64,000 bases of DNA from positions 1 through 64,000 of the forward strand of contig NZ_FNIF01000020.1 in assembly GCF_900103825.1 (NCBI RefSeq). The letters run 5' to 3'. The translations under genes and the position numbers were made by a program. Position 1 is the first letter of the stretch. Each line of letters starts with the position of its first letter. Below the pieces are notes generated by a model. The model was not told the origin of the DNA, searched no databases, and was given only the letters and a program-made list of their open reading frames with translations. This document shows positions 1 through 64,000 of the stretch, in pieces. This DNA comes from Paenibacillus sp. yr247. GTDB taxonomy: Bacteria; Bacillota; Bacilli; Paenibacillales; NBRC-103111.

Positions 1-64
1 ACTTTACGCAAGTTTCGTATCTAGTTTTCAGGGAATAATACTTCCTGATTGTATATTATAGCTT

Positions 65-156
65 GGAGAGATACCCAAGTGGCTATAAGGGGACCCTCTG
101 CTAAGGGGTTAGACTGCGTAAGTGGTGCGAGGGTTCGAATCCCTCTCTCTCCGCCA
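65..156 (+). tRNA. tRNA-Ser (GCT)
   Basis: Cloverleaf with a long variable arm typical of class II tRNAs. The acceptor stem GGAGAGA pairs with TCTCTCC, the anticodon loop carries GCT, and the T-arm is GAGGGTTCGAATCCCTC. The 3' CCA is encoded. First gene of an eight-tRNA cluster; the 64 bases before it hold no recognisable gene. Confidence 0.95.
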
Positions 157-183
157 GTTTCCAACTATATATACTTTTTATGT

Positions 184-260
184 GGCGGCGTAGCTCAGCT
201 GGCTAGAGCGTACGGTTCATACCCGTAAGGTCGGGGGTTCGAGCCCCTCTGCCGCTACCA
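184..260 (+). tRNA. tRNA-Met (CAT), elongator type
   Basis: Acceptor stem GGCGGCG pairs with TGCCGCT (two G-T pairs), the anticodon is CAT and CCA is encoded. The sequence resembles Bacillus elongator tRNA-Met rather than the initiator, because the first acceptor pair is a G-U wobble and the anticodon stem lacks three consecutive G-C pairs. Confidence 0.93.
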
Positions 261-276
261 TAAAACCATTCCAGTC

Positions 277-352
277 GGAGGCTTAGCTCAGCTGGGAGAG
301 CATCTGCCTTACAAGCAGAGGGTCGGCGGTTCGATCCCGTCAGCCTCCACCA
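277..352 (+). tRNA. tRNA-Val (TAC)
   Basis: Acceptor stem GGAGGCT/AGCCTCC, anticodon TAC in the loop between CTGC and GCAG, T-loop GGTTCGATCC, and encoded CCA. Confidence 0.95.
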
Positions 353-366
353 TTTTTCTTTCATAT

Positions 367-442
<76 letters not shown>

Positions 443-519
443 CTTTACCCCAAAAAGTGAAGATGGTTCAATGATGGAGTTTCCGATTACTTTCCGGGGA
501 CCCCAATAATTAGTAACGC

Positions 520-596
520 GGAGCTGTGGTGTAGTGGCCTAACATGCCTGCCTGTCACGCAGGAGACCGCGGGTTCGAATCCCGTCAGCTCCGCCA
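520..596 (+). tRNA. tRNA-Asp (GTC)
   Basis: Acceptor stem GGAGCTG/CAGCTCC, anticodon GTC flanked by CCTGC and GCAGG, T-loop GGTTCGAATCC, and encoded CCA. Confidence 0.95.
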
Positions 597-642
597 TCTA
601 TTATTTTAAGTGAATTAGGACAAGCTAGAATAAAGTACATAA

Positions 643-715
<73 letters not shown>

Positions 716-717
716 TT

Positions 718-755
718 GAGATGGTTGTGCTGCAAGAATGCAGCACGGGTATCTC
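718..755 (+). other. Nested hairpin in tRNA-Phe/tRNA-Tyr spacer
   Basis: GTGCTGC and GCAGCAC pair around a 6-nt loop, and outside them GAGAT and ATCTC pair across a symmetric 4-nt internal loop. No T-run follows, so it is not a classic terminator. It fills almost the whole 46-nt spacer between the two tRNAs and may guide precursor processing. Confidence 0.6.
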
Positions 756-761
756 TTATCT

Positions 762-843
762 GGAGGCTTAGTGAAGTGGCTAAACACGGCAGACTGTAAA
801 TCTGCTCTCTCCGAGTTCGGTGGTTCGAATCCATCAGCCTCCA
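762..843 (+). tRNA. tRNA-Tyr (GTA)
   Basis: Class II tRNA with an extended variable arm. Acceptor stem GGAGGCT/AGCCTCC, anticodon GTA between CAGA and TCTG. The 3' CCA is not encoded; the discriminator A is followed by TTT. Confidence 0.95.
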
Positions 844-852
844 TTTTCCTAT

Positions 853-925
853 GAGTCATTAGCTCAGTTGGTAGAGCACCTGACTTTTAATCAGGGTGTC
901 GTAGGTTCGAATCCTACATGACTCA
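853..925 (+). tRNA. tRNA-Lys (TTT)
   Basis: Acceptor stem GAGTCAT/ATGACTC, anticodon TTT flanked by CTGA and TCAG. No encoded CCA. Last gene of the cluster, followed by a terminator. Confidence 0.95.
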
Positions 926-944
926 CTTTTATAAGTAAACGTAG

Positions 945-969
945 AAGACCAGTAGAGGTCTTTTTTTGT
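945..969 (+). terminator. Terminator of tRNA cluster
   Basis: AGACC and GGTCT pair around a short loop and are followed by seven Ts, about 20 bases after tRNA-Lys. The stem is short but the T-run is clean. Confidence 0.65.
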
Positions 970-1012
970 TTTAAATAGTCAGAGTTGGGCAACTAACGCC
1001 CCAATACTCACA

Positions 1013-1046
1013 GAAAAAAGCATCCTTAGGCAGGATGCTTTTTTCT
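1013..1046. terminator. Bidirectional terminator
   Basis: AAGCATCCT and AGGATGCTT form a strong stem, with A-run on one side and T-run on the other, so it can end transcription from both directions. It lies between the tRNA cluster (plus) and the end of the minus-strand gene at 1056. Confidence 0.8.
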
Positions 1047-1055
1047 GTTTCTTTC

Positions 1056-1358
1056 TTATTTCAACTTTTCTGCAACGGATTGCATTTTTTGCGTCATGGA
1101 AGCTGGTTTATCGCGGCGATCGTCTATTTTGATGGATGTGGAGACTCGCTGTGCACCGTTCGTAAATGGGACTTCATGGACGGCACGTATGACTTCTAGC
1201 AGTCGATCTAAGGAACCCTCAAGAATAGTGCCCATAGGGGTCATTTCAAAGGTGATATCTGTATGTTTCTCTAGTTCCTTGTGCAGATCAGCGACATAGC
1301 TGCTAAGGCTGGTGGTTGCCGTTCCTATAGGGATAATGGTGAATTCAGCGATAGCCAT
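1056..1358 (-). CDS. MTH1187-family thiamine-binding protein
   Basis: A 100-residue protein of the MTH1187/YkoF-like family (formerly DUF77), small ferredoxin-fold proteins; some members bind thiamine or its pyrimidine part in the cytoplasm. The start MAIAEFTIIPIGT and the motif TPMGTILEG are characteristic, and length fits the family. I chose the ATG at 1358 because homologues begin there; an in-frame GTG three codons upstream (1367) is the alternative, with the AAAGGAG element only three bases before it but twelve before the ATG. It stands alone between a terminator and the GMC gene, which ends about 95 bases upstream. The exact physiological ligand cannot be read from sequence. Confidence 0.85.
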   Translation of the reverse strand: MAIAEFTIIPIGTATTSLSSYVADLHKELEKHTDITFEMTPMGTILEGSLDRLLEVIRAVHEVPFTNGAQRVSTSIKIDDRRDKPASMTQKMQSVAEKLK

Positions 1359-1454
1359 AGATGTCACTCTCTCCTTTCATCATATATAGCTCTCTTCTAT
1401 TGTAGATGAGTGGCTAGAAGTAATGCAATCCATTAGTAGGGAGCAGGCTTTCAT

Positions 1455-3017
1455 TTAAGAACTGGCAAGCTCGATGATATAATCGGCTGTTCTGGCTGCA
1501 AGCGCCATGACCGTGTTGGTGGGGTTCCCTCCACTAGAAGTTACGAAAGGGCTTGCACCGCAGATGAACAGGTTAGGGATGTCGTGGCTCTGACTGTAAG
1601 AGTTGACGACCGATGTTTCAGGGTTATTCCCCATGCGGCAACCGCCCATGAGATGCTGTGTATCGGGCACGACGTAGGCAACCTCGCCTCCAGCGGCTTT
1701 GAGGATTAGTTTCATATTCTCTACAGCGTGATCGATTAATTTGCGATCGTTATCTCCATAACTGAATGTCACGGATGCTCGCGGCATTCCAAATTCGTCT
1801 TTTTCAGCTGATAAGGAGACATGGTTGTCCCATTGCGGAAGTACTTCACCCACCATGGTTAAGCGTCCATAGTAGTTATAATCAAGCATTATTTGCCTTA
1901 GCTGTTGCCCCCAAATGAGCTCTCGCGTCGATTTGCTGATCCCTTCGGCCATATCAATAGGTCTCGAGCCGTGTGAGTGAATCGTATAGCCGCGAGCATA
2001 GCCTCTATGCGGATCGGTTTCATAGAAATCTTGAGTGGATGCCAACACAGGTGTTCCTTTATACAAGCGAACCTCCTGTTCAAATTTTGCGTAGACATCA
2101 TTACTGCTGTGCGGCATGATAGCCCGGCCTACCCAACCACTTGAATTCGCCAGTCCGTCTGGAAATTGAGAGGTAGCGGAGTGGAGCAGCAGACGGGGAG
2201 TTTCAATTACGTGAGCACATAAAATAACGGTCTTAGCCCGTTGCCGGTAAGTAATCCCTTTGTGAACGAAGAGAACACCGCACACATGACCATTGTTATC
2301 AATTTCGATTTGAATAACCATACAATCAGGGAGTATTTCGGCTCCGGCTTGAACGGCCTTGGGGATATGAACGGTCAAAGTACTAAATTTGGCATTTGGC
2401 ATACAGCCTTGTATACAGAATCCACGATTGATACAGGGAGGGCGTCCTTCAAAAGGAGCAGATAGAATAGCTAGCGGTGTAACTGCTGACTGAATCCCGA
2501 GTACTTCGCAACCTTTTTGAAATAAATAAGCATTAGGACTAAGGGGGTCACGTTCCGGATAAGGGTAAGGACCATTAAAGTTGCCCCAAGGGAAATGCTT
2601 CGGTCCGGAAACAGCAATTTCTTTTTCTATCTTGTTGTAATACGGCTCGAGATCTTTGTAATGAATGGGCCAATCTTCACCCACGCCATCGATGGACTTC
2701 GTTTTGAAATCAGATTCATGAAATCGCAAAAAAACACCGGTAAAGTTCTGTGTCCCTCCGCCAACCCCCCTACCTGAGTTATTGGTTCCCATTCCTAAAG
2801 GTTCCGTTCCATCAACAATCCGTGTATCCTCCCATGCTAAATGCCGCATGCCCAGCTCGTCACTAGCGAAGTCCTTCTGAGGATCACGCCAAGGACCAGC
2901 ATCAAGCACGACAACGCTCAGGCCGGCTTCACTAAGCTCTTTGGCCAGCACACCGCCTGCTGCGCCTGCACCTACAATTAAGATATCGACTGATTCATCT
3001 TCATGTCTCCACTTCAT
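1455..3017 (-). CDS. GMC-family FAD oxidoreductase (gluconate dehydrogenase-like)
   Basis: A 520-residue flavoprotein of the glucose-methanol-choline oxidoreductase superfamily, closest in layout to large subunits of membrane sugar or sugar-acid dehydrogenases. The Rossmann motif GAGAAGG lies at residues 16-22, and the C-terminal part has the GMC active-site segment (TQHLMGGCRMG) and a GGNPTNT motif near the end that completes FAD binding. No signal peptide is visible. The ATG at 3017 overlaps the stop of the upstream gene in an ATGA arrangement, which suggests translational coupling to the subunit-3-like protein; a TTG seven codons earlier has no ribosome site. The substrate is unknown; sugar, polyol or aldonate oxidation is an inference. 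Confidence 0.88.
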   Translation of the reverse strand: MKWRHEDESVDILIVGAGAAGGVLAKELSEAGLSVVVLDAGPWRDPQKDFASDELGMRHLAWEDTRIVDGTEPLGMGTNNSGRGVGGGTQNFTGVFLRFHESDFKTKSIDGVGEDWPIHYKDLEPYYNKIEKEIAVSGPKHFPWGNFNGPYPYPERDPLSPNAYLFQKGCEVLGIQSAVTPLAILSAPFEGRPPCINRGFCIQGCMPNAKFSTLTVHIPKAVQAGAEILPDCMVIQIEIDNNGHVCGVLFVHKGITYRQRAKTVILCAHVIETPRLLLHSATSQFPDGLANSSGWVGRAIMPHSSNDVYAKFEQEVRLYKGTPVLASTQDFYETDPHRGYARGYTIHSHGSRPIDMAEGISKSTRELIWGQQLRQIMLDYNYYGRLTMVGEVLPQWDNHVSLSAEKDEFGMPRASVTFSYGDNDRKLIDHAVENMKLILKAAGGEVAYVVPDTQHLMGGCRMGNNPETSVVNSYSQSHDIPNLFICGASPFVTSSGGNPTNTVMALAARTADYIIELASS

Positions 3018-3610
3018 GGCTCGCTCACTGCCTCCCAAGGATCGAGTTGGCCTAGATCTGTTCTCACATACCCGCGAGGATAAGCAGGACCGCCAAAACC
3101 GATCTCCGACCAGACTAAGGGATGAGAGTAATAGGCTTCTACACTTAGCTGAAGTAGTTTATGAAAGAGTGCTTTTTGTGGAATGCCCTCCCAAGCTTCG
3201 GTTGGGGGATAGCTTGCGCTGCTGATTTGGAGCATGATTTGCCGCTGTGCAGATTCATCCAGTTGGAAGAAAGGCCGACTGTTCTCTATCCAGCCCGCCT
3301 CATCAATAGCTTTAAGTCCCTGGCGCAGGAGAATTTGAATGGGGGGAACATTGACCTTACGCTGTCCCTCTCCTTTGTTTTCAGTTAATGTTTGATCAAT
3401 ATGACAGATGATATATTGAATAATATCTCCTCGATGATCATCCATGAGAAGCGCGCACCAGGCTCGTAATGTTTCCGCTTCAACAGGTGTTAAAAAACGG
3501 TACGAATGCTCACGAGTCAAACGAGCAGTCACGATAGACCGTGTATGTGAATCCCATTCCTTTTGCTCATCCATAACGTTATATGTCGGATAATAGGGAT
3601 GATTCTTCAT
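3014..3610 (-). CDS. Gluconate 2-dehydrogenase subunit 3 family protein
   Basis: A 198-residue protein matching the small third subunit that accompanies GMC-type gluconate 2-dehydrogenases, in which it is needed for maturation or stability of the flavoprotein. The region YRFLTPVEAETLRAWCALLM near residues 37-56 is the usual family opening, here preceded by a longer N-terminus. Unlike proteobacterial members there is no Tat signal, which fits the leaderless large subunit and suggests a cytoplasmic or inner-face complex. The ATG at 3610 follows a GGAGG that sits in the last codons of the preceding membrane-protein gene, so the three genes form one tightly packed minus-strand operon. Confidence 0.8.
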   Translation of the reverse strand: MKNHPYYPTYNVMDEQKEWDSHTRSIVTARLTREHSYRFLTPVEAETLRAWCALLMDDHRGDIIQYIICHIDQTLTENKGEGQRKVNVPPIQILLRQGLKAIDEAGWIENSRPFFQLDESAQRQIMLQISSASYPPTEAWEGIPQKALFHKLLQLSVEAYYSHPLVWSEIGFGGPAYPRGYVRTDLGQLDPWEAVSEP

Positions 3611-3616
3611 AATAAT

Positions 3617-4009
3617 TCAGCCTCCATAGATAGCAGTTAGACCAAAAATGCTAATGATTGAAAATAGTAAGGGCATCATCACCGGCGGTCCTGTGAGAAA
3701 GTTCCGTAAAGCTAACCCGCCAACCCGTTTTCGAACACCTTTGATGTGAAAGAGAAATCCGATCAATCCTTGAATGACACCAAGCCAGAAACAGATATGT
3801 GTTATGGTATACCAGCCTTTACTATTCAGCAGTGTACTCATGATAGAGACGAAGCTGATAACTAGAGCTAGAATGACAGGCCCCCACATAAATTTGTTAT
3901 GAAAGTTTTGTCGATAATGCGATAAGGTCACCTGCACCCATATGAAGAGATAGGCTACTCCGACCATTAAAATGATGACACGATCCAATACCCACTGACT
4001 CCAAACCAT
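3617..4009 (-). CDS. Small integral membrane protein of the GMC dehydrogenase operon
   Basis: A 130-residue protein with about four hydrophobic helices (near residues 7-27, 40-60, 68-90 and 108-128). I do not recognise a named family. The ATG at 4009 was chosen over upstream non-ATG codons because it follows AGGAGGG with an eight-base gap. It is the first gene of the operon with the subunit-3-like and GMC genes, so a role as membrane anchor or electron-transfer partner of the dehydrogenase is likely by position. It has no CXXCH haem motif, so it does not replace a cytochrome c subunit in an obvious way. Confidence 0.7.
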   Translation of the reverse strand: MVWSQWVLDRVIILMVGVAYLFIWVQVTLSHYRQNFHNKFMWGPVILALVISFVSIMSTLLNSKGWYTITHICFWLGVIQGLIGFLFHIKGVRKRVGGLALRNFLTGPPVMMPLLFSIISIFGLTAIYGG

Positions 4010-4164
4010 ATGTATTACCCTCCTATAGGATGAGACCATCCTAGTACAATTATTTCCAAGTTTACAAAGAATATGAGTTCGTGTTCATTTAGCCATATTT
4101 CCCTATTTGGAATGAAAGGATTGACGAAACAGAACCCTTTTGCAGCTAGATGCAGGAGGGAACT

Positions 4165-4195
4165 TTCACATAAGGGGGGTCACTTATGCTACAAT
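4165..4195 (+). promoter_or_regulatory. Candidate extended -10 promoter of PucR-type gene
   Basis: TATGCTACAAT contains a TACAAT -10 (4190-4195) with an upstream TGC, the extended -10 form. A weak TTCACA lies 19 bases upstream. The start codon is about 47 bases downstream. Confidence 0.5.
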
Positions 4196-4242
4196 AGAGA
4201 GATAGAGATAGAAGATGCTATGGGAGTAAGGGGAGATTACAG

Positions 4243-5358
4243 ATGGATTGGGAGCGAGTAAAAGAGCGTTTGGAAGCGGTTTTACAGTTGCCTATGCAGA
4301 TTGGTTTGTTACCCGAGGCAGATTGGCAGCATTTGGCCGAAGAGCAGGAAGAGAATCGGGAAAGTTTTAGCCGAAGCGTTATGCGTGGTCAGGATGTGCT
4401 GTTTTATTTATCCAAAGAACATAAAGATATTCGCATTCTGCAAGTATTCGGAGCAAAGCTCACGGCATCTGAGCGTAAGCTGGTGGAAATGACTGTAGAG
4501 TCAAAGCAAACACAAGAAAAAAGGCAGTGGGGTGCTTTCTTATCTGAAGATGAAAGAAAAGCGCACCAATTAAGAGATTGGCTGCTGCAGCAGATGGAGC
4601 GCGGTTCTACTTATGCGGAGCTGCCGGATGCGCTTGCTTCACAATCCTCTTTGTATTCGACGAAAATTCCGCTGCTCTTATATGGGGATTACTCTCAAAA
4701 TCAAAGTGTTTCCTACGCAGAGCTGAAGAAACTCTTGGAGTCTTTCTTCGAGTCGGAGATTATCCTGATTCCTTTACTGGAAAAAGAGTGGCTAATCCTA
4801 GCGCCGGAAGGTCTGCTAACAAGCGGCAGTGAGGAGCGAGAAGGTGACGAGGAGGAAAGCGTAGAGCAGATTCTCGACGCCTTTGGGTCAGGCTTGTATG
4901 AAATGCTTGCAAATGAGTGGGTAGGTGAATGTCATCTAGCCATTGATTATCCGGTAAAACCCGCGAAATCGCTGTATGCCACGATACTCAAGCTGCGGGA
5001 GACCATTATGCTGGGGCGTTCCTTTCATGTAGGCAGCTTTATTCATCTTCGTTGGGAGCTTCGATTGGAGAAGCTGCTGCATTTGATTGAAGAAGAGGAA
5101 AAAGCTGAATTCCTGGAACAGGTGCTGCGCGGTACAGACCATGCACTCGATGCAGAGACGGTGACGACGCTTGAACATTTCTTCACACTTGACTGTAACG
5201 TTAGTGAAACCGCGAAGAAGCTATATATTCATAGAAATACCTTGTTATATCGTTTGGACAAGTTCAAAAATGAGACAGGGCTAGATGTGAGAACGTTTAA
5301 TCACGCGGTATTAGTGAGACTTGCATTGCTATTGTACAAAGTAACGAAAAGAAAGTGA
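4243..5358 (+). CDS. PucR/CdaR-type helix-turn-helix regulator
   Basis: A 371-residue protein whose C-terminal end (about residues 309-365) is the PucR/CdaR-type HTH, with the segment NVSETAKKLYIHRNTLLYRL followed by TGLDVRTFNHAVLVRLALLL. The N-terminal 300 residues are acidic and less conserved and probably form a sensing domain. PucR-type proteins control purine, sugar-diacid or similar catabolic genes. The ATG follows GGGGAG with seven bases. It sits just upstream of the MsmX-like sugar ATPase gene, a common pairing in Paenibacillus, but whether it controls that gene cannot be read here. Ligand unknown. Confidence 0.82.
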   Translation: MDWERVKERLEAVLQLPMQIGLLPEADWQHLAEEQEENRESFSRSVMRGQDVLFYLSKEHKDIRILQVFGAKLTASERKLVEMTVESKQTQEKRQWGAFLSEDERKAHQLRDWLLQQMERGSTYAELPDALASQSSLYSTKIPLLLYGDYSQNQSVSYAELKKLLESFFESEIILIPLLEKEWLILAPEGLLTSGSEEREGDEEESVEQILDAFGSGLYEMLANEWVGECHLAIDYPVKPAKSLYATILKLRETIMLGRSFHVGSFIHLRWELRLEKLLHLIEEEEKAEFLEQVLRGTDHALDAETVTTLEHFFTLDCNVSETAKKLYIHRNTLLYRLDKFKNETGLDVRTFNHAVLVRLALLLYKVTKRK

Positions 5359-5468
5359 TTTTTTTGTAGGGATTGTGCATAGTCAGTCCGGCATCCGTAG
5401 GGTAAGATGAGTATAGTTAAAGTTGATAAATAAGTTTTGGAACGATAAACCGTAGGGGGAATGAAACC

Positions 5469-6599
5469 ATGGCAGGCGTACGTTTAAATCATATCGTTAA
5501 AAAATATTCTGGTGCAGAAGAATCCACAGTTAAAGATTTCCATCTTGAAGTAGAAGATAAAGAGTTCGTCGTATTGGTTGGAGCATCCGGTTGCGGAAAA
5601 TCCACAACTCTTCGTATGATCGCAGGATTAGAGGAAATCACTGAAGGTGAACTTTACATCGGAGACCGCCTTGTTAATGATGTAGCTCCTAAAGACCGCG
5701 ATATCGCGATGGTATTCCAATCCTATGCCCTTTATCCGCATATGACTGTTTATCAAAACATGGCATTCGGCTTGAAGCTTCGTAAATTCAAAAAAGCAGA
5801 TATCGATGCTCGCGTTCGTGAAGCAGCGAAAATCTTGGATATCGTTCACTTGTTAGATCGCAAACCAAAAGCTCTCTCCGGTGGTCAACGTCAACGTGTT
5901 GCCTTGGGTCGTGCGATTGTTCGTGAGCCACAAGTATTCTTAATGGATGAGCCGCTTTCCAACTTGGATGCGAAACTTCGTGTACAAATGCGTGCGGAAA
6001 TCACAAAATTAACAAAACGTCTTGGTGTTACTACGATCTATGTAACGCATGACCAAATCGAAGCTATGACAATGGGCGATCGCATCGTTGTTATGGATAA
6101 AGGTATTATTCAACAAGCAGCTACACCTGAAGAAATCTACAACTTCCCAGTGAACATCTTCGTTGCGGGCTTCATTGGATCCCCATCGATGAACTTCATG
6201 ACAGGTACATTGACACAAGAAGGAAGCGGCGTTTTCTTCAAAGCAGGTACTGTGAATGTTGAAATTCCAGCTGGTAAAGCACAAGTGCTGAAAGATAAAG
6301 GTTTCGTAGGTAAAGAAGTGATTCTGGGTGTTCGTCCAGAAGACATTCACGAAGAGCCCGTATTCTTGGAAGCATCACCTAACACTGTATTCAACGTGAA
6401 TGTGGAATTGACTGAGAACTTGGGTCATGAAATGTACTTGTACCTTAACGGTATTGGCGCTAACACTGTAATCGCACGTGTTGACGGGCGTTCAGGAATT
6501 AAAGAAGGCACAAACGTTAAATTGGCTTTGGATATGAACAAAGTTCATTTCTTTGATAAAGATACAACATTATCCATCTTAATTAATCCTAATCTATAA
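5469..6599 (+). CDS. msmX: Sugar ABC transporter ATPase, MsmX/UgpC type
   Basis: A 376-residue ATP-binding subunit of the CUT1 carbohydrate ABC importer group. Walker A GASGCGKST is at residues 38-46, the signature LSGGQRQR and Walker B VFLMDEP follow, and the C-terminal 130 residues form the TOBE/OB-fold regulatory domain. In Firmicutes MsmX is a shared ATPase that energises several sugar importers encoded elsewhere, which fits the absence of permease and binding-protein genes here. A strong ribosome site (GGGGGAATG) precedes the ATG and a clear terminator follows, so it is a single-gene unit. Codon choice is noticeably optimised compared with the PucR gene before it, consistent with high expression. 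UgpC and MsmK are alternative names. Confidence 0.9.
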   Translation: MAGVRLNHIVKKYSGAEESTVKDFHLEVEDKEFVVLVGASGCGKSTTLRMIAGLEEITEGELYIGDRLVNDVAPKDRDIAMVFQSYALYPHMTVYQNMAFGLKLRKFKKADIDARVREAAKILDIVHLLDRKPKALSGGQRQRVALGRAIVREPQVFLMDEPLSNLDAKLRVQMRAEITKLTKRLGVTTIYVTHDQIEAMTMGDRIVVMDKGIIQQAATPEEIYNFPVNIFVAGFIGSPSMNFMTGTLTQEGSGVFFKAGTVNVEIPAGKAQVLKDKGFVGKEVILGVRPEDIHEEPVFLEASPNTVFNVNVELTENLGHEMYLYLNGIGANTVIARVDGRSGIKEGTNVKLALDMNKVHFFDKDTTLSILINPNL

Positions 6600-6610
6600 A
6601 ATTTTAACTG

Positions 6611-6642
6611 AAAGGCCAGCCGTTATCGGCTGGCCTTTTTGT
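6611..6642 (+). terminator. Terminator after msmX
   Basis: AAAGGCCAGCCG and CGGCTGGCCTTT form a long GC-rich stem around TTAT, followed by a T-run. Confidence 0.9.
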
Positions 6643-6670
6643 CTTTATTGCAGCTTCACGAACACTTTAG

Positions 6671-6699
6671 TTGATTTCAAGTAGGTATTCCATTACGAT
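6671..6699 (+). promoter_or_regulatory. Candidate SigA promoter of hprK operon
   Basis: TTGATT (6671-6676) and TACGAT (6694-6699) are separated by 17 bases, between the msmX terminator and hprK. The start codon is about 74 bases downstream. Confidence 0.45.
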
Positions 6700-6772
6700 G
6701 AAACTATTGGAAAGAATGAATATTTGAGATGAAGCACGTTTTGCACAGGCAAAACTCGAAGGAGATTGGACG

Positions 6773-7714
6773 ATGGCCAAAAAAGTGAAGGTTTCCGAAT
6801 TGGTGGAACAACTCCATATGGAGGTTCTTGCAGGTGAATCTGGACTAAAACGTCCAATAACAACAGGGGATCTTTACCGACCGGGTCTTGAGATGGCGGG
6901 GTATTTTAATTACCATCCAAGAGAACGTATCCAGATGCTAGGGAAGACGGAAGTCACCTTCATGGAAATGTTAACGACGGGTGTTCGGAGAAATAGGGTA
7001 GAGCAGCTGTGCTCGCCGGAGGAAACACCTTGTATCATTGTGACAAGAGGACTAGATGTTCCTGTTGAATTGCTGGAAGAAGCAACAAAGCGAGATCTTC
7101 CGGTACTTCGCAGTCAAATGTCTACGACAATCTTCGCGAGTCGTTTGACAGGGTTTCTGGAGAATAAACTAGCTCCAAGCACGACGATTCATGGTGTACT
7201 GGTCGATGTATACGGAATTGGCATGCTCATTACAGGAAGCAGCGGCATCGGGAAAAGTGAAACGGCACTTGAGCTCGTAAAAAGAGGTCATAGGCTTATC
7301 GCTGATGACGCAGTAGAAATTCGTCAAAATGGAGATAAGGTGCTCACGGGTAATGCGCCTGAGCTCATTCGTCATTTGCTTGAAATTCGCGGTGTCGGTA
7401 TCATTAATGTCATGACCTTATTCGGAGCAGGTGCCATCCGCAATGTGAAGAAGATCTCCGTTGTTGTTAAATTAGAAAATTGGCAGCAGGACAAGCAATA
7501 TGACAGATTAGGTCTTGATGAGGAACTGACCCGTATCATCGATACGGATCTGCCGCTTGTTACGATTCCTGTTCGACCAGGTCGAAACTTAGCGGTTATC
7601 GTGGAAGTGGCTGCGATGAACTATCGTTTGAAGCGAATGGGGTACAACGCGGCGCTTCAGTTTACGAATAAACTGACAGAGTCGTTGAACGAAGATTTTG
7701 AGGACTTTGATTGA
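6773..7714 (+). CDS. hprK: HPr kinase/phosphorylase
   Basis: A 313-residue bifunctional enzyme that phosphorylates HPr on Ser46 with ATP or pyrophosphate and reverses the reaction, thereby controlling carbon catabolite repression. The P-loop GSSGIGKS is at residues 155-162, preceded by the conserved HGVLVDVYG and followed by [11 protein letters not shown], and the family signature [10 protein letters not shown] is present. The ATG follows AAGGAG by eight bases. It heads the order hprK-lgt-ppaX-acyltransferase, the same as in Bacillus. Its likely substrate, an HPr with Ser46, is encoded at 25326 in this window. Confidence 0.96.
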
Positions 7715-7749
7715 TTAAAAACCACACAACATAATGAAGGAGTGAAACC

Positions 7750-8727
7750 ATGCTCGAGAGTATTGCTTTTTCCCTTGGACCGATCCATGTCCGGTGGTAT
7801 GGAATTATTTTAGGTACAGCAGCGTTAGTTGGTTTGTTATTGGCGATCAGGGAAGGAAAACGATTCCGAATTGTTCCTGACTTTTTCATGGATTTATTGT
7901 TAATTGGTGTACCTTCAGCCATTATTGGGGCAAGAATATATTATGTGGCCTTCCAATGGTCCGATTATAAGAACAATTTAGCTGAGATTTTTATGATTTG
8001 GCATGGCGGCATAGCTATTTATGGGGCGTTAATTGGCGCGATTATCGGTACTTTTTTCTACGTAAGAGCCAAAGGATATACATTCTTGAGAATCGCTGAT
8101 ATTTGTGCGCCGGGTTTAATCGTCGGCCAAGCGATTGGACGCTGGGGCAATTTCATGAATCAGGAAGCACACGGAGGTCCTGTTTCGGAGTCATTCTTAC
8201 GTAATACTTTACATTTACCGAATTTTATCGTGAATCAAATGAACATTGAAGGTACATTTTATCACCCGGCGTTTCTGTATGAATCTGTCTGGAATATATT
8301 AGGGCTGTTGGTTCTACTCTGGCTTCGTCGCAGACCTTTCCTACGGGCAGGGGAACTATTTTTCAGTTACTTTATTTGGTACTCCATTGGTCGTTTCTTT
8401 GTTGAAGGTGTGCGTACAGATAGTCTTGATTTCACGGGCCCAACGTGGCTTGCATCGCTCATGAATACACTATGGTCCCCAATGACAGTTGTGTTCGAAC
8501 CTGGTGTACTTACCTATGGCGGTAATGTGAGATTCTCGCAGCTCTTAGCGCTTCTGATTGTGATTGGAATGGTTATTGTTATTATCGTGAGAAGGAAAAA
8601 AGGGTACGCGAATGTGCGTTATGCAGATCCGATTGTATCTACGAAAGCTTTGGAGAAAAACAAAGTATTGAAGGATCACGAGATAGAAGATAAAGGAGCA
8701 GACTATGATTCAAACCGTACTGTTTGA
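7750..8727 (+). CDS. lgt: Prolipoprotein diacylglyceryl transferase
   Basis: A 325-residue membrane enzyme that moves a diacylglyceryl group from phosphatidylglycerol to the lipobox cysteine of prelipoproteins. About seven membrane helices are visible. The Lgt signature GRWGNFMNQEAHGG, with the essential Arg and Asn, lies near residues 134-147, and the conserved periplasm-side histidine region (HPAFLYES) follows. The C-terminus is a charged tail slightly longer than in Bacillus. Its last 23 bases overlap the start of ppaX. Lipoprotein clients in this window include the GerC-type protein and the iron-binding protein. Confidence 0.95.
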   Translation: MLESIAFSLGPIHVRWYGIILGTAALVGLLLAIREGKRFRIVPDFFMDLLLIGVPSAIIGARIYYVAFQWSDYKNNLAEIFMIWHGGIAIYGALIGAIIGTFFYVRAKGYTFLRIADICAPGLIVGQAIGRWGNFMNQEAHGGPVSESFLRNTLHLPNFIVNQMNIEGTFYHPAFLYESVWNILGLLVLLWLRRRPFLRAGELFFSYFIWYSIGRFFVEGVRTDSLDFTGPTWLASLMNTLWSPMTVVFEPGVLTYGGNVRFSQLLALLIVIGMVIVIIVRRKKGYANVRYADPIVSTKALEKNKVLKDHEIEDKGADYDSNRTV

Positions 8728-9364
8728 CCTGGATGGCACGATTGTCGATACGAACGAGCTTATTGTGCAATCATTTTTGCATAGCTTGGAAGGCGAAACG
8801 ACAGAGCCTGTAAGTCGGGAGCTTATCATTCCGAATATGGGGCGACCGCTTGTGGAACAAATGGAGCTTTTTACGGGTAGAAAAGAAGTTGAGGAGATCA
8901 TTAAGAAGTATCGGACGTTCAACTTATCGAAGCATGATGAGCTGGTCAAAGAATTCCCGAATGTGCGCACGGTGATGGCGAAGCTGCACGAAAAAGGCAT
9001 TAAAATTGGCATCGTGACGAGCAAAATTCGGCAAACGACTTTGATGGGCCTAAAGTTGTGCGGACTGGACACATTCGTTAGTGCCATTGTTACCGTTGAA
9101 GATGTGAAAGAGCCGAAACCTCATCCCGAAGGTATACTCGCAGCACTTAAGGAGTTAGGCAGTTCCGCGGACCAAGCGATGATGGTTGGAGACAGTCATT
9201 ATGATATTGAGGCTGCGAAAAATGCGGGAGTTACGTCTGTTGGCGTATCTTGGTCTTGGAAAGGGCGCTCTTATTTAGAGCAGTACAAACCAGATCATCT
9301 GATTGACGATATAACTGACCTGCTGCCCATATTAGGGCTGACGTCGGATGTGGATGCTAGTTGA
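8705..9364 (+). CDS. ppaX: Pyrophosphatase PpaX (HAD family)
   Basis: A 219-residue HAD-superfamily phosphatase. The nucleophile motif DLDGTIVDT is at residues 8-16, motif II is IVTSK, and motif IV MVGDSHYDIEAAK holds the metal-binding aspartates. In Bacillus, PpaX hydrolyses the pyrophosphate released when HprK dephosphorylates P-Ser-HPr, and it is always close to hprK, as here. The ATG has a good AAAGGAGC ribosome site inside the lgt coding region. The 3' end overlaps the acyltransferase start. A generic phosphoglycolate-phosphatase-like activity would be the alternative call without the context. Confidence 0.92.
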   Translation: MIQTVLFDLDGTIVDTNELIVQSFLHSLEGETTEPVSRELIIPNMGRPLVEQMELFTGRKEVEEIIKKYRTFNLSKHDELVKEFPNVRTVMAKLHEKGIKIGIVTSKIRQTTLMGLKLCGLDTFVSAIVTVEDVKEPKPHPEGILAALKELGSSADQAMMVGDSHYDIEAAKNAGVTSVGVSWSWKGRSYLEQYKPDHLIDDITDLLPILGLTSDVDAS

Positions 9365-9855
9365 GAAAAACGGACAAGTACCCGGTCGATGGACCTAATG
9401 CTTTATGGCAAATATATCATACCGTCAGCAAATGGAAGGCGATTCGGAATTTTATTTTTATCCAAATAACCCGATACTCGCCTTCGCTGCGTATGAAGAA
9501 TTGGATCTATCGTCATGTGCTCCGGATGGAGGTTGGTGAGCATACTGCTTTTGCTTTAATGGTGATGGTGGATGTGTTTTTTCCAGAAAAGATCCATATT
9601 GGAAGCAATACCATCATTGGGTATAACACCACGATTCTGGCCCATGAATATCTAACAAAAGAGTACAGACTAGGAGATGTAAATATTGGTTCACATGTGA
9701 TGGTGGGAGCCAATACGACGATCCTCCCCGGTGTGACGATTGGGGATTATGCGATCATTGGGGCGGGTTCGGTTGTGCATAAGGATGTGGCACCATATAG
9801 CTTTGTGGCAGGGAATCCACTGCAGACGATTCGTGAAAAGCATAATGAGAAATGA
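9361..9855 (+). CDS. Left-handed beta-helix acyltransferase
   Basis: A 164-residue protein with hexapeptide repeats over the last two-thirds (IGSNTIIGYNTTI, VNIGSHVMVGANTTI, VTIGDYAIIGAGSVV), the trimeric left-handed beta-helix fold of acyl- and acetyltransferases. The final AGNPLQTI motif resembles maltose/galactoside O-acetyltransferases and capsule acyltransferases. It starts with TTG at 9361, overlapping the ppaX stop, with no strong ribosome site, so translation is probably coupled. It closes the hprK operon, and a terminator begins at its stop codon. The substrate is unknown. Confidence 0.85.
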   Translation: MRKTDKYPVDGPNALWQIYHTVSKWKAIRNFIFIQITRYSPSLRMKNWIYRHVLRMEVGEHTAFALMVMVDVFFPEKIHIGSNTIIGYNTTILAHEYLTKEYRLGDVNIGSHVMVGANTTILPGVTIGDYAIIGAGSVVHKDVAPYSFVAGNPLQTIREKHNEK

Positions 9856-9890
9856 GAGTTGTACGCTACAAAGCAGTGCAGCTCTCTTTC
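9854..9890 (+). terminator. Terminator of hprK-lgt-ppaX operon
   Basis: An 11-bp stem (GAGAGTTGTAC with GTGCAGCTCTC, two G-U pairs) around an 11-nt loop, followed by TTTCTTT. It overlaps the stop codon of the acyltransferase gene. Confidence 0.75.
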
Positions 9891-9941
9891 TTTGCGTGTG
9901 AAGAGGTATATAAGACTCCTCAAGGATAGGGAAAGTGACAA

Positions 9942-9970
9942 TTGACGGTCCTAAGGTTACGTGATAAAAT
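9942..9970 (+). promoter_or_regulatory. SigA promoter of the his operon
   Basis: TTGACG (9942-9947) and TAAAAT (9965-9970) with 17-bp spacing and an extended -10 TGA. The expected leader before hisZ is about 95 bases and shows no terminator or T-box core. Confidence 0.7.
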
Positions 9971-10071
9971 AGCCGTACATTCTTTATTTTGGTAGCATGG
10001 TAGCACGTTACTGTATTAAAGCAAAATGAAGAAGGAAATTAAACTGAATTCCTAGATGTTGAGGTGAGACA

Positions 10072-11280
10072 GTGTCAAAGCCAAAAGTATTTGAAAAACC
10101 GTTAGGTGTTAAGGATTACTTGCCTGAGGCAGTTACGAAGCTGCGAAATATAGAATACCGTGTGTTGGCTTGTATGGAACGCTGGGGATATAACCAGATC
10201 ATTACACCTACACTTGAATATTACGATACCGTTGGAGTGGCGAGCTCCACAGAAGATAAGAAGTTGTTTAAATTGCTGGACCGTAAGGGAAAGACGCTTG
10301 TTTTGCGGTCTGAATTGACTGCACCAATTGCGCGTGTAGCCTCATCGCTACTCAAGGAGCATGCGTTCCCTTTGCGCCTATCCTATCACTCTAATGTATT
10401 CCGTGCGATTGAAGAAGAAGCAGGACGTGATTCGGAGTTTTTCCAAACGGGTGTCGAGCTTGTTGGAGATGCTTCATCCGACGCGGATGCCGAGGTTGTG
10501 GCTTTGGCCATTGCTTCGCTGCAAGCCGCGGGCGTGAATACGTTCAAAATTGCGCTTGGTCATGTTGGCTTCCTGAATGGCCTGTTCCAGGAAACGCTGG
10601 AAGGACGCAACGATGCACAGCTTACGCTGAAGGAACACTTGCTCAGTCGAGATTATGTGGGGTACCGCGAAGCGATTAAGTCTTTGGCTCTTACACCCGA
10701 GGTGGAGCGTGAGCTGGGCGGTGTATTAAGACTTAGAGGCGGAGATGAAATTTGTGAGCAGGCTCGTATGGTGTCTCAGCACCCCATCGCGCAAGACGCG
10801 ATTCGTCATTTATGCGAAGTGTGGGATGTTTTGCAAGCCTATGGGGTTAGTGAGCACGTGGTGATTGATTTAACGATGATTGGAGATTTCTCTTACTATA
10901 CAGGTATGACTTTTGAGGGCTATGCGGCCGATCTAGGCTTCCCTGTTTGCAGCGGAGGCAGATATGATAATCTGCTGAGTCAGTTTGGGCGTCCGGCGCC
11001 GGCAACAGGATTTGCATTAAAGACGAACCGAATTCTTGAGGTTACAGGAAAAGAAAATGTGGAGCAGCCGGGCCGTGTACTGATTGCCTACGATGCTGAG
11101 CATCGTGAAGAAGCGCTGCAGCTGGCAAAGGCTATGCGAAGCAGTGATGATGAGGTTGTGATTATCACACACCTGGTACACGAGCATGAAGCTTGGTCGA
11201 CTGATTTGTTGAAAAGGGATGACGGACAATACGAGCTTAGAGGAACCGTTTATGATGATGTTATTACGTTGATTGCGTAG
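10072..11280 (+). CDS. hisZ: ATP phosphoribosyltransferase regulatory subunit
   Basis: A 402-residue HisRS-like protein that lacks tRNA charging ability and instead forms the hetero-octamer with short-form HisG, giving histidine feedback control of the first step of histidine synthesis. The class II synthetase-like core is evident from motif 2 (FRAIEEEAGRDSEFFQ) and the late segment FSYYTGMTFEGYA, and the C-terminal anticodon-binding domain of true HisRS is not intact. Start is GTG at 10072 with GAGGTGA upstream. First gene of the operon, directly behind its own promoter. Confidence 0.93.
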   Translation: MSKPKVFEKPLGVKDYLPEAVTKLRNIEYRVLACMERWGYNQIITPTLEYYDTVGVASSTEDKKLFKLLDRKGKTLVLRSELTAPIARVASSLLKEHAFPLRLSYHSNVFRAIEEEAGRDSEFFQTGVELVGDASSDADAEVVALAIASLQAAGVNTFKIALGHVGFLNGLFQETLEGRNDAQLTLKEHLLSRDYVGYREAIKSLALTPEVERELGGVLRLRGGDEICEQARMVSQHPIAQDAIRHLCEVWDVLQAYGVSEHVVIDLTMIGDFSYYTGMTFEGYAADLGFPVCSGGRYDNLLSQFGRPAPATGFALKTNRILEVTGKENVEQPGRVLIAYDAEHREEALQLAKAMRSSDDEVVIITHLVHEHEAWSTDLLKRDDGQYELRGTVYDDVITLIA

Positions 11281-11384
11281 TAGATGAATACAGTGAAGCA
11301 GCATGAAAACAATGTGGAGAGTCGTACTCAAGTGAATGTGTGCGTTTAACCCCGTTGATTGGAAGGTTGAAGGAGGTTGGAACG

Positions 11385-12023
11385 TTGGATGATATTCTCA
11401 AAGTAGCGATGCCGAAAGGCCGTATTTATAAACAAGCAGCAAAGCTGTTTCATCAAGCTGGGCTTTCGATTCCGGAGGACTTGGAAGAAGGACGCAGGTT
11501 AATTATTCCCGTACCAGAGGCGAGAATGGAATTCATTTTGGCGAAGCCGGTGGATGTTCCTACCTATGTCGAATATGGGGTAGCGGATATCGGGGTTGTC
11601 GGCAAAGATGTCCTGATGGAGGAGAATCGCAATGTCTACGAGCTGCTGGATCTGGGCATCGCACGGTGCCGAATGTCGGTCATCGGTTTGCCGGATTGGA
11701 AGCAAGTGATCAATCCGCGGGTAGCGACGAAGTACCCGAACGTTGCTTCACAGTATTTTCGCGAGAAGGGGCAGCAGGTCGAGGTAATTAAGCTGAACGG
11801 CTCAATCGAGCTTGCGCCGCTCATCGGTCTTGCTGACCGTATCGTGGACATGGTCGAAACGGGCCAGACGCTCAAGGAGAACGGACTTGTGGAGCAAGAG
11901 GAGATTTTTCAGATTACGAGCCGTTTAATTGCGAATCGGGTTAGTTACCGCATGAAGAATGATTCCATTCAGCGGTTGTGTGATACGCTGCAGGCGGTAC
12001 TGCCTGTGTTGACGAAGATATAG
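11385..12023 (+). CDS. hisG: ATP phosphoribosyltransferase, short form
   Basis: A 212-residue catalytic subunit that condenses ATP and PRPP, the committed step of histidine synthesis. The short form lacks the C-terminal regulatory domain and needs HisZ, which is encoded just upstream. [16 protein letters not shown] opens the domain, and the PRPP loop segment near the end contains [19 protein letters not shown] chose the TTG at 11385 because AGGAGG lies eight bases upstream; an in-frame GTG at 11340 would add 15 residues without homology or ribosome site. Confidence 0.93.
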
Positions 12024-12067
12024 AGTAAAGAAAGGTGAACTTATACGATCAAGAGAGGATGATGGAG

Positions 12068-13354
12068 ATGCGGATACTTCCCGCCTCGGAATTTCAGTTG
12101 AAGCGCGAGGTCGAATACGGCTCACCAGAGCAAAATGAGACCGTCCGGCGCATCATCGATGAGGTGCGGCAGGACGGAGATGCCGCGCTGCGACGCATGG
12201 CGCAGCAGTTCGACCGCGTGGACGTCGCTGAGCTTCGCGTCAGCGACGAGGAGATCCAGGCGGCGTACGCGCAAGTCGACGCCGAGTTCCTGGCGGCGCT
12301 GCGACAAGCCGCCGCCAACATTCGTGCGTTTCATGAGAAGCAGAAACGCACGTCTTGGATGGACCTGCAGGCGAACGGCAGCCTGCTGGGCCAAATCATC
12401 CGACCGCTGAAGCGGGTCGGATTGTACGTGCCCGGAGGGAAGGCGGCTTACCCTTCCTCCGTGCTCATGAACGCAATCCCCGCGATCGTCGCGGGGGTGC
12501 CGGAGATTGCGATGGTGACGCCTCCGGCCACCGCAGGAGAAGCGGGCATCAACCCGCATATCCTTGTGGCAGCAGCCGAAGCGGGTGTGAAAGAGATCTA
12601 CCGCGTAGGCGGGGCGCAGGCTGTAGCCGCGCTGGCCTACGGCACGGAATCGATCCCGCCGGTCGATAAGATTGTCGGACCCGGCAACATCTACGTCGCG
12701 CTGGCGAAGCGCTTCGTATTCGGCGTCGTCGATATCGACATGATCGCCGGGCCAACCGACATCGTCGTGCTGGCGGACGAGCACGCCGACCCTGAATACG
12801 TAGCGGCTGATTTGCTGGCACAGGCCGAGCATGACGAGATGTCACCGTCGATTCTGGTGACACCGTCAAGAGAGCTTGCCGAATCCGTTCGGCAAGAGCT
12901 ATGGCGGCAGCTGGACGTGCTGCCGAAGAAAGCGATCGCTTCTGTGTCCACAGCGACCAAAGGAGCAATACTCCTTGTGGATAACTTGGACGAGGGCGTT
13001 GACGTTGTCAATCGCTTGGCACCGGAGCATTGCGAGCTGCTGGTGCAGGAGCCTTTTAACCTGCTGCCGCGCATTGAGAATGCCGGAGCTATTTTCCTTG
13101 GCGCCTACAGCACGGAGCCTGTAGGCGACTATTTCGCCGGACCTAACCATGTGCTGCCGACGAACGGCACGGCACGGTTTTCATCGCCACTGAATGTGGA
13201 CGATTTTCTAAAAAAATCAAGCGTTATTCACTATAGTAAGGAAGCGCTGCTCGCGAACGGCGAGATGATCATGACTTTGGCCCGTAATGAAGGGCTGGAA
13301 GGTCATGCGAGAGCGGTAGAGATACGACTCAAGAAGGAAGGGAAGTTGAGTTAG
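12068..13354 (+). CDS. hisD: Histidinol dehydrogenase
   Basis: A 428-residue zinc enzyme that oxidises L-histidinol to histidine in two NAD-dependent steps. The signature from [15 protein letters not shown] through [12 protein letters not shown] and the later [10 protein letters not shown] are clear, and [16 protein letters not shown] lies near the C-terminus. The ATG at 12068 has GAGAGG nine bases upstream and gives the usual length; a GTG at 12035 would add 11 residues. The first 1.1 kb is strikingly GC-rich (codons such as GCG, GCC, CTG, CGC), unlike hisG before and hisB after, and composition returns to normal around 13150-13200. Confidence 0.95.
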
Positions 13355-13963
13355 ATGGCTGAACAGGATAAAGCGATTGCTCGCTCAGCGAGTGTTGAAC
13401 GCAAAACAAATGAAACCGACATTGCCCTCTCGTTCCAAGTGGACGGAACAGGAGTATCTGAGATTCAAACGGATGTTCCTTTCTTGAATCATATGCTGGA
13501 TTTGTTCACGAAGCATGGCCAATTCAATCTGAATGTTGTCGCTAAGGGCGATATCGAGATTGACGATCATCATACGGTTGAAGATATCGGTATTTGTTTG
13601 GGTCAGACGCTTCGAGAAGCTCTCGGTGACAAAAGAGGAATTAAACGCTATGCGAGCGTTTTCGTACCTATGGATGAGGCGCTTGCACAAGTCGTTATTG
13701 ATATTAGCAATCGTCCGCATTTTGAATATCGTGCCCAGTATCCTTCAGCGACAGTAGGCAGCTTTGAAACACAGCTTGTTCATGAGTTCCTATGGAAGCT
13801 AGCTCTCGAAGCTCGCATTACGCTTCATGTTATCGTGCATTACGGACAGAATACACATCATATGATTGAAGCGGTGTTTAAAGCGTTAGGCCGTGCGCTG
13901 GATGAAGCGACATCGATTGATCCTCGCGTGCAGGGGGTTCCTTCGACGAAGGGAGTGCTCTAA
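13355..13963 (+). CDS. hisB: Imidazoleglycerol-phosphate dehydratase
   Basis: A 202-residue monofunctional IGP dehydratase (no phosphatase domain). The two metal-binding histidine clusters DDHHTVED and HHMIEAVFKALGRAL are present, and VPFLNHMLDLFTKHG is typical. The ATG begins immediately after the hisD stop, with GGGAAG about ten bases before it. The following gene, hisH, starts two bases after its stop. Confidence 0.95.
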   Translation: MAEQDKAIARSASVERKTNETDIALSFQVDGTGVSEIQTDVPFLNHMLDLFTKHGQFNLNVVAKGDIEIDDHHTVEDIGICLGQTLREALGDKRGIKRYASVFVPMDEALAQVVIDISNRPHFEYRAQYPSATVGSFETQLVHEFLWKLALEARITLHVIVHYGQNTHHMIEAVFKALGRALDEATSIDPRVQGVPSTKGVL

Positions 13964-13965
13964 GG

Positions 13966-14571
13966 ATGATCGCCATCATTGATTATGGAATGGGTAATTT
14001 GCATAGTGTGAGCAAAGCTGTCGAGCGTCTAGGTTACAAAGCTGTTGTAACAGGGGATGCTGAGCAGATCCTTGCAGCTGAGGGCGCTATCCTGCCAGGC
14101 GTAGGCGCATTCGGGGATGCGATGGAGCAGCTGCGCGAGTCGGGGCTAAATGATGTCGTCGTCCGTTATGCGGAATCGGGTAAGCCTCTATTGGGGATTT
14201 GCCTTGGCATGCAGTTGTTGTTCGCGAGCAGCGAGGAGCATGGGGATCATGAGGGACTTGCCCTTTTGCCTGGCTCGGTCGTTCGCTTTCGCGGTGACTA
14301 CAAGGTGCCGCATATGGGTTGGAATCGATTAGTCTTTAAGCAAAATGCGAGTCCGATTTTCCAAGGTATCGAAGAAGGGCATGTGTACTTCGTCCACTCC
14401 TATCATGTGAAGCCAGAGCGCGAAAGCGACCTGTTGGCGGTAACGGATTACCATCAGCCAGTGACGGCTATTGTAGGCAGAGATAACGTATACGGCATGC
14501 AGTTTCACCCCGAAAAAAGTGGGGATATCGGCATGCAGCTGCTTAATAATTTCCTCGCTATGTGTAAATAA
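13966..14571 (+). CDS. hisH: Imidazole glycerol phosphate synthase, glutaminase subunit
   Basis: A 201-residue class I glutamine amidotransferase that supplies ammonia to HisF. The nucleophile motif GICLGMQLLF, the PGVGAFGDAM oxyanion region and the FHPEKS motif with catalytic His and Glu are all present. It starts two bases after hisB. In related operons hisA follows directly; here a 287-base repeat-rich gap precedes hisF, although HisH and HisF must work as one complex. Confidence 0.95.
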   Translation: MIAIIDYGMGNLHSVSKAVERLGYKAVVTGDAEQILAAEGAILPGVGAFGDAMEQLRESGLNDVVVRYAESGKPLLGICLGMQLLFASSEEHGDHEGLALLPGSVVRFRGDYKVPHMGWNRLVFKQNASPIFQGIEEGHVYFVHSYHVKPERESDLLAVTDYHQPVTAIVGRDNVYGMQFHPEKSGDIGMQLLNNFLAMCK

Positions 14572-14627
14572 GCAAATAACAGTCTTTATCGTCTCTTATT
14601 TGGTGCGGTGGGGCGGGTTAGACACAG

Positions 14628-14848
14628 ATAGAAGCTTCTAGGGACTCTTATTCCGGTTGAAAAGTATGAAAAGGATTGGTTTCAGGGAAATAGAAGACTG
14701 TAAAGACTCCTATCTGGAGTAATTTAGCCAGTTTTGCAGAAATAGAAGCTTTTGGAGACTCTTATTCGATGTAAAGCCATTGAGCTTTATTGTGAAGGAT
14801 GAGCAAACCAGCTGTTTTTGCACAAATAGAAGTTTAGCTTAGGAAGGA
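14628..14848 (+). repeat. Degenerate direct repeats in the hisH-hisF gap
   Basis: Three units about 29 bases long begin at 14628, 14690 and 14742, with a fourth truncated unit at 14826. Each begins ATAGAAG and units 1-3 end with ACTCTTATTC or a close variant (unit 2 is the most divergent). Units 3 and 4 also share upstream bases TTTTGCA(G/C)AA. A partial end (GTCTCTTATTTGG) lies at 14590. Spacing is 62, 52 and 84 bases. The ends are imperfectly inverted (AAATAGAAG against AATAAGAG). The last unit runs into the hisF ribosome site. No open reading frame of note is present in the 287-base gap. Confidence 0.75.
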
Positions 14849-14858
14849 TGTGCCCATC

Positions 14859-15617
14859 ATGTTAGCCAAAAGAATTATTCCTTGCCTAGACGTCAAGGAT
14901 GGCAGGGTGGTCAAGGGCGTAAATTTCGTTAATTTGCGCGATGCAGGAGATCCGGTAGAGCTGGCTGCGATTTACGATAAAGAAGGCGCGGATGAACTGG
15001 TGTTTCTCGATATTTCGGCTTCGGTCGAAGGTCGGGCGACGATGGTGGAGGTTGTCCGTCAAACGGCGGGGGAGATTACGATCCCTTTCACCGTGGGCGG
15101 AGGGATCTCAACCGTGGATGACATGAAACGTCTGCTTCGTGCAGGAGCTGATAAGATCGGGATCAACACCGCAGCGGTTCGCAACCCTCAGCTCGTTTCC
15201 GATGGAGCTCGTAAGTTTGGTTCCCAGTGTATCGTCGTTGCCATTGATGCGAAGTTTAATGCGGAGTGGGGCGAGTGGGAAGTGTTCACGCATGGCGGAC
15301 GTAACGCCACTGGTATTAAGACGCTGGAATGGGCGAAGCGTATGGAAGAGCTCGGCGCTGGTGAGATCTTACTTACTAGCATGGATGCTGACGGAACGAA
15401 GGACGGCTTTGATTTGAAGCTAACGCGTGCTGTATCCGAACTGCTCACGATTCCTGTGATTGCTTCCGGCGGAGCAGGTAAAGCGGAACATTTCTACGAT
15501 GTATTTACCGAAGGAAAAGCCGACGCAGGGCTGGCGGCAACCATTTTTCACTATAAAGAGTTAACGATTCAAGGGGTCAAAGATGACCTTAAAGGTAAAG
15601 GGGTTGAAATCCGATGA
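14859..15617 (+). CDS. hisF: Imidazole glycerol phosphate synthase, cyclase subunit
   Basis: A 252-residue (beta/alpha)8 enzyme that turns PRFAR plus ammonia into IGP and AICAR. The catalytic aspartates sit in [15 protein letters not shown] at the N-terminus and in [15 protein letters not shown] near residue 130. Phosphate-binding loops TVGGGI and ASGGAG are present. The ATG at 14859 gives the standard start and length; a GTG three codons earlier is the alternative. Its stop overlaps the hisI start (ATGA). It follows the repeat-filled gap where hisA is expected. Confidence 0.95.
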
Positions 15618-16276
15618 CATTTTCACTAGATCAGATTACTTACGATGCACAGGGACTAGTGCCTGCTATCGTACAGGATGCAGTCAGTAAAGAAGTGCTC
15701 ATGCTTGCCTATATGAATAGCGAATCATTGCAGCGCACGATTCAAACAGGTGACACTTGGTTCTGGAGTCGTTCCCGTCAAGAGCTGTGGAACAAAGGGG
15801 CAACTTCCGGTCATACACAAAAGGTAAAATCACTTCGCTACGACTGCGATGCAGACACGCTTCTTGTTCTCGTAGAACAAGTGGGACCTGCTTGCCACAA
15901 GGGTACGTACACGTGCTTCACAACGAACATTCCACTCGATTCGGAAAAAGAAACTTCAGTAGCTGCGCCAGCTGCCTCAGCCGGTGATCGCTTCGCAATT
16001 CTTGGTGAATTGGAAGTCGTTATTGCTTCGCGTGACGCTGAGCGTCCAGAGGGTGCTTATACGACATATCTTTTCGAGAAAGGCGTCGATAAGATTCTCA
16101 AAAAAGTCGGTGAAGAAACAGCCGAAGTGATCATCGCTGCCAAAAACAAAGACAATGAAGAACTTCGATATGAAGCGAGTGATCTTATTTTTCACTTAAT
16201 GGTCCTTTTACGTAATAATAAATTGCCATTGGATGATATTATGAAAGAGCTCGCCAATCGTCATATCAAAAAATAA
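15614..16276 (+). CDS. hisI: Bifunctional phosphoribosyl-AMP cyclohydrolase / phosphoribosyl-ATP diphosphatase
   Basis: A 220-residue HisI-HisE fusion covering steps two and three of histidine synthesis. The N-terminal cyclohydrolase (about residues 1-115) has [22 protein letters not shown] and the metal-binding DCDADTLL with [12 protein letters not shown]. The C-terminal MazG-like diphosphatase (about 130-215) has [16 protein letters not shown]. Some homologues carry GETSG where this one has GATSG. ATGA overlap with hisF. The next gene, hisJ, follows after 26 bases. Confidence 0.95.
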
Positions 16277-16302
16277 ATAAAACGACCTGGAGTGAATTCA
16301 CG

Positions 16303-17109
16303 ATGTTGATTGATTATCACACACATCATGTGCGCTGCGGTCACGCCTCTGGGGAACTGGAGGATTACATCAAACGCGGCATCGAGATCGGGCTCACACA
16401 ATTGGGGCTTTCTGATCATATGCCGCTTTTGCATGTGGATCCGCAAACGTATTGGCCGGAGATGGCCATGTCGAAGGAAGAGCTGCCTCGATATGTCGAG
16501 GAGTGCCTTCACCTGAAAGAGAAGTACAAGGATCAAATTGATATCCGTGTCGGCCTAGAAGGGGATTATATTGAAGGCTACGAGCCAGAGATTGCTGCCA
16601 TCATTAATGATTATCCATGGGATTATGTGATTGGCTCGGTGCATTTTCTGGGTGAGTGGGATATTTCTGATTTTAGACAGGTGGCCGGTTGGGAAGGCAA
16701 GGATATTTATGAAGTCTATGCCCAATACTACGAGGCAGTGAAGAAAGCAGTACGAACCGGACTGTATGATTATATCGGTCATATCGATGTGATCAAGAGA
16801 TTTGGTTATACGCCGGATCGTGATCCGTGGGACCTCGAGAAAGCAGCATTAGATACGGTGAAGGAATTCGGTCTTGCGATTGAGCTTAATGCTTCAGGCC
16901 TACGGATGCCATGTAAAGAGATGTTTCCAAGTCGACGGATGCTGGAATATTGTCATAAGGTGGGAATTCCGTTGACGATTGGATCGGATGCCCATCACCC
17001 AGAACGGTTGGCCCAATATTTGGATGAGGCACGAGACCTATTGAAATTGATTGGATTTAACGAAATAGCCACATTTCATGCACGAAATCGTCATCTTGTG
17101 ACTTTTTAA
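16303..17109 (+). CDS. hisJ: Histidinol-phosphatase, PHP family
   Basis: A 268-residue PHP-domain phosphatase that removes phosphate from histidinol phosphate, the penultimate step of the pathway. The metal-binding DYHTHHVRCGHA opens the protein, LGLSDHMP and VIGSVHFLGEWD follow, and GSDAHHPER lies near the C-terminus. It follows hisI closely and probably ends the his transcript; a new -10-like element lies between it and the PRPP synthetase gene. hisC, needed between HisB and HisJ, is not in the window. Confidence 0.9.
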   Translation: MLIDYHTHHVRCGHASGELEDYIKRGIEIGLTQLGLSDHMPLLHVDPQTYWPEMAMSKEELPRYVEECLHLKEKYKDQIDIRVGLEGDYIEGYEPEIAAIINDYPWDYVIGSVHFLGEWDISDFRQVAGWEGKDIYEVYAQYYEAVKKAVRTGLYDYIGHIDVIKRFGYTPDRDPWDLEKAALDTVKEFGLAIELNASGLRMPCKEMFPSRRMLEYCHKVGIPLTIGSDAHHPERLAQYLDEARDLLKLIGFNEIATFHARNRHLVTF

Positions 17110-17126
17110 ATTCGACATGTTTCATG

Positions 17127-17132
17127 TATAAT
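17127..17132 (+). promoter_or_regulatory. Candidate -10 element before PRPP synthetase gene
   Basis: A perfect TATAAT lies 52 bases before the start codon. No convincing -35 is seen at 16-18 bases, so this may be weak or activator-assisted. Confidence 0.35.
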
Positions 17133-17184
17133 AAGTAGGGCGTGAACAATCTATTTAATGAACCTTCGGAGGTAACCATTAACC

Positions 17185-18135
17185 ATGCATAGCGACAATG
17201 TTAAAATTTTTTCCGGATCTTCGAATCCGAAGCTTGCGGAACGTATTTGTAAAGAGCTTGGCCAGCCGCTTGGACAAATCAAACTATCCCGTTTCAAAAG
17301 CGGAGAAATCTACTGTCTCTACGAAGAAACGATTCGTAACTGTGACGTATTCCTGGTACAAACATTCTCCCATCCAATTAATGAGCATATGATGGAACTC
17401 TTGGTCATGATGGATGCGGCAAAAAGAGCTTCTGCAAAAACGATCAACCTTGTCATTCCTTACTATGGTTACTCCCGTCAAGAACGTAAAGCTGCTCCGC
17501 GTGAGCCGATTTCTGCTAAATTAGTAGCTGACTTGTTCAGTGCAGCAGGTGCAGCTCGTGTTGTCACGATTGACTTGCATGCGCCAGCGATTCAAGGCTT
17601 CTTCAATATTCCGGTGGATCACCTGACGGCTCTTGATGTCATTAGTGATTGCATCAAAAAGAAAAACTTGCTGGACCCGATCATCGTATCTCCGGATGCA
17701 GGCCGCGCGACAACGGCTGAGAAAATGGCAAACATCCTTGATGCGCCATTTGCGATGATGATCAAGAAGCGCCCAGCTCACAATGAATCCGTGATTACTC
17801 ACGTTATTGGTGATGTTGCAGGCCGCACGCCGATTATTATCGAGGATCTCATCGATACGGGTACGACAATTGTGAACGTTGTTGAAGGTCTCAAAGAAAG
17901 AGGAGCCCACGACGTCTATATTTGCGCAACGCACCCTGTGTTCTCCGGCCCTGCCCTGCAGAGACTGGATCACCCGAACATCAAAGAAGTCATCATCACG
18001 GATTCCATCGCGATTCCAGATGATCATTCGGGTAAATTCAACGTGCTATCTGTAGCTCCGTTGTTATCTGACGCCATTCGCATTATCAACGACGGTGGTT
18101 CCCTATCCTCCCTCTTCAAATACGGCGGCGTTTAA
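17185..18135 (+). CDS. prs: Ribose-phosphate pyrophosphokinase
   Basis: A 316-residue class I PRPP synthetase that makes PRPP from ribose 5-phosphate and ATP, the substrate of HisG. The PRPP-binding loop IIIEDLIDTGTTI, the segment VTIDLHAPAIQGFF, the flexible loop VSPDAGRATTAEK and the N-terminal SGSSNPKLAERI are all present. Paenibacilli commonly have another copy near glmU, so this may be a second gene. Its place right after the his genes suggests a precursor-supply role, but it has its own possible -10. Confidence 0.92.
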   Translation: MHSDNVKIFSGSSNPKLAERICKELGQPLGQIKLSRFKSGEIYCLYEETIRNCDVFLVQTFSHPINEHMMELLVMMDAAKRASAKTINLVIPYYGYSRQERKAAPREPISAKLVADLFSAAGAARVVTIDLHAPAIQGFFNIPVDHLTALDVISDCIKKKNLLDPIIVSPDAGRATTAEKMANILDAPFAMMIKKRPAHNESVITHVIGDVAGRTPIIIEDLIDTGTTIVNVVEGLKERGAHDVYICATHPVFSGPALQRLDHPNIKEVIITDSIAIPDDHSGKFNVLSVAPLLSDAIRIINDGGSLSSLFKYGGV

Positions 18136-18228
18136 GCGGAAGTTTGAAAAGGCGACTTTGAAAACCTCGATTGAACTAGGATCAAGAGCGCACATATCAA
18201 GACCAGATCTTACCTTCGGATAATGTTT

Positions 18229-18256
18229 TTGGCTTCCAAGCGATCTATGGTATAAT
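18229..18256 (+). promoter_or_regulatory. SigA promoter of the TPR gene
   Basis: TTGGCT (18229-18234), 16-bp spacer, TATAAT (18251-18256) with extended TGG. The start codon follows 39 bases later. Confidence 0.7.
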
Positions 18257-18294
18257 TTGAGGAGTGTCATTCAAATTGCCGGAGGTGTCTTGCT

Positions 18295-20031
18295 ATGGAA
18301 AAGATTAAGCGTGTATCCGAAGCGCCAAAGCCTAAAGTTATTTCAATTAACATGGATGCCGCATTCTTTTTCGAGAGAGCGGTTCAATCTTTGGATCGGT
18401 TTCATTATGATAAGGCATTGAAATATTTCCGGCGAGCTGCAGAATATGAACAGGATAACCCTGTGAATCACTGCAATCTCGCGGGAGTTCTCTCCGAAAT
18501 GGGCAATTACGACGAGTCGAACCAAATTTTGCAGCATATCCTTGATACCATCGATCCCGAGATGACGGAATGTCATTTTTATATGGCAAACAACTATGCC
18601 AACATGGAAAACTTTGAGCTGGCAGAACAAGCATTGGTTCGGTATTTGGAGAATGACTCTGCCGGTCAATTCATGGATGAATCCGAAGAAATGATGGAAA
18701 TGCTAAGCTATGAGCTTGAACGTCCCGCCCCTCTCACTAGCATTAAGAGTCGAGAAGGGCTCTTCGAGCATGATAAAGCCCGTGCCCTCCTCGAAGAGGG
18801 GAAATTTGCTGAAGCTGTGAGACAGCTAGAGAAATTGGTGAAGAATCAGCCCGATTTCACAGCGGCACGTAATAACTTGGCCCTTGCTTATTATTATATG
18901 GGTCAATTTGAAAAGGCGATGGAAACGATTCGCGCGGTGCTCGAAATTGATGCCGGGAATCTGCATGCACTTTGTAATATGGCCATTTTCCACCAGCATT
19001 TTGGTAATAAGGAAGAGTTGGCTGAGTTGACATCCCTCCTGTGCAAGACGTTCCCGTTTCAGCAAGATCATGTGTTCAAGCTTGCCACTACCATGGGGAT
19101 CCTTTCTGAACACGAGAAGGCGTACTACTTATTTAAGCGTCTGCTTAAAGCAGGGGACGGTGCGTCTGACCCTTGCCTTTATCATTATGCGGCTGTAGCT
19201 GCCAGCCACATCGGTCGATTTGCCGAAGCATTTCGATATTGGAAGCAAGTGGAGAAGCTTGATCCCGGCGCCGAAATCTCCAAGTTTTACTTGGAGCAGC
19301 TGCGCTCACGCGAGAAGGCGGAGGGGCCTCTATCGTGGAGTTATCATTACCATTTGCCCTTTGAAGAGCAGTTTCGGGTGCTGGAGAAATCCACGCAAGG
19401 GATACCAGACCAATTGAAGAAAGATCCGCTTGTGCGATCATCCTTCTTCTGGGCTTTGCGCCATGGCGATATCGAGACGAAGCTGCAGGTCATCCAAGCA
19501 TTCGGCTTGATAGCCGACAATGAAGTGAGAGATGCTTTGCAGGATTTCATTCTGGATCGTCAAGAGGATGACTATTTGAAGAAAGTTGCGATTTTCGTGC
19601 TTCGCAGCATGGGGATCCGCGAGTCTCTTCCCGCCTATCTCGAGAATGAGGAGATTATGGTGGAGGCTTCACCTTACTCGCCGCATTTGCCTGTATGGAA
19701 TGTCAAATGGCAGAGCGTGATGGAAACGGCACTCTCCCATATGCACAAGCGTTACGATATGGTTCAACAGTATGATTTGGAAATTCTATGGGTTGAATTT
19801 CTGACGAAGATATACCCGACCGTACCTAAGATTCATAAATCTGAGGGCTGGGCTGCTGCGTTAGAATATTTGATCGCTAAGATGCATCGCCGGGCGATTT
19901 CCTACCAGGAAGTCTCTACGCGCTATGGTGTAACCGTCTCAACCGTAAGTCGGAATGTGAAACTGATTGATGATACATGCGGTTTGCGTGAAAAAATGGA
20001 AGCTATTTTCAACAAATTTACGAGCATTTGA
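18295..20031 (+). CDS. TPR-repeat protein with C-terminal HTH-like segment (YvcD-like)
   Basis: A 578-residue cytoplasmic protein. Tetratricopeptide repeats are visible around residues 20-130 and 160-330 (for example ALKYFRRAAEYEQDNPVNH and AVRQLEKLVKNQPDFTAARN). The last 45 residues, starting near ISYQEVSTRYGVTVSTVSR, look like a helix-turn-helix resembling those of replication or partition proteins, though a DNA-binding role is unproven. The position between his genes and trxB matches yvcD of Bacillus. Good promoter and ribosome site (GGAGGTG). Function is unknown; a scaffold or sensor role is a guess from the repeats. Confidence 0.75.
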   Translation: MEKIKRVSEAPKPKVISINMDAAFFFERAVQSLDRFHYDKALKYFRRAAEYEQDNPVNHCNLAGVLSEMGNYDESNQILQHILDTIDPEMTECHFYMANNYANMENFELAEQALVRYLENDSAGQFMDESEEMMEMLSYELERPAPLTSIKSREGLFEHDKARALLEEGKFAEAVRQLEKLVKNQPDFTAARNNLALAYYYMGQFEKAMETIRAVLEIDAGNLHALCNMAIFHQHFGNKEELAELTSLLCKTFPFQQDHVFKLATTMGILSEHEKAYYLFKRLLKAGDGASDPCLYHYAAVAASHIGRFAEAFRYWKQVEKLDPGAEISKFYLEQLRSREKAEGPLSWSYHYHLPFEEQFRVLEKSTQGIPDQLKKDPLVRSSFFWALRHGDIETKLQVIQAFGLIADNEVRDALQDFILDRQEDDYLKKVAIFVLRSMGIRESLPAYLENEEIMVEASPYSPHLPVWNVKWQSVMETALSHMHKRYDMVQQYDLEILWVEFLTKIYPTVPKIHKSEGWAAALEYLIAKMHRRAISYQEVSTRYGVTVSTVSRNVKLIDDTCGLREKMEAIFNKFTSI

Positions 20032-20169
20032 TAGCTGGGCCATTGCTTCGTCAAAAACCTGGCTTTCATCCATAAATTAAGCGGCAGTCTGACTGCTCGC
20101 AGAGAAACAATAGAGGCATTCGATGATCGTTTGTTAAGACAAACTCAGACGATGCTGACAAAAAAGATA

Positions 20170-20186
20170 GCTTTCCTAAGGAAAGC
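20170..20186 (+). promoter_or_regulatory. Inverted repeat just upstream of trxB ribosome site
   Basis: GCTTTCCT and AGGAAAGC form perfect 8-base arms around one base, four bases before the AGGAGGG ribosome site of trxB. It could be an operator or a hairpin affecting initiation; its role is unknown. Confidence 0.4.
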
Positions 20187-20204
20187 ACCTAGGAGGGAAA
20201 CCAT

Positions 20205-21152
20205 ATGTACAAATCAGTCGTCGTAGGAACAGGTCCATCCGGTCTAACAGCAGCCATTTATTTAGCGCGTGCCAACCTTAGCCCGCTCGTTATCGAGGGG
20301 CCAGAGCCAGGCGGTCAGTTGACCACAACAACCGAAGTAGAGAATTTTCCAGGCTTCCCTGAAGGGATCATGGGACCTGAATTAATGGAAAATATGCGCA
20401 AGCAAGCAGAGCGCTTTGGCGCCGAATTCAAAACCGGCTGGGTCAATTCTGTTGAGCTGACGAAGCGTCCGTTTAAACTGCACGTTGAAGGTCTTGGCGA
20501 GATCGAGACAGAAACATTGATTATCTCCACAGGTGCTTCCGCTAGATTGCTCGGTATTACCAATGAGAAAGAAAGCATCGGACGCGGCGTAAGCACTTGC
20601 GCAACGTGTGACGGTTTCTTCTTCCGCGGCAAAAAGATTATTGTCGTTGGGGGTGGTGACTCCGCGATGGAAGAGGCGAACTTCCTTACTCGATTTGCTT
20701 CGGAGGTTCGATTAGTACACCGTCGCGACGAGCTTCGCGCCTCCAAAATTATGCAGGATCGTGCTCGCGGTAACGAAAAAGTGAAATGGTCACTGAATAA
20801 TACGCCGCTTGAAGTTTTATCTGGCGAAAAAGGTGTAACGGGTCTGAAAGTGAAAAATAACGTGACCGGTGAAGATGAAATCATCGAAACGGATGGTATC
20901 TTTGTAGCGATCGGTCATACACCGAATACGAAGTTCCTGGGTGGACAAATCGAAACCGATGACCATGGCTACATTATTGTGAAGCCAGGCACAACAGAGA
21001 CGAATATCCCGGGCGTATTTGCTTGTGGTGACGTGCAAGATTCGAAGTATCGCCAAGCGATTACTGCAGCAGGAAGTGGATGTGCGGCTGCCCTGGAAGC
21101 TGAAAAGTTCCTGGAAAACAACATGGTACACGACTGGAGCAAGTCGCTGTAA
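20205..21152 (+). CDS. trxB: Thioredoxin reductase (first copy)
   Basis: A 315-residue low-Mr flavoenzyme that reduces thioredoxin with NADPH. FAD motif GTGPSGLTAA at the N-terminus, redox pair CATC at residues 132-135, NADPH motif VVGGGDSAMEEA, and the FAD-closing GVFACGDVQD near the end. Position between the TPR gene and the rapZ region matches trxB of Bacillus, so this is probably the housekeeping copy. A paralogue with very similar sequence sits at 60199. A terminator follows. Confidence 0.95.
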   Translation: MYKSVVVGTGPSGLTAAIYLARANLSPLVIEGPEPGGQLTTTTEVENFPGFPEGIMGPELMENMRKQAERFGAEFKTGWVNSVELTKRPFKLHVEGLGEIETETLIISTGASARLLGITNEKESIGRGVSTCATCDGFFFRGKKIIVVGGGDSAMEEANFLTRFASEVRLVHRRDELRASKIMQDRARGNEKVKWSLNNTPLEVLSGEKGVTGLKVKNNVTGEDEIIETDGIFVAIGHTPNTKFLGGQIETDDHGYIIVKPGTTETNIPGVFACGDVQDSKYRQAITAAGSGCAAALEAEKFLENNMVHDWSKSL

Positions 21153-21171
21153 GAGGTCTGAAGTCATTTAT

Positions 21172-21204
21172 AAACGTGGAGGGCTAATCTCTCCACGTTT
21201 TCTC
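21172..21204 (+). terminator. Terminator after trxB
   Basis: AAACGTGGAG and CTCCACGTTT form a 10-bp stem around a 9-nt loop, followed by a T-rich stretch. Confidence 0.8.
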
Positions 21205-21229
21205 ATTTCTTTGGGGAGTTAGTTGAATC

Positions 21230-21258
21230 TTGACCTGTTTACAGGCTTGACTTATAGT
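21230..21258 (+). promoter_or_regulatory. SigA promoter of glcK-rapZ-yvcK-whiA
   Basis: TTGACC (21230-21235) and TATAGT (21253-21258) with 17-bp spacing, placed right after the trxB terminator and 56 bases before the glcK start. Confidence 0.7.
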
Positions 21259-21313
21259 TGAAACAGGAGCATATGCCCGAAAATCTAAGAATTATTCATG
21301 AGGTGACCTTGCA

Positions 21314-22261
21314 ATGTCAAATCAAATTTATATCGGTGTAGATTTAGGCGGTACCAACATTAAAGTCGGCATTTGCGACGAGCAGGGAAAATTGCTGCAT
21401 ACGTTTGAAGGTCCTACAGGTGCGGAGAATGGCGCTGATTTCGTACTGGAGCGAATTGCACAGTACGTACGCCAAATTGTCGAAGATTCTTCGTTTGAGT
21501 GGGAGCAAGTAGCTGGTATAGGTGCAGGTCTAGCTGGATTTATGGATATTCCGGAAGGCTTCGTCAAATTCTCTCCCAATTTGCAATGGCGCAATGTCCC
21601 TGCGAAGAAAACGTTAGAGACTCTTCTCGGTAAAACGGTTAAGATCGACAACGATGCGAATGTTGCTGCTTTAGGCGAAGCTTGGGCTGGTGCCGGAGCA
21701 GGTATTCCGAATGTTGTTTGTTACACACTTGGTACAGGTGTAGGCGGCGGTATTATTATTAATAGTAAAATTTATCAAGGCTCTGCTGGTATGGCTGGAG
21801 AACTTGGTCATATGTCCGTTGTTCCTGACATTGAGGCGATTCAGTGTGGATGTGGGCAAATGGGCTGTCTGGAAACGGTCTCTTCCGCGACAGGTATTGT
21901 TCGTATGGCGAATGAAGCTGTTGAACGCGGCGAGCGAACGTCTTTGGCGCTTCACGAGAAGATTGAAGCGAAGCATGTATTCGATGCAGCGAAGAGCGGA
22001 GATGAAGTTTCCCTGCGCATCGTAAACCGTGCTGCATATTATATTGGACGATCAATGGCAGCGATGGCTGTTATTATTAACCCGAAACGATTTATCATCG
22101 GTGGTGGTGTTTCTAAAGCGGGGGAAATCTTATTTCAACCAATCCGTGAAACCTTTAAGAAATACACACCAGAGACAGCCGCAGAAGGTGTTGAGATTGT
22201 TGCTGCGACACTCGGTAATGATGCTGGCGTCGTTGGCGCTGCTGGATTGAATTTGCGATAG
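21314..22261 (+). CDS. glcK: ROK-family glucokinase
   Basis: A 315-residue ROK-family sugar kinase that phosphorylates glucose with ATP. The ATP motif GVDLGGTNIKVGI opens the protein, the catalytic DNDANVAALGEAWAGAG and the zinc-binding CGCGQMGCLETVSS are present. No N-terminal HTH, so it is a kinase and not a ROK repressor. It heads a transcript that probably includes rapZ, yvcK and whiA, a link between glucose entry and the YvcK central-carbon factor. Confidence 0.92.
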   Translation: MSNQIYIGVDLGGTNIKVGICDEQGKLLHTFEGPTGAENGADFVLERIAQYVRQIVEDSSFEWEQVAGIGAGLAGFMDIPEGFVKFSPNLQWRNVPAKKTLETLLGKTVKIDNDANVAALGEAWAGAGAGIPNVVCYTLGTGVGGGIIINSKIYQGSAGMAGELGHMSVVPDIEAIQCGCGQMGCLETVSSATGIVRMANEAVERGERTSLALHEKIEAKHVFDAAKSGDEVSLRIVNRAAYYIGRSMAAMAVIINPKRFIIGGGVSKAGEILFQPIRETFKKYTPETAAEGVEIVAATLGNDAGVVGAAGLNLR

Positions 22262-22336
22262 ACGCAGAAGATCAGGTTCGTATGGTTAGCGATTCTGAGT
22301 TGGCCTGCGAGAGCACTCCAAAGGAAGGTGTCATTC

Positions 22337-23224
22337 ATGGAAGAAAATCACCCTTTAGCGAAACTAGTCATAATAACAGGAATGTCGGGAGCTGGAAAGA
22401 CGATTGCCGTACAGAGTCTCGAGGATCTTGGATTCTTCTGCGTCGACAATTTGCCGCCTGTGCTCATTCCTAAATTTGCTGAATTGATCGAGCAGTCGAT
22501 GGGGAAAATCGGCAAAGTCGCACTGGTGATTGATTTGCGGGGGCGTGAATTTTTCACTGCACTTCAGGAGTCGCTTCGTTATATTCAAGAGAATTACACG
22601 CTTAGTTATGAAATTCTATTCCTAGACGCTACCGATGCGACGCTAGTTCAGCGTTACAAAGAAAGCCGCCGCCGTCACCCGCTTGCTCCCAATGGAGCGC
22701 CGCTTGAAGGTATAGGCCTGGAGCGTAAGCTGTTGGAAGAGCTGAAAGGCCTAGCCACACAGGTTATCGACACAAGTATACTAAAGCCGGTGCAGCTCAA
22801 AGAAAGAATTATTTCTCGGTTTACCAATTTGGAAACAAACCGCATATCTATAAATGTAATCTCTTTCGGATTTAAGTATGGTATCCCTATTGATGCCGAT
22901 TTAATCTTCGATGTTCGCTTCCTGCCGAATCCACACTATGTAGAACAGCTACGCCCGCAGACAGGCCAAGACCCCGATGTGTATGACTACGTGATGAAGT
23001 GGACAGAGACTCAAGAATTCCTGAATAAACTGCTTGATATGCTGAATTTCTTGATGCCTCAATATAAGAAAGAAGGTAAGAGTCAAGTTGTTGTTGGAAT
23101 TGGCTGCACAGGAGGTAAGCACCGATCCGTCGCCATTACCGAATACCTCGGTAAAGTGATGGGGAATAGTGAAACGGAAACCGTGCGTTTGAGTCATCGC
23201 GATGCCGAGCGGGACCGCGTCTAA
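22337..23224 (+). CDS. rapZ: RNase adapter / nucleotide-binding protein RapZ (YvcJ)
   Basis: A 295-residue P-loop protein. Walker A GMSGAGKT is at residues 15-22 and the conserved C-terminal domain includes [14 protein letters not shown] and [14 protein letters not shown]. In E. coli RapZ controls GlmS through small RNAs; the Bacillus orthologue YvcJ hydrolyses GTP and affects competence. The ATG at 22337 has AAGGAAGG eight bases before it and gives standard length. It forms the conserved set rapZ-yvcK-whiA-HPr. Confidence 0.95.
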
Positions 23225-23255
23225 GCGGTCTTACGATTAAGAGGGTGAAAGAAGT

Positions 23256-24239
23256 ATGGAACATGGTAAATCACAACAAACTCCCAGAATAGTCGTTATC
23301 GGTGGTGGAACAGGTCTTTCGGTTATGCTTAGAGGTTTGAAGGAAAAGCCGGTTGATATTACAGCAATTGTGACGGTAGCGGATGATGGAGGAAGCTCCG
23401 GTATTCTTCGGAATGAAATGCAGATGCCTCCTCCGGGTGACATTCGCAGCGTACTGACAGCATTAGCAGATGTCGAACCTTTGCTGGAGCTAATTTTACA
23501 GTATCGATTTCAAGTGGGGACAGGTTTAGCTGGACACAGTCTGGGAAATCTAATATTAGCGGCGCTTACAGATATAACAGGTGATTTTGTCACGGCGGTT
23601 CAAGAGATGAATCGGGTATTCGCTGTCCGTGGCCGAGTGCTGCCGGCATCGAATCAGGCCATCGTGTTGAAAGCGATTATGGAAGATGGTACCTTAGTCA
23701 TAGGCGAGTCCAAGATTCCGAAGGCGGATGGACGAATCAAGCGCGTATTCCTCGAACCCGCTAATGTGACACCGCTTGCTGAAGCGATTCAAGCTATACG
23801 CGAAGCAGACGCTATCCTTTGCGGGCCTGGTAGTTTATATACCAGCCTGCTGCCAAATTTACTTGTTCCCGGAATCGCAGAAGAGATTGTGAAATCGAAA
23901 GCTGTAAAGCTATTCATTTGCAATGTGATGACACAGCCTGGGGAAACCGACGACTATTCGGTCAGTGATCACCTCGATGCGATTCATGATCACCTTAAAC
24001 AACATTTGTTTGACTATGTGATCGTGAATAACGGGGAAATACCTCCGCAAGTTCAGGCGAAATATGCGGAAAAGGGTTCGAAAGCGGTTCATTTGGACTT
24101 GGATGAAGTCACGAAGCGAGGGTACCGGGTTATTGCAGATCGGCTCGTACTATTTCGCACCTACCTTCGTCATGATGCAGAGAAATTGAGTGACCATATT
24201 TATCAGCTCGTCGAAAGCTGTATGTTAAGGAAGAAGTGA
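23256..24239 (+). CDS. yvcK: Gluconeogenesis factor YvcK
   Basis: A 327-residue protein of the CofD/YvcK family that binds UDP-sugars in Bacillus and is needed for growth on gluconeogenic substrates and for proper cell shape. N-terminal [16 protein letters not shown] and [14 protein letters not shown], then MPPPGDIR and [13 protein letters not shown] are family hallmarks. Its stop region lies just before whiA, separated by five bases from the chosen whiA ATG. The CofD transferase activity is not expected here. Confidence 0.94.
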
Positions 24240-24244
24240 GTCCC

Positions 24245-25177
24245 ATGTCCTTTGCGGCAACCACCAAAAAAGAATTAACCTTAATTACGGAAGCGGAAGC
24301 GTGTTGTGAGAAAGCGGAGCTGTCGGCCTTAATTCGAATGAATGGGTCCGTTCAGTTAACTAATCAACGCGTCGTTCTCGATATTTCCACCGAAAACGCC
24401 GCTATTGCCAGACGTATATATACTCTTATCAAAAAGACGTACAAATTGCACACGGAACTGCTCGTGCGCAAAAAAATGCGTCTGAAGAAGAACAATGTAT
24501 ATATTGTTAGAGTGCCCGGACAGGTACAAGAGCTGCTCAGTGATCTGAAAATTGTTTCCGAAGGGTTCATCTTCACTACGGGAATTAACAAAGAGATTAT
24601 TCGAGGCAACTGCTGCAAGCGTGCCTATCTTCGTGGGGCTTTCATGGCTGGAGGCTCAGTGAATAACCCTGAAGGATCTTCATATCATCTGGAGATTGCC
24701 TCGATCTACGAGGAGCATTGTAAGGCGTTGGCGCAGCTTGCGAACAAATTCGACTTGAATGCCCGTTTCATCGAACGCAAAAAAGGGTTCGTGCTGTACA
24801 TTAAAGAAGGCGAGAAGATTATTGAGTTTCTGAGTATCATTGGCGCACATCAAGCGTTATTGCGCTTTGAGGATGTCAGGATTATGAAGGATATGCGTAA
24901 CTCGGTAAATCGAATTGTCAATTGTGAAACAGCGAACTTAAACAAGACAATTGGTGCAGCGGTAAGACAGATCGAAAATATTCGTCTCCTGCAAAGGGAG
25001 GTCGGACTTGATAGCTTACCTGAGAAGCTTAGAGAGGTCGCCGAAATTAGGCTTCAGCATCCCGATCTAAATCTCAAGGAAGTTGGTGACATGCTCAAGG
25101 GCAGTGTTAGCAAATCCGGCGTCAATCATCGTTTGCGGAAAATTGACGAATTAGCTGAAAAACAGCGGAATTCGTAG
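24245..25177 (+). CDS. whiA: DNA-binding protein WhiA
   Basis: A 310-residue protein with an N-terminal LAGLIDADG-like domain ([14 protein letters not shown] and nearby) lacking nuclease function and a C-terminal helix-turn-helix ([20 protein letters not shown] and following). WhiA affects chromosome segregation, cell division and, in actinomycetes, sporulation. The ATG at 24245 gives the common opening [11 protein letters not shown]; a GTG at 24236 overlapping the yvcK stop is the alternative. Confidence 0.94.
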
Positions 25178-25241
25178 ATAAGAAGCTCTTGTACAGTACA
25201 TGTATAAGTTTTTCTCATTTTTTCTAGTGTACTTCAGGGAA

Positions 25242-25253
25242 AAATGCTATAAT
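25242..25253 (+). promoter_or_regulatory. Extended -10 promoter of HPr gene
   Basis: ATGCTATAAT: perfect TATAAT at 25248-25253 with TGC before it. The -35 is weak. It would give the HPr gene its own transcript with about 65 bases of leader. Confidence 0.5.
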
Positions 25254-25325
25254 GTTAAAACATAAGGTATAGTACTGTTATTAATAGTAATTCATATAAG
25301 CTCCACACTAGGGGGAATTAGTTCC

Positions 25326-25595
25326 ATGTCCAGACGTCCAGTCGTTGTGAAGTTGAGAACAGGACTTCATGCCAGACCTGCGGCATTGTTTGTTCAAGAG
25401 GCGAATAAATTTTCATCCGAGATCTTTGTTGAGAAAGATGAAAAGAAAGTGAATGCTAAAAGCATCATGGGAATTATGAGTCTTGCGATCAGCACAGGGA
25501 CCGAAGTCTTCATCAGTGCAGAAGGTTCGGACGCAGAGCAGGCTGTAAACGCTTTAGTAACGCTAGTCAGCAAGGAAGAATTGGAAAACCAATAA
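25326..25595 (+). CDS. HPr-family phosphocarrier at the crh locus
   Basis: An 89-residue HPr-fold protein. It sits directly after whiA, exactly where Bacillus has crh, whose product lost His15. Here TGLHARPAA puts a histidine at residue 15, and NAKSIMGIM puts the HprK target serine at 46. It therefore could act both in PTS phosphotransfer and as CcpA co-repressor. Whether it is the cell's main HPr or an extra copy cannot be told, since ptsI is not in the window. Own promoter and terminator flank it. ptsH is the alternative name. Confidence 0.9.
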   Translation: MSRRPVVVKLRTGLHARPAALFVQEANKFSSEIFVEKDEKKVNAKSIMGIMSLAISTGTEVFISAEGSDAEQAVNALVTLVSKEELENQ

Positions 25596-25601
25596 TCCTT
25601 C

Positions 25602-25629
25602 AAAAGCTTCCTTTCGAGGAGGCTTTTTT
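25602..25629 (+). terminator. Terminator after HPr gene
   Basis: An 11-bp stem with two G-U-type pairs and a TTCG loop, followed by six Ts. Confidence 0.88.
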
Positions 25630-25790
25630 GCAAGTAGCAGAATGCTAACGCGCTAAGATTAATAAGTGTCAATTCTGTTAACATTTAGGGGAATTAGCAA
25701 CCTTTTTCTCTTGTCGACGTCTAATGAACGTGGTCAATGAAGGAAAGGGCTATTTGCCGTTCCTTACGTCTGTCAAAGGAGCTAGAGGGA

Positions 25791-27560
25791 ATGAAATTGA
25801 ATGTGTTAAAAAAAGAGATTACCGTCCTGCTGGCATTGCTCGTGTTTCTTGCTAGCGCAATAACGGCACCTGCGGCTCAAGCGGTCTCGACAAGCTCGTC
25901 CTTTATTTTACTTTATATCGATAAGGCAGAAGCATTTGTTAATGAACAGCAGATTCATTTGGATGCACCATCCACCATTATTAATGGCAGTACGTACGTA
26001 CCTGCTAAATTCCTCGGTGACACATTGGGCTTTCTAGTGGAATGGAATGATGCTTCACGGACCATTCAGATGACCCCTCCGGGTTACAACATCGTTCTAG
26101 ATGCCGATCATAAGACGGTGACGACGAATGGTGTGGATACACCCTTTAACTCAGTTGCCACTATCGTAAATGGTAAGCTTCTAGTGAAGCTTACTTGGTT
26201 AGCCGATTATATGGGTGCGAAGTATAAGTATAACAATGAGTTGCGTCGTGTGGAAATCGTGCACTTTAAGGCGCCTGAGGGCATCTACATTGACCAGGAT
26301 AGCAATTCCAGACCAGTAGCCAAGTTTACAACTGCGAAGCCTACATACCGACTTGGAGAGCCTGTGAAGTATTTGGATTTGAGTTACGATCCCGATGCGG
26401 AAGGTATTGCGTCGTATGATTGGGTAGGCAATCAGGAAGCCTTTTTCAAACCAGGTAAATATCCGGTTACTTTGACGGTGAAAGACGGTCATGGACATGT
26501 GAGTAAATTGTTCAAAAGTTTTGTAACGGTGGTTAACGAGCCCTACTTGACTGAAGTCGAATACCCGATTTATATGAAACCGGTAGGCGGTTTTATCAAG
26601 TCAGACTGGGGCACGATTTGGTCTCATTTCAATGAGATGGCTCCTTTGCCTAAGAAAGTAACTGAGGTTCCAGGGAGAACGCTGCTAGTGAGTGATAGTC
26701 CCGAAGAGTTTACGGAGAGCGGAATCCTGTACCGGGATAACATCAACGGTAAGGCGCGACTGTATGCCGATCATATTAATGGCACGAAACAGAAAATGAC
26801 CATGGCGATATTCGCAACGAACAACACGAATAAGCCGATTAAGATCAAGACAACGAATAAAGGCGAGGTTTACCCTTCCGTTTATGCGAATTTGATTGGC
26901 AGCGAGGCATCTGTAGATTTCCTTCTGGAAAATGTGTATACGGACGAACTGACAGTGCCTCCTCATGAAACCTATGTGTACGCTAAGCTTCCAGATTTCT
27001 ATCCAGGGCAAGGTGTGAACTTGTTCTATGATGTGGAAACAGACGGTGAGCTGCAAATCTCATTCGGTGTGACGGATCAAAAATTGACGCCGACTACCGC
27101 GCAGGAGCTGCCGCTATTGGCTTTCACTGGTCACGTGCGAGGGACATTCCCGGTCTCGGAGATTAAATGGGACGTGGACGCATCAAGCTTCACGAAAACG
27201 TCTGTGTTAACGATCGGAGATAATAAAACAGATCCATTCGTTAAAGGCTATGACGTGATGCGTAAGGAGAATGTGGAGAATGGCGGTAATTATGGCGTGG
27301 TTTATAAAATCCATGCGGATAAGCCGCGCAAGATGGCTGTTATGATAATGGCCAAAGGCGGCGTGTTCAAAGGACCGTTCAAAATTAACGGCGAGATCAT
27401 CCCAGTTCCTTACTCTGGTGTCATTACGGCATTTGACGGAATGGAAGTGTTAGCTCGTACGACAGGTACGGAAGACGCGCTTGACATCGAGTTCACGCCT
27501 CCGGCTGGCTCGGCATTCCCGATTGATCTCATTTTCTACCCATTGGATGAGAAGAAGTAA
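25791..27560 (+). CDS. Secreted protein with copper amine oxidase N-terminal domain and PKD-like domain
   Basis: A 589-residue exported protein. A signal peptide covers about residues 1-31 (KKEITVLLALLVFLASA, then APAAQA). Residues about 40-150 match the copper amine oxidase N-terminal-like fold (STIINGSTYVPAKFLGD; WNDASRTIQM), which in Firmicutes is a stalk or wall-binding unit and not the catalytic oxidase. Residues about 175-245 look like a PKD-type beta-sandwich (DPDAEGIASYDWVG, GKYPVTLTVKDGHG). The C-terminal half is unassigned. The ATG at 25791 has AAAGGAG nine bases upstream; upstream in-frame codons lack such a site. Cell-surface role is inferred. Confidence 0.8.
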   Translation: MKLNVLKKEITVLLALLVFLASAITAPAAQAVSTSSSFILLYIDKAEAFVNEQQIHLDAPSTIINGSTYVPAKFLGDTLGFLVEWNDASRTIQMTPPGYNIVLDADHKTVTTNGVDTPFNSVATIVNGKLLVKLTWLADYMGAKYKYNNELRRVEIVHFKAPEGIYIDQDSNSRPVAKFTTAKPTYRLGEPVKYLDLSYDPDAEGIASYDWVGNQEAFFKPGKYPVTLTVKDGHGHVSKLFKSFVTVVNEPYLTEVEYPIYMKPVGGFIKSDWGTIWSHFNEMAPLPKKVTEVPGRTLLVSDSPEEFTESGILYRDNINGKARLYADHINGTKQKMTMAIFATNNTNKPIKIKTTNKGEVYPSVYANLIGSEASVDFLLENVYTDELTVPPHETYVYAKLPDFYPGQGVNLFYDVETDGELQISFGVTDQKLTPTTAQELPLLAFTGHVRGTFPVSEIKWDVDASSFTKTSVLTIGDNKTDPFVKGYDVMRKENVENGGNYGVVYKIHADKPRKMAVMIMAKGGVFKGPFKINGEIIPVPYSGVITAFDGMEVLARTTGTEDALDIEFTPPAGSAFPIDLIFYPLDEKK

Positions 27561-27610
27561 GGAAGACCGTGCAGAGTTGTTTTCCTGGATTGCAGCAAAA
27601 AACTCGAAAC

Positions 27611-27668
27611 AAAAAAACCAGCCTGTGACCGCTCGTAAGGAGCAGTCGTTGCAGGCTGGTTTTTTTTG
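27611..27668. terminator. Bidirectional terminator between the secreted protein gene and clpP
   Basis: AAAAAACCAGCCTG and CAGGCTGGTTTTTT pair around a 27-base apical part that holds a further small stem. A-run and T-run allow use on both strands, and two convergent genes meet here. Confidence 0.85.
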
Positions 27669-27676
27669 TTTGCGGA

Positions 27677-28258
27677 TTAGACGCGCTCGATCACTTTATC
27701 AATGAGTCCGTACTCGGCTGCTTCTGCAGCGCTCATGAAATTGTCGCGGTCTGTATCTTTTTCGATGCGCTCGAAAGTTTGTCCCGTGCGCTCTGCTAGA
27801 ATTTTGTTCAGGTTGTCTCTCATTTTCAAAATACGCTTAGCGCGAATTTCGATGTCTGAGGCTTGGCCTTCAGCGCCGCCGAGCGGTTGGTGAATCATCA
27901 CTTCACTGTTCGGAAGAGCGTACCGTTTGCCTTTGGCGCCTGCCGTGAGGAGAAATGCCCCCATGGAAGCAGCCATACCAACGCAGATCGTGGACACGTC
28001 TGGCTTAATGAACTGCATCGTGTCAAAGATGGCCATGCCGGCTGTAATGGAACCGCCTGGGCTGTTGATGTAAAGCGAGATATCTTTATCAGGATCTTGT
28101 GCGGCCAAGAAAAGTAACTGAGCAATGATGGAATTCGCCACAACATCGTTGACGCCCGTGCCTAAGAAAATAATGCGGTCCTTCAGCAAGCGAGAGTAGA
28201 TGTCATATCCTCTTTCACCGCGCGCGTCCTGTTCGACGACCATAGGGATAAAGCTCAT
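27677..28258 (-). CDS. clpP: ATP-dependent Clp protease proteolytic subunit
   Basis: A 193-residue serine protease subunit forming the 14-mer core with ClpX or ClpC. The catalytic triad is intact: Ser98 in GMAASMGAF, His123 in MIHQPLGG and Asp172 in DTDRDNF. The ATG at 28258 follows AAGGAGG by eight bases and gives [10 protein letters not shown], the usual start; the upstream in-frame codon is not supported. A CtsR-like operator overlaps its promoter, so heat and protein stress should induce it. Together with tmRNA/SmpB it removes tagged peptides. Confidence 0.97.
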
Positions 28259-28350
28259 GAAAATGACCTCCTTCAATGGGTACTTGGTTTAAAAGATTGA
28301 TACGTGGAGTCAATGTCATCATTGAATTATGAAATTGATCTCCCTGGTAC

Positions 28351-28366
28351 ATACTGTTAACAGTAT
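28351..28366. promoter_or_regulatory. 16-bp perfect palindrome at the clpP transcription start
   Basis: ATACTGTTAACAGTAT reads the same on both strands. It lies about 10 bases downstream of the clpP -10 element, at the expected start of the transcript. A second operator is possible; the regulator is unknown. Confidence 0.45.
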
Positions 28367-28374
28367 CTACAAAT

Positions 28375-28403
28375 ATGATAACGAAAAAACCTCTGAAGGT
28401 CAA
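28375..28403 (-). promoter_or_regulatory. SigA promoter of clpP
   Basis: On the minus strand TTGACC (28403-28398), a 17-bp spacer, and TATCAT (28380-28375). The -35 hexamer lies inside one heptad of the CtsR-like site. Leader of about 110 bases. Confidence 0.7.
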
Positions 28404-28414
28404 GAAAGGTCAAA
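28398..28414. promoter_or_regulatory. CtsR operator
   Basis: Plus-strand GGTCAAG AAA GGTCAAA: two direct heptads with a three-base spacer, one mismatch from the known CtsR box. It overlaps the clpP -35, so CtsR binding would block RNA polymerase. Confidence 0.8.
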
Positions 28415-28420
28415 CTAACA

Positions 28421-28449
28421 ACAAAAAAAATCAGTTTGGAAACTGATTC
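28421..28449 (-). terminator. Terminator of tRNA-Arg
   Basis: On the minus strand AATCAGTT pairs with AACTGATT around a 4-nt loop and is followed by eight or nine Ts. It lies 16 bases past the tRNA 3' end and just before the clpP promoter region. Confidence 0.85.
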
Positions 28450-28464
28450 TGAGTGTTTCGTATA

Positions 28465-28536
28465 CGCGCCCGAAAGGAATCGAACCTTTATCTCAGGCTT
28501 CGGAGGCCTACGTCATATCCATTGGACCACGGGCGC
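28465..28536 (-). tRNA. tRNA-Arg (CCG)
   Basis: On the minus strand, acceptor stem GCGCCCG/CGGGCGC, anticodon CCG between GGCCT and AAGCC, T-loop GGTTCGATTCC. Discriminator is G and CCA is not encoded. It stands alone between clpP and cggR. Confidence 0.93.
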
Positions 28537-28641
28537 ATAATGTTAAAAAGTGAAGCAAGGGTTATTATATGTCAGCGGCCCATAAAAAGCAAGATGGTAA
28601 GCCCTTACAACGCCTATTAGTGAAAATTGTTTGAACAAATG

Positions 28642-28670
28642 TTGAATATTAAATAGCAATTGGTTATAAT
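28642..28670 (+). promoter_or_regulatory. SigA promoter of the cggR-gap operon
   Basis: TTGAAT (28642-28647), 17-bp spacer, TATAAT (28665-28670), about 32 bases upstream of the CggR operator repeats. Confidence 0.75.
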
Positions 28671-28701
28671 AAGCGTGTAAGGAACTTTTTTTTCGCCCGG
28701 G

Positions 28702-28738
28702 TGGGACGTAAAATGCATACCCGGGACATAAAACGTCC
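28702..28738 (+). promoter_or_regulatory. CggR operator
   Basis: Two direct GGGAC(G/A)TAAAA repeats start 20 bases apart (GGGAC at 28703 and 28723); the second is preceded by C and followed by CGTC. This matches the known CggR operator pattern CGGGACN6TGTC repeated every 20 bp. It lies downstream of the promoter, so binding should act as a roadblock, relieved by fructose-1,6-bisphosphate. Confidence 0.8.
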
Positions 28739-28771
28739 ATCAACTGGATCAGGAGCGTCATAAGTCGTCAT

Positions 28772-29812
28772 ATGAGAGAAATTTTCGAGATTCAGAAAAA
28801 GCTCTTGCCGGATCTCATGGATATCATGAAGAAGCGGTACTCGATACTACATCATATTTTAATCTCCGGTGTTGTCGGACGCAGAACGTTAGCCTCTTCG
28901 CTCGATATGACAGAGCGGGTGCTCCGCGGTGAAGTTGACTTCCTTAAAGAGCTAGGACTTCTCGAATCGGATGCCACTGGGATGAAGATTACGGAGTCTG
29001 GTCGTCAACTGCTGGAAGATATGCTGCCCATCATTAAGATCGCTTTTGGATTGACGGATTTGGAGGAAAGCATTGCAAAAGCGTATGGCCTCTCGCAAGT
29101 GATTGTTGTTCCAGGCGACTCCGACACTTCGGTATTTACGAAGAAGGAGTTAGGGCGTGCAGGTGCAGCAGCACTGCGCAAATATGTGTCCAAGGACGAT
29201 GTTATCGCTGTAACAGGCGGTTCTACGATGGCGCAGATTGCCAATAACTTGGCGATATCCTCTTCCATGAAAGGCAGCTGGTTCGTACCTGCTCGCGGTG
29301 GACTTGGCGAAAGTGTGGATATGCAGGCGAACACCATTGCTTCCATTATGGCCAAGAAGACAGGCGGTAAATACAGACTGCTGCATGTACCGGATCATCT
29401 CGGTGAGGAAGCGTATCAATCACTTATCCAAGATCCACAGATTCAGGAAGTTGTTGACGCTGTTCGCAGTTGTCGCATCGTTGTACACGGTATCGGAGAT
29501 GCTATGGTCATGGCACGCAGACGTAAGGTAGATGCTGATACGACACGCAGCTTACAAACCGAAGGCGCTCTTGCAGAGGCTTTAGGGTACTATTTTGACC
29601 GCCAAGGAAATGTAGTTCACAAAATGCCTACCGTTGGACTCCGTCTAGAGGATCTCCAACGTACGGAAGTTGTTATTGGTGTGGCCGGCGGCAAGAGTAA
29701 AGGGGAAGCGATCGCTTCCGTGCTTCGTCATGGACAGGAAGATGTACTTGTAACCGATGAAGCAGCAGCCTTGGAAATTATGAAACATGTTAAAGAAGAC
29801 ATCATAACGTAA
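28772..29812 (+). CDS. cggR: Central glycolytic genes regulator
   Basis: A 346-residue SorC/DeoR-type repressor. The N-terminal winged HTH covers about residues 20-75 (ISGVVGRRTLASSLDMTERV) and the rest is the sugar-phosphate-binding domain (VTGGSTMAQIANNL; MPTVGLRLEDL). In Bacillus, CggR represses its own operon and is inactivated by fructose-1,6-bisphosphate. It is the first gene of the cggR-gap-pgk-tpiA-gpmI-eno order, behind a matching operator. The AGGAG element lies about 16 bases before the ATG, longer than ideal, which would keep the repressor at low level. Confidence 0.95.
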   Translation: MREIFEIQKKLLPDLMDIMKKRYSILHHILISGVVGRRTLASSLDMTERVLRGEVDFLKELGLLESDATGMKITESGRQLLEDMLPIIKIAFGLTDLEESIAKAYGLSQVIVVPGDSDTSVFTKKELGRAGAAALRKYVSKDDVIAVTGGSTMAQIANNLAISSSMKGSWFVPARGGLGESVDMQANTIASIMAKKTGGKYRLLHVPDHLGEEAYQSLIQDPQIQEVVDAVRSCRIVVHGIGDAMVMARRRKVDADTTRSLQTEGALAEALGYYFDRQGNVVHKMPTVGLRLEDLQRTEVVIGVAGGKSKGEAIASVLRHGQEDVLVTDEAAALEIMKHVKEDIIT

Positions 29813-29858
29813 GCCCTTATCAGCTGCGTTTTGAAATATAATTATTTTTTAATCTTAG

Positions 29859-30875
<1,017 letters not shown>

Positions 30876-30905
30876 TTTCATAGCATTCACACATGAATAA
30901 CCAAA

Positions 30906-30928
30906 TGAAGGGGAGAAGCGATTCTCCT
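30906..30928 (+). other. Hairpin in gap-pgk spacer
   Basis: GGAGAA and TTCTCC pair around GCGA, extended by flanking G-rich and C-rich bases. It is followed by TTTAT only, so it may be a weak terminator or an mRNA-stabilising end that sets the gap to pgk ratio. Confidence 0.4.
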
Positions 30929-30998
30929 CTTTATGTGCGATATTCCTTATAAAAGGTTGACCGGAAGTACACCATATACGTTCAGGAGGCTTTGACCT

Positions 30999-33001
<2,003 letters not shown>

Positions 33002-33002
33002 C

Positions 33003-35869
<2,867 letters not shown>

Positions 35870-35915
35870 GCTGCTGCGTAGTTAATTAAATAGAACAAAC
35901 AAGGGGGGCTGCTGT

Positions 35916-36626
35916 ATGAGCAACTGGGTGAAAACTATTTTATTTCTAATAGGTTCCGCATTGCTAACGCACTGGATCCCCTCTTCTTTTTTTCGCAACT
36001 TGGACACGATGGTTCACGAGTTTGGGCATGCCGTTGTCACCTTGGCGCTATCGGGAAAAGTGATGTACATTGAGCTCTATGCTAATCATAGCGGCGTGAC
36101 GTACTCAGCCATATCGAAACCATGGGCGATTATTCCGGTGGCTTTAGCAGGCTACATGACAGCATCGCTATTTGCGTGGTTCCTATTCTCAGCCTACTCG
36201 AAGGGCAAGCAGCGTTTAGGTCTACAGGTTACAATTCTGTTGTCCATTCTTTCCTTAGTCTTGTTCGTTCGGAATGGATTCGGGGTCATGTTCTTAGTAG
36301 GCTTCATTGCGCTAACGATAGTCGTACTGGCACTTACGCCAAAATGGTTGCGTGATTTCTACTACTTACTGCTCGCTTTCTTATGCTTGGAAGAGTCTGT
36401 ATTTGGCCCGTTCTCCTTAATTCTTTATGCATGGGGAAATGCACAACAAGCGGGGGATGCCACCAATTTGGCGCTGCATACCGGCGTTCCGGCTATCGTA
36501 TGGGCAATTGGATTCACGTTATTTGCCTTGTGGTGTGCAAAGCAGGCAGTGCAAGCTTTTCTGGGGCGGAATAAGGGAGCTAGAAGCGCAAGTCGACAAT
36601 CACCTACGCCATCCTACCGTGATTAG
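35916..36626 (+). CDS. M50-type membrane metallopeptidase-like protein
   Basis: A 236-residue integral membrane protein with about six or seven helices. The zinc motif HEFGH is at residues 34-38, right after the first helix, as in M50B-like proteins. The second zinc ligand (NPDG-type motif) of classic site-2 proteases is not evident, so activity is uncertain. Ribosome site AAGGGGGG. It follows eno by 46 bases with no terminator between, so it may share read-through from the glycolytic operon. Substrate unknown. Confidence 0.75.
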   Translation: MSNWVKTILFLIGSALLTHWIPSSFFRNLDTMVHEFGHAVVTLALSGKVMYIELYANHSGVTYSAISKPWAIIPVALAGYMTASLFAWFLFSAYSKGKQRLGLQVTILLSILSLVLFVRNGFGVMFLVGFIALTIVVLALTPKWLRDFYYLLLAFLCLEESVFGPFSLILYAWGNAQQAGDATNLALHTGVPAIVWAIGFTLFALWCAKQAVQAFLGRNKGARSASRQSPTPSYRD

Positions 36627-36659
36627 CAGGTGTGAGGAACAGTCAAGGAGCCTCTTTTA

Positions 36660-36688
36660 TTGTATTCTTGGACGAACTGTGTTAAAAT
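36660..36688 (+). promoter_or_regulatory. SigA promoter of secG
   Basis: TTGTAT (36660-36665), 17-bp spacer, TAAAAT (36683-36688) with extended TGT. Confidence 0.6.
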
Positions 36689-36738
36689 ACTCATGCTAGT
36701 TGTATAAGCAAAGAACAGGCAATTGGGGTGCTAATAAC

Positions 36739-36975
36739 ATGGTAATCTTTATGAAAATTTTGTTGATCATAGCTTCGGTCGGATTAATTGCTATCGTCCT
36801 TCTACAAAAAGGTAAAAGCGCAGGTTTGTCCGGTGCCATTTCTGGTGGTGCGGAACACTTATTTGGTAAGCAAAAAGCACGCGGTTTGGAATTATTCTTG
36901 TCCCGTTTCACTATGGGGCTTGCTGCTGCATTTTTCATTCTTTCCATTGTCGTAGCATACGTAGTGAAGGCCTAA
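36739..36975 (+). CDS. secG: Preprotein translocase subunit SecG
   Basis: A 78-residue protein with two membrane helices (about residues 1-22 and 52-76) and the conserved cytoplasmic loop [20 protein letters not shown]. SecG assists the SecYEA translocon. The ATG at 36739 gives the family start MVIFMKILL; an upstream in-frame ATG at 36700 would add 13 residues of no similarity. Starts the conserved order secG-esterase-rnr-smpB-ssrA. Confidence 0.94.
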
Positions 36976-36989
36976 CACACATAAAACGA

Positions 36990-37026
36990 TAACAGCAGGG
37001 GAAATCTACTCCTGCTGTTTTTTCAT
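36990..37026 (+). terminator. Terminator after secG
   Basis: AACAGCAGG and CCTGCTGTT form the stem, followed by TTTTTTT. Confidence 0.85.
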
Positions 37027-37050
37027 TTTAAAAGGGTTTACGGGTAGGAG

Positions 37051-37857
37051 ATGTTTACCATCGAGAGCAGAATTTACAAGTCGACAGAGCCTTTCTTTTG
37101 GTCAGGAAGTGGGGATAATCAAAAAACAGGCATACTAATGATCCACGGGTTTACGGGATCGCCCTCAGAGTTTAGACGGGTAGGGTATGTGCTGCGAGAT
37201 GAAGGATACACCGTACATGCTGTTAGGCTACCAGGACATGGCACTTCACCCGAAGACATGATGCGCACCGGATGGACCGATTGGTATGGGCATGTGCTGG
37301 AGAGTTACGACGAGCTTGCTGCTAAATGCAAAAGCGTTGTTGTTATGGGACATTCAATGGGCGGACTGCTGGCCTTGAAGCTGGCAGTGGAACGTCGTGT
37401 TGCAGGCGTGATTTCGCTTGCTACACCTATATTTCTGACGTCTAGGAAATCGGCGTTGGCCATATTGCTGCAATATTTTATCAAATACATAGATAAGAAA
37501 CCCAAAAAACCCTTCTCCACGATATTAGATGAGTCATGTGCATATACCAAAACGCCGATTCGCTGCATCGTAAGTTTGCGAAAGCTGTTAAAACAAGTAA
37601 GAACCTTGCTGCCTCAAGTCGAAGCACCGGTTTGGATCGGGCAGGGGAGCAAGGATGGCATCGTTCATCAGGGAAGCGCAGCGTTTTTGTATGAACGTAT
37701 TCGCTCTAAAGTGAAAGAGCTTCGTTATTATCCAAAGTCATCGCACGGTTTGCTGCTAGATCAAGAGAGAGAGCGTATTTATGCCGATATCATTGCGTTT
37801 ATCCTTTCCGTACAAGTGGCATACTATGGAGTAAAGGAAGCGGGTACGGCGAATTAA
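37051..37857 (+). CDS. Carboxylesterase (alpha/beta hydrolase, Est30 type)
   Basis: A 268-residue cytoplasmic alpha/beta-hydrolase like YvaK and Geobacillus Est30. The oxyanion segment HGFTGSPSEFR, the nucleophile GHSMGG and the C-terminal SSHGLLLD histidine are present. The tail of about 20 residues is longer than in Est30. The ATG is placed immediately behind GGTAGGAG, a very short spacing. Position between secG and rnr matches Bacillus yvaK. Natural substrate unknown, probably short-chain or monoacylglycerol esters. Confidence 0.88.
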   Translation: MFTIESRIYKSTEPFFWSGSGDNQKTGILMIHGFTGSPSEFRRVGYVLRDEGYTVHAVRLPGHGTSPEDMMRTGWTDWYGHVLESYDELAAKCKSVVVMGHSMGGLLALKLAVERRVAGVISLATPIFLTSRKSALAILLQYFIKYIDKKPKKPFSTILDESCAYTKTPIRCIVSLRKLLKQVRTLLPQVEAPVWIGQGSKDGIVHQGSAAFLYERIRSKVKELRYYPKSSHGLLLDQERERIYADIIAFILSVQVAYYGVKEAGTAN

Positions 37858-37893
37858 AAGCTAGCTCAACCAACACAAGAAGGTGAAGAGAGT

Positions 37894-40755
37894 ATGATTA
37901 CAGATAAAGAAATAGTAAGTTTCATGCAAGAAGAGGCGTATAAGCCTATGTCCTATAAAGAGCTTGAGAAACATTTTGGGATTGAAAGTGCGAGCGAGTT
38001 TAAGGATTTTATTAAATTGTTAAATCAATTAGAAGAAAGTGGTCACATCGTCAGAGGCGGGAATGACCGCTATGGCGTTCCGGAACGAATGAATTTAGTG
38101 AAAGGTAAGCTGCAAGCTCATGCGAAGGGCTTCGCTTTCTTAATTCCAGAGGATCGAGAACATCCGGACGTATACATTAATGCACATGATTTGAATACCG
38201 CGATGAACGGCGACATTGTATTTGTGAAGATCACTGCTAGAAGTCAAGGCGGAGGCCGCTTAGAAGGCGAAGTTGTGCGTGTCATTACTCGTGCGAATAC
38301 GCAGATTGTAGGCGTTTTTCAGAGTCAGGAGACGTATGCATTCGTTATCGCTGATGATAAGCGTGTGTCACGGGACATTTTCATCCCTCAGCATGCTTTC
38401 AATGGAGCTGTTACAGGGCAAAAGGTCGTTGTAAAGATTGTTAACTATCCAGAAGGCCGTTCTGCCGCTGAAGGGGAAGTTATTGAGATTCTCGGGCATA
38501 AGGATGATCCGGGCGTTGATATCCTCGCTATTGTACGTAAATTTCAGCTGCCTGAGGCATTCCAAGAGGAAGTGCTTGCTGAGGCTGATGCCGCACCTGA
38601 TTCCATTAGTGAGGAAGAGATTATTGGGCAAGGACGTCGCGATCTTCGTTCGAAGCGAATTGTGACGATTGACGGTGAAGATGCTAAGGACTTAGATGAT
38701 GCGGTTAATGTGGAACTCTTGGAAAATGGCAACATTCGATTGGGCGTTCATATTGCCGATGTGAGTTATTATGTGCGTGAAGGTACTGCGTTGGATATTG
38801 AGGCTTATAACCGCGGATGCTCCGTGTATTTGACCGATCGTGTTATTCCGATGCTGCCGCATCGTTTATCGAATGGGATATGCTCGCTTAATCCTCGTGT
38901 GGATCGGTTAACAATGTCTTGTGAAATGGAGTTTGACGAGAATTTAAAAGTAGTAAATCATGAGATCTTTACGAGTGTTATCAAAACTAGTGAGCGGATG
39001 ACGTATACAAATGTCCGTAAATTGTTGACGGGTGAAGCAGAACCGGAAATCGTTGAGCGCTATGCGTATTTGATGGAAGATTTCAAACGCATGGAAGAGT
39101 TATCAGCTAGGCTGCGATCCAGAAGGATGAAACGCGGGGCTATTGATTTTGACTTTGAGGAGTCCAAAATTATTGTTGATCCGGACGGCAAACCGATTGA
39201 TATTGTGAAAAGAGAACGCTCCGTCGCGGAAATGATGATTGAAGAGTTCATGCTGGCCGCGAATGAAACCGTTGCTGAGCATTTTTCGTGGATGAAGGTG
39301 CCTTTCTTATACCGTGTTCATGAGGACCCTGACGCAGAAAAGCTAATGAATTTCATGGAGTTTGTTACGAACTTCGGGTACTCCGTTAAAGGTAAAGGGA
39401 ATTCGGTACATCCTCGAGCTTTGCAGACGTTGCTGGAAGAGATCAAGGGAACTCCTGAGGAGACCGTTGTTAGTAAAGTTATGCTTCGCTCGATGAAGCA
39501 GGCTCGTTATGATGCGCAGAGCTTGGGGCATTTCGGTTTGGCAGCGGAATTTTATTCGCACTTTACATCGCCAATTCGACGTTATCCCGATCTAATAATT
39601 CATAGAGTGATTCGTGAGGTACTGGAAAGCGGGACTTTATCGGATACCCGTCATGAATATCTAGCTTCGCGGATGAGTGATATTGCACAACAATCCTCAG
39701 AGCGTGAGCGCGTTGCTGTAGATGCAGAACGTGAGACGGAGGCTCTGAAGAAAGCTCAATATATGCTGGATAAAGTCGGCGAGGAATTCGAAGGAATCAT
39801 TTCTAGCGTTACAGGTTTCGGCATGTTTGTGGAGCTCGATAATACGGTTGAAGGCTTGATTCGTTTGAGCGATTTGACGGACGATTATTACAATTATCAT
39901 GAGAGACAGCATGCCTTGATTGGTGAGCGAACATCCAAGGTGTATCGGATTGGGGACAGCACCAAGGTGCGTGTTGCCCGTGTGAATATGGATGAGCATA
40001 CGATTGATTTTGAATTGGTCGATATGAAGCCTCGAAGCAGCGCTGGCGGGATTAGCCGAGGAGGCGGAGGGAAGCCTCCCTTTAAGGGTGCTGCTGGGTT
40101 TAAAGGTTTCCGTGGTGGCGGCAATGGCAAACCGGAAAAAGGCAAGGGCGGATATGCCTCTAAGGGTAAAGGCGGCTTTGCAAGAGCTCAAGGCGGGAGC
40201 ACAGATGGGCAAGGCGGAGGTAAGGAAAGATCGGAAAGAACAGGGCAACGTGGCGAGGCTGGAGGCACGAGGCGATCTGAAGGCGGAGCAGCCCGCAGAA
40301 TTGCAGGTGCTGCACGTACAGAAGGCGGAGCAGGGCAAGCGCGTGGCGAAGGTACAGGACGGGCTGCAGGAGCAGAGCAAGGACGCGGTGAAGGCGGAGC
40401 AGGGCAAGGCAAACCGCGGCGCGGTAAGGCGGGAAGCACGCCGTGGAGCGAAAACCGCGGCAAAGGCGGGGCTGGACGCGGGAAGGCGCGCGGTCCTAAG
40501 CTGAGCGAAGGCGGCAGCTTGAGCTCAAGGCTTGAATCTGTCGGCGCGGGGCGGACAGAGAGTGGCGCTGGCCGCGGCGAAAGCAGGCGCGGCCGCGGTG
40601 GGATTGCGCTTGGGAGCGAAGCCCAAGCGGGCGTTTCGCCGACGGAGCGCAGCGGCGGCAGTGATTGGGCGAGCGGCGTGAACGCGCTCGCCAAGGGCGG
40701 CCGTCGACGCAGTGACGACGGCGGAAGTGGCGATAGCAAGAAGCGGCGGAGATAA
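37894..40755 (+). CDS. rnr: Ribonuclease R with extended low-complexity C-terminus
   Basis: A 953-residue 3'-5' exoribonuclease. N-terminal HTH and cold-shock domains (about residues 1-240), RNB catalytic domain beginning near residue 260 with [12 protein letters not shown] (metal-binding aspartates), and an S1 domain at about 629-710 ([15 protein letters not shown]). From about residue 712 onward some 240 residues are Gly, Arg, Ala, Lys and Glu rich, with recurring EGGA, GRGE and GQ-type runs; Bacillus RNase R ends about 780. RNase R degrades structured RNA and, with tmRNA, faulty mRNA. The tail DNA is far more GC-rich than the core. A terminator overlaps the stop codon. Confidence 0.95.
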
Positions 40756-40773
40756 CGCCGCTTCTTGCTTTTC
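40736..40773 (+). terminator. Terminator overlapping the end of rnr
   Basis: A perfect 13-bp stem (GCAAGAAGCGGCG with its complement) around a 7-nt loop followed by TTTT. The 5' arm encodes the last residues of RNase R (SKKRRR) and the stop codon lies in the loop. Confidence 0.8.
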
Positions 40774-40793
40774 CGCCACGATCTTGCTACAAT
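40765..40793 (+). promoter_or_regulatory. SigA promoter of smpB
   Basis: TTGCTT (40765-40770), 17-bp spacer, TACAAT (40788-40793) with extended TGC. The -35 overlaps the 3' arm and T-run of the rnr terminator. Confidence 0.6.
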
Positions 40794-40849
40794 AGATTGC
40801 ACATTGTAGCAGTTTTTACCTGCAGGAACGTGCGGGAGGAGGATCTCTT

Positions 40850-41332
40850 GTGGCAACGAAAAAGGCAGATGGCAAATTACTTGCCCAGAACAAAAAGGCT
40901 TCACACGACTACTTTATTGAAGAAACGTATGAATGCGGTCTTGTCCTGACCGGCACGGAGATCAAATCCTTACGGGCAGGTAAAGCAAACATAGGCGATA
41001 GCTTTTCGACTATTCGCAATGGAGAAGCTTTTGTACACAACATGCATATTAGCCCTTTTGATCAAGGTAACCGAAGCAATCCGGAAGATCCAACACGGAC
41101 GCGAAAGCTGCTCTTAAAAAAGGCGCAGATTGCCAAAATGCTAGGTCAGGCAAAGCAAGAAGGCTATACCCTCGTTCCATTGAAGGTCTATATCCGAAAT
41201 GGTTACGCCAAGCTTTTGGTCGGCATAGGTAAAGGGAAGAAACAGTTCGACAAGCGTGAATCGGCAGCGAAAAAGGATGCACAACGAGATATTCAACGTG
41301 CGTTGCGTGAGAAGCAGAAGATTGCCAGATAG
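40850..41332 (+). CDS. smpB: SsrA-binding protein SmpB
   Basis: A 160-residue tmRNA partner that carries tmRNA into stalled ribosomes. [32 protein letters not shown], the internal KLLLKK and the C-terminal [19 protein letters not shown] tail that probes the mRNA channel are present. Start is GTG at 40850 after GGGAGGAGG. Its RNA partner ssrA begins 167 bases downstream. Confidence 0.96.
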
Positions 41333-41382
41333 GTGGCAGCCCATACTGGAAGGCAACACCTCGACTTCCATGAACCTAGTCG

Positions 41383-41410
41383 TTCATTTCTCATGAGTAT
41401 GTGTTATACT
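41383..41410 (+). promoter_or_regulatory. Promoter of ssrA
   Basis: TTCATT (41383-41388), 16-bp spacer, TATACT (41405-41410) with extended TGT. Predicted leader of about 80 bases carries a hairpin (ACCGTC/GACGGT, enclosed by CCTT/AAGG) ending 7 bases before the mature 5' end, a possible processing aid. Confidence 0.55.
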
Positions 41411-41499
41411 AATTTAGCAGCAAAGATTTGAAAGCAATTTTGGGCTCAACATGTAACGTCTTTTACCTTCACCGTCTATGACGGTAATGAAGGCAATCC

Positions 41500-41861
41500 G
41501 GGGGTGTTCTTGGATTCGACGGGGATAGTTTGGGCACGGGTTGCGGGTAGTGGGGCCGCGTCCACTATAAAACGCTAAAGCCTATTAAATGGCAAAACAC
41601 AAAACAACTACGCTTTAGCAGCTTAATAACCTGTTAGCGTGCTCCTCCTCAGCATCGCCCATGTGACTGGGATAGGGGCTCAACTATAGTGGGATACGAC
41701 GTTTGGTCTCCGCCTGGGGTCGGACGTAGGAAGACAATCAGGCTGACCCAACGCATAGCCGGTTACGGGGCGCTGCTCGGGTGACATCAAAACTGTGACT
41801 ACACCCGTAGATGCCTGTGTGGCGATATTTTCGGACAGGGGTTCGACTCCCCTCACCTCCA
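41500..41861 (+). ncRNA. ssrA: Transfer-messenger RNA
   Basis: The tRNA-like ends pair: GGGGGTG at 41500 with CACCTCC ending at 41860, and the T-arm is GGGGTTCGACTCCCC. The tag frame at 41591-41626 starts at the resume codon GGC and encodes GKTQNNYALAA then TAA. The 3' CCA is not encoded (ATA follows the last stem base). Pseudoknot-forming segments fill the rest. It works with SmpB upstream and ClpP proteases. Confidence 0.95.
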
Positions 41862-41868
41862 TACAATG

Positions 41869-41897
41869 AAAAAAGCACCCGATGAGGGTGCTTTTTT
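41869..41897 (+). terminator. Terminator of ssrA
   Basis: AAAAAAGCACCC and GGGTGCTTTTTT pair around GATGA. Related copies of this terminator recur at 43586 and 45001. Confidence 0.9.
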
Positions 41898-41932
41898 CAT
41901 TTGTATGGGTATGTTGGAGGAGAACCCCTTGA

Positions 41933-41994
41933 GGGTTCAGTCCGCGCTGACCGGAGCGTGCAGAGGGAGCACGGCATTGAAATATACAGCTAGG
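41933..41994 (+). repeat. ssrA downstream repeat, copy A
   Basis: The segment beginning GGGTTCAGTCCGCGC and ending GGCATTGAA...TAC.GCTAG is found again at 42779-42841. No reading frame is recognised. It starts 72 bases past the tmRNA gene. Confidence 0.7.
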
Positions 41995-42093
41995 GTAGTC
42001 ATTGTTGGTTAGGCTTCGTTAGTCAAAGCCTAAATAGTATTTCGTTTTGGGTGGTATTTATTTGGACTAGTAGGTAATAGAGGAAAAGCCCTC

Positions 42094-42119
42094 CCAATGA
42101 AGAATGAAGAGAGGGCTAC
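42094..42119 (-). terminator. Terminator of the Cys-rich gene
   Basis: AGCCCTC and GAGGGCT pair around a loop of about 16 bases; on the minus strand a TTTT run follows. It lies just downstream of the minus-strand gene ending at 42135. Confidence 0.6.
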
Positions 42120-42134
42120 TTTTATGAACCTTAA

Positions 42135-42629
42135 TTACTTCTGAATTGTCTTCTGCGCGGTCTTACCAGCGAGCAGAGGTGCGGCATAATTTCGACGCGC
42201 TCTGAATGCTCCCGTTGGATTTTGGGTAAATCGCATGGTCGCAGTTCTTCTGCAATCCTCAAAGCCGCCGCCAAATAGCCTACAGCGGAAGGTAACTGTC
42301 ACGCTTAAATCCAATGTTCCAGTTCCTTTGACGACCAGAGTGTTATTACCTATTTTTCGTGTATCCCCGACTACCTCAAGATTACCGGATAGCGGTACAG
42401 CCGTCCAATCATAAATAATATCGCTGTCAGCCCCTCTGCATAACGCACCGCGACACTCCAAATCGGCATCCGCCCGATATACAGCGCTCACCCCAGCTAA
42501 GGTTTGTGTAATCCTTCGAATGTTCGAATCGCTGCATGAACAAATAAAACCGCGTCGTCTTCGTCTTTTACATCTGCACTGCTTATGGCAACTGCACCCC
42601 ATAAATTGACACCAATCCTTCCCATCCAT
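42135..42629 (-). CDS. Cys-rich hypothetical protein
   Basis: A 164-residue protein of unknown family. The N-terminal 32 residues hold seven cysteines (7, 12, 14, 18, 20, 30, 32) and a run of six basic residues, which suggests metal binding or disulphide cross-linking as in spore surface proteins. The middle part (about 40-140) alternates hydrophobic and polar residues like a beta-sandwich and has four more Cys. The ATG at 42629 follows TAGGAAA; a second ATG ten codons in is possible. It sits alone between two copies of the ssrA-end repeat, so it may be horizontally acquired. Confidence 0.6.
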   Translation of the reverse strand: MDGKDWCQFMGCSCHKQCRCKRRRRRGFICSCSDSNIRRITQTLAGVSAVYRADADLECRGALCRGADSDIIYDWTAVPLSGNLEVVGDTRKIGNNTLVVKGTGTLDLSVTVTFRCRLFGGGFEDCRRTATMRFTQNPTGAFRARRNYAAPLLAGKTAQKTIQK

Positions 42630-42753
42630 AGATTTCCTATAAGATATTCTAGGAAGCGCAATGTGTATGGGTATTTGGATAAGGTAAAACAGCCTGAATT
42701 AGTGCGAATTGGGGAGGATTTTGAAGCAAGGATACACCCGCCGCGAAGCGCTG

Positions 42754-42841
42754 GCTGTGTGGCGATATTTTCGACAGGGGTTCAGTCCGCGCGGACTGGA
42801 GTGCAAGCGGAGGGAGTAGGGCATTGAAGAATGTACCGCTA
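42754..42841 (+). repeat. Copy B: ssrA 3'-end fragment fused to downstream repeat
   Basis: Bases 42754-42783 match 41814-41845 of the tmRNA gene (GTGTGGCGATATTTTCG, one G lost, then ACAGGGGTTC). At GGTTC the match jumps to the downstream repeat (AGTCCGCGC through GGCATTGAA and GCTAG). The jump equals a 92-base deletion between two GGTTC copies relative to the ssrA locus, which shows a duplicated, then shortened, ssrA end. Confidence 0.75.
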
Positions 42842-42855
42842 GAACCTCTTCATTT

Positions 42856-43500
42856 TCAGAATTGCTTATACATAGTGGATCTGTGAATGATCTTTATGGA
42901 CTTGTTATAAACCAACAGGATGTAAACGACGTCTAGAATAAATGTAAGTATGTACATCATATTTAATAATAATGAATTTGGGAATAGGGAATAGCACCAA
43001 ATAGAAGCACACAGGGTACCAACCATTTTAGAATAGGCGATGTATATGGATTGGCCGTGTAAATCTTGTTTCAGCAGCATTTTTATAAATAGGATGGACA
43101 TCATTACATTGATTCCAAATGCGGAATACTTGCCCTCATGATCATGAAATTCGGTAGCAATTCCATAGTGCAGCAGCAGGGCAATGACAAGTAAAGAAAG
43201 GACAATAGTTTTTATTGGCCATGTTGGATATAGTCTTTTTGAATAGTAGAGAAATTGGAACAGGATAATGCAGTCTAATAAAAAGAATAGTAGAGTTACG
43301 ATTTGTTGGAGTGGGTTGAAAGGCATGACGACGGAAAATAGAAACTCCCAAGTGATATTTGCACATAGGGCGGCTAGTGGCATTCCACAAGTTCGATCCC
43401 GAAACCCTTTATATATAATCATCATGTAAGCGATTGTCCAAAAAAGGACTATCCCAAACTGCAGAAACCGTTCTATTTGTAGTGGGAAAAGGTGTTCCAT
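42856..43500 (-). CDS. Seven-helix membrane protein, possibly Pyr4/PaxB-like terpene cyclase
   Basis: A 214-residue protein with about seven hydrophobic helices and short loops. The segment GMPLAALCANITWEFLF (residues 39-55) has the NxxWEF pattern with an intramembrane Glu52, and the last helix has LDVVY with Asp190. As I recall, integral membrane terpene cyclases of the fungal Pyr4/PaxB type have about seven helices and such a Glu and Asp pair. This is recollection plus topology only. No prenyltransferase or epoxidase gene is near. Flanked tightly by repeat copies B and C. Upstream context gives a plausible but weak ribosome site. Confidence 0.5.
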   Translation of the reverse strand: MEHLFPLQIERFLQFGIVLFWTIAYMMIIYKGFRDRTCGMPLAALCANITWEFLFSVVMPFNPLQQIVTLLFFLLDCIILFQFLYYSKRLYPTWPIKTIVLSLLVIALLLHYGIATEFHDHEGKYSAFGINVMMSILFIKMLLKQDLHGQSIYIAYSKMVGTLCASIWCYSLFPNSLLLNMMYILTFILDVVYILLVYNKSIKIIHRSTMYKQF

Positions 43501-43585
43501 ATGGAGTGAATCGCATCCTTTCAGGGAATTCTCTTTAATAAATATGATTCATTTAACTTGTCTATGCATATTAAGCTATCACAAA

Positions 43586-43645
43586 ATGAAAAGCACCCGC
43601 GGGTGGTTTTTTCATTTGTATGGGTGTTGGAGGAGAACCTCTTGA
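43586..43645 (+). repeat. Copy C: ssrA terminator and flank
   Basis: Bases 43586-43645 match 41866-41932 with a few gaps: the terminator stem (GCACCCG...CGGGTG, then TTTTTTCATTTGTATGGGT) followed by GTTGGAGGAGAACC and CTTGA. The stem is partly degraded. Confidence 0.75.
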
Positions 43646-43686
43646 AAAACGTGGATGGATACCATCCCATAATGTAATGAAGCAGG

Positions 43687-43715
43687 TTGACAAAAGATAA
43701 TAAAACATTTATATT
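43687..43715 (+). promoter_or_regulatory. SigA promoter of arsR-type gene
   Basis: Perfect TTGACA (43687-43692), 17-bp spacer, TATATT (43710-43715). The predicted transcription start, about 43722, coincides with the likely start codon at 43723. Confidence 0.75.
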
Positions 43716-43732
43716 TAACCGTATGGTTAAAT
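43713..43732. promoter_or_regulatory. Palindromic operator overlapping -10, transcript start and ATG
   Basis: ATTTAACC and GGTTAAAT form perfect 8-base arms around GTAT. The spacing and half-sites are typical of ArsR-family operators and the ATG of the repressor gene lies inside, so autorepression is expected. Confidence 0.75.
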
Positions 43733-44064
43733 GTCGCGATGAAGATATTTTAAATGGTGTTTTTTCAGTTCTTTCTGATCCCACGAGACGAGAGATGATT
43801 ACGCAGTTAGCCAAAGGCGAGATGACGGTCATGAAATTAGCCGAGCCTTTTAAAATGTCATTACCTGCGGTGTCCAAGCATCTAAAGGTTTTGGAAAAGG
43901 CTGGTTTAGTTTCTGTGCGGAAAGAAGGGAGGTATCGCTATTACTATTTAAATCCAGCATCAATTGACTGTGCGAATCAATGGTTAACGGATTTACGGCA
44001 ATTCTGGACTTCACAATTATCAAGACTTGAACGCTTTTTGGATCAAAATTCGAACAATGATTAA
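43723..44064 (+). CDS. ArsR-family repressor, partner of SRPBCC protein
   Basis: A 113-residue winged-HTH regulator with VLSDPTRREMITQL and the recognition helix MSLPAVSKHLKVLEKAGLV. It lacks the CVC metal site of arsenic sensors and has no obvious metal-binding motif. This subtype commonly precedes AHSA1/SRPBCC genes, as here. ATG at 43723 gives the usual family length and opening (MVK). No Shine-Dalgarno sequence precedes it and the predicted transcript starts at or one base before it, so the mRNA may be leaderless. An upstream in-frame TTG at 43687 is really the -35 box. Confidence 0.88.
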   Translation: MVKCRDEDILNGVFSVLSDPTRREMITQLAKGEMTVMKLAEPFKMSLPAVSKHLKVLEKAGLVSVRKEGRYRYYYLNPASIDCANQWLTDLRQFWTSQLSRLERFLDQNSNND

Positions 44065-44078
44065 AGGAGTTAATAAAC

Positions 44079-44543
44079 ATGATTAATATTCAAGCAGGTA
44101 AATTTACACTTCAACTCAACCATAACTACAAAGCCGACAGAGATAGCGTATTTCAAGCATGGACGAAACAGGAACAGTTGAAACAATGGTGGGGCCCAGA
44201 AGGTTTTACGACGACCATTGATCGAATGGATGTTGTTGAAGGAGGAGGTTACCGTTTCATTATGCAAGCTCCCAATGGAGCTAATCATACTATTGGCGGC
44301 AAATATATTGCGATTATCCCTAATGAGAAGCTAGTTTTTACTTGGAAGTGGGAGCATGAAGGTTCTAGCGAGGAACAAAAGGATACGTTGGTTACCATTG
44401 AATTTGTTGAGCAAGGAACCGGAACTGAGCTTGTCATTACGCATGAGAATTTCTCCACTAAGGATGAAGCAGAGAATCATAAAAATGGCTGGAGCAGTTC
44501 TTTAGAGGGCAGCTTAAAGAAATATTTGGAGCAGCATATATAA
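44079..44543 (+). CDS. SRPBCC (AHSA1-type) protein
   Basis: A 154-residue START-like fold protein. The pattern RDSVFQAWTKQEQLKQWWGPEGF and the later YIAIIPNEKLVFTWKWE are typical of the AHSA1/CalC subgroup, whose members bind hydrophobic ligands. It follows the ArsR gene by 14 bases with AAAGGAG as ribosome site, so both are one operon. Ligand unknown; the regulator may sense the same compound. Confidence 0.88.
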   Translation: MINIQAGKFTLQLNHNYKADRDSVFQAWTKQEQLKQWWGPEGFTTTIDRMDVVEGGGYRFIMQAPNGANHTIGGKYIAIIPNEKLVFTWKWEHEGSSEEQKDTLVTIEFVEQGTGTELVITHENFSTKDEAENHKNGWSSSLEGSLKKYLEQHI

Positions 44544-44563
44544 TAAATTTGGAGGTCATTTCA

Positions 44564-44986
44564 TTGACTAGTCAAAACTATAAAAATCACCGCAGATTCC
44601 ACCCGATTTATCATTATTTTTTAACTTTACTCTTGCTAGCTATATTGATAGGAGTTGCCGCTCTATTAATTAGAGAAGGTCTAAGCCTCTCCTCCATTGT
44701 AATCTTGCTCATCTTCGTCTATATAACAGTAAGTTTCTTCTTAATGAGATCTTACCCATTAAAAGCTCAGGACAGAGCCATTAAAGCAGAAGAGAATCTT
44801 CGACATTACGTGATGACAGGACAATTACTTAATTCGCGGCTTACGTTTAATCAAATTGCCGCCTTGCGTTTTGCTAGCGATGCGGAGTTTCCAGAACTAT
44901 GCCAGAAGGCAGCATCCCAAAATTTAAGCTCAAATGATATTAAAAAGGCGATTAAAAATTGGAAGGGCGACATTGACAGAGTTTAG
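44564..44986 (+). CDS. DUF6526-type membrane protein (copy 1)
   Basis: A 140-residue protein with an N-terminal YKNHRRFHPIYHYF motif, two hydrophobic helices (about 18-40 and 44-64) and a conserved cytosolic part RSYPLKAQDRAIKAEENLRHY and LRFASDAEFPELC. Function unknown. TTG start at 44564 with GGAGG eight bases upstream; five codons upstream another TTG is open but lacks this spacing. Third gene of the ArsR operon. A closely related gene lies at 53012. Confidence 0.8.
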   Translation: MTSQNYKNHRRFHPIYHYFLTLLLLAILIGVAALLIREGLSLSSIVILLIFVYITVSFFLMRSYPLKAQDRAIKAEENLRHYVMTGQLLNSRLTFNQIAALRFASDAEFPELCQKAASQNLSSNDIKKAIKNWKGDIDRV

Positions 44987-45000
44987 TTGCTCACTGCTCG

Positions 45001-45040
45001 AAATGAAGAAGCACCCGAGAGGGTGCTTTTTTCATTTCGT
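45001..45040 (+). terminator. Terminator of ArsR operon, similar to the ssrA terminator (copy D)
   Basis: AAGCACCC and GGGTGCTT pair around GAGA and six Ts follow. The sequence ATGAA(G)AAGCACCCGAGAGGGTGC and the following TTTTTTCATTT and GGGTA closely match the ssrA terminator region at 41866. Confidence 0.85.
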
Positions 45041-45185
45041 AGGGTACACCAGACGTAATTTTCTCAAATACTTGGCATCACCCGAATTCTTATTTTTCGT
45101 AGTTCCCCTAATGTATGAATATTTCTGCATATTTTGCGCACCATAAATTGGAAATAGTAAAAGTAATCTTAGGGACTGAAGAAAT

Positions 45186-46721
45186 ATGGGATTTTTTCGT
45201 AACTTAATCAGAGTCAAAAGACGCTATCCACCTCAACAAAAAGCAAATCTGCAAATTTCGAAGCCACTTAGTATGGATCTAGATGAAAATTTATTAGATT
45301 TGCAAACACTATTCACCCTAGCCCCCGATCTGATCACGCGCCAGTTTCAAATTAAATCAACCCAAAAACGTGCTGCCCTTGTCTATCTAAACGATTTAAC
45401 TGATCGAAAAGCAATCAATAGTGATGTTCTACAGCCGCTCATGCAAGAAATTGTTGGTGATATGCCTATCGATCAAATAGTAACGGTCGGCAGTATCCAG
45501 TCTGTACACGATTTATCTCAAGTTGAACAAGCCATTCTGCATGGGCAGAGTGTCCTATTTGTGGAGGATAAGAATACAGCCGATCTTTTAGACACACAAG
45601 GGTGGCCACAAAGGGCAATTCAGGATCCTCAATTGGAAGCGTCCTTAAAAGGATCTCATCAAGGCTTTGTTGAAACAGGAAGCATAAATATTGCCTTAAT
45701 TCGAAGATACATACCAAATCGAGAATTGAAAATAAAAGAATGCATCGTAGGTGAGAGGGGGATGACAAGGGTCAGCATTTTATATTTAGCTGATGTTGCC
45801 CAACCGGAAGTTCTTCAAGAGTTGGAAAAAAGGATTCAAAAAATTGATGTTGACGCCATCCTAAACACAGGCGAACTAGAAGAATTCATTGAGGACAACC
45901 CCTATTCGCCATTTCCTCACTTTTCCATTACAGAGCGGCCCGATTCTGTCGCCTCACAGATTTTGCAAGGAAGGCTTGCTGTTGTCGTCGATCGGTCGCC
46001 TTTCGTTCTGATTGGACCTGCAAATTTTGCGATGTTTTTCCAAAGCACAGATGATTACAACATGCGTTGGCAAGTTGCATCTTTTCTGCGAATCCTAAGA
46101 TTTTCCGCTTTTTTTGTGACCATTTTTTTACCTGCGATCTATATAGCTGTCATTTCTTTTAATTTTGAAGTGATTCCTATGCAGTTACTATTGTCAGTCG
46201 GCGAGTCAAGAGCAAGCATTCCATTCCCGCCTATCATAGAAGCCTTTATCATGGAGATTACTTTGGAAATGCTTAAGGAAGCAGGGATACGCCTTCCAGC
46301 CCCAATTGGGCAAACAGTTGGGATAGTGGGCGCAATTGTTATAGGACAAGCGACAGTACAAGCGGGGATTGTGAGCAACATTATGGTGATCGTTGTCTCT
46401 TTGACTGCTTTGTCCTCGTTTATCATCCCAAGTCACGACATGTCTGCTGCCATTCGTTTGATTCGCTTCCCGATGATGCTGATTGCAGCTTTTTTCGGGC
46501 TTTTTGGGGTTGGAATAGGAATGATGGTGATGTTCGGACACCTGATTGCGCTAGAGTCTCTAGGAACGCCATATTTCAGTCCGTTTAGTCCAATGAGGTT
46601 CAAGGATTTGAAAGATTCGTTTGTTCGACTGCCTTTATTCTTTATGCGCAAGCGTCCCTTAAGCGCAAGACCAACACAAGAAAAAAGGCAAGGTTCTAAT
46701 CATTCGAAGGGTGACGGTTGA
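45186..46721 (+). CDS. Spore germination receptor subunit A (GerA family)
   Basis: A 511-residue GerAA-type protein. Large N-terminal soluble domain (about 1-290) with RRYIPNRELKIKECIVG and the ERPDSVASQILQGRLAVVVD signature, then about five membrane helices (from residue 300) including LPAIYIAVISFNFEVIP, and a charged C-terminus. Subunits A, B and C form nutrient-sensing germinant receptors in the spore inner membrane. Stop overlaps the GerB-type start by one base. Germinant identity unknown. Confidence 0.93.
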   Translation: MGFFRNLIRVKRRYPPQQKANLQISKPLSMDLDENLLDLQTLFTLAPDLITRQFQIKSTQKRAALVYLNDLTDRKAINSDVLQPLMQEIVGDMPIDQIVTVGSIQSVHDLSQVEQAILHGQSVLFVEDKNTADLLDTQGWPQRAIQDPQLEASLKGSHQGFVETGSINIALIRRYIPNRELKIKECIVGERGMTRVSILYLADVAQPEVLQELEKRIQKIDVDAILNTGELEEFIEDNPYSPFPHFSITERPDSVASQILQGRLAVVVDRSPFVLIGPANFAMFFQSTDDYNMRWQVASFLRILRFSAFFVTIFLPAIYIAVISFNFEVIPMQLLLSVGESRASIPFPPIIEAFIMEITLEMLKEAGIRLPAPIGQTVGIVGAIVIGQATVQAGIVSNIMVIVVSLTALSSFIIPSHDMSAAIRLIRFPMMLIAAFFGLFGVGIGMMVMFGHLIALESLGTPYFSPFSPMRFKDLKDSFVRLPLFFMRKRPLSARPTQEKRQGSNHSKGDG

Positions 46722-47827
46722 TGAAAAAGTATGCGCTGAACGATATCACATTGATACAATATATCTTGATGATTCATGGGACTCAACTGGGGATTGGAAT
46801 ATTGTCTTTACCCAAGGATTTAGCAAAGTTGGCCGGAACGAATGGCTGGATTTCCCTCCTAATCGGTTGGGCGATATCCGTATTATCTAGTGTGATTATC
46901 ATTCAGGTTATGAAAAAGCATCCAGAGGATACGGTGTACGATTTGATACCTCGATACTTCGGAAAAGTATTGGGGACTGTTATCGGAATCTTTATCATTT
47001 TCTATTTTTCTTTTGTTTTTTTCACAAGTATTTATGCATCTGTCACGGTGGTCAATTTGGAGCTATTGTCTAAGACCCCAAAATACCTGGTTGTCTTGTT
47101 GTTTGTCATACCGATCTATACGATTGGACGGAATCATATTCGTGTCTTGGCAAGATATGCGGAATTCACCTTCTGGGGTTTCTTATGGCTGGCTATTGTC
47201 TATGTGTATGCATTGAGGGGGGGCCAGGGCCATTGGTTGAACTTACTTCCTGTTTTAGAAGAGGGCTGGAAACCGGTGCTGAGTGCTGTAAAACCTACAA
47301 GCCTGTCTTTCTTGGGTTTTGAAACTGCGTTTATCTTGTATCCCTTCTTAAAGCATAAAGAATCTGCGATTAAAGGGGTTATCATTGGCAACACACTGTC
47401 GTTTGTGATATACATGCTGGCCATTTTGGTTTGCTTTCTCTATTTTTCGCCAGACGATATCACGTCCTACACTTTCCCTACTTTAAAAGTTATAAAGACT
47501 ATTGAATTTCGCTTTCTGGAACGATTTGAACTCATCTTTTTAGTGGCCTACGTCTTTATGATTTCTAGAGTTTGGATTTTCAACGTGTATTGCGCGGTGT
47601 TCGGAATAAGTCAATTACTTGGTAAACAAGATCACAAGCCGTACTTGAGAATAATGTTGATAGGTGTGTTCCTTTTGTCCATTTTTTATAATCCCGGTAA
47701 TGATCAGATTGATCAACTAAAGGAGCTGTTGAACAGTATGGGGATATATTTCGCCTTTGCCTTCCCGTTGTTCTTGTTGGTATATACAAGAATATTCAGC
47801 TTGTTCCGAAAAGGAGATTTGGGATGA
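46721..47827 (+). CDS. Spore germination permease subunit B (GerAB type)
   Basis: A 368-residue APC-superfamily membrane protein with about ten helices, starting with the typical ISLLIGWAISVL region and GIGILSLP near residue 28. GerAB subunits bind the germinant. The ATG at 46721 overlaps the GerA stop (TGATG) with AAGGGTG ten bases upstream. The stop overlaps the GerC start in an ATGA junction, so three subunits are coupled. Confidence 0.93.
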   Translation: MKKYALNDITLIQYILMIHGTQLGIGILSLPKDLAKLAGTNGWISLLIGWAISVLSSVIIIQVMKKHPEDTVYDLIPRYFGKVLGTVIGIFIIFYFSFVFFTSIYASVTVVNLELLSKTPKYLVVLLFVIPIYTIGRNHIRVLARYAEFTFWGFLWLAIVYVYALRGGQGHWLNLLPVLEEGWKPVLSAVKPTSLSFLGFETAFILYPFLKHKESAIKGVIIGNTLSFVIYMLAILVCFLYFSPDDITSYTFPTLKVIKTIEFRFLERFELIFLVAYVFMISRVWIFNVYCAVFGISQLLGKQDHKPYLRIMLIGVFLLSIFYNPGNDQIDQLKELLNSMGIYFAFAFPLFLLVYTRIFSLFRKGDLG

Positions 47828-48948
47828 AGCGCTCCTGTATATTCCTTCTAGCAGCAATGTGCATTCTTTTGATGCCAGGATGTTATGACCAGATGAATTT
47901 GGAGGATGCCTCCATAACACTCATGCTGGGATTGGATTTGGACGAAAAGAATAACCTTGTCGTCTATACGCAAAGCCCTGTATTTTATAAAGAAGCCAAG
48001 GAAAAAACAGAGAAAACAGCAGTGAAAGCTGTCTCGATTCGAAAATCACGTCAGAAACTGGATGCCATTCTTACAGGGTTGACGATAGGCGGTAAAAATC
48101 AGTCAGTACTGATCAGCAAACGACTGCTTCAACAAAAGGAGTGGTATCGCCTATTTGACCTTTTTTATCGTGAACCTAAACAACCCGTAAGCTCCCGAGT
48201 CATAATCGTAGATGGTCCGGTTGAAGAAGTCTTTAACTTTAAACCGAAAGATAAACCTCGGCTCGCCATGCATATGAGAAAATTGATCGATACCGCAAAT
48301 AAAAGAAACGTCACGGTAATAACGAATTTGCAGGAGTTACGTCGACAGATGAAAGATAAGGGGATTACTCCTTCGATAACAGAAATAAAAAAGGACGTAG
48401 AGCAGATCAAGGTTACCGGAACAGACTTGCTTAATAAACAAGGAGAATATGCAGGACATCTTTCGTTGGATGAAAGCATGTATTTGTTGGTTCTACAAAA
48501 TCAAATGAATGGTGAGCTATCTTTCTCCATACCAGTCGCAGAAACATCGAATGGTGAAGATAATAACAATCGCATGGTTTCTTTTAATGCTGTGAATGTT
48601 AAGAAGAAAGTCATAGTAGCATACTCCGAAAATACGTTTCAGTATGACATAAATATCAAAATTCCTATTGAGATGACTTCAATAGAAGGGGATAATAATT
48701 TCGATATGAAGGAGCATAAAACCCAATTGGAAAATCAGATTACGAAAGAACTTCAGAAACAGTTTGATTCTTTAATAAAGAAATGTCAGGAAAATCAAGT
48801 CGATCCATTCGGTTTCGGGCTCTATGCACGAGCCTACCAATCTTCTGCATGGAAGGTGGTACAAAATGAATGGGGGAAATCATTTTCCAAAGCAAAGGTT
48901 CGTGTTACACCGCAAGTCAAAATTAAATCATTTGGAGTAACAGAGTAA
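47824..48948 (+). CDS. Germinant receptor lipoprotein subunit C (GerAC type)
   Basis: A 374-residue lipoprotein. The signal peptide ends with lipobox LMPGC, Cys at residue 20, which should be modified by Lgt (gene at 7750). The following YDQMNLEDASITLMLGLDLD and the C-terminal RVTPQVKIKSFG are characteristic of Ger(x)C. GerC subunits attach outside the spore inner membrane and stabilise the receptor. Operon closed by a terminator at 48988. Confidence 0.93.
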   Translation: MKRSCIFLLAAMCILLMPGCYDQMNLEDASITLMLGLDLDEKNNLVVYTQSPVFYKEAKEKTEKTAVKAVSIRKSRQKLDAILTGLTIGGKNQSVLISKRLLQQKEWYRLFDLFYREPKQPVSSRVIIVDGPVEEVFNFKPKDKPRLAMHMRKLIDTANKRNVTVITNLQELRRQMKDKGITPSITEIKKDVEQIKVTGTDLLNKQGEYAGHLSLDESMYLLVLQNQMNGELSFSIPVAETSNGEDNNNRMVSFNAVNVKKKVIVAYSENTFQYDINIKIPIEMTSIEGDNNFDMKEHKTQLENQITKELQKQFDSLIKKCQENQVDPFGFGLYARAYQSSAWKVVQNEWGKSFSKAKVRVTPQVKIKSFGVTE

Positions 48949-48987
48949 GATGGATAAACACATCGGGGTTCTAATTATCATACAGGA

Positions 48988-49021
48988 GTCAGTATTCCCA
49001 AAGAATATTGGCTTTTTTTGT
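48988..49021 (+). terminator. Terminator of ger operon
   Basis: CAGTATTC and GAATATTG pair with one G-U, extended by two flanking pairs, around CCAAA; seven Ts follow. Confidence 0.8.
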
Positions 49022-49124
49022 TTTTTGAGATAACCATTTCATTTCTAGAAAATTAGGCATAACTACGTTCCAATTCCTTCTTTTAAAGAATAATAAGTAG
49101 TATCAGATGAATGGAGGGATTGTC

Positions 49125-49184
49125 GTGGTCTTCAAAAATAAAGTGTTGATTCTTAAAAAAACTTCATCAGGTATTTATCATTAA
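49125..49184 (+). other. Short open frame with good ribosome site
   Basis: GTG at 49125 follows GGAGGG and opens 19 codons before TAA. A +1 shift at the A7 run (49155 region) would extend it for about 40 codons past 49280. Could be a leader peptide or the remnant of a broken gene; not recognised. Confidence 0.25.
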
Positions 49185-49283
49185 ACGATGTTTAAGAGAT
49201 AGTAGAGTACGATTATTTCAGAAAAAATCCCGCGAATTTTGGGCTCACAGATGGCTTCAAGATTCCAAAAAGGGGGAATATGT

Positions 49284-50051
49284 GTGCCTGGGAAATGGGG
49301 ACTGCACACCTTTTATATGAAAGACAACGTGATCCAATCCTACTTACCCTATACACGCTTGTTCAGTTGGTTCACATTAAATCAAATTTTCCGAAAGTAT
49401 AATTCGGTCTACGTGAAACCAAATATGTCCCATATGGGAAAAGGAATTATGAAAGCTTGGAAATCCAGTGATGGCTTCCGTTTGGTTAAAGTCAAGGGAC
49501 GTTCCAAGCGCTGTCTCACTCTCCAAAACCTGTATGAGAATATTCGCAAAGAAACGAGATCAGAAACCTACATTATTCAGAAAGCCATTGATCTGGCAAC
49601 CTTCAAGGGGAGCTCCTTTGATATCAGAGTCATGATGATGAGAAATGCTCAGAATCATTGGTCATATGTTGGAATGCTGGCTAAGGTTGCAGGGAAATCG
49701 AGTGTAATTACGAACGTTAATCGCGGCGGCGGTTACGTGATTACGGTTGATCAAGCTCTATCAGGCTCGCTTTCGTTGTCTAAACAAGAGCAAAGAAGAA
49801 TGATTCGAGAACTGATACGTTTAAGTCATCGAATTTGCGACCGATTTATTCGATATAAATATTCATCTCAGATTGGGATCGATTTTGCCGTAGATAGCAA
49901 AAAGAAACTATGGTTAATCGAAGTTAATTTTGATTACCCTTCCCATGAACTTTTTGCCAAGATGAAAGATCATTCTAACTATAGAAGGATAAAGGCTATC
50001 AGACACTCTTATCTAAATGCTTTACGTACCGGTAAGATTAAACGTAAATAA
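49284..50051 (+). CDS. YheC/YheD-type ATP-grasp-like spore protein
   Basis: A 255-residue protein of the YheC/D endospore coat-associated family. KWGLHTFYMKDNVIQSYLP, VYVKPNMSHMGKGI (nucleotide-binding-like lysines), QKAIDLATFKGSSFDIRVMM and the late LWLIEVNFDYPSH follow the ATP-grasp plan. GTG at 49284 chosen because AAGGGGG sits seven bases upstream and the family begins near the GKW motif; in-frame ATG at 49251 has no ribosome site. Enzymatic role unknown. Downstream of the ger operon but with no shared transcript. Confidence 0.78.
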   Translation: MPGKWGLHTFYMKDNVIQSYLPYTRLFSWFTLNQIFRKYNSVYVKPNMSHMGKGIMKAWKSSDGFRLVKVKGRSKRCLTLQNLYENIRKETRSETYIIQKAIDLATFKGSSFDIRVMMMRNAQNHWSYVGMLAKVAGKSSVITNVNRGGGYVITVDQALSGSLSLSKQEQRRMIRELIRLSHRICDRFIRYKYSSQIGIDFAVDSKKKLWLIEVNFDYPSHELFAKMKDHSNYRRIKAIRHSYLNALRTGKIKRK

Positions 50052-50120
50052 AAAGTCGTACAAACGTTAAAGGGGAGAATAAAAGAAAATCCCAATTCCT
50101 GTTATTGGAGGTAACCATAA

Positions 50121-50830
50121 ATGAACACTCTTTTTAAGTTGAAAGAACGAGGCACATCGATTCCAACGGAACTCATGGCGGGGGTAATGACATTTTTGAC
50201 GATGGTTTACATCGTGATTGTGAATCCTGGGATTCTGAGCAAAGCGGGAATGGACTTTCATGGGGTGTTTATTGCGACTGTACTGGCAAGTATTGTGGCA
50301 ACGCTGATTATGGGCCTTTTTGCTAACTACCCTATCGTGATTGCGCCCGGCATGTTATCTTTGACGTCCTTTCGATATATGCTGCTGGATGCGATTCCTT
50401 CTAGCTTAAAACATGCCATAACGGCCGGAATTGGCTTGTTCATCACTTTTATCGGTCTGCAAAATGCGAAGATTATTGTAGCTTCTCCAGCAACGCTTCT
50501 AACTCTAGGGAATTTGAGGGAACCAATGACGTCATTGACGATTGTTGGCCTTATAGTTTCTCTGGTTTTGATGGCTTATTAGGTGAAAGGCTTTCTGTTC
50601 TTCGGTAACGGGAACGATGCTCGGGGTTGCTGAGCAAGCGGGCCTTCTTAAGGACAATAAATTCCCGCGATCACGGGGCGCGCTGCTTGCAGATGCCATT
50701 GGAACTACAACAGGAGCAATGCAGCAAATGGCTGCGGGCTCCCAAGAAGTCCGGCAACGCTCGCCAGTATGGAGCACGTTTCGAATCAACGTCCGAATTG
50801 GCACAGAACGTTGCCGGAAGAGCAGTTAGC
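50121..50830 (+). pseudogene. Decayed NCS2 purine permease (AzgA/PbuG type)
   Basis: The start is normal (GGAGG, then [20 protein letters not shown] and VIVNPGIL), the family N-terminus. After the IAPGM motif about 50 residues are missing, the frame stops at 50582, and the conserved [16 protein letters not shown] and [14 protein letters not shown] reappear in another frame at 50605-50720. The rest of the roughly 430-residue transporter is absent. So the gene carries at least one internal deletion, a frameshift and a 3' truncation. Confidence 0.8.
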
Positions 50831-50895
50831 TTCCTCAAATTAACTAAATGGGTGAACCGCTCCTTAGCCGATTTTTATGCGTTCCGGTCATAATT

Positions 50896-51702
50896 CTAAG
50901 GTATTTGCGATTTTACAGCAGCGAGTGTGTCACTGATGTTGGTTTCGAGCTTATAGATTCTCTGCTCTTCTTCATTCATTTGACGCAAAAGAGAGACCAT
51001 GGAGGTAAGTGAGCTTTGAACGCCATTTGTATCTTCTTTTTTGGCTGCTTGTTTAAAAGCGCTCCATATCGGGGAGAGACTGTTCTGGGTAGTTTTCACA
51101 GCTCCTTGCTTAGCTTTGATCTGTACATTTACAGGGTCAATGTCACTTAGGCTGCTGCGAATTTTTTTCATTGATTTAGAGGCTTTATCCTTGGCTGTTT
51201 GCCAAGCTTTGTCCTTGGTATTGATGTCATTGCGAGCTAGCTGTACGGGAATTTTCATAGCAGCAGCTTGGATCCTAAGCAGGGCATTCAAGCTTTTGCT
51301 TTGCAGCAATCGGGCGGCTTCGATTTGTTTATTTAGTGCGGTGTAACTGGATAATAATGGTTTATAGCGTTCTCTCGTTTGTGCGGCATCATCCTCCAAT
51401 TTGGATAATTTGGCGGTGTCGACTTCTTTGGTCTGTTTGACCAGCGCTGCCAATGTTTCTTTATTTCTAGTATGAAGTGCATTGATCTTGGCGTCCCAGT
51501 CTTGTTCTTGCTTCTGAAGGGCGAGGAAATCGGTGTACAGCGAATTGATTCTACTGGCCTGGGTTTGAGCTGCGCCGGCAATCGTTTTGTCGAGGGATGA
51601 TTGAATCGTGGTTGTGATTTCGATCGAAACGGCTGCTGCCGCTTCTGCCGGAATGGCCGAGGCGAGGGCTAAAGCGGTGAGTAGAGCAGTGACATTTTTC
51701 AT
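50896..51702 (-). CDS. Secreted coiled-coil protein
   Basis: A 268-residue exported protein of no recognised family. Signal peptide about residues 1-24 (ALLTALALASAIPAEAAAA). The mature part is almost entirely helical heptads, rich in Gln, Lys, Ala and Leu with no Cys, so a long coiled coil is likely. The ATG at 51702 has GGAGG seven bases upstream. Its own promoter (51857-51829) gives a 120-base leader with a strong terminator-like hairpin, implying controlled read-through. Cell-surface or periplasm-like location inferred. Confidence 0.75.
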   Translation of the reverse strand: MKNVTALLTALALASAIPAEAAAAVSIEITTTIQSSLDKTIAGAAQTQASRINSLYTDFLALQKQEQDWDAKINALHTRNKETLAALVKQTKEVDTAKLSKLEDDAAQTRERYKPLLSSYTALNKQIEAARLLQSKSLNALLRIQAAAMKIPVQLARNDINTKDKAWQTAKDKASKSMKKIRSSLSDIDPVNVQIKAKQGAVKTTQNSLSPIWSAFKQAAKKEDTNGVQSSLTSMVSLLRQMNEEEQRIYKLETNISDTLAAVKSQIP

Positions 51703-51734
51703 TAAACATCCTCCTTCGAAGTTGCAAATGCGAT

Positions 51735-51811
51735 GTGAATACAACAAAAAAAGCACCTGCAAGAAAAGGCCTTAGCCTTGTCTTACGGGTGCTTCCATCG
51801 TAAGTATTCAC
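51735..51811 (-). promoter_or_regulatory. Nested hairpin / attenuator in leader of coiled-coil gene
   Basis: On the minus strand, AAGCACC (51794-51788) pairs with GGTGCTT (51757-51751), enclosing a further stem (AAGG with CCTT arms), and TTTTTTT follows directly, as in an intrinsic terminator. Outside this, GTGAATAC (51811-51804) and GTATTCAC (51742-51735) pair perfectly, enclosing the whole element. It lies between the promoter and the gene. Not a class of riboswitch I recognise. Confidence 0.65.
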
Positions 51812-51828
51812 TCGAATATGATAGGTGA

Positions 51829-51857
51829 ACTATACCAATACAATACACAAGTGTCAA
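51829..51857 (-). promoter_or_regulatory. SigA promoter of coiled-coil gene
   Basis: Minus strand TTGACA (51857-51852), 17-bp spacer, TATAGT (51834-51829). Confidence 0.75.
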
Positions 51858-51945
51858 TAAGAACACCAAATTTGCTCCGAGTGACATAAGTGCTTTACAC
51901 TAACTAGGACCGGTAAAATAACCATGACCAAAGGATGAAACAACT

Positions 51946-52704
51946 ATGATGAATCAACTTTCAATAAATGACTTGAAACGGTTTAAGAACGAAATCACGC
52001 GATTTATGATGACGTACAAATTCGCTCTGGATGAAATGGAGACTCGCGTAGAAATTCTAGTGCAAGAATTCGAGATGCTGCATGAATATAATCCCATTGA
52101 GCATACCAAATCTCGCTTGAAGTCACCGGAAAGTATTTTTTATAAGCTCAATAGAAAGGGCGGCGAGATCTCGTTCTCGGGGATTAGAGACAGTATTAAA
52201 GACATTGCCGGGATGCGGATTACGTGTTCATTCGTTTCTGATATTTATGTCATAAGCAACATGCTGAAAAGCCAAAGTGACCTGAAAGTGCTGGGAGAGA
52301 AAGATTATATTAAACACCCGAAGCCAAACGGCTATCAAAGTCTTCATTTGTTGATCGAAGTGCCCGTACATATGTCGGATCGACAAGAGAGTGTATGTAT
52401 CGAAGTTCAAATTCGTACGATTGCGATGGACTTTTGGGCGAGCTTGGAACATAAAATATATTATAAGTATAATCAAGGTAATCAAGCCGTACCTGAGCGG
52501 TTACTAGATGAATTAAAGCAAGCGGCCGCAGCCGCGTCTGCTTTGGATTTGCAAATGGAACGCCTGCATGCCGAAATTGAAGTCATCAAAGAAGAGCAAT
52601 CGGAAACAATGGACGATAAGTTGAATCGAATTATCATTAACAATCAGCAATTTGCTCTGCCGCAAGCCTTGCTGGAGCTTTTAAATGATGAGGAAGCGAT
52701 GTGA
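51946..52704 (+). CDS. relP: Small alarmone synthetase RelP type
   Basis: A 252-residue single-domain (p)ppGpp synthetase without hydrolase, TGS or ACT domains. SIKDIAGMRI, KPNGYQSLHLLIEVP and the EVQIRTIAMDFWASLEHKIYYKY segment are the synthetase motifs. The C-terminal helices support tetramerisation. In Bacillus RelP (YwaC) is induced by cell-wall stress. AAAGGA ribosome site ten bases before the ATG. RelQ is the alternative name; length and C-terminus favour RelP. Confidence 0.88.
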   Translation: MMNQLSINDLKRFKNEITRFMMTYKFALDEMETRVEILVQEFEMLHEYNPIEHTKSRLKSPESIFYKLNRKGGEISFSGIRDSIKDIAGMRITCSFVSDIYVISNMLKSQSDLKVLGEKDYIKHPKPNGYQSLHLLIEVPVHMSDRQESVCIEVQIRTIAMDFWASLEHKIYYKYNQGNQAVPERLLDELKQAAAAASALDLQMERLHAEIEVIKEEQSETMDDKLNRIIINNQQFALPQALLELLNDEEAM

Positions 52705-52745
52705 GATCTAATCCTACAAATGGATGATGTGTCTTTAAATTTCTG

Positions 52746-52754
52746 TGGTATAAT
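52746..52754 (+). promoter_or_regulatory. Extended -10 promoter before small HTH gene
   Basis: TGGTATAAT: TATAAT at 52749-52754 with TGG. No good -35 at 17 bases. Confidence 0.45.
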
Positions 52755-52787
52755 GAAAGGATCGGAATAGAAGGGTGTTGCGAGTAC

Positions 52788-53015
52788 ATGCAAGCATTTG
52801 AAGATTGGAATCAAAAAGTGAAGTCAACGTTCAACGCTACAAGTAATGAAGTCGTATTAACAGTTATGGAAGCAGGAGAATCATTAGGTCTTTCCAAAGA
52901 TCAAATGAAACTCTATGTGGACAAAAACAAGTTAACGAAAGTGCCCATTATGAGAAGTGTTCATCGCTACTTGTTATTAAAAAGTGAAATTGATGAGATT
53001 GTGGGGAAATCATGA
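52788..53015 (+). CDS. Small HTH-like protein
   Basis: A 75-residue protein with VMEAGESLGLSKDQMKLYVDKNKLTKVPI, resembling an excisionase or MerR-type winged helix for DNA binding. No family recognised with certainty. Ribosome site AAGGGTG; start ATG at 52788. Its stop overlaps the ATG of the DUF6526 gene by ATGA, so the two are coupled. Confidence 0.6.
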   Translation: MQAFEDWNQKVKSTFNATSNEVVLTVMEAGESLGLSKDQMKLYVDKNKLTKVPIMRSVHRYLLLKSEIDEIVGKS

Positions 53016-53452
53016 AAATCGACAATCAAACCTATGCAAATCACCGTAGAATGCATCCGCTGTTTCATTTTGTATTTTCCTTGCTAGCGTTAGTGTTACT
53101 GATTTCATCCGTCATAGAACTGGTTAGATCCGTGCAATCCGGGAATCAAGTGCTTCCCGCATTTCTTTTCTTACTCATTTCTATCATTGTAGTCATTGTA
53201 TTCCTTCTGATTCGTTCCTATCCGTTAAAAGCGCAGGATCGCGCGATACGGGCAGAAGAGAGTCTCCGGCACTATGTGTTGACCCAGAAGTTACTGGACT
53301 CAAGGCTTACTATTGGACAGATTACTGCTTTACGCTTTGCTTCCGACGAGGAGTTTCCTGCGCTTTGTCAGAGGGCAGCTGCCGAGCAATGGTCACCTGA
53401 CACGATTAAGAAGTCAATTAAGAGCTGGAGAAGCGACGACTACCGGATATAG
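53012..53452 (+). CDS. DUF6526-type membrane protein (copy 2)
   Basis: A 146-residue paralogue of the gene at 44564: same N-terminal YANHRRMHPLFHFVF, two membrane helices (about 20-42 and 46-68), then RSYPLKAQDRAIRAEESLRHYVL, LRFASDEEFPALCQRA. Function unknown. Coupled to the small HTH gene upstream and followed by a terminator. Confidence 0.8.
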   Translation: MKIDNQTYANHRRMHPLFHFVFSLLALVLLISSVIELVRSVQSGNQVLPAFLFLLISIIVVIVFLLIRSYPLKAQDRAIRAEESLRHYVLTQKLLDSRLTIGQITALRFASDEEFPALCQRAAAEQWSPDTIKKSIKSWRSDDYRI

Positions 53453-53466
53453 CGATTTTCTAGAAA

Positions 53467-53500
53467 GAGACACATCCTTTGCGGATCGTGTCTTTTTTTG
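53467..53500 (+). terminator. Terminator after DUF6526 copy 2
   Basis: AGACAC and GTGTCT with an inner TCC/GGA pairing and one mismatch, followed by seven Ts. Confidence 0.75.
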
Positions 53501-53595
53501 TTGGCGCGAACCCAAGCAATATAGCATTTTTAACGTAAGAGTAGTTCATTTACCAATGACACTAAGGTACAAACTCACTTAACGTCATTATTGAT

Positions 53596-54600
53596 TTACC
53601 CTCTGCGTTGCCGCTCCTTACGCAGCAAGTAGATAAAATACGGCGCGCCTATGACGGCGGTCATGATGCCCACGGGTACTTCCCGTGGGAGGATAATGAT
53701 GCGGCCGAGCAGGTCGCCGAAGAGCATCAAATCGGCGCCTATCAAAGCTGCAAGCGGGATTAGCCATTGATGCCGGCTGCCGACGATGCTCCGCGCAATA
53801 TGAGGTGCGATCAGGCCAATGAAGCCAATCGCGCCCACGGCAGACACAGAGATGCCGGCGAGAGCAACGGCAAGCAGCAGCAGCCAGAAGCGCTCCTTCG
53901 CGATGTTCAGCCCGAGCGAGGTGGTGATATCGTCACCAAGCTGAAAAATATTCAGCTTCGCATAGTTCGCCCATACGATAGGCAACAGCCCAGCGATCCA
54001 CGGCAGCAGCGTGTATACTTCGTGCCAGCTTCGGCTCCATAAGCTTCCGGACAGCCAGAGCAGCGCCATGTTGATGTCGCTAGGGTGTCTGACAATTAAA
54101 TACTGTGTGCCGGCTTGAAATACAGTCCCAATCGCAACGCCCACCAATGCAAGGGTGGCGGGAGGTAGTGTTAAGCGCCGACTTAACAGCAGTAAAATAA
54201 GGAATGCTGAGAAGGCGCCGATGAACGCAGCAATTGGCAAGAAGTAACTTGGCGATTTGGGGAAGAGAAAGATAACAGCCGCAGCCATAAATCCGGCCCC
54301 TTTGGTAATCCCAATAACATCAGGGCTGGCTAACGGATTTCTCACCAGGCTCTGCAGAATAACGCCGCCAACTGCTAAACCAAATCCTGCTAATATCGCA
54401 ACCAAGATGCGCGGTAATCGAACCTGATGTATGATGAAATAAGACGGGCTCTTCTCATCCATTAATCCAGCCCATACATCTCCTAGTGGGATACGTACGG
54501 CGCCCACATGTGCATAAATGATAGCGAGCACAATCATAGTTGCGCTTGCTGCCATCAAAGAAAAAGCAGGTTTCCGCATAGTTCGAGCTATCCTTTTCAC
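53596..54600 (-). CDS. Iron-siderophore ABC permease (FecCD family), second subunit
   Basis: A 334-residue permease with nine to ten helices. GEKFW-like domain signature is seen as the stretch from VRLPRILVAILAGFGLAVGG (residues about 59-78) and the later IGFIGLIAPHIARSIVGSRH cytoplasmic loop that contacts the ATPase. GTG start at 54600 overlaps the stop of the first permease, with AAGGAGG seven bases before. The last 430 bases (53630-54060) are GC-rich compared with the rest. No ATPase follows in the window; in Paenibacillus a shared ATPase such as FhuC or YusV often serves. Confidence 0.9.
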   Translation of the reverse strand: MKRIARTMRKPAFSLMAASATMIVLAIIYAHVGAVRIPLGDVWAGLMDEKSPSYFIIHQVRLPRILVAILAGFGLAVGGVILQSLVRNPLASPDVIGITKGAGFMAAAVIFLFPKSPSYFLPIAAFIGAFSAFLILLLLSRRLTLPPATLALVGVAIGTVFQAGTQYLIVRHPSDINMALLWLSGSLWSRSWHEVYTLLPWIAGLLPIVWANYAKLNIFQLGDDITTSLGLNIAKERFWLLLLAVALAGISVSAVGAIGFIGLIAPHIARSIVGSRHQWLIPLAALIGADLMLFGDLLGRIIILPREVPVGIMTAVIGAPYFIYLLRKERQRRG

Positions 54601-55616
54601 CGCGCACCTCCTTGCTTGCGAGCCAAGTAGATGAAGAATGGCGCGCCAATCGCAGATGTCACGATGCCGACCGGTGATTCGAATGGAAAAGCAATAAAGC
54701 GACTAAGGAAGTCCGCATATAAGAGAAGAATCCCCCCCAGTAGTGCTGTCAACGGGACAAGAATCGTTAAGTTAGTGCCAACCATAGCACGAGCCATGTG
54801 CGGAACAAGGAGACAAACGAATCCAATCGGACCGCATAAGGCTACTGAGGACCCGGCGAGTAAGATAACGAGCAGAATACTGGTTCCACGCACGGCAGAT
54901 ATACGTTGGCCTAAACCTGCCGCGATGTCATCATCTAGAAGCAGCAGCTTAAATGAGGGAAGCATGAAGCTGAATAGCATCATGCCGCCTATAAAAAAGG
55001 GTAATATGATACGCACTTCTGTCCAGGAGGCTTGATTTAAGGAGCCAACCAGCCAGAAGATCATGCTGTCAGTGGCATGCTGATTCATGATAATGAAGCC
55101 TTCCGTCAGAGAAGACATGAGGAAGTGTATGGTTATCCCGGCTAGGGCTAAACGTACGTATTGCTGACGCCCCGTCCCCGCTAGCGACCAGATCAGCAGC
55201 GCGCTTAGGGCGGCCCCTACGAATGCGAAACCAATTAGGCCTATATTGCCAAAATGGGGTAAAGCGACAAGTCCCACCACAACGGCCAACGCTGCTCCAG
55301 CATTAATTCCGAAGATGTGTGGGGATGCTAGCGGGTTTTTGGTAGTGAGCTGTGTAAGCAGCCCTGCTAAGGCCAATTGCATACCTACGATACATGCCAT
55401 GATGGCACGCGGTAAACGTAGTGTTTGGATGTAGAGGTGAGCTTTATCACCGCCTTGGTGGGTCAAGGCTTCGAGCAAGGTGCGCCAGGAGACATGGGTT
55501 TGGCCCCATTTCAAACTACAGATCACACCAATCATCATAATGAGAATAGATGCAGAAAAAAGGAAGAGCAGAGGCCATTTACGGCTCTGCTTCTCATACA
55601 TAGGCATAGGCTTCAT
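54597..55616 (-). CDS. Iron-siderophore ABC permease (FecCD family), first subunit
   Basis: A 339-residue permease. LRLPRAIMACIVGMQLALAG and IGFVCLLVPHMARAMVGTN are the same family landmarks. N-terminal cytosolic tail of about 14 residues is basic. The ATG at 55616 lies four bases from the binding-protein stop; there are two further ATGs within the first six codons. Forms the heterodimeric channel with the next gene. Confidence 0.92.
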   Translation of the reverse strand: MKPMPMYEKQSRKWPLLFLFSASILIMMIGVICSLKWGQTHVSWRTLLEALTHQGGDKAHLYIQTLRLPRAIMACIVGMQLALAGLLTQLTTKNPLASPHIFGINAGAALAVVVGLVALPHFGNIGLIGFAFVGAALSALLIWSLAGTGRQQYVRLALAGITIHFLMSSLTEGFIIMNQHATDSMIFWLVGSLNQASWTEVRIILPFFIGGMMLFSFMLPSFKLLLLDDDIAAGLGQRISAVRGTSILLVILLAGSSVALCGPIGFVCLLVPHMARAMVGTNLTILVPLTALLGGILLLYADFLSRFIAFPFESPVGIVTSAIGAPFFIYLARKQGGAR

Positions 55617-55620
55617 TGGA

Positions 55621-56592
55621 CTATTGCCCCAAATTCTTCACGATATCCTCGAGGATTTTCTCAGATCCGAGGAATCCACGGGATAGAGACCAGTCACGTC
55701 GTTCTACAGTGAATACTTTTTTGTTTGCTACAGCGTCAATTTTCTGCCAAAGCGGGTTCGTTTCCCATTGTTTGATGATGGTTTCTTTTTCTGTAGGCAG
55801 CAAGAACAGGACTTGTGGATTGGCTTCAACCAGCTGTTCTAGTGTGATCTGCGGATAAGCGGCAGCGTTTTTAATAGGGTCCGTGTACCCTAGCATCGCT
55901 AAGAAAGAGCCGCTATAAGCATGATCAGAATGAGCGAAGAATCCTTTGGGATTCACAACGGCCGGGAGAACTCGAAGATTCGTTGAACCGAGTTTCTTTT
56001 TCAAAGACTCGACCTTTGTTTGGTGCTCAGATAGACGTTTCTTACCTTCTTCTTCTTTTCCGACGGCTTTAGCGATAATAGCAACGTTCTTGAGCATTTG
56101 ATTGTAATCGGCTTGGAAATCATCTAACACCAGAACAGGCGCAATTCCTTTTAGGTGGGGAATGGCATTCTTGTGCTTGTTCACGTCGACGATGATTAAA
56201 TCGGGTTTAAGTGAGCTAATCAGCTCAATATTCGGCTCATAGCGGGAACCTACGGACTTGTATGATTTCAACTGACTTTTTACCGCGTCCATAAATAGAC
56301 CCGGGCTATCGTCGTCGGCAACACCAACAGGCTGTACGCCTAAAGTGACGAGGATATCGGTAAACCCAAATTCCATAGCAATAATGCGCTCGGGTTTTTT
56401 AGGCAGTTCGACTGTTCCTACCGCGTCCTGAACCGTAATTTTTCCGTCAGCTTGAGCAGCAGGCTTCTGGCTAGCAGCCGCCGGTGTTGTTGCAGCTGAT
56501 TCGATATTCGTCGATTTGCCGCAAGCTGCAAGGCTTATTGCAAATACGCTGATCAGTGCGATAAGGCAAATACGAGTGAAGTGGTGTTTCAT
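55621..56592 (-). CDS. Iron-siderophore substrate-binding lipoprotein
   Basis: A 323-residue class III (Fe-siderophore type) binding protein. Signal peptide with lipobox SLAAC, Cys at 24. PERIIAMEFGFTDILVTLGV and GVADDD... start the first lobe, and LEQLVEANPQVLFLL belongs to the second. The ATG at 56592 has GGAGG nine bases upstream. A Fur-type box lies just upstream. It resembles YfiY or FeuA-type receptors; the siderophore is unknown. Confidence 0.92.
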   Translation of the reverse strand: MKHHFTRICLIALISVFAISLAACGKSTNIESAATTPAAASQKPAAQADGKITVQDAVGTVELPKKPERIIAMEFGFTDILVTLGVQPVGVADDDSPGLFMDAVKSQLKSYKSVGSRYEPNIELISSLKPDLIIVDVNKHKNAIPHLKGIAPVLVLDDFQADYNQMLKNVAIIAKAVGKEEEGKKRLSEHQTKVESLKKKLGSTNLRVLPAVVNPKGFFAHSDHAYSGSFLAMLGYTDPIKNAAAYPQITLEQLVEANPQVLFLLPTEKETIIKQWETNPLWQKIDAVANKKVFTVERRDWSLSRGFLGSEKILEDIVKNLGQ

Positions 56593-56607
56593 TTCAGCAT
56601 TCCTCCA

Positions 56608-56628
56608 TGACAATGATTATTATTCTCA
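56608..56628. promoter_or_regulatory. Fur box before siderophore uptake operon
   Basis: Two overlapping 7-1-7 matches to TGATAATNATTATCA offset by six bases: TGACAATGATTATTA and TGATTATTATTCTCA, each with two mismatches. A TATGAT -10-like element lies just upstream on the minus strand. Confidence 0.75.
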
Positions 56629-56695
56629 TCTGGAATCATACCGAATAATCCCACTTTAGGACATGTCTATTATGTATATTAAGCATGTCCAATTA

Positions 56696-57499
56696 TTAGA
56701 TTTTGTTTTGGCTGGCTATGAATACAGAAGGTGAATAACCTGTTTTTTTCTTAAAAACCTTGCTGAAATGAAAATAATCAACAAATCCGACGCGCCCCGC
56801 AACTTCTTTGGCACGTAAATCGGTATGGAGAAACATCTGTTTGGCCTTCTCAATCCGCAGTGTGTACAAATAATTCATCATCGTAGCTCCAGTGTGTTTT
56901 TTGAAAAGAACAGTAAAATAGCCTACACTCATACCAGCTCGTCTAGCCAGCATAGGAAGCGAGAGCTCAAGCATATAATGCTCATTCATATAGGAAATGA
57001 TCTCTTCAATCGATTCGGCGGAAGACTTTTTGTCTTGGGTCAACTGGGATTCATATAAATAAATGAAAAGGATACGTTCCAACATCATTCGTTTACGAAA
57101 CGTATGGGCAGCCTCTTCTTCATCCGTAAGTGGATGAAGATCATGAACAGTACGAATAAGCTCATCCAGCATATAGTGAATCTTGATCTCGCTCAGGGTC
57201 GAGAGAAGCCCCTGTAAGGTCCACGTATATCCGTTAGGCAGCATCTGGTAAGTGATGATCACATACGCCGCGGTTTTGGTTTCAGGAACTTGAATAATGT
57301 AGGAACCTTCATCGGGATGGCAGGCATAGGCTTGTGAACAAATGGTAGGTTCATGATCCTGCCTGTGTATCGTGATATGACCACGACGCACGATAATAAG
57401 CTGATAAGTATTGGCCGGACATTCGACCGTAAGAGTGGAACAACTCGTCTCGATCTGTTCAATGAGAGGGACAAGCGGAATAAGTTGATGAAAATTCAT
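56696..57499 (-). CDS. AraC-family regulator (Btr-like)
   Basis: A 267-residue activator. N-terminal cupin-like sensing half, C-terminal double HTH (about 165-265) with LSLPMLARRAGMSVGYF and VAGRVGFVDYFHFSKVFKKK. In Bacillus, Btr activates feuABC on binding Fe-bacillibactin; this gene lies directly upstream of a siderophore uptake operon on the same strand but with no solute-binding domain fused. ATG at 57499 chosen; a TTG two codons earlier is possible. Confidence 0.85.
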   Translation of the reverse strand: MNFHQLIPLVPLIEQIETSCSTLTVECPANTYQLIIVRRGHITIHRQDHEPTICSQAYACHPDEGSYIIQVPETKTAAYVIITYQMLPNGYTWTLQGLLSTLSEIKIHYMLDELIRTVHDLHPLTDEEEAAHTFRKRMMLERILFIYLYESQLTQDKKSSAESIEEIISYMNEHYMLELSLPMLARRAGMSVGYFTVLFKKHTGATMMNYLYTLRIEKAKQMFLHTDLRAKEVAGRVGFVDYFHFSKVFKKKTGYSPSVFIASQNKI

Positions 57500-57581
57500 G
57501 ATCAAGGAGTCCTTTCCTAATGAGCTTCTCTTTTTGATAGTGACACAGATGTGTGTTCACAACAAGTGCGTAAGCATAAAA

Positions 57582-57604
57582 AAAGCGCCAAAACGGGCGC
57601 TTTA
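57582..57604. terminator. Terminator after 57605 gene
   Basis: AAAGCGCC and GGGCGCTTT pair around a small loop, with a seven-T run on the minus strand just past the stop codon of the minus-strand gene at 57605. Confidence 0.8.
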
Positions 57605-57922
57605 TTACATTGCGTATACACTCTTGATAATAATCTCAGGCAATTCTTCACGTTGGGCTTGATACTGCTCAGACGTGATGCTGCCGCTGGACAGTCGTGC
57701 GTTTAGCTGTTCGGTTAACTCTGACAGTTGAAGTTCAATGACTTTTTGAACATCAACCTTGTTCGCTTTGGCGATATCTGCGAGTGATTGCCCATTATAC
57801 TGGGCATTGTAAATGTCTTCCTCTGATGATAGCCCCAGAACATGCAGCAAGTCTTCTTTGATAGGAGCTGTACGTTGTGTTTGTGTTTTCTCATTTCTAT
57901 GGATAAAACGTTTTGTCATCAT
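57605..57922 (-). CDS. Conserved hypothetical protein
   Basis: A 105-residue protein. The segment QYNGQSLADIAKANKVDVQKVIELQLSELTEQLNARLSSGSITSEQY is a pattern I have seen in secreted or cell-surface proteins of Bacillus and Paenibacillus, here with no signal peptide. It looks like two helical hairpins. Starts ATG at 57922 three bases past the stop of the upstream gene; AAGGC-type ribosome site is weak. Function unknown. Confidence 0.6.
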   Translation of the reverse strand: MMTKRFIHRNEKTQTQRTAPIKEDLLHVLGLSSEEDIYNAQYNGQSLADIAKANKVDVQKVIELQLSELTEQLNARLSSGSITSEQYQAQREELPEIIIKSVYAM

Positions 57923-57925
57923 GCC

Positions 57926-58285
57926 TTACCGCCGTACTAAGGTCATGCGCCAGCTGTCTGAACGACTCAAGGCGCGTGAATTCTTGGCTTTATTTACAGC
58001 ACTTACGAGTAGGAATATTAGTAAATCCTCGCCAGTTGTATTGTTTACTAGCACTTTGTTAGGAGATAAATCACCAGCGCCCCCCCTGGCTATAAAGGTG
58101 CCGGGCGAGGGTTCAGCCTCTATTTTGATCGCAAAAGCATCGTTGTTAAACAAGAAGTTGATATTCCTCAAAATCAGCTTTTGTTTGTTTTTCACACGAA
58201 TGAGTATTTGCTGCAGCAGTATCGTTTTCCCGGCGCCAACCGATATTGGCGCATTACCGCCAACGATTCCATTAAGTTGAAGCAC
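57926..58285 (-). CDS. Hypothetical protein
   Basis: A 119-residue protein of unknown family, rich in beta-forming residues (LQLNGIVGGNAPISVGAGKTILLQQILIRV, shown here as start and core words only: NGIVGG, ISVGAG, TILLQQ). A glycine-rich IARGGAGDLSP loop lies in the middle. Start uncertain: GTG at 58285 is chosen because a GGTGG lies five bases upstream; TTG or GTG up to 58300 are open. Probably co-transcribed with the next gene. Confidence 0.45.
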   Translation of the reverse strand: MLQLNGIVGGNAPISVGAGKTILLQQILIRVKNKQKLILRNINFLFNNDAFAIKIEAEPSPGTFIARGGAGDLSPNKVLVNNTTGEDLLIFLLVSAVNKAKNSRALSRSDSWRMTLVRR

Positions 58286-58396
58286 TAACTCCACCCCCAA
58301 AGATCTTGTGCTCTAGTATATTCGAGCAGGTTCCAAGTGGAATGGGGGGATATCCCTTAATGAGCAATATAGACGAGGTTGAATCTCACGAAAGCA

Positions 58397-58434
58397 ATGA
58401 AAAAAGAGCGTCTCCAATGAAGGCGCTCTTTTAC
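58397..58434. terminator. Terminator after DUF1761 gene
   Basis: AAAAGAGCG and CGCTCTTTT with an internal GTCTCC/AAGG mismatch region; T-run on the minus strand. Lies downstream of the minus-strand gene ending at 58452. Confidence 0.75.
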
Positions 58435-58451
58435 GTTTATCCGATTGATTG

Positions 58452-58859
58452 TTAAGACTGCCATGCCCCGATGATAATGCCAGCAATTATATAGGATACC
58501 AAGTGGTAGCCGATGGTGATGAAATAAAGCGAGAGCTTGGCATTTTCGAACAAATAATTCATACCGATTTTCAATGAAATACTTAAACCAATTAGCAAGC
58601 CAATCGTGAGTCCTGTCAGCCAAGTTATCTCGCTGCTCAGCGTCAATAGAAATGCCAGAATAAAGGAGCCCCCCAGTGCCGTTAGGGCTGTGAGGATGTA
58701 GGTGATAGGGCTTCCGCCGGACATCTCTTCCTTTTTTAAGTTTCGCAGCTTGGCCCAAGCGTTTCCGAATAAGACAGGAGAATACCACAAAAATCCAAGC
58801 ACCATGGTGCTCAACGTGGCTACAAGTACAGCGAGATAGTTTACTTCTAATAGATTCAT
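58452..58859 (-). CDS. DUF1761-family membrane protein
   Basis: A 135-residue protein with four membrane helices (about 8-26, 54-76, 80-98, 110-132). The LGFLWYSPVLFGNAWAKL motif near residues 22-39 is the hallmark of DUF1761. Function unknown. Single-gene unit with its own terminator. ATG at 58859 follows GGGG. Confidence 0.8.
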   Translation of the reverse strand: MNLLEVNYLAVLVATLSTMVLGFLWYSPVLFGNAWAKLRNLKKEEMSGGSPITYILTALTALGGSFILAFLLTLSSEITWLTGLTIGLLIGLSISLKIGMNYLFENAKLSLYFITIGYHLVSYIIAGIIIGAWQS

Positions 58860-59087
58860 GATTCAACCCCCATAGATAATGAATTTATGTATAGGAGCAT
58901 TGTATCGTGAAGGTCCAAGGTTGTAAAATGCTATTTCTCGAACGTCTGGTACGAAAGTATACCATGAGACCCTGCTGATTGGACATTCCTTCCGAGGGGA
59001 CGTTGTGGATGCCTTTGGGAAAGTAATAAATTGAGGATTATCATCAAGCATCCAATATTACCCTGCCTCGGGCACTCCTAAACTTCA

Positions 59088-59117
59088 CATAATCACTGTC
59101 TAAAATGTGGCATATTA
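59088..59117 (+). promoter_or_regulatory. Candidate SigG promoter of pdaA
   Basis: CATAA (59088-59092), 18-bp spacer, CATATTA (59111-59117), close to the forespore SigG pattern (GNATR-N18-CATNNTA). In Bacillus pdaA is SigG-dependent. The rest of the 315-base gap 58860-59174 shows no gene that I can recognise. Confidence 0.35.
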
Positions 59118-59174
59118 GTAATAGTCTATGTAGGCTGTACCAATCCACAGAAGGCAAGGAGTGAATCTACACCC

Positions 59175-59945
59175 GTGAACTACATGCGTATCCTTACCGT
59201 CGTGCTTGCTATGCTGTTGGGGCATACCACGCTGGCATCTGCAGATGGGTCTTATCATTTCGGATTTAAAAAAAGCACGCACGGGCAGCGCCCGTCGATT
59301 GACGAGGAAGGATTCAAAAGCCTTTTGAAGCAGCATGGGGCTATTTTTACAGGCGATCTCGCTGTCAAGGAATTGTACTTAACCTTTGATAATGGCTATG
59401 AGCAGGGCTATACCGGTAAGATTTTAGATGTGCTGAAGGAAAAGCAGGTCCCCGCGATCTTTTTTGTGACGGGGCATTACATCAGGTCGGAGCCTGAGCT
59501 GCTGAAACGCATGGCGCAGGAAGGCCATTTGATCGGCAACCATTCTTGGAGCCATCCGGATATGAGCCAAATATCGGCAGAACGCATCCAGAAAGAACTG
59601 AATCAGGTAAAAGAAGAAGTCAGCGCAGTCACTGGTCAAAAGGAGATGCGCTATCTGCGCTCGCCTCGGGGGATATTTAACGGTCGGTCGTTAGCTGTCA
59701 GCCAGGAGCTGGGCTATACCAACGTATTCTGGTCTATTGCTTATCGCGATTGGGAGCCCAAACAGCAGAAAGGCTGGGAGTATGCTTACAAAAATGTAAT
59801 GGCACAGCTGCATCCTGGCGCGGTGATTTTGCTGCATTCGGTGTCCAAAGATAACACGGAGGCACTCGCCAAAATCATCGATGATGCGAGGAGTCAGGGA
59901 TACCAGTTCAAGAGTCTGGATGAGATGAAGAGTCGAACGCCGTAG
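59175..59945 (+). CDS. pdaA: Delta-lactam biosynthetic de-N-acetylase PdaA
   Basis: A 256-residue polysaccharide deacetylase with signal peptide (LTVVLAMLLGHTTLASA). The opening SYHFGFKKSTHGQRPSI is the PdaA signature. NodB domain: TFDNGYEQGY (the catalytic Asp pair position reads TFDNGYE, as usual for PdaA), NHSWSHPDMS, RSPRGIFN and LLHSVSKDN. PdaA removes acetyl groups during muramic-delta-lactam formation in the spore cortex. GTG at 59175 with AAGGAG 13 bases upstream; an ATG three codons later is possible. Confidence 0.9.
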   Translation: MNYMRILTVVLAMLLGHTTLASADGSYHFGFKKSTHGQRPSIDEEGFKSLLKQHGAIFTGDLAVKELYLTFDNGYEQGYTGKILDVLKEKQVPAIFFVTGHYIRSEPELLKRMAQEGHLIGNHSWSHPDMSQISAERIQKELNQVKEEVSAVTGQKEMRYLRSPRGIFNGRSLAVSQELGYTNVFWSIAYRDWEPKQQKGWEYAYKNVMAQLHPGAVILLHSVSKDNTEALAKIIDDARSQGYQFKSLDEMKSRTP

Positions 59946-59962
59946 ATAAGCTGCACAACTGA

Positions 59963-60003
59963 AAACTCCTTAGCTTTGTTGATACAAGGCTAAGGAGTTT
60001 TTC
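59963..60003 (+). terminator. Terminator after pdaA
   Basis: AAAACTCCTTAGC and GCTAAGGAGTTTT pair, with an inner TTGT/ACAA, followed by TTTTT. Confidence 0.88.
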
Positions 60004-60056
60004 TCTTTAAAGAGTATGCTTCTTTGGTTGGATAGTTTGAGGACTAGTTCATGCGT

Positions 60057-60080
60057 AACTAAATTGTATACAATTTAGTT
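60057..60080. promoter_or_regulatory. OhrR-like operator 1 (24-bp perfect palindrome)
   Basis: The half-site AACTAAATTGTA and its exact complement form a 24-bp perfect palindrome with the core AATTGTATACAATT, as in MarR/OhrR-family operators. It ends one base before the -35 hexamer of the trxB2 promoter. Confidence 0.75.
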
Positions 60081-60081
60081 G

Positions 60082-60110
60082 TTGACAATGTTAAATCGAT
60101 TTGGTATGAT
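60082..60110 (+). promoter_or_regulatory. SigA promoter of trxB2-trxA-tpx
   Basis: TTGACA (60082-60087), 17-bp spacer, TATGAT (60105-60110) with extended TGG. Strong promoter flanked by two similar palindromes. Confidence 0.8.
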
Positions 60111-60131
60111 TCATTCATAAGATTTGTTTCA

Positions 60132-60155
60132 AATTAAATTGCTTACAAGTTAAAA
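60132..60155. promoter_or_regulatory. OhrR-like operator 2 (imperfect)
   Basis: Seventeen of 24 positions match operator 1 (AATTAAATTG...TACAA.TTA). It lies about 15-38 bases past the predicted transcription start. Confidence 0.6.
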
Positions 60156-60198
60156 TGCAAAATGATAATTTATCAAGTGCATTGAAGGAGGCGTTCCT

Positions 60199-61128
60199 AT
60201 GCACCACAAAGCAATCATTATCGGAACTGGACCAGCGGGGTTAACCGCAGCGATTTACTTAGCGAGAGCTAACGTATCACCTCTAGTGATAGAGGGCATA
60301 CAACCTGGTGGTCAGTTGACCACGACAACAGAGGTGGATAACTTCCCTGGATTCCCGGATGGAATTACGGGGCCAGAGCTTATGGATAACATGCGTAAGC
60401 AGGCGTTACGCTTCGGTGCTATGATACAGTCTGGTCGTGTCACAGAAGTTGACATGTCCAAGCGGCCTTTCACGTTGTTTTTAGAGGACGGCGGCCAATT
60501 GACGGCGGATTCGCTGATTATCTCTACAGGTGCAACAGCCAAGAAGCTGGGTATCCCTGGTGAAACCGACAATATCGGCAAGGGCGTTAGCACCTGTGCT
60601 ACTTGCGATGGATTTTTCTTCAGGAACAAGAAAATTATCGTGATTGGCGGCGGTGATACAGCGATGGAAGAGGCACAGTTCTTAACGAGATTCGCTTCTG
60701 AAGTACGCGTTGTGCATCGCCGAGATGATCTGAAAGCTTCGAAAATCATGCAGGACCACGCCCGCGGTAATCAAAAAGTCGCTTGGAGTCTCAATCGGAC
60801 ACCGCTTGAAGTTGTAGCGGGTCCTCTCGGAGTAAGTGGGCTTAAAGTGCTCAATAACGCAACTGGCGAGGAAGAGCTGCTTGAGGCAGACGGTATTTTT
60901 CTGGCTATAGGGCATACACCGAATACCGGGTTTTTAGGCGGACAGCTGCCAACCGATGAGCTCGGTTACTTGCAGGTTATTCCGGGGACGTCGCAAACAA
61001 CTGTGCCAGGGGTTTTCGCCTGCGGCGATGTGCAGGATCGCATTTATCGCCAAGCCATCACATCCGCTGGGAGCGGATGTATGGCAGCACTGGATTGTGA
61101 ACGATTTATTTCAGAGCAGCACGTGTAA
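60199..61128 (+). CDS. Thioredoxin reductase (second copy)
   Basis: A 309-residue paralogue of the enzyme at 20205 with the same motifs: GTGPAGLTAAIYL, CATC at residues 133-136, VIGGGDTAMEEAQ and GVFACGDVQD. It heads an operon with thioredoxin and thiol peroxidase, so it probably supplies electrons to Tpx under peroxide stress. Ribosome site AAGGAGGCG. Sequence similarity to the first copy is high across the whole length, so a duplication within the lineage is likely. Confidence 0.93.
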   Translation: MHHKAIIIGTGPAGLTAAIYLARANVSPLVIEGIQPGGQLTTTTEVDNFPGFPDGITGPELMDNMRKQALRFGAMIQSGRVTEVDMSKRPFTLFLEDGGQLTADSLIISTGATAKKLGIPGETDNIGKGVSTCATCDGFFFRNKKIIVIGGGDTAMEEAQFLTRFASEVRVVHRRDDLKASKIMQDHARGNQKVAWSLNRTPLEVVAGPLGVSGLKVLNNATGEEELLEADGIFLAIGHTPNTGFLGGQLPTDELGYLQVIPGTSQTTVPGVFACGDVQDRIYRQAITSAGSGCMAALDCERFISEQHV

Positions 61129-61168
61129 AATAACAATTGTGTAAAACAAATATTAGGAGGAATCAGCC

Positions 61169-61480
61169 ATGTCAGTTAACCATATTTCCGATGCCACTTT
61201 TACTAGTGAAATTGAAGCGGGTATTGTACTCGTAGATTTTTGGGCGCCTTGGTGCGGTCCTTGTAAAATTATCGCCCCCATACTGGATGAACTATCTGCC
61301 GAAATCGGCGATGCAGCCAAGATCGTAAAAATCAATGTGGATGATAACCCCGAATCCGCTTCAAAGTATAACGTAATGAGCATCCCAACATTACTTGTTT
61401 TCAAGGATGGTCAATTAGTTGATCAATTAGTTGGCGTACAGTCCAAAGAGAAGCTAAAAGCGGTCATTGAGCAGGTATAA
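61169..61480 (+). CDS. trxA: Thioredoxin
   Basis: A 103-residue thioredoxin with the WCGPC active site at residues 28-32, VDFWAPW before it, and the cis-proline MSIPT segment. It passes electrons from the reductase to the thiol peroxidase downstream. AGGAGGAAT ribosome site. Since a housekeeping trxA is usually elsewhere, this may be a dedicated copy. Confidence 0.94.
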   Translation: MSVNHISDATFTSEIEAGIVLVDFWAPWCGPCKIIAPILDELSAEIGDAAKIVKINVDDNPESASKYNVMSIPTLLVFKDGQLVDQLVGVQSKEKLKAVIEQV

Positions 61481-61527
61481 AAGATATCACGTAATAATCC
61501 ATATAAAATCTTAGGAGGAAAAAGAAT

Positions 61528-62052
61528 ATGGCACAAATACAAGAACGCACAGGTGTAGCTACAGCAGGAGGACACCCGATTACATTGCTGGGACCGGAGA
61601 TCAAGGTTGGCGATCAAGCGCCAGATTTTACAGTTAACAAGGACTTAATGACGGAAGTAAGCTTGTCCGATTATGCAGGCAAAGTGAAGCTGATTTCGGT
61701 GGTTCCTTCCGTGGACACAAGTACTTGCGATGCACAGACGCGTCGTTTCAATGTGGAAGCAGATAAGATGGGGGATAACGTCGTCATTTTGACGATTTCG
61801 GTGGATCTTCCTTTTGCTTTGAGTCGTTTTTGCGGGGCCGCGGGCATTGATAAAGTCGTTACCCTCACCGATTATAAAAACCGTTCTTTCGGTCAAGCAT
61901 ACGGTGTTTTGATCAAAGAGCTTCAGCTCGATCAGCGAGCAATATTCATACTGGATGCGAATAATACCGTTCGCTATGTGGAATATTTAACCGAGATGAG
62001 TAATCATCCGAATTATGATGCGGCATTAAGCGCCTTGCAAGAGCTTTTGTAA
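61528..62052 (+). CDS. tpx: Thiol peroxidase Tpx
   Basis: A 174-residue atypical 2-Cys peroxiredoxin. Peroxidatic Cys67 in VDTSTCDAQTRRF, resolving Cys102 in ALSRFCGAAG. The 35-residue distance matches Tpx. It reduces H2O2 and alkyl hydroperoxides with thioredoxin. AGGAGGAAA ribosome site; third gene of the operon, closed by a terminator at 62063. Confidence 0.95.
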   Translation: MAQIQERTGVATAGGHPITLLGPEIKVGDQAPDFTVNKDLMTEVSLSDYAGKVKLISVVPSVDTSTCDAQTRRFNVEADKMGDNVVILTISVDLPFALSRFCGAAGIDKVVTLTDYKNRSFGQAYGVLIKELQLDQRAIFILDANNTVRYVEYLTEMSNHPNYDAALSALQELL

Positions 62053-62062
62053 TAAGATTAAA

Positions 62063-62100
62063 AAGAGAGCAGCATCCCAATCAGGGATTGCTGCTCTCTC
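62063..62100 (+). terminator. Terminator after tpx
   Basis: AGAGAGCAGCA...CCC pairs with GGG...TGCTGCTCTCT around AATCA. The T-run is short (CTGTTTT). Confidence 0.7.
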
Positions 62101-62122
62101 TGTTTTACGTGTGGAGCGGTGC

Positions 62123-64000
62123 TCAGCGTGTGAGCAAAACCATTCGGCTGCCTTTGACCATGGCCCCGCTGCACAAGGGGCACGCCTTTGCCGCGAGCTT
62201 CGCTTCCTGCGGCGAAGAGATCCGCGACCAGGCCTTGCAGCCGGCCTGGCCGCAGATCCACGCCGCGACCCGCTCGGTCGCGGCGGCGGGCTTTCCAGCA
62301 GCGGCAGAGCGCCGCGCCGCTGGTTGAGTGGCAGCCCCCGCAGGCTTGCGGCTGTCCACCGAGTCCGCGCCAGGGAACGCGGACAGAAGGAAGCGGGAAG
62401 GCTCCGCCTTCTTCCCGCGATAATACGCCGGCGAGCTAATCAGCAGCTCGGCCTTGGCGCGCGTGACGGCGACGTAAGCGAGTCGCCGCTCTTCCTCGAG
62501 CGCGGCGGGACCCTTATCGCGCCCCGCAACCCCTGCCATCTGCACGTCGTTCAGATGGCCAGCATCAAGTGCCGAGCTATGAGGCATGTTCCCCTCAATC
62601 GCACAGAGCAAGTACACCACCTTGAACTCGAGTCCCTTCGATTTATGAATCGTCATGAGCGATATTTTATTCGCGGCATTGTCTTTTTTAAGTGCACTCA
62701 TTTCAGTGCGTTTTTCAGCGACTTCATGGATAAAATAAAGAAATTGCTCCACGGTATCGAACCGTTTGGCCGATGATTCCAGCTCGTCCAGCGTCTCTTT
62801 CAGCATCTCTCTGTGATGTGTCAGCTTGCTGCGCTTGTTCGTCTCCAGGAAGGCATCGTAGAAATCTTTGCGAATCGCCTGAACAGCAGCCAAAGGCTTC
62901 ATTTCAGCAAGCGACTTGATGAGCCGGATGCGGTTTTTCAGCTTTTCTTTCTGAAAATTCTTCAGCTGCGGCAAGCCGAGCAGGTGGATGAGAGGCCACT
63001 TTTTCGCCTGAATCGCTTCCTGATCTTGAATGATCCGCATGCCTTGGTCACGACCTATATATAATGAAGGTAGGACACCCTCCATCGCCTCGAAATTACG
63101 CCGCTCATGGGCAAGCCTGAGGTGATCAATAATCGGCTTCACCATCCACTGATCATAGAAGGAGTCATTGCTTCCGTAGTCCACAAAAGGCAAATTATGA
63201 AGAATCAGCTGCTCGATAATGGCCCGGCTGTTACTGGCTGTCCGATAGAGGATGGCAAAATCCCCATAACGGCTGCCGCTCTCGGCTATTTTGATTTTCA
63301 GATCGTTAATTAACCAATCGGCCTCGTCGTCGCTGCTTGAAGGTCTTATATACTGTGGTTTGATTTCACTTTGTTTGGTCGCTAAAAGGGTCTTATTTTT
63401 ACGCTGCACGTTGTGCTTGATGATGGCGTTCCCTAGTCCGACAATGCTCGAAGTAGAACGATAATTGATATCGAGTGTGATCGTTGTGGCTGCGGGATAC
63501 TGCTCATGAAACTGTAAAATAAATTCATTTCGAGCCCCGTTAAACGAATAAATCGTCTGATCATCATCGCCAACGACCATCAAATTCTCGTGGTTTTTAG
63601 CAATCATTTTAATGATTTCATACTGCACCGTATTCGTGTCTTGAAACTCATCAACACTAATATAAGTGAACTTTCGCTCAAGCGAACGCAAAATATCGGC
63701 GTTTTGCTTTAGTAAATGGTACGCTAGAATCAAAATATCATCGAAATCGATCTTCTGCTGCTCCATTTTCCATTGCTCATACTGTATGAAAATTCGTTTC
63801 ATTTCCTTGTCTTCTTCTGTTTCTTCAGGAAGGTCGTGAACTTCGATCAGCTGCATTTTATAGGAGGAAAGCAAAGAAATGAGCACTTCGGGTTGGTACG
63901 TATCCTGCAGTCCCATGCCCAGCATGATGCGCTTAAAAACAATCTGCTGATAGCGGCCGTCACTCAGAATCTCTTGATTGAACCCATTCATTCGCAGCAA
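62123..64000 (-). CDS. UvrD/PcrA-like helicase, partial, with C-terminal zinc motif
   Basis: The C-terminal 625 residues of a superfamily 1 DNA helicase; the start lies beyond 64000. Motif II-like ISVDEFQDTN, motif III VVGDDDQTIYSFNGA, motif IV LDINYRS, motif V MTIHKSKGLEF and motif VI YVAVTRAK are intact. After about residue 545 a low-complexity Ala, Ser, Gly and Lys segment is followed by a Zn-ribbon-like end with CGQAGC and CPLC. UvrD/PcrA family enzymes act in repair and replication; this C-terminal zinc variant is uncommon. The last 450 bases are very GC-rich compared with the rest. Confidence 0.88.
   Translation of the reverse strand: MLRMNGFNQEILSDGRYQQIVFKRIMLGMGLQDTYQPEVLISLLSSYKMQLIEVHDLPEETEEDKEMKRIFIQYEQWKMEQQKIDFDDILILAYHLLKQNADILRSLERKFTYISVDEFQDTNTVQYEIIKMIAKNHENLMVVGDDDQTIYSFNGARNEFILQFHEQYPAATTITLDINYRSTSSIVGLGNAIIKHNVQRKNKTLLATKQSEIKPQYIRPSSSDDEADWLINDLKIKIAESGSRYGDFAILYRTASNSRAIIEQLILHNLPFVDYGSNDSFYDQWMVKPIIDHLRLAHERRNFEAMEGVLPSLYIGRDQGMRIIQDQEAIQAKKWPLIHLLGLPQLKNFQKEKLKNRIRLIKSLAEMKPLAAVQAIRKDFYDAFLETNKRSKLTHHREMLKETLDELESSAKRFDTVEQFLYFIHEVAEKRTEMSALKKDNAANKISLMTIHKSKGLEFKVVYLLCAIEGNMPHSSALDAGHLNDVQMAGVAGRDKGPAALEEERRLAYVAVTRAKAELLISSPAYYRGKKAEPSRFLLSAFPGADSVDSRKPAGAATQPAARRSAAAGKPAAATERVAAWICGQAGCKAWSRISSPQEAKLAAKACPLCSGAMVKGSRMVLLTR

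Follow-up and report, generated by a model that had tools for sequence, protein, structure and literature searches.

What are the pieces of the ssrA 3' end that recur behind ssrA in Paenibacillus sp. yr247, separating single genes and a small operon? We analysed the 64,000-nt window (the whole stretch of DNA studied here), in which this locus comprises the following features:

41500-41861, +: ssrA (tmRNA; ARAGORN; Rfam RF00023, 190.9 bits)
41865-41901, +: copy A, terminator hairpin of ssrA (from sequence)
41896-42060, +: copy A, structured unit (90.7 bits, model R1)
41902-41932, +: copy A, degenerate inverted copy of the ssrA 3' end (GTATGGG..GGAGGAGAACCCCT; read against intact units)
42135-42629, -: Cys-rich ORF, 164 aa (ORF call; no family in Pfam search)
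42752-42783, +: copy B left, displaced ssrA 3' piece with last letters GGGGTTC (repeat search, blastn)
42780-42865, +: copy B right, truncated unit body joined at GGGGTTC (32.7 bits, R1)
42856-43500, -: Pyr4-like transmembrane terpene cyclase gene (Pfam PF25129)
43583-43645, +: copy C, terminator and inverted gene-end copy, without body (repeat search, blastn)
43687-44064, +: ArsR-type regulator (Pfam)
44079-44543, +: AHSA1/SRPBCC-type protein (Pfam)
44564-44986, +: DUF6526 protein (Pfam)
45002-45046, +: copy D, terminator only (blastn)

The ssrA gene encodes the tag GKTQNNYALAA and ends in AGGGGTTCGACTCCCCTCACCTCCA, from which the copied ends derive. The original prediction had placed pieces of its 3' end, terminator and flank at 42754, 43586 and 45001, and repeat search and blastn recovered them at 42752-42842, 43583-43645 and 45002-45046. 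When the ssrA end and flank were compared with the own genome by blastn, the ssrA piece of copy B (42752-42783) matched at 94% (E 4.3e-6), the flank piece joined to it (42778-42842) at 80% (E 5.4e-8), copy C (43589-43645, its start at 43583 being set by eye) at 87% (E 2.1e-13) and copy D (45002-45046) at 90% (E 6.6e-7). Repeats B, C and D are above chance, and chance similarity as their source was ruled out by these E-values; the same search found no copy away from the window locus. The predicted make-up held overall, except that D is a terminator alone, identical over 35 nt (45002-45036) to the ssrA terminator of the genus relative G020. The left part of copy B with its left neighbour has GCGAAGCGCTG in common with a displaced ssrA piece in G020. 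The copy A unit has lost its 3' gene-end copy, and its main stem is complementary at 7 of 10 positions. A covariance model detected one more diverged unit in the window genome (G000:C80:53567-53754), with no tRNA called in the 3.2 kb around it, and a pattern match placed a tRNA-Ala-like end at G000:C36:41361, on a contig where model searches gave no unit match.

The window repeats are worn copies of a distinct, apparently undescribed folded DNA unit. This unit is gene-less, spans ~200 bp and consists, in order, of a terminator hairpin, an inverted copy of the gene 3' end, GGGGTTC or a similar sequence, a folded body of ~106 nt and a direct gene-end copy, which repeats the last ~16 nt of the gene (the 3' strand of the T-stem, the acceptor and CCA). 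Direct repeats of the ssrA 3' end survive as pieces in the window and reach their full 16-25 nt in relatives. The body contains invariant columns, unpaired ones included (25 sequences). We found the unit in 57 of 104 family genomes by blastn. The covariance model recognised it in at least 145 of the 392 genomes searched in the order, spread over 34 of 49 genera, and in the other 247 nothing passed the strict filters; such filters, with seven candidates scored per genome, applied to every search of more than 40 genomes, so the counts are lower bounds. A class search (398 genomes) added seven matching genomes outside the order, three with tmRNA in the stretch, one of these more than 800 nt away, and a phylum search gave one weak match outside the class (29.8 bits). 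Among the gene-adjacent loci, which like all loci studied closely were hand-picked from the matches, 23 of 50 hold 2-7 units in tandem, with about seven behind the tRNA-Ala of L106.

The unit follows two host genes. ARAGORN called tmRNA or tRNA-Ala(GGC) in the same stretch at 36 of 40, 14 of 20 and 14 of 23 loci, the last set being the named-genome loci, two of which also carry tRNA-Lys further on; with the three sets pooled, 19 of 83 loci had no tRNA or tmRNA call. No other such gene was called upstream of the unit in the loci sampled, and the distance from the gene to the start of the first unit, on the same strand, is 28-46 nt at 50 of 51 gene-unit loci. Repeats far from ssrA had been named as the case against an integration-site origin: a second fixed site does exist at tRNA-Ala(GGC), and some copies (such as G000:C80) lie near no called gene, but a dispersed intergenic family was not seen. 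The unit end tracks the variant of its host gene, as none of 1000 shuffles, which ignore kinship, did as well for either tmRNA (n=24) or tRNA-Ala (n=26). A cruder end classifier applied to 141 matches labelled nine tRNA-Ala units ssrA-like and left 47 unclassed; the 50 gene-adjacent units were therefore scored by alignment, and 45 scored best with their own gene kind, with 5 ties and none wrong. The gene-end copy was missing at the model end in the first units of L179, L183, L194, L195 and the window, and lay about 25 nt further on in L179 and L194. A pattern of AGGGGTTCGANNCCCCT plus acceptor gave 25 matches, spread over 12 of 13 genomes; almost all have ssrA-like or tRNA-Ala-like ends, and two are of other sequence. 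A shared T-arm is a candidate cause of the two-gene restriction.

The fold is backed by covariation, with 327 double-changed cells versus 117 in shuffles and double changes at 9 of 10 main-stem pairs, where A2 was fitted to the model's structure and the shuffles ignore kinship. The measure of pairs with a change on both sides was matched by 11 of 500 shuffles. A mutual-information scan returned several high pairs in the variable hairpin that are non-complementary and probably reflect misalignment.

From the anatomy, the distribution, the target restriction in sampled loci, the covariation and the agreement between unit end and gene, we infer with moderate confidence that the unit may be a non-autonomous attachment-site module of integrative elements or islands, or a non-autonomous satellite of such elements. 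Integrative elements would recombine at the T-arm and 3' end of ssrA and tRNA-Ala(GGC); a crossover there would leave the host gene whole and set the old gene end down behind the body, and tandem units could arise by repeated insertion or unequal exchange. The fold counts against an attachment site, because a plain double-strand site needs no covarying fold. Moreover, body sequences cluster mainly according to the type of locus (16 label changes versus a shuffled mean of 45), so that old, inherited RNA genes would fit too. Also counting against an attachment site are the findings, given elsewhere in this text, that no recombinase lies consistently beside the unit in the scanned loci, that the serine integrases behind ssrA go with other flanks, that phage and plasmid records lack the unit, that the membrane gene in relatives is not bounded by the repeats, and that the window genome has a unit on C80 with no tRNA called nearby and a tRNA-Ala-like end on C36 with no unit match.

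The unit could be a structured non-coding RNA or a 3'-UTR element of tmRNA and tRNA-Ala that acts on 3' ends through its inverted copy, with mobility incidental, a possibility to which we give tentative weight. The strong covariation, the two host genes with constant strand and distance and the clustering of bodies by locus argue for it, and in the body helices G-U exceeds A-C (40.5 versus 17 weighted cells; column make-up alone would give 96.3 and 77.5), a hint that one strand matters. Single-stranded DNA would give the same strand bias, however, and the gene-copy helices show A-C above G-U (81 versus 41, not normalised). A terminator separates gene from unit, the tandem number varies, and the 247 genomes without a strict match also speak against an RNA. 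A tRNA mimic charged by AlaRS was put aside, the inverted strand carrying mostly A3-U70 and not G3-U70 (few units, by eye).

We consider it doubtful that the unit represents a new class of folded-strand recombination site, attC-like and unrelated to integrons, with tRNA-type genes in the place of attI. Here the inverted and direct gene-end copies would pair on one strand; the resulting stem would mimic the 3' end of the host gene in its double-stranded form and carry the covarying body at its tip. A trans-acting recombinase would then join the folded units, occasionally along with cargo genes, to ssrA or tRNA-Ala(GGC). Integron identity itself was not supported: none of 198 genomes of the order contained an IntI integrase (TIGR02249) above the curated cut-off, though a distant or trans-acting enzyme may escape such a search. 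A profile search of 110 sources yielded 7 tyrosine-type and 14 serine-type recombinase ORFs, and no recombinase lay regularly beside the unit among ORFs of at least 100 aa. A shorter recombinase remnant, below this search size, was noticed by eye in L101.

The ssrA 3' flank is an integration hot spot. Flanks of several kinds lie behind ssrA across 30 genus genomes; five have a PF07508 serine integrase directly behind the gene (split into two ORFs in G029), and 12 contain additional ssrA 3' pieces. In G004, G008 and G016 the far end, at a distance of 30-39 kb, carries TTGTGGATTTA followed by CTCACCTCC and by the former terminator and flank. Such serine-integrase islands join at the CCA end, and their integrases pair with other flanks (AAATCCACA in G004, G016 and G028; others in G008 and G029). 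We read the window as preserving remnants, now decayed, of several insertions behind ssrA. The prediction of ssrA integration sites in stacked cassettes was thus borne out as to the hot spot, with its integrases and displaced flanks, and gave way as to the repeats, which are a degenerate structured unit and not merely leftover ssrA sites, because the unit also sits behind tRNA-Ala(GGC) in other genomes. It is accordingly unlikely that ordinary ssrA islands, each with its own attachment copy and no special unit, explain the locus: the variable cargo, the displaced ssrA ends and the integrases in relatives would suit them, but the repeats hold a conserved body of ~106 nt that is absent from ssrA.

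The genes between the repeats add to this picture. Gene calls and Pfam agree with the expected Cys-rich gene, membrane gene and ArsR/SRPBCC/DUF6526 operon, and the membrane gene, expected within about 15 and 85 bases of B and C, ends about 14 nt from the blastn end of B and 83 nt from C. No integrase was found among the genes between ssrA and ger, as had been noted. A second DUF6526 copy (53012-53452) is about 53% identical to the product of 44564-44986. The Cys-rich ORF had no tblastn match in the stretch examined behind ssrA in other genus genomes, and the Cys-rich, ArsR and AHSA1 genes occurred in none of the other genomes among the 30 over the 20 kb examined, to which G013 contributed 68 nt only. 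The membrane gene recurs in G006, G020, G022 and G027, where about 42872-43571 is matched at 85-87% DNA identity; in none of the four does a unit directly adjoin the gene, the one in G027 ending about 350 nt off. The proposed precise joins of genes to repeats therefore failed for the one testable gene. The four-part arrangement, whose presence in all relatives would have pointed to a fixed old duplication, was seen in no genus relative of the 30. The variable stretch runs past ger, and the closest block of genes that five to six of the relatives have in the same order begins near 50896.

In copy B, a 92-base deletion had been proposed between GGTTC copies; the gap is present and measures about 94 nt by recount against copy A. 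Most likely, the missing segment was a long palindrome lost by slippage between the bracketing GGGGTTC repeats, a step that the attachment-module reading would include. A similar hybrid form was seen by eye twice in L100 and also in L109 and L202, with related, more worn joins in L128 and L129. Among the copies read, this loss is confined to displaced ssrA pieces, which is the expected pattern given that the same loss in ssrA itself would destroy the gene. An intron-like insertion of the copy B body into ssrA was dropped in favour of palindrome deletion, because intact units show the same GGGGTTC-body-ACTCCCC order. Template switching can correct palindromes and could by itself hold the inverted copy of the gene end in agreement with the direct one; an old tandem duplication of the ssrA end in neutral drift, its likeness kept by such correction and slippage, is nevertheless very unlikely, as invariant body columns across 25 sequences and one model spanning 34 genera are not expected of neutral sequence.

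Searches for known families and carriers were negative. Rfam 15 returned no family over the unit at gathering score (15 loci and window positions 40500-46000), and neither phage nor plasmid records contained a match. Viral pattern scans gave 0, 1 and 0 matches, the single viral-contig match lying inside a coding frame and being taken as chance. A relic of a T-loop group I intron, or a guide RNA of a TnpB-like nuclease guided by the gene end, is highly improbable: group I introns do occupy the tmRNA T-loop and the body is flanked by the TTC and ACT of a T-loop-like sequence, but it measures ~106 nt against reported mean intron lengths of 293 and 414 bp (PMC11915505), and the group I core RF00028 gave no match in 15 loci at the gathering cut-off or in a 1-kb array at E<=5.

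Widespread, covarying and matched at its end to the host gene, the unit keeps to two alanine-accepting RNA genes in the sampled loci. Genes for tmRNA and tRNAs are classic landing sites of islands, and the reason for this choice is debated. If the unit is an attachment module, the arrays of 1-7 copies that occur naturally in soil bacteria amenable to culture would allow direct measurement of how sites are chosen, how the gene is repaired after insertion and how cassettes stack; if it is an RNA, it would found a new family with links to ribosome rescue and to alanine tRNA.

Among known systems, integron attC sites are folded single-strand sites whose stem rebuilds the recombination site, and they form arrays of small cassettes. 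Our unit shares the folded site, here predicted from sequence, and the arrayed small elements, and differs in site sequence, in target and in the lack of IntI over the cut-off in the 198 genomes of the order. T-loop group I introns, as described in PMC11915505, are likewise structured T-loop insertions, whereas the unit is much smaller, has no Rfam match and occurs in copies behind an intact gene. In PMC11109978, MRSC-65-2 is described as a repeat that covaries, has no known function and may be active as DNA; ours is also a covarying structured repeat, but one bound to two gene ends, not dispersed, and copying the gene end. Dehalococcoides, as described in PMC3146451, has genomic islands in tandem behind ssrA whose boundaries are direct repeats of its 3' end, with a conserved 15 bp motif directly upstream of each 20 bp repeat and a break inferred in the T-loop; about half of these islands lack integration genes, and the CcrB-like serine recombinase DsiB lies in 16 of 31. 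Unlike these islands as so described, no recombinase is tied to the unit and none lies between ssrA and ger; the upstream element is a covarying fold of ~106 nt instead of a 15 bp motif, and there are cargo-less tandem units and a second target, tRNA-Ala(GGC). The two systems, to the extent of that account, have in common a tandem layout, direct ssrA 3'-end repeats behind the gene, a conserved element upstream of the repeat and strain-variable cargo between repeats, the last seen here in the comparison of the window with its relatives.

The original prediction had read a series of repeats downstream of the tmRNA gene as ssrA-end att sites between stacked cassettes. These repeats were recovered by sequence inspection, repeat search and blastn, and the genes between them by gene calls and Pfam. 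The reference point for the region was as follows:

41861: 3' end of ssrA, located by ARAGORN

Copy A, which adjoins ssrA, is a ~200-nt unit with a degraded right end and scores 90.7 bits against R1, a covariance model of the unit built from 25 sequences. In copy B, a displaced ssrA 3' piece meets a shortened body at GGGGTTC (32.7 bits); copy C comprises a terminator and an inverted copy, and copy D is the terminator alone. The membrane gene among the cargo matched the Pfam profile of a Pyr4-like terpene cyclase (PF25129); it is present in four other genomes (matching about 42872-43571), with no units immediately at its edges. In 20 kb of each of the other genus genomes (hardly any in G013), tblastn found no match to the Cys-rich ORF, ArsR or AHSA1, and DUF6526 was represented by paralogues alone (~53–55%). 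A second DUF6526 gene in the window (53012-53452), ~53% identical to the cargo copy (44564-44986), belongs to a block common to five relatives. The gerA/B/C-type operon (45186-48948) is itself part of a variable stretch, and distant gerA relatives lie downstream of ssrA in the relatives G019 (39%) and G001 (29%). The window's genome also carries a second, diverged unit (L214, G000:C80:53567-53754, whereas the window itself is G000:C37; 90.7 bits) ending in CTTCACTTGCCTCCG, with no tRNA or tmRNA call in a 3.2-kb stretch around it.

All 30 genus genomes carry ssrA with SmpB upstream, and the downstream sequence is of several kinds. A rough sorting by the first 260 bases gave 9 genomes with the unit or its start (the start alone in G013 and G014, the flank of G013 being visible for 68 bases up to the contig end), 9 with AAATCCACA, 7 with a AACCCGCTC hairpin and 5 others. 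PF07508 serine integrases lie immediately downstream of ssrA in G004, G008, G016, G028 and G029 (split in G029). In G004, G016 and G008, the old flank of terminator and unit reappears 30–39 kb downstream, after TTGTGGATTTA and CTCACCTCC, so that attL and attR are clearly recognisable at the very 3' end of ssrA. Additional ssrA 3' pieces were found in 12 of the 30 genomes. The ~200-nt unit follows ssrA in G007 (in tandem), G019, G020, G022, G023 and G001 and, where read whole, ends in ACTCCCCTCACCTCCA or close to it, which is the ssrA 3' end. Intact units run from a terminator hairpin through an inverted gene-end copy (for example TGGAGACG..GGGAGGCGAACCCC), GGGGTTC and the body (AGTCCGCGCGGAC..GGAGCACGGCATTGAAATGTACCGCTAAGGT..GTCATCG..ATTTCAAT) to a direct gene-end copy.

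The unit was detected by blastn in 22 of 30 genus genomes and in 57 of 104 family genomes (13 of 22 genera). Within the order, R1 searches detected it in at least 145 of 392 genomes and 34 of 49 genera; they also matched at least 9 of 398 genomes in the class-level set (seven outside the order) and at least 3 of 398 in the phylum-level set (one, weak, outside the class). Neither 50,697 phage nor 72,556 plasmid records gave a match. When named genomes were scanned with a pattern for the unit, 56 stretches were obtained, every record being named Paenibacillus or Cohnella. ARAGORN called 12 tmRNA, 24 tRNA-Ala(GGC) and 4 none at 40 unit loci chosen from the order-wide R1 matches; 11, 3 and 6 at another 20; and 6, 8 and 9 at 23 of the 56 named-genome loci, scanned together with a viral hit, where two of the 8 tRNA-Ala(GGC) loci additionally contain tRNA-Lys and the gene–unit distance is at times some hundred to 4000 nt. 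Across 51 loci from the 40- and 20-locus sets plus the window, the first unit starts 28–46 nt downstream of the gene in 50, the exception being locus L181 (1061 nt). Units were single at 27 of 50 loci, double at 14 and triple at 6, with four at 2 and seven at 1.

ARAGORN also made permuted tmRNA calls spanning units (L105 10913-11425, L189 4350-4887, L203 3245-3818), which are presumably spurious, due to the tRNA-like ends, and a possible source of mis-annotation. Some group II introns sit right after a terminator; among the matches to such introns (L176 3013-3153 and L108 1516-2934, both minus strand), one in L176 begins ~75 nt downstream of the unit, right after such a terminator. At L097, a large serine recombinase gene (3706-5451), a candidate partner enzyme of the tRNA-Ala site, is directly followed by a 5'-truncated tRNA-Ala copy (5550-5605, by eye) with three units.

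Gene variants, among them CTTGATTCCA, CTTGGCTCCA, CGCTAGGGTCCA, ATTCCCC and ACTCCCTCG, reappear, exactly or nearly, in the neighbouring unit. When genes were shuffled 1000 times among loci of the same kind, which leaves kinship between loci in the result, the observed similarity to the direct copy was attained in 0 shuffles for both gene kinds, and that to the inverted copy in 1 and 21. Five first units (L179, L183, L194, L195 and the window) have no gene-end copy at the expected position. Bodies cluster mainly by locus type (16 label changes where shuffling averages 45, counting six rows whose type is unclear). In the nine genomes with both kinds, same-kind copies share a mean identity of 0.88 and the two kinds 0.69, the same as across different genomes of a genus (0.69). 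Judged from this grouping and these identities, units have switched between the two host genes, though not constantly.

RNAalifold predicted 19 pairs from 25 sequences, 7 showing double changes. Among 141 matches (139 distinct), 86.1% of cells were paired vs 77.6 when shuffled, double-changed cells numbered 327 vs 116.6, and a 10-bp stem showed double changes in 9 pairs; the signal was lost when pairing partners were slid along. Pairs with a double change, a less telling measure, numbered 19 vs 15.1, a value attained in 11 of 500 shuffles. Pairs of the 10-bp stem took ranks 1–4 in a mutual-information scan of 122 rows. In body helices (last pair omitted), G-U exceeded A-C (40.5 vs 17; expected from column make-up, 96.3 and 77.5). 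Because of this excess and the covariation, selection probably acts on the body as a single folded strand, either of RNA or of single-stranded DNA. In the helices made of gene copies A-C is commoner than G-U, so these copies resemble DNA repeats.

The deletion noted in copy B by the original prediction proved correct and recurrent, because visual inspection shows the same junction (ssrA piece, GGGGTTC, body) twice in L100 and also in L109 and L202, with related degraded joins in L128 and L129, and because intact units have a long palindrome of gene end, hairpin and inverted gene end flanked by two GGGGTTC copies. Slippage between these copies most likely removed the palindrome and left the copy B form, which explains why the junction was observed in displaced copies only.

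The hot spot, the unit, its two host genes, the end matching and the fold are established. We infer that the T-arm would be the place of site-specific recombination, in which the element would contribute the body as its half of the site and a putative enzyme would act in trans. The main rival, that the unit is an RNA element, we regard as less likely. The boldest reading, an attC-like folded strand, appears improbable; integron integrases scored above cut-off in 0 of 198 genomes. Among the papers listed in an open-access literature search, none has a title or abstract opening that describes the unit, and in the main-text passages covered, two genome-wide RNA surveys (PMC8632094, PMC11109978) do not mention Paenibacillus. 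For recombination at the T-arm, the Dehalococcoides system (PMC3146451) offers the nearest parallel, having an inferred break in the T-loop and a 15-bp motif at the corresponding position.
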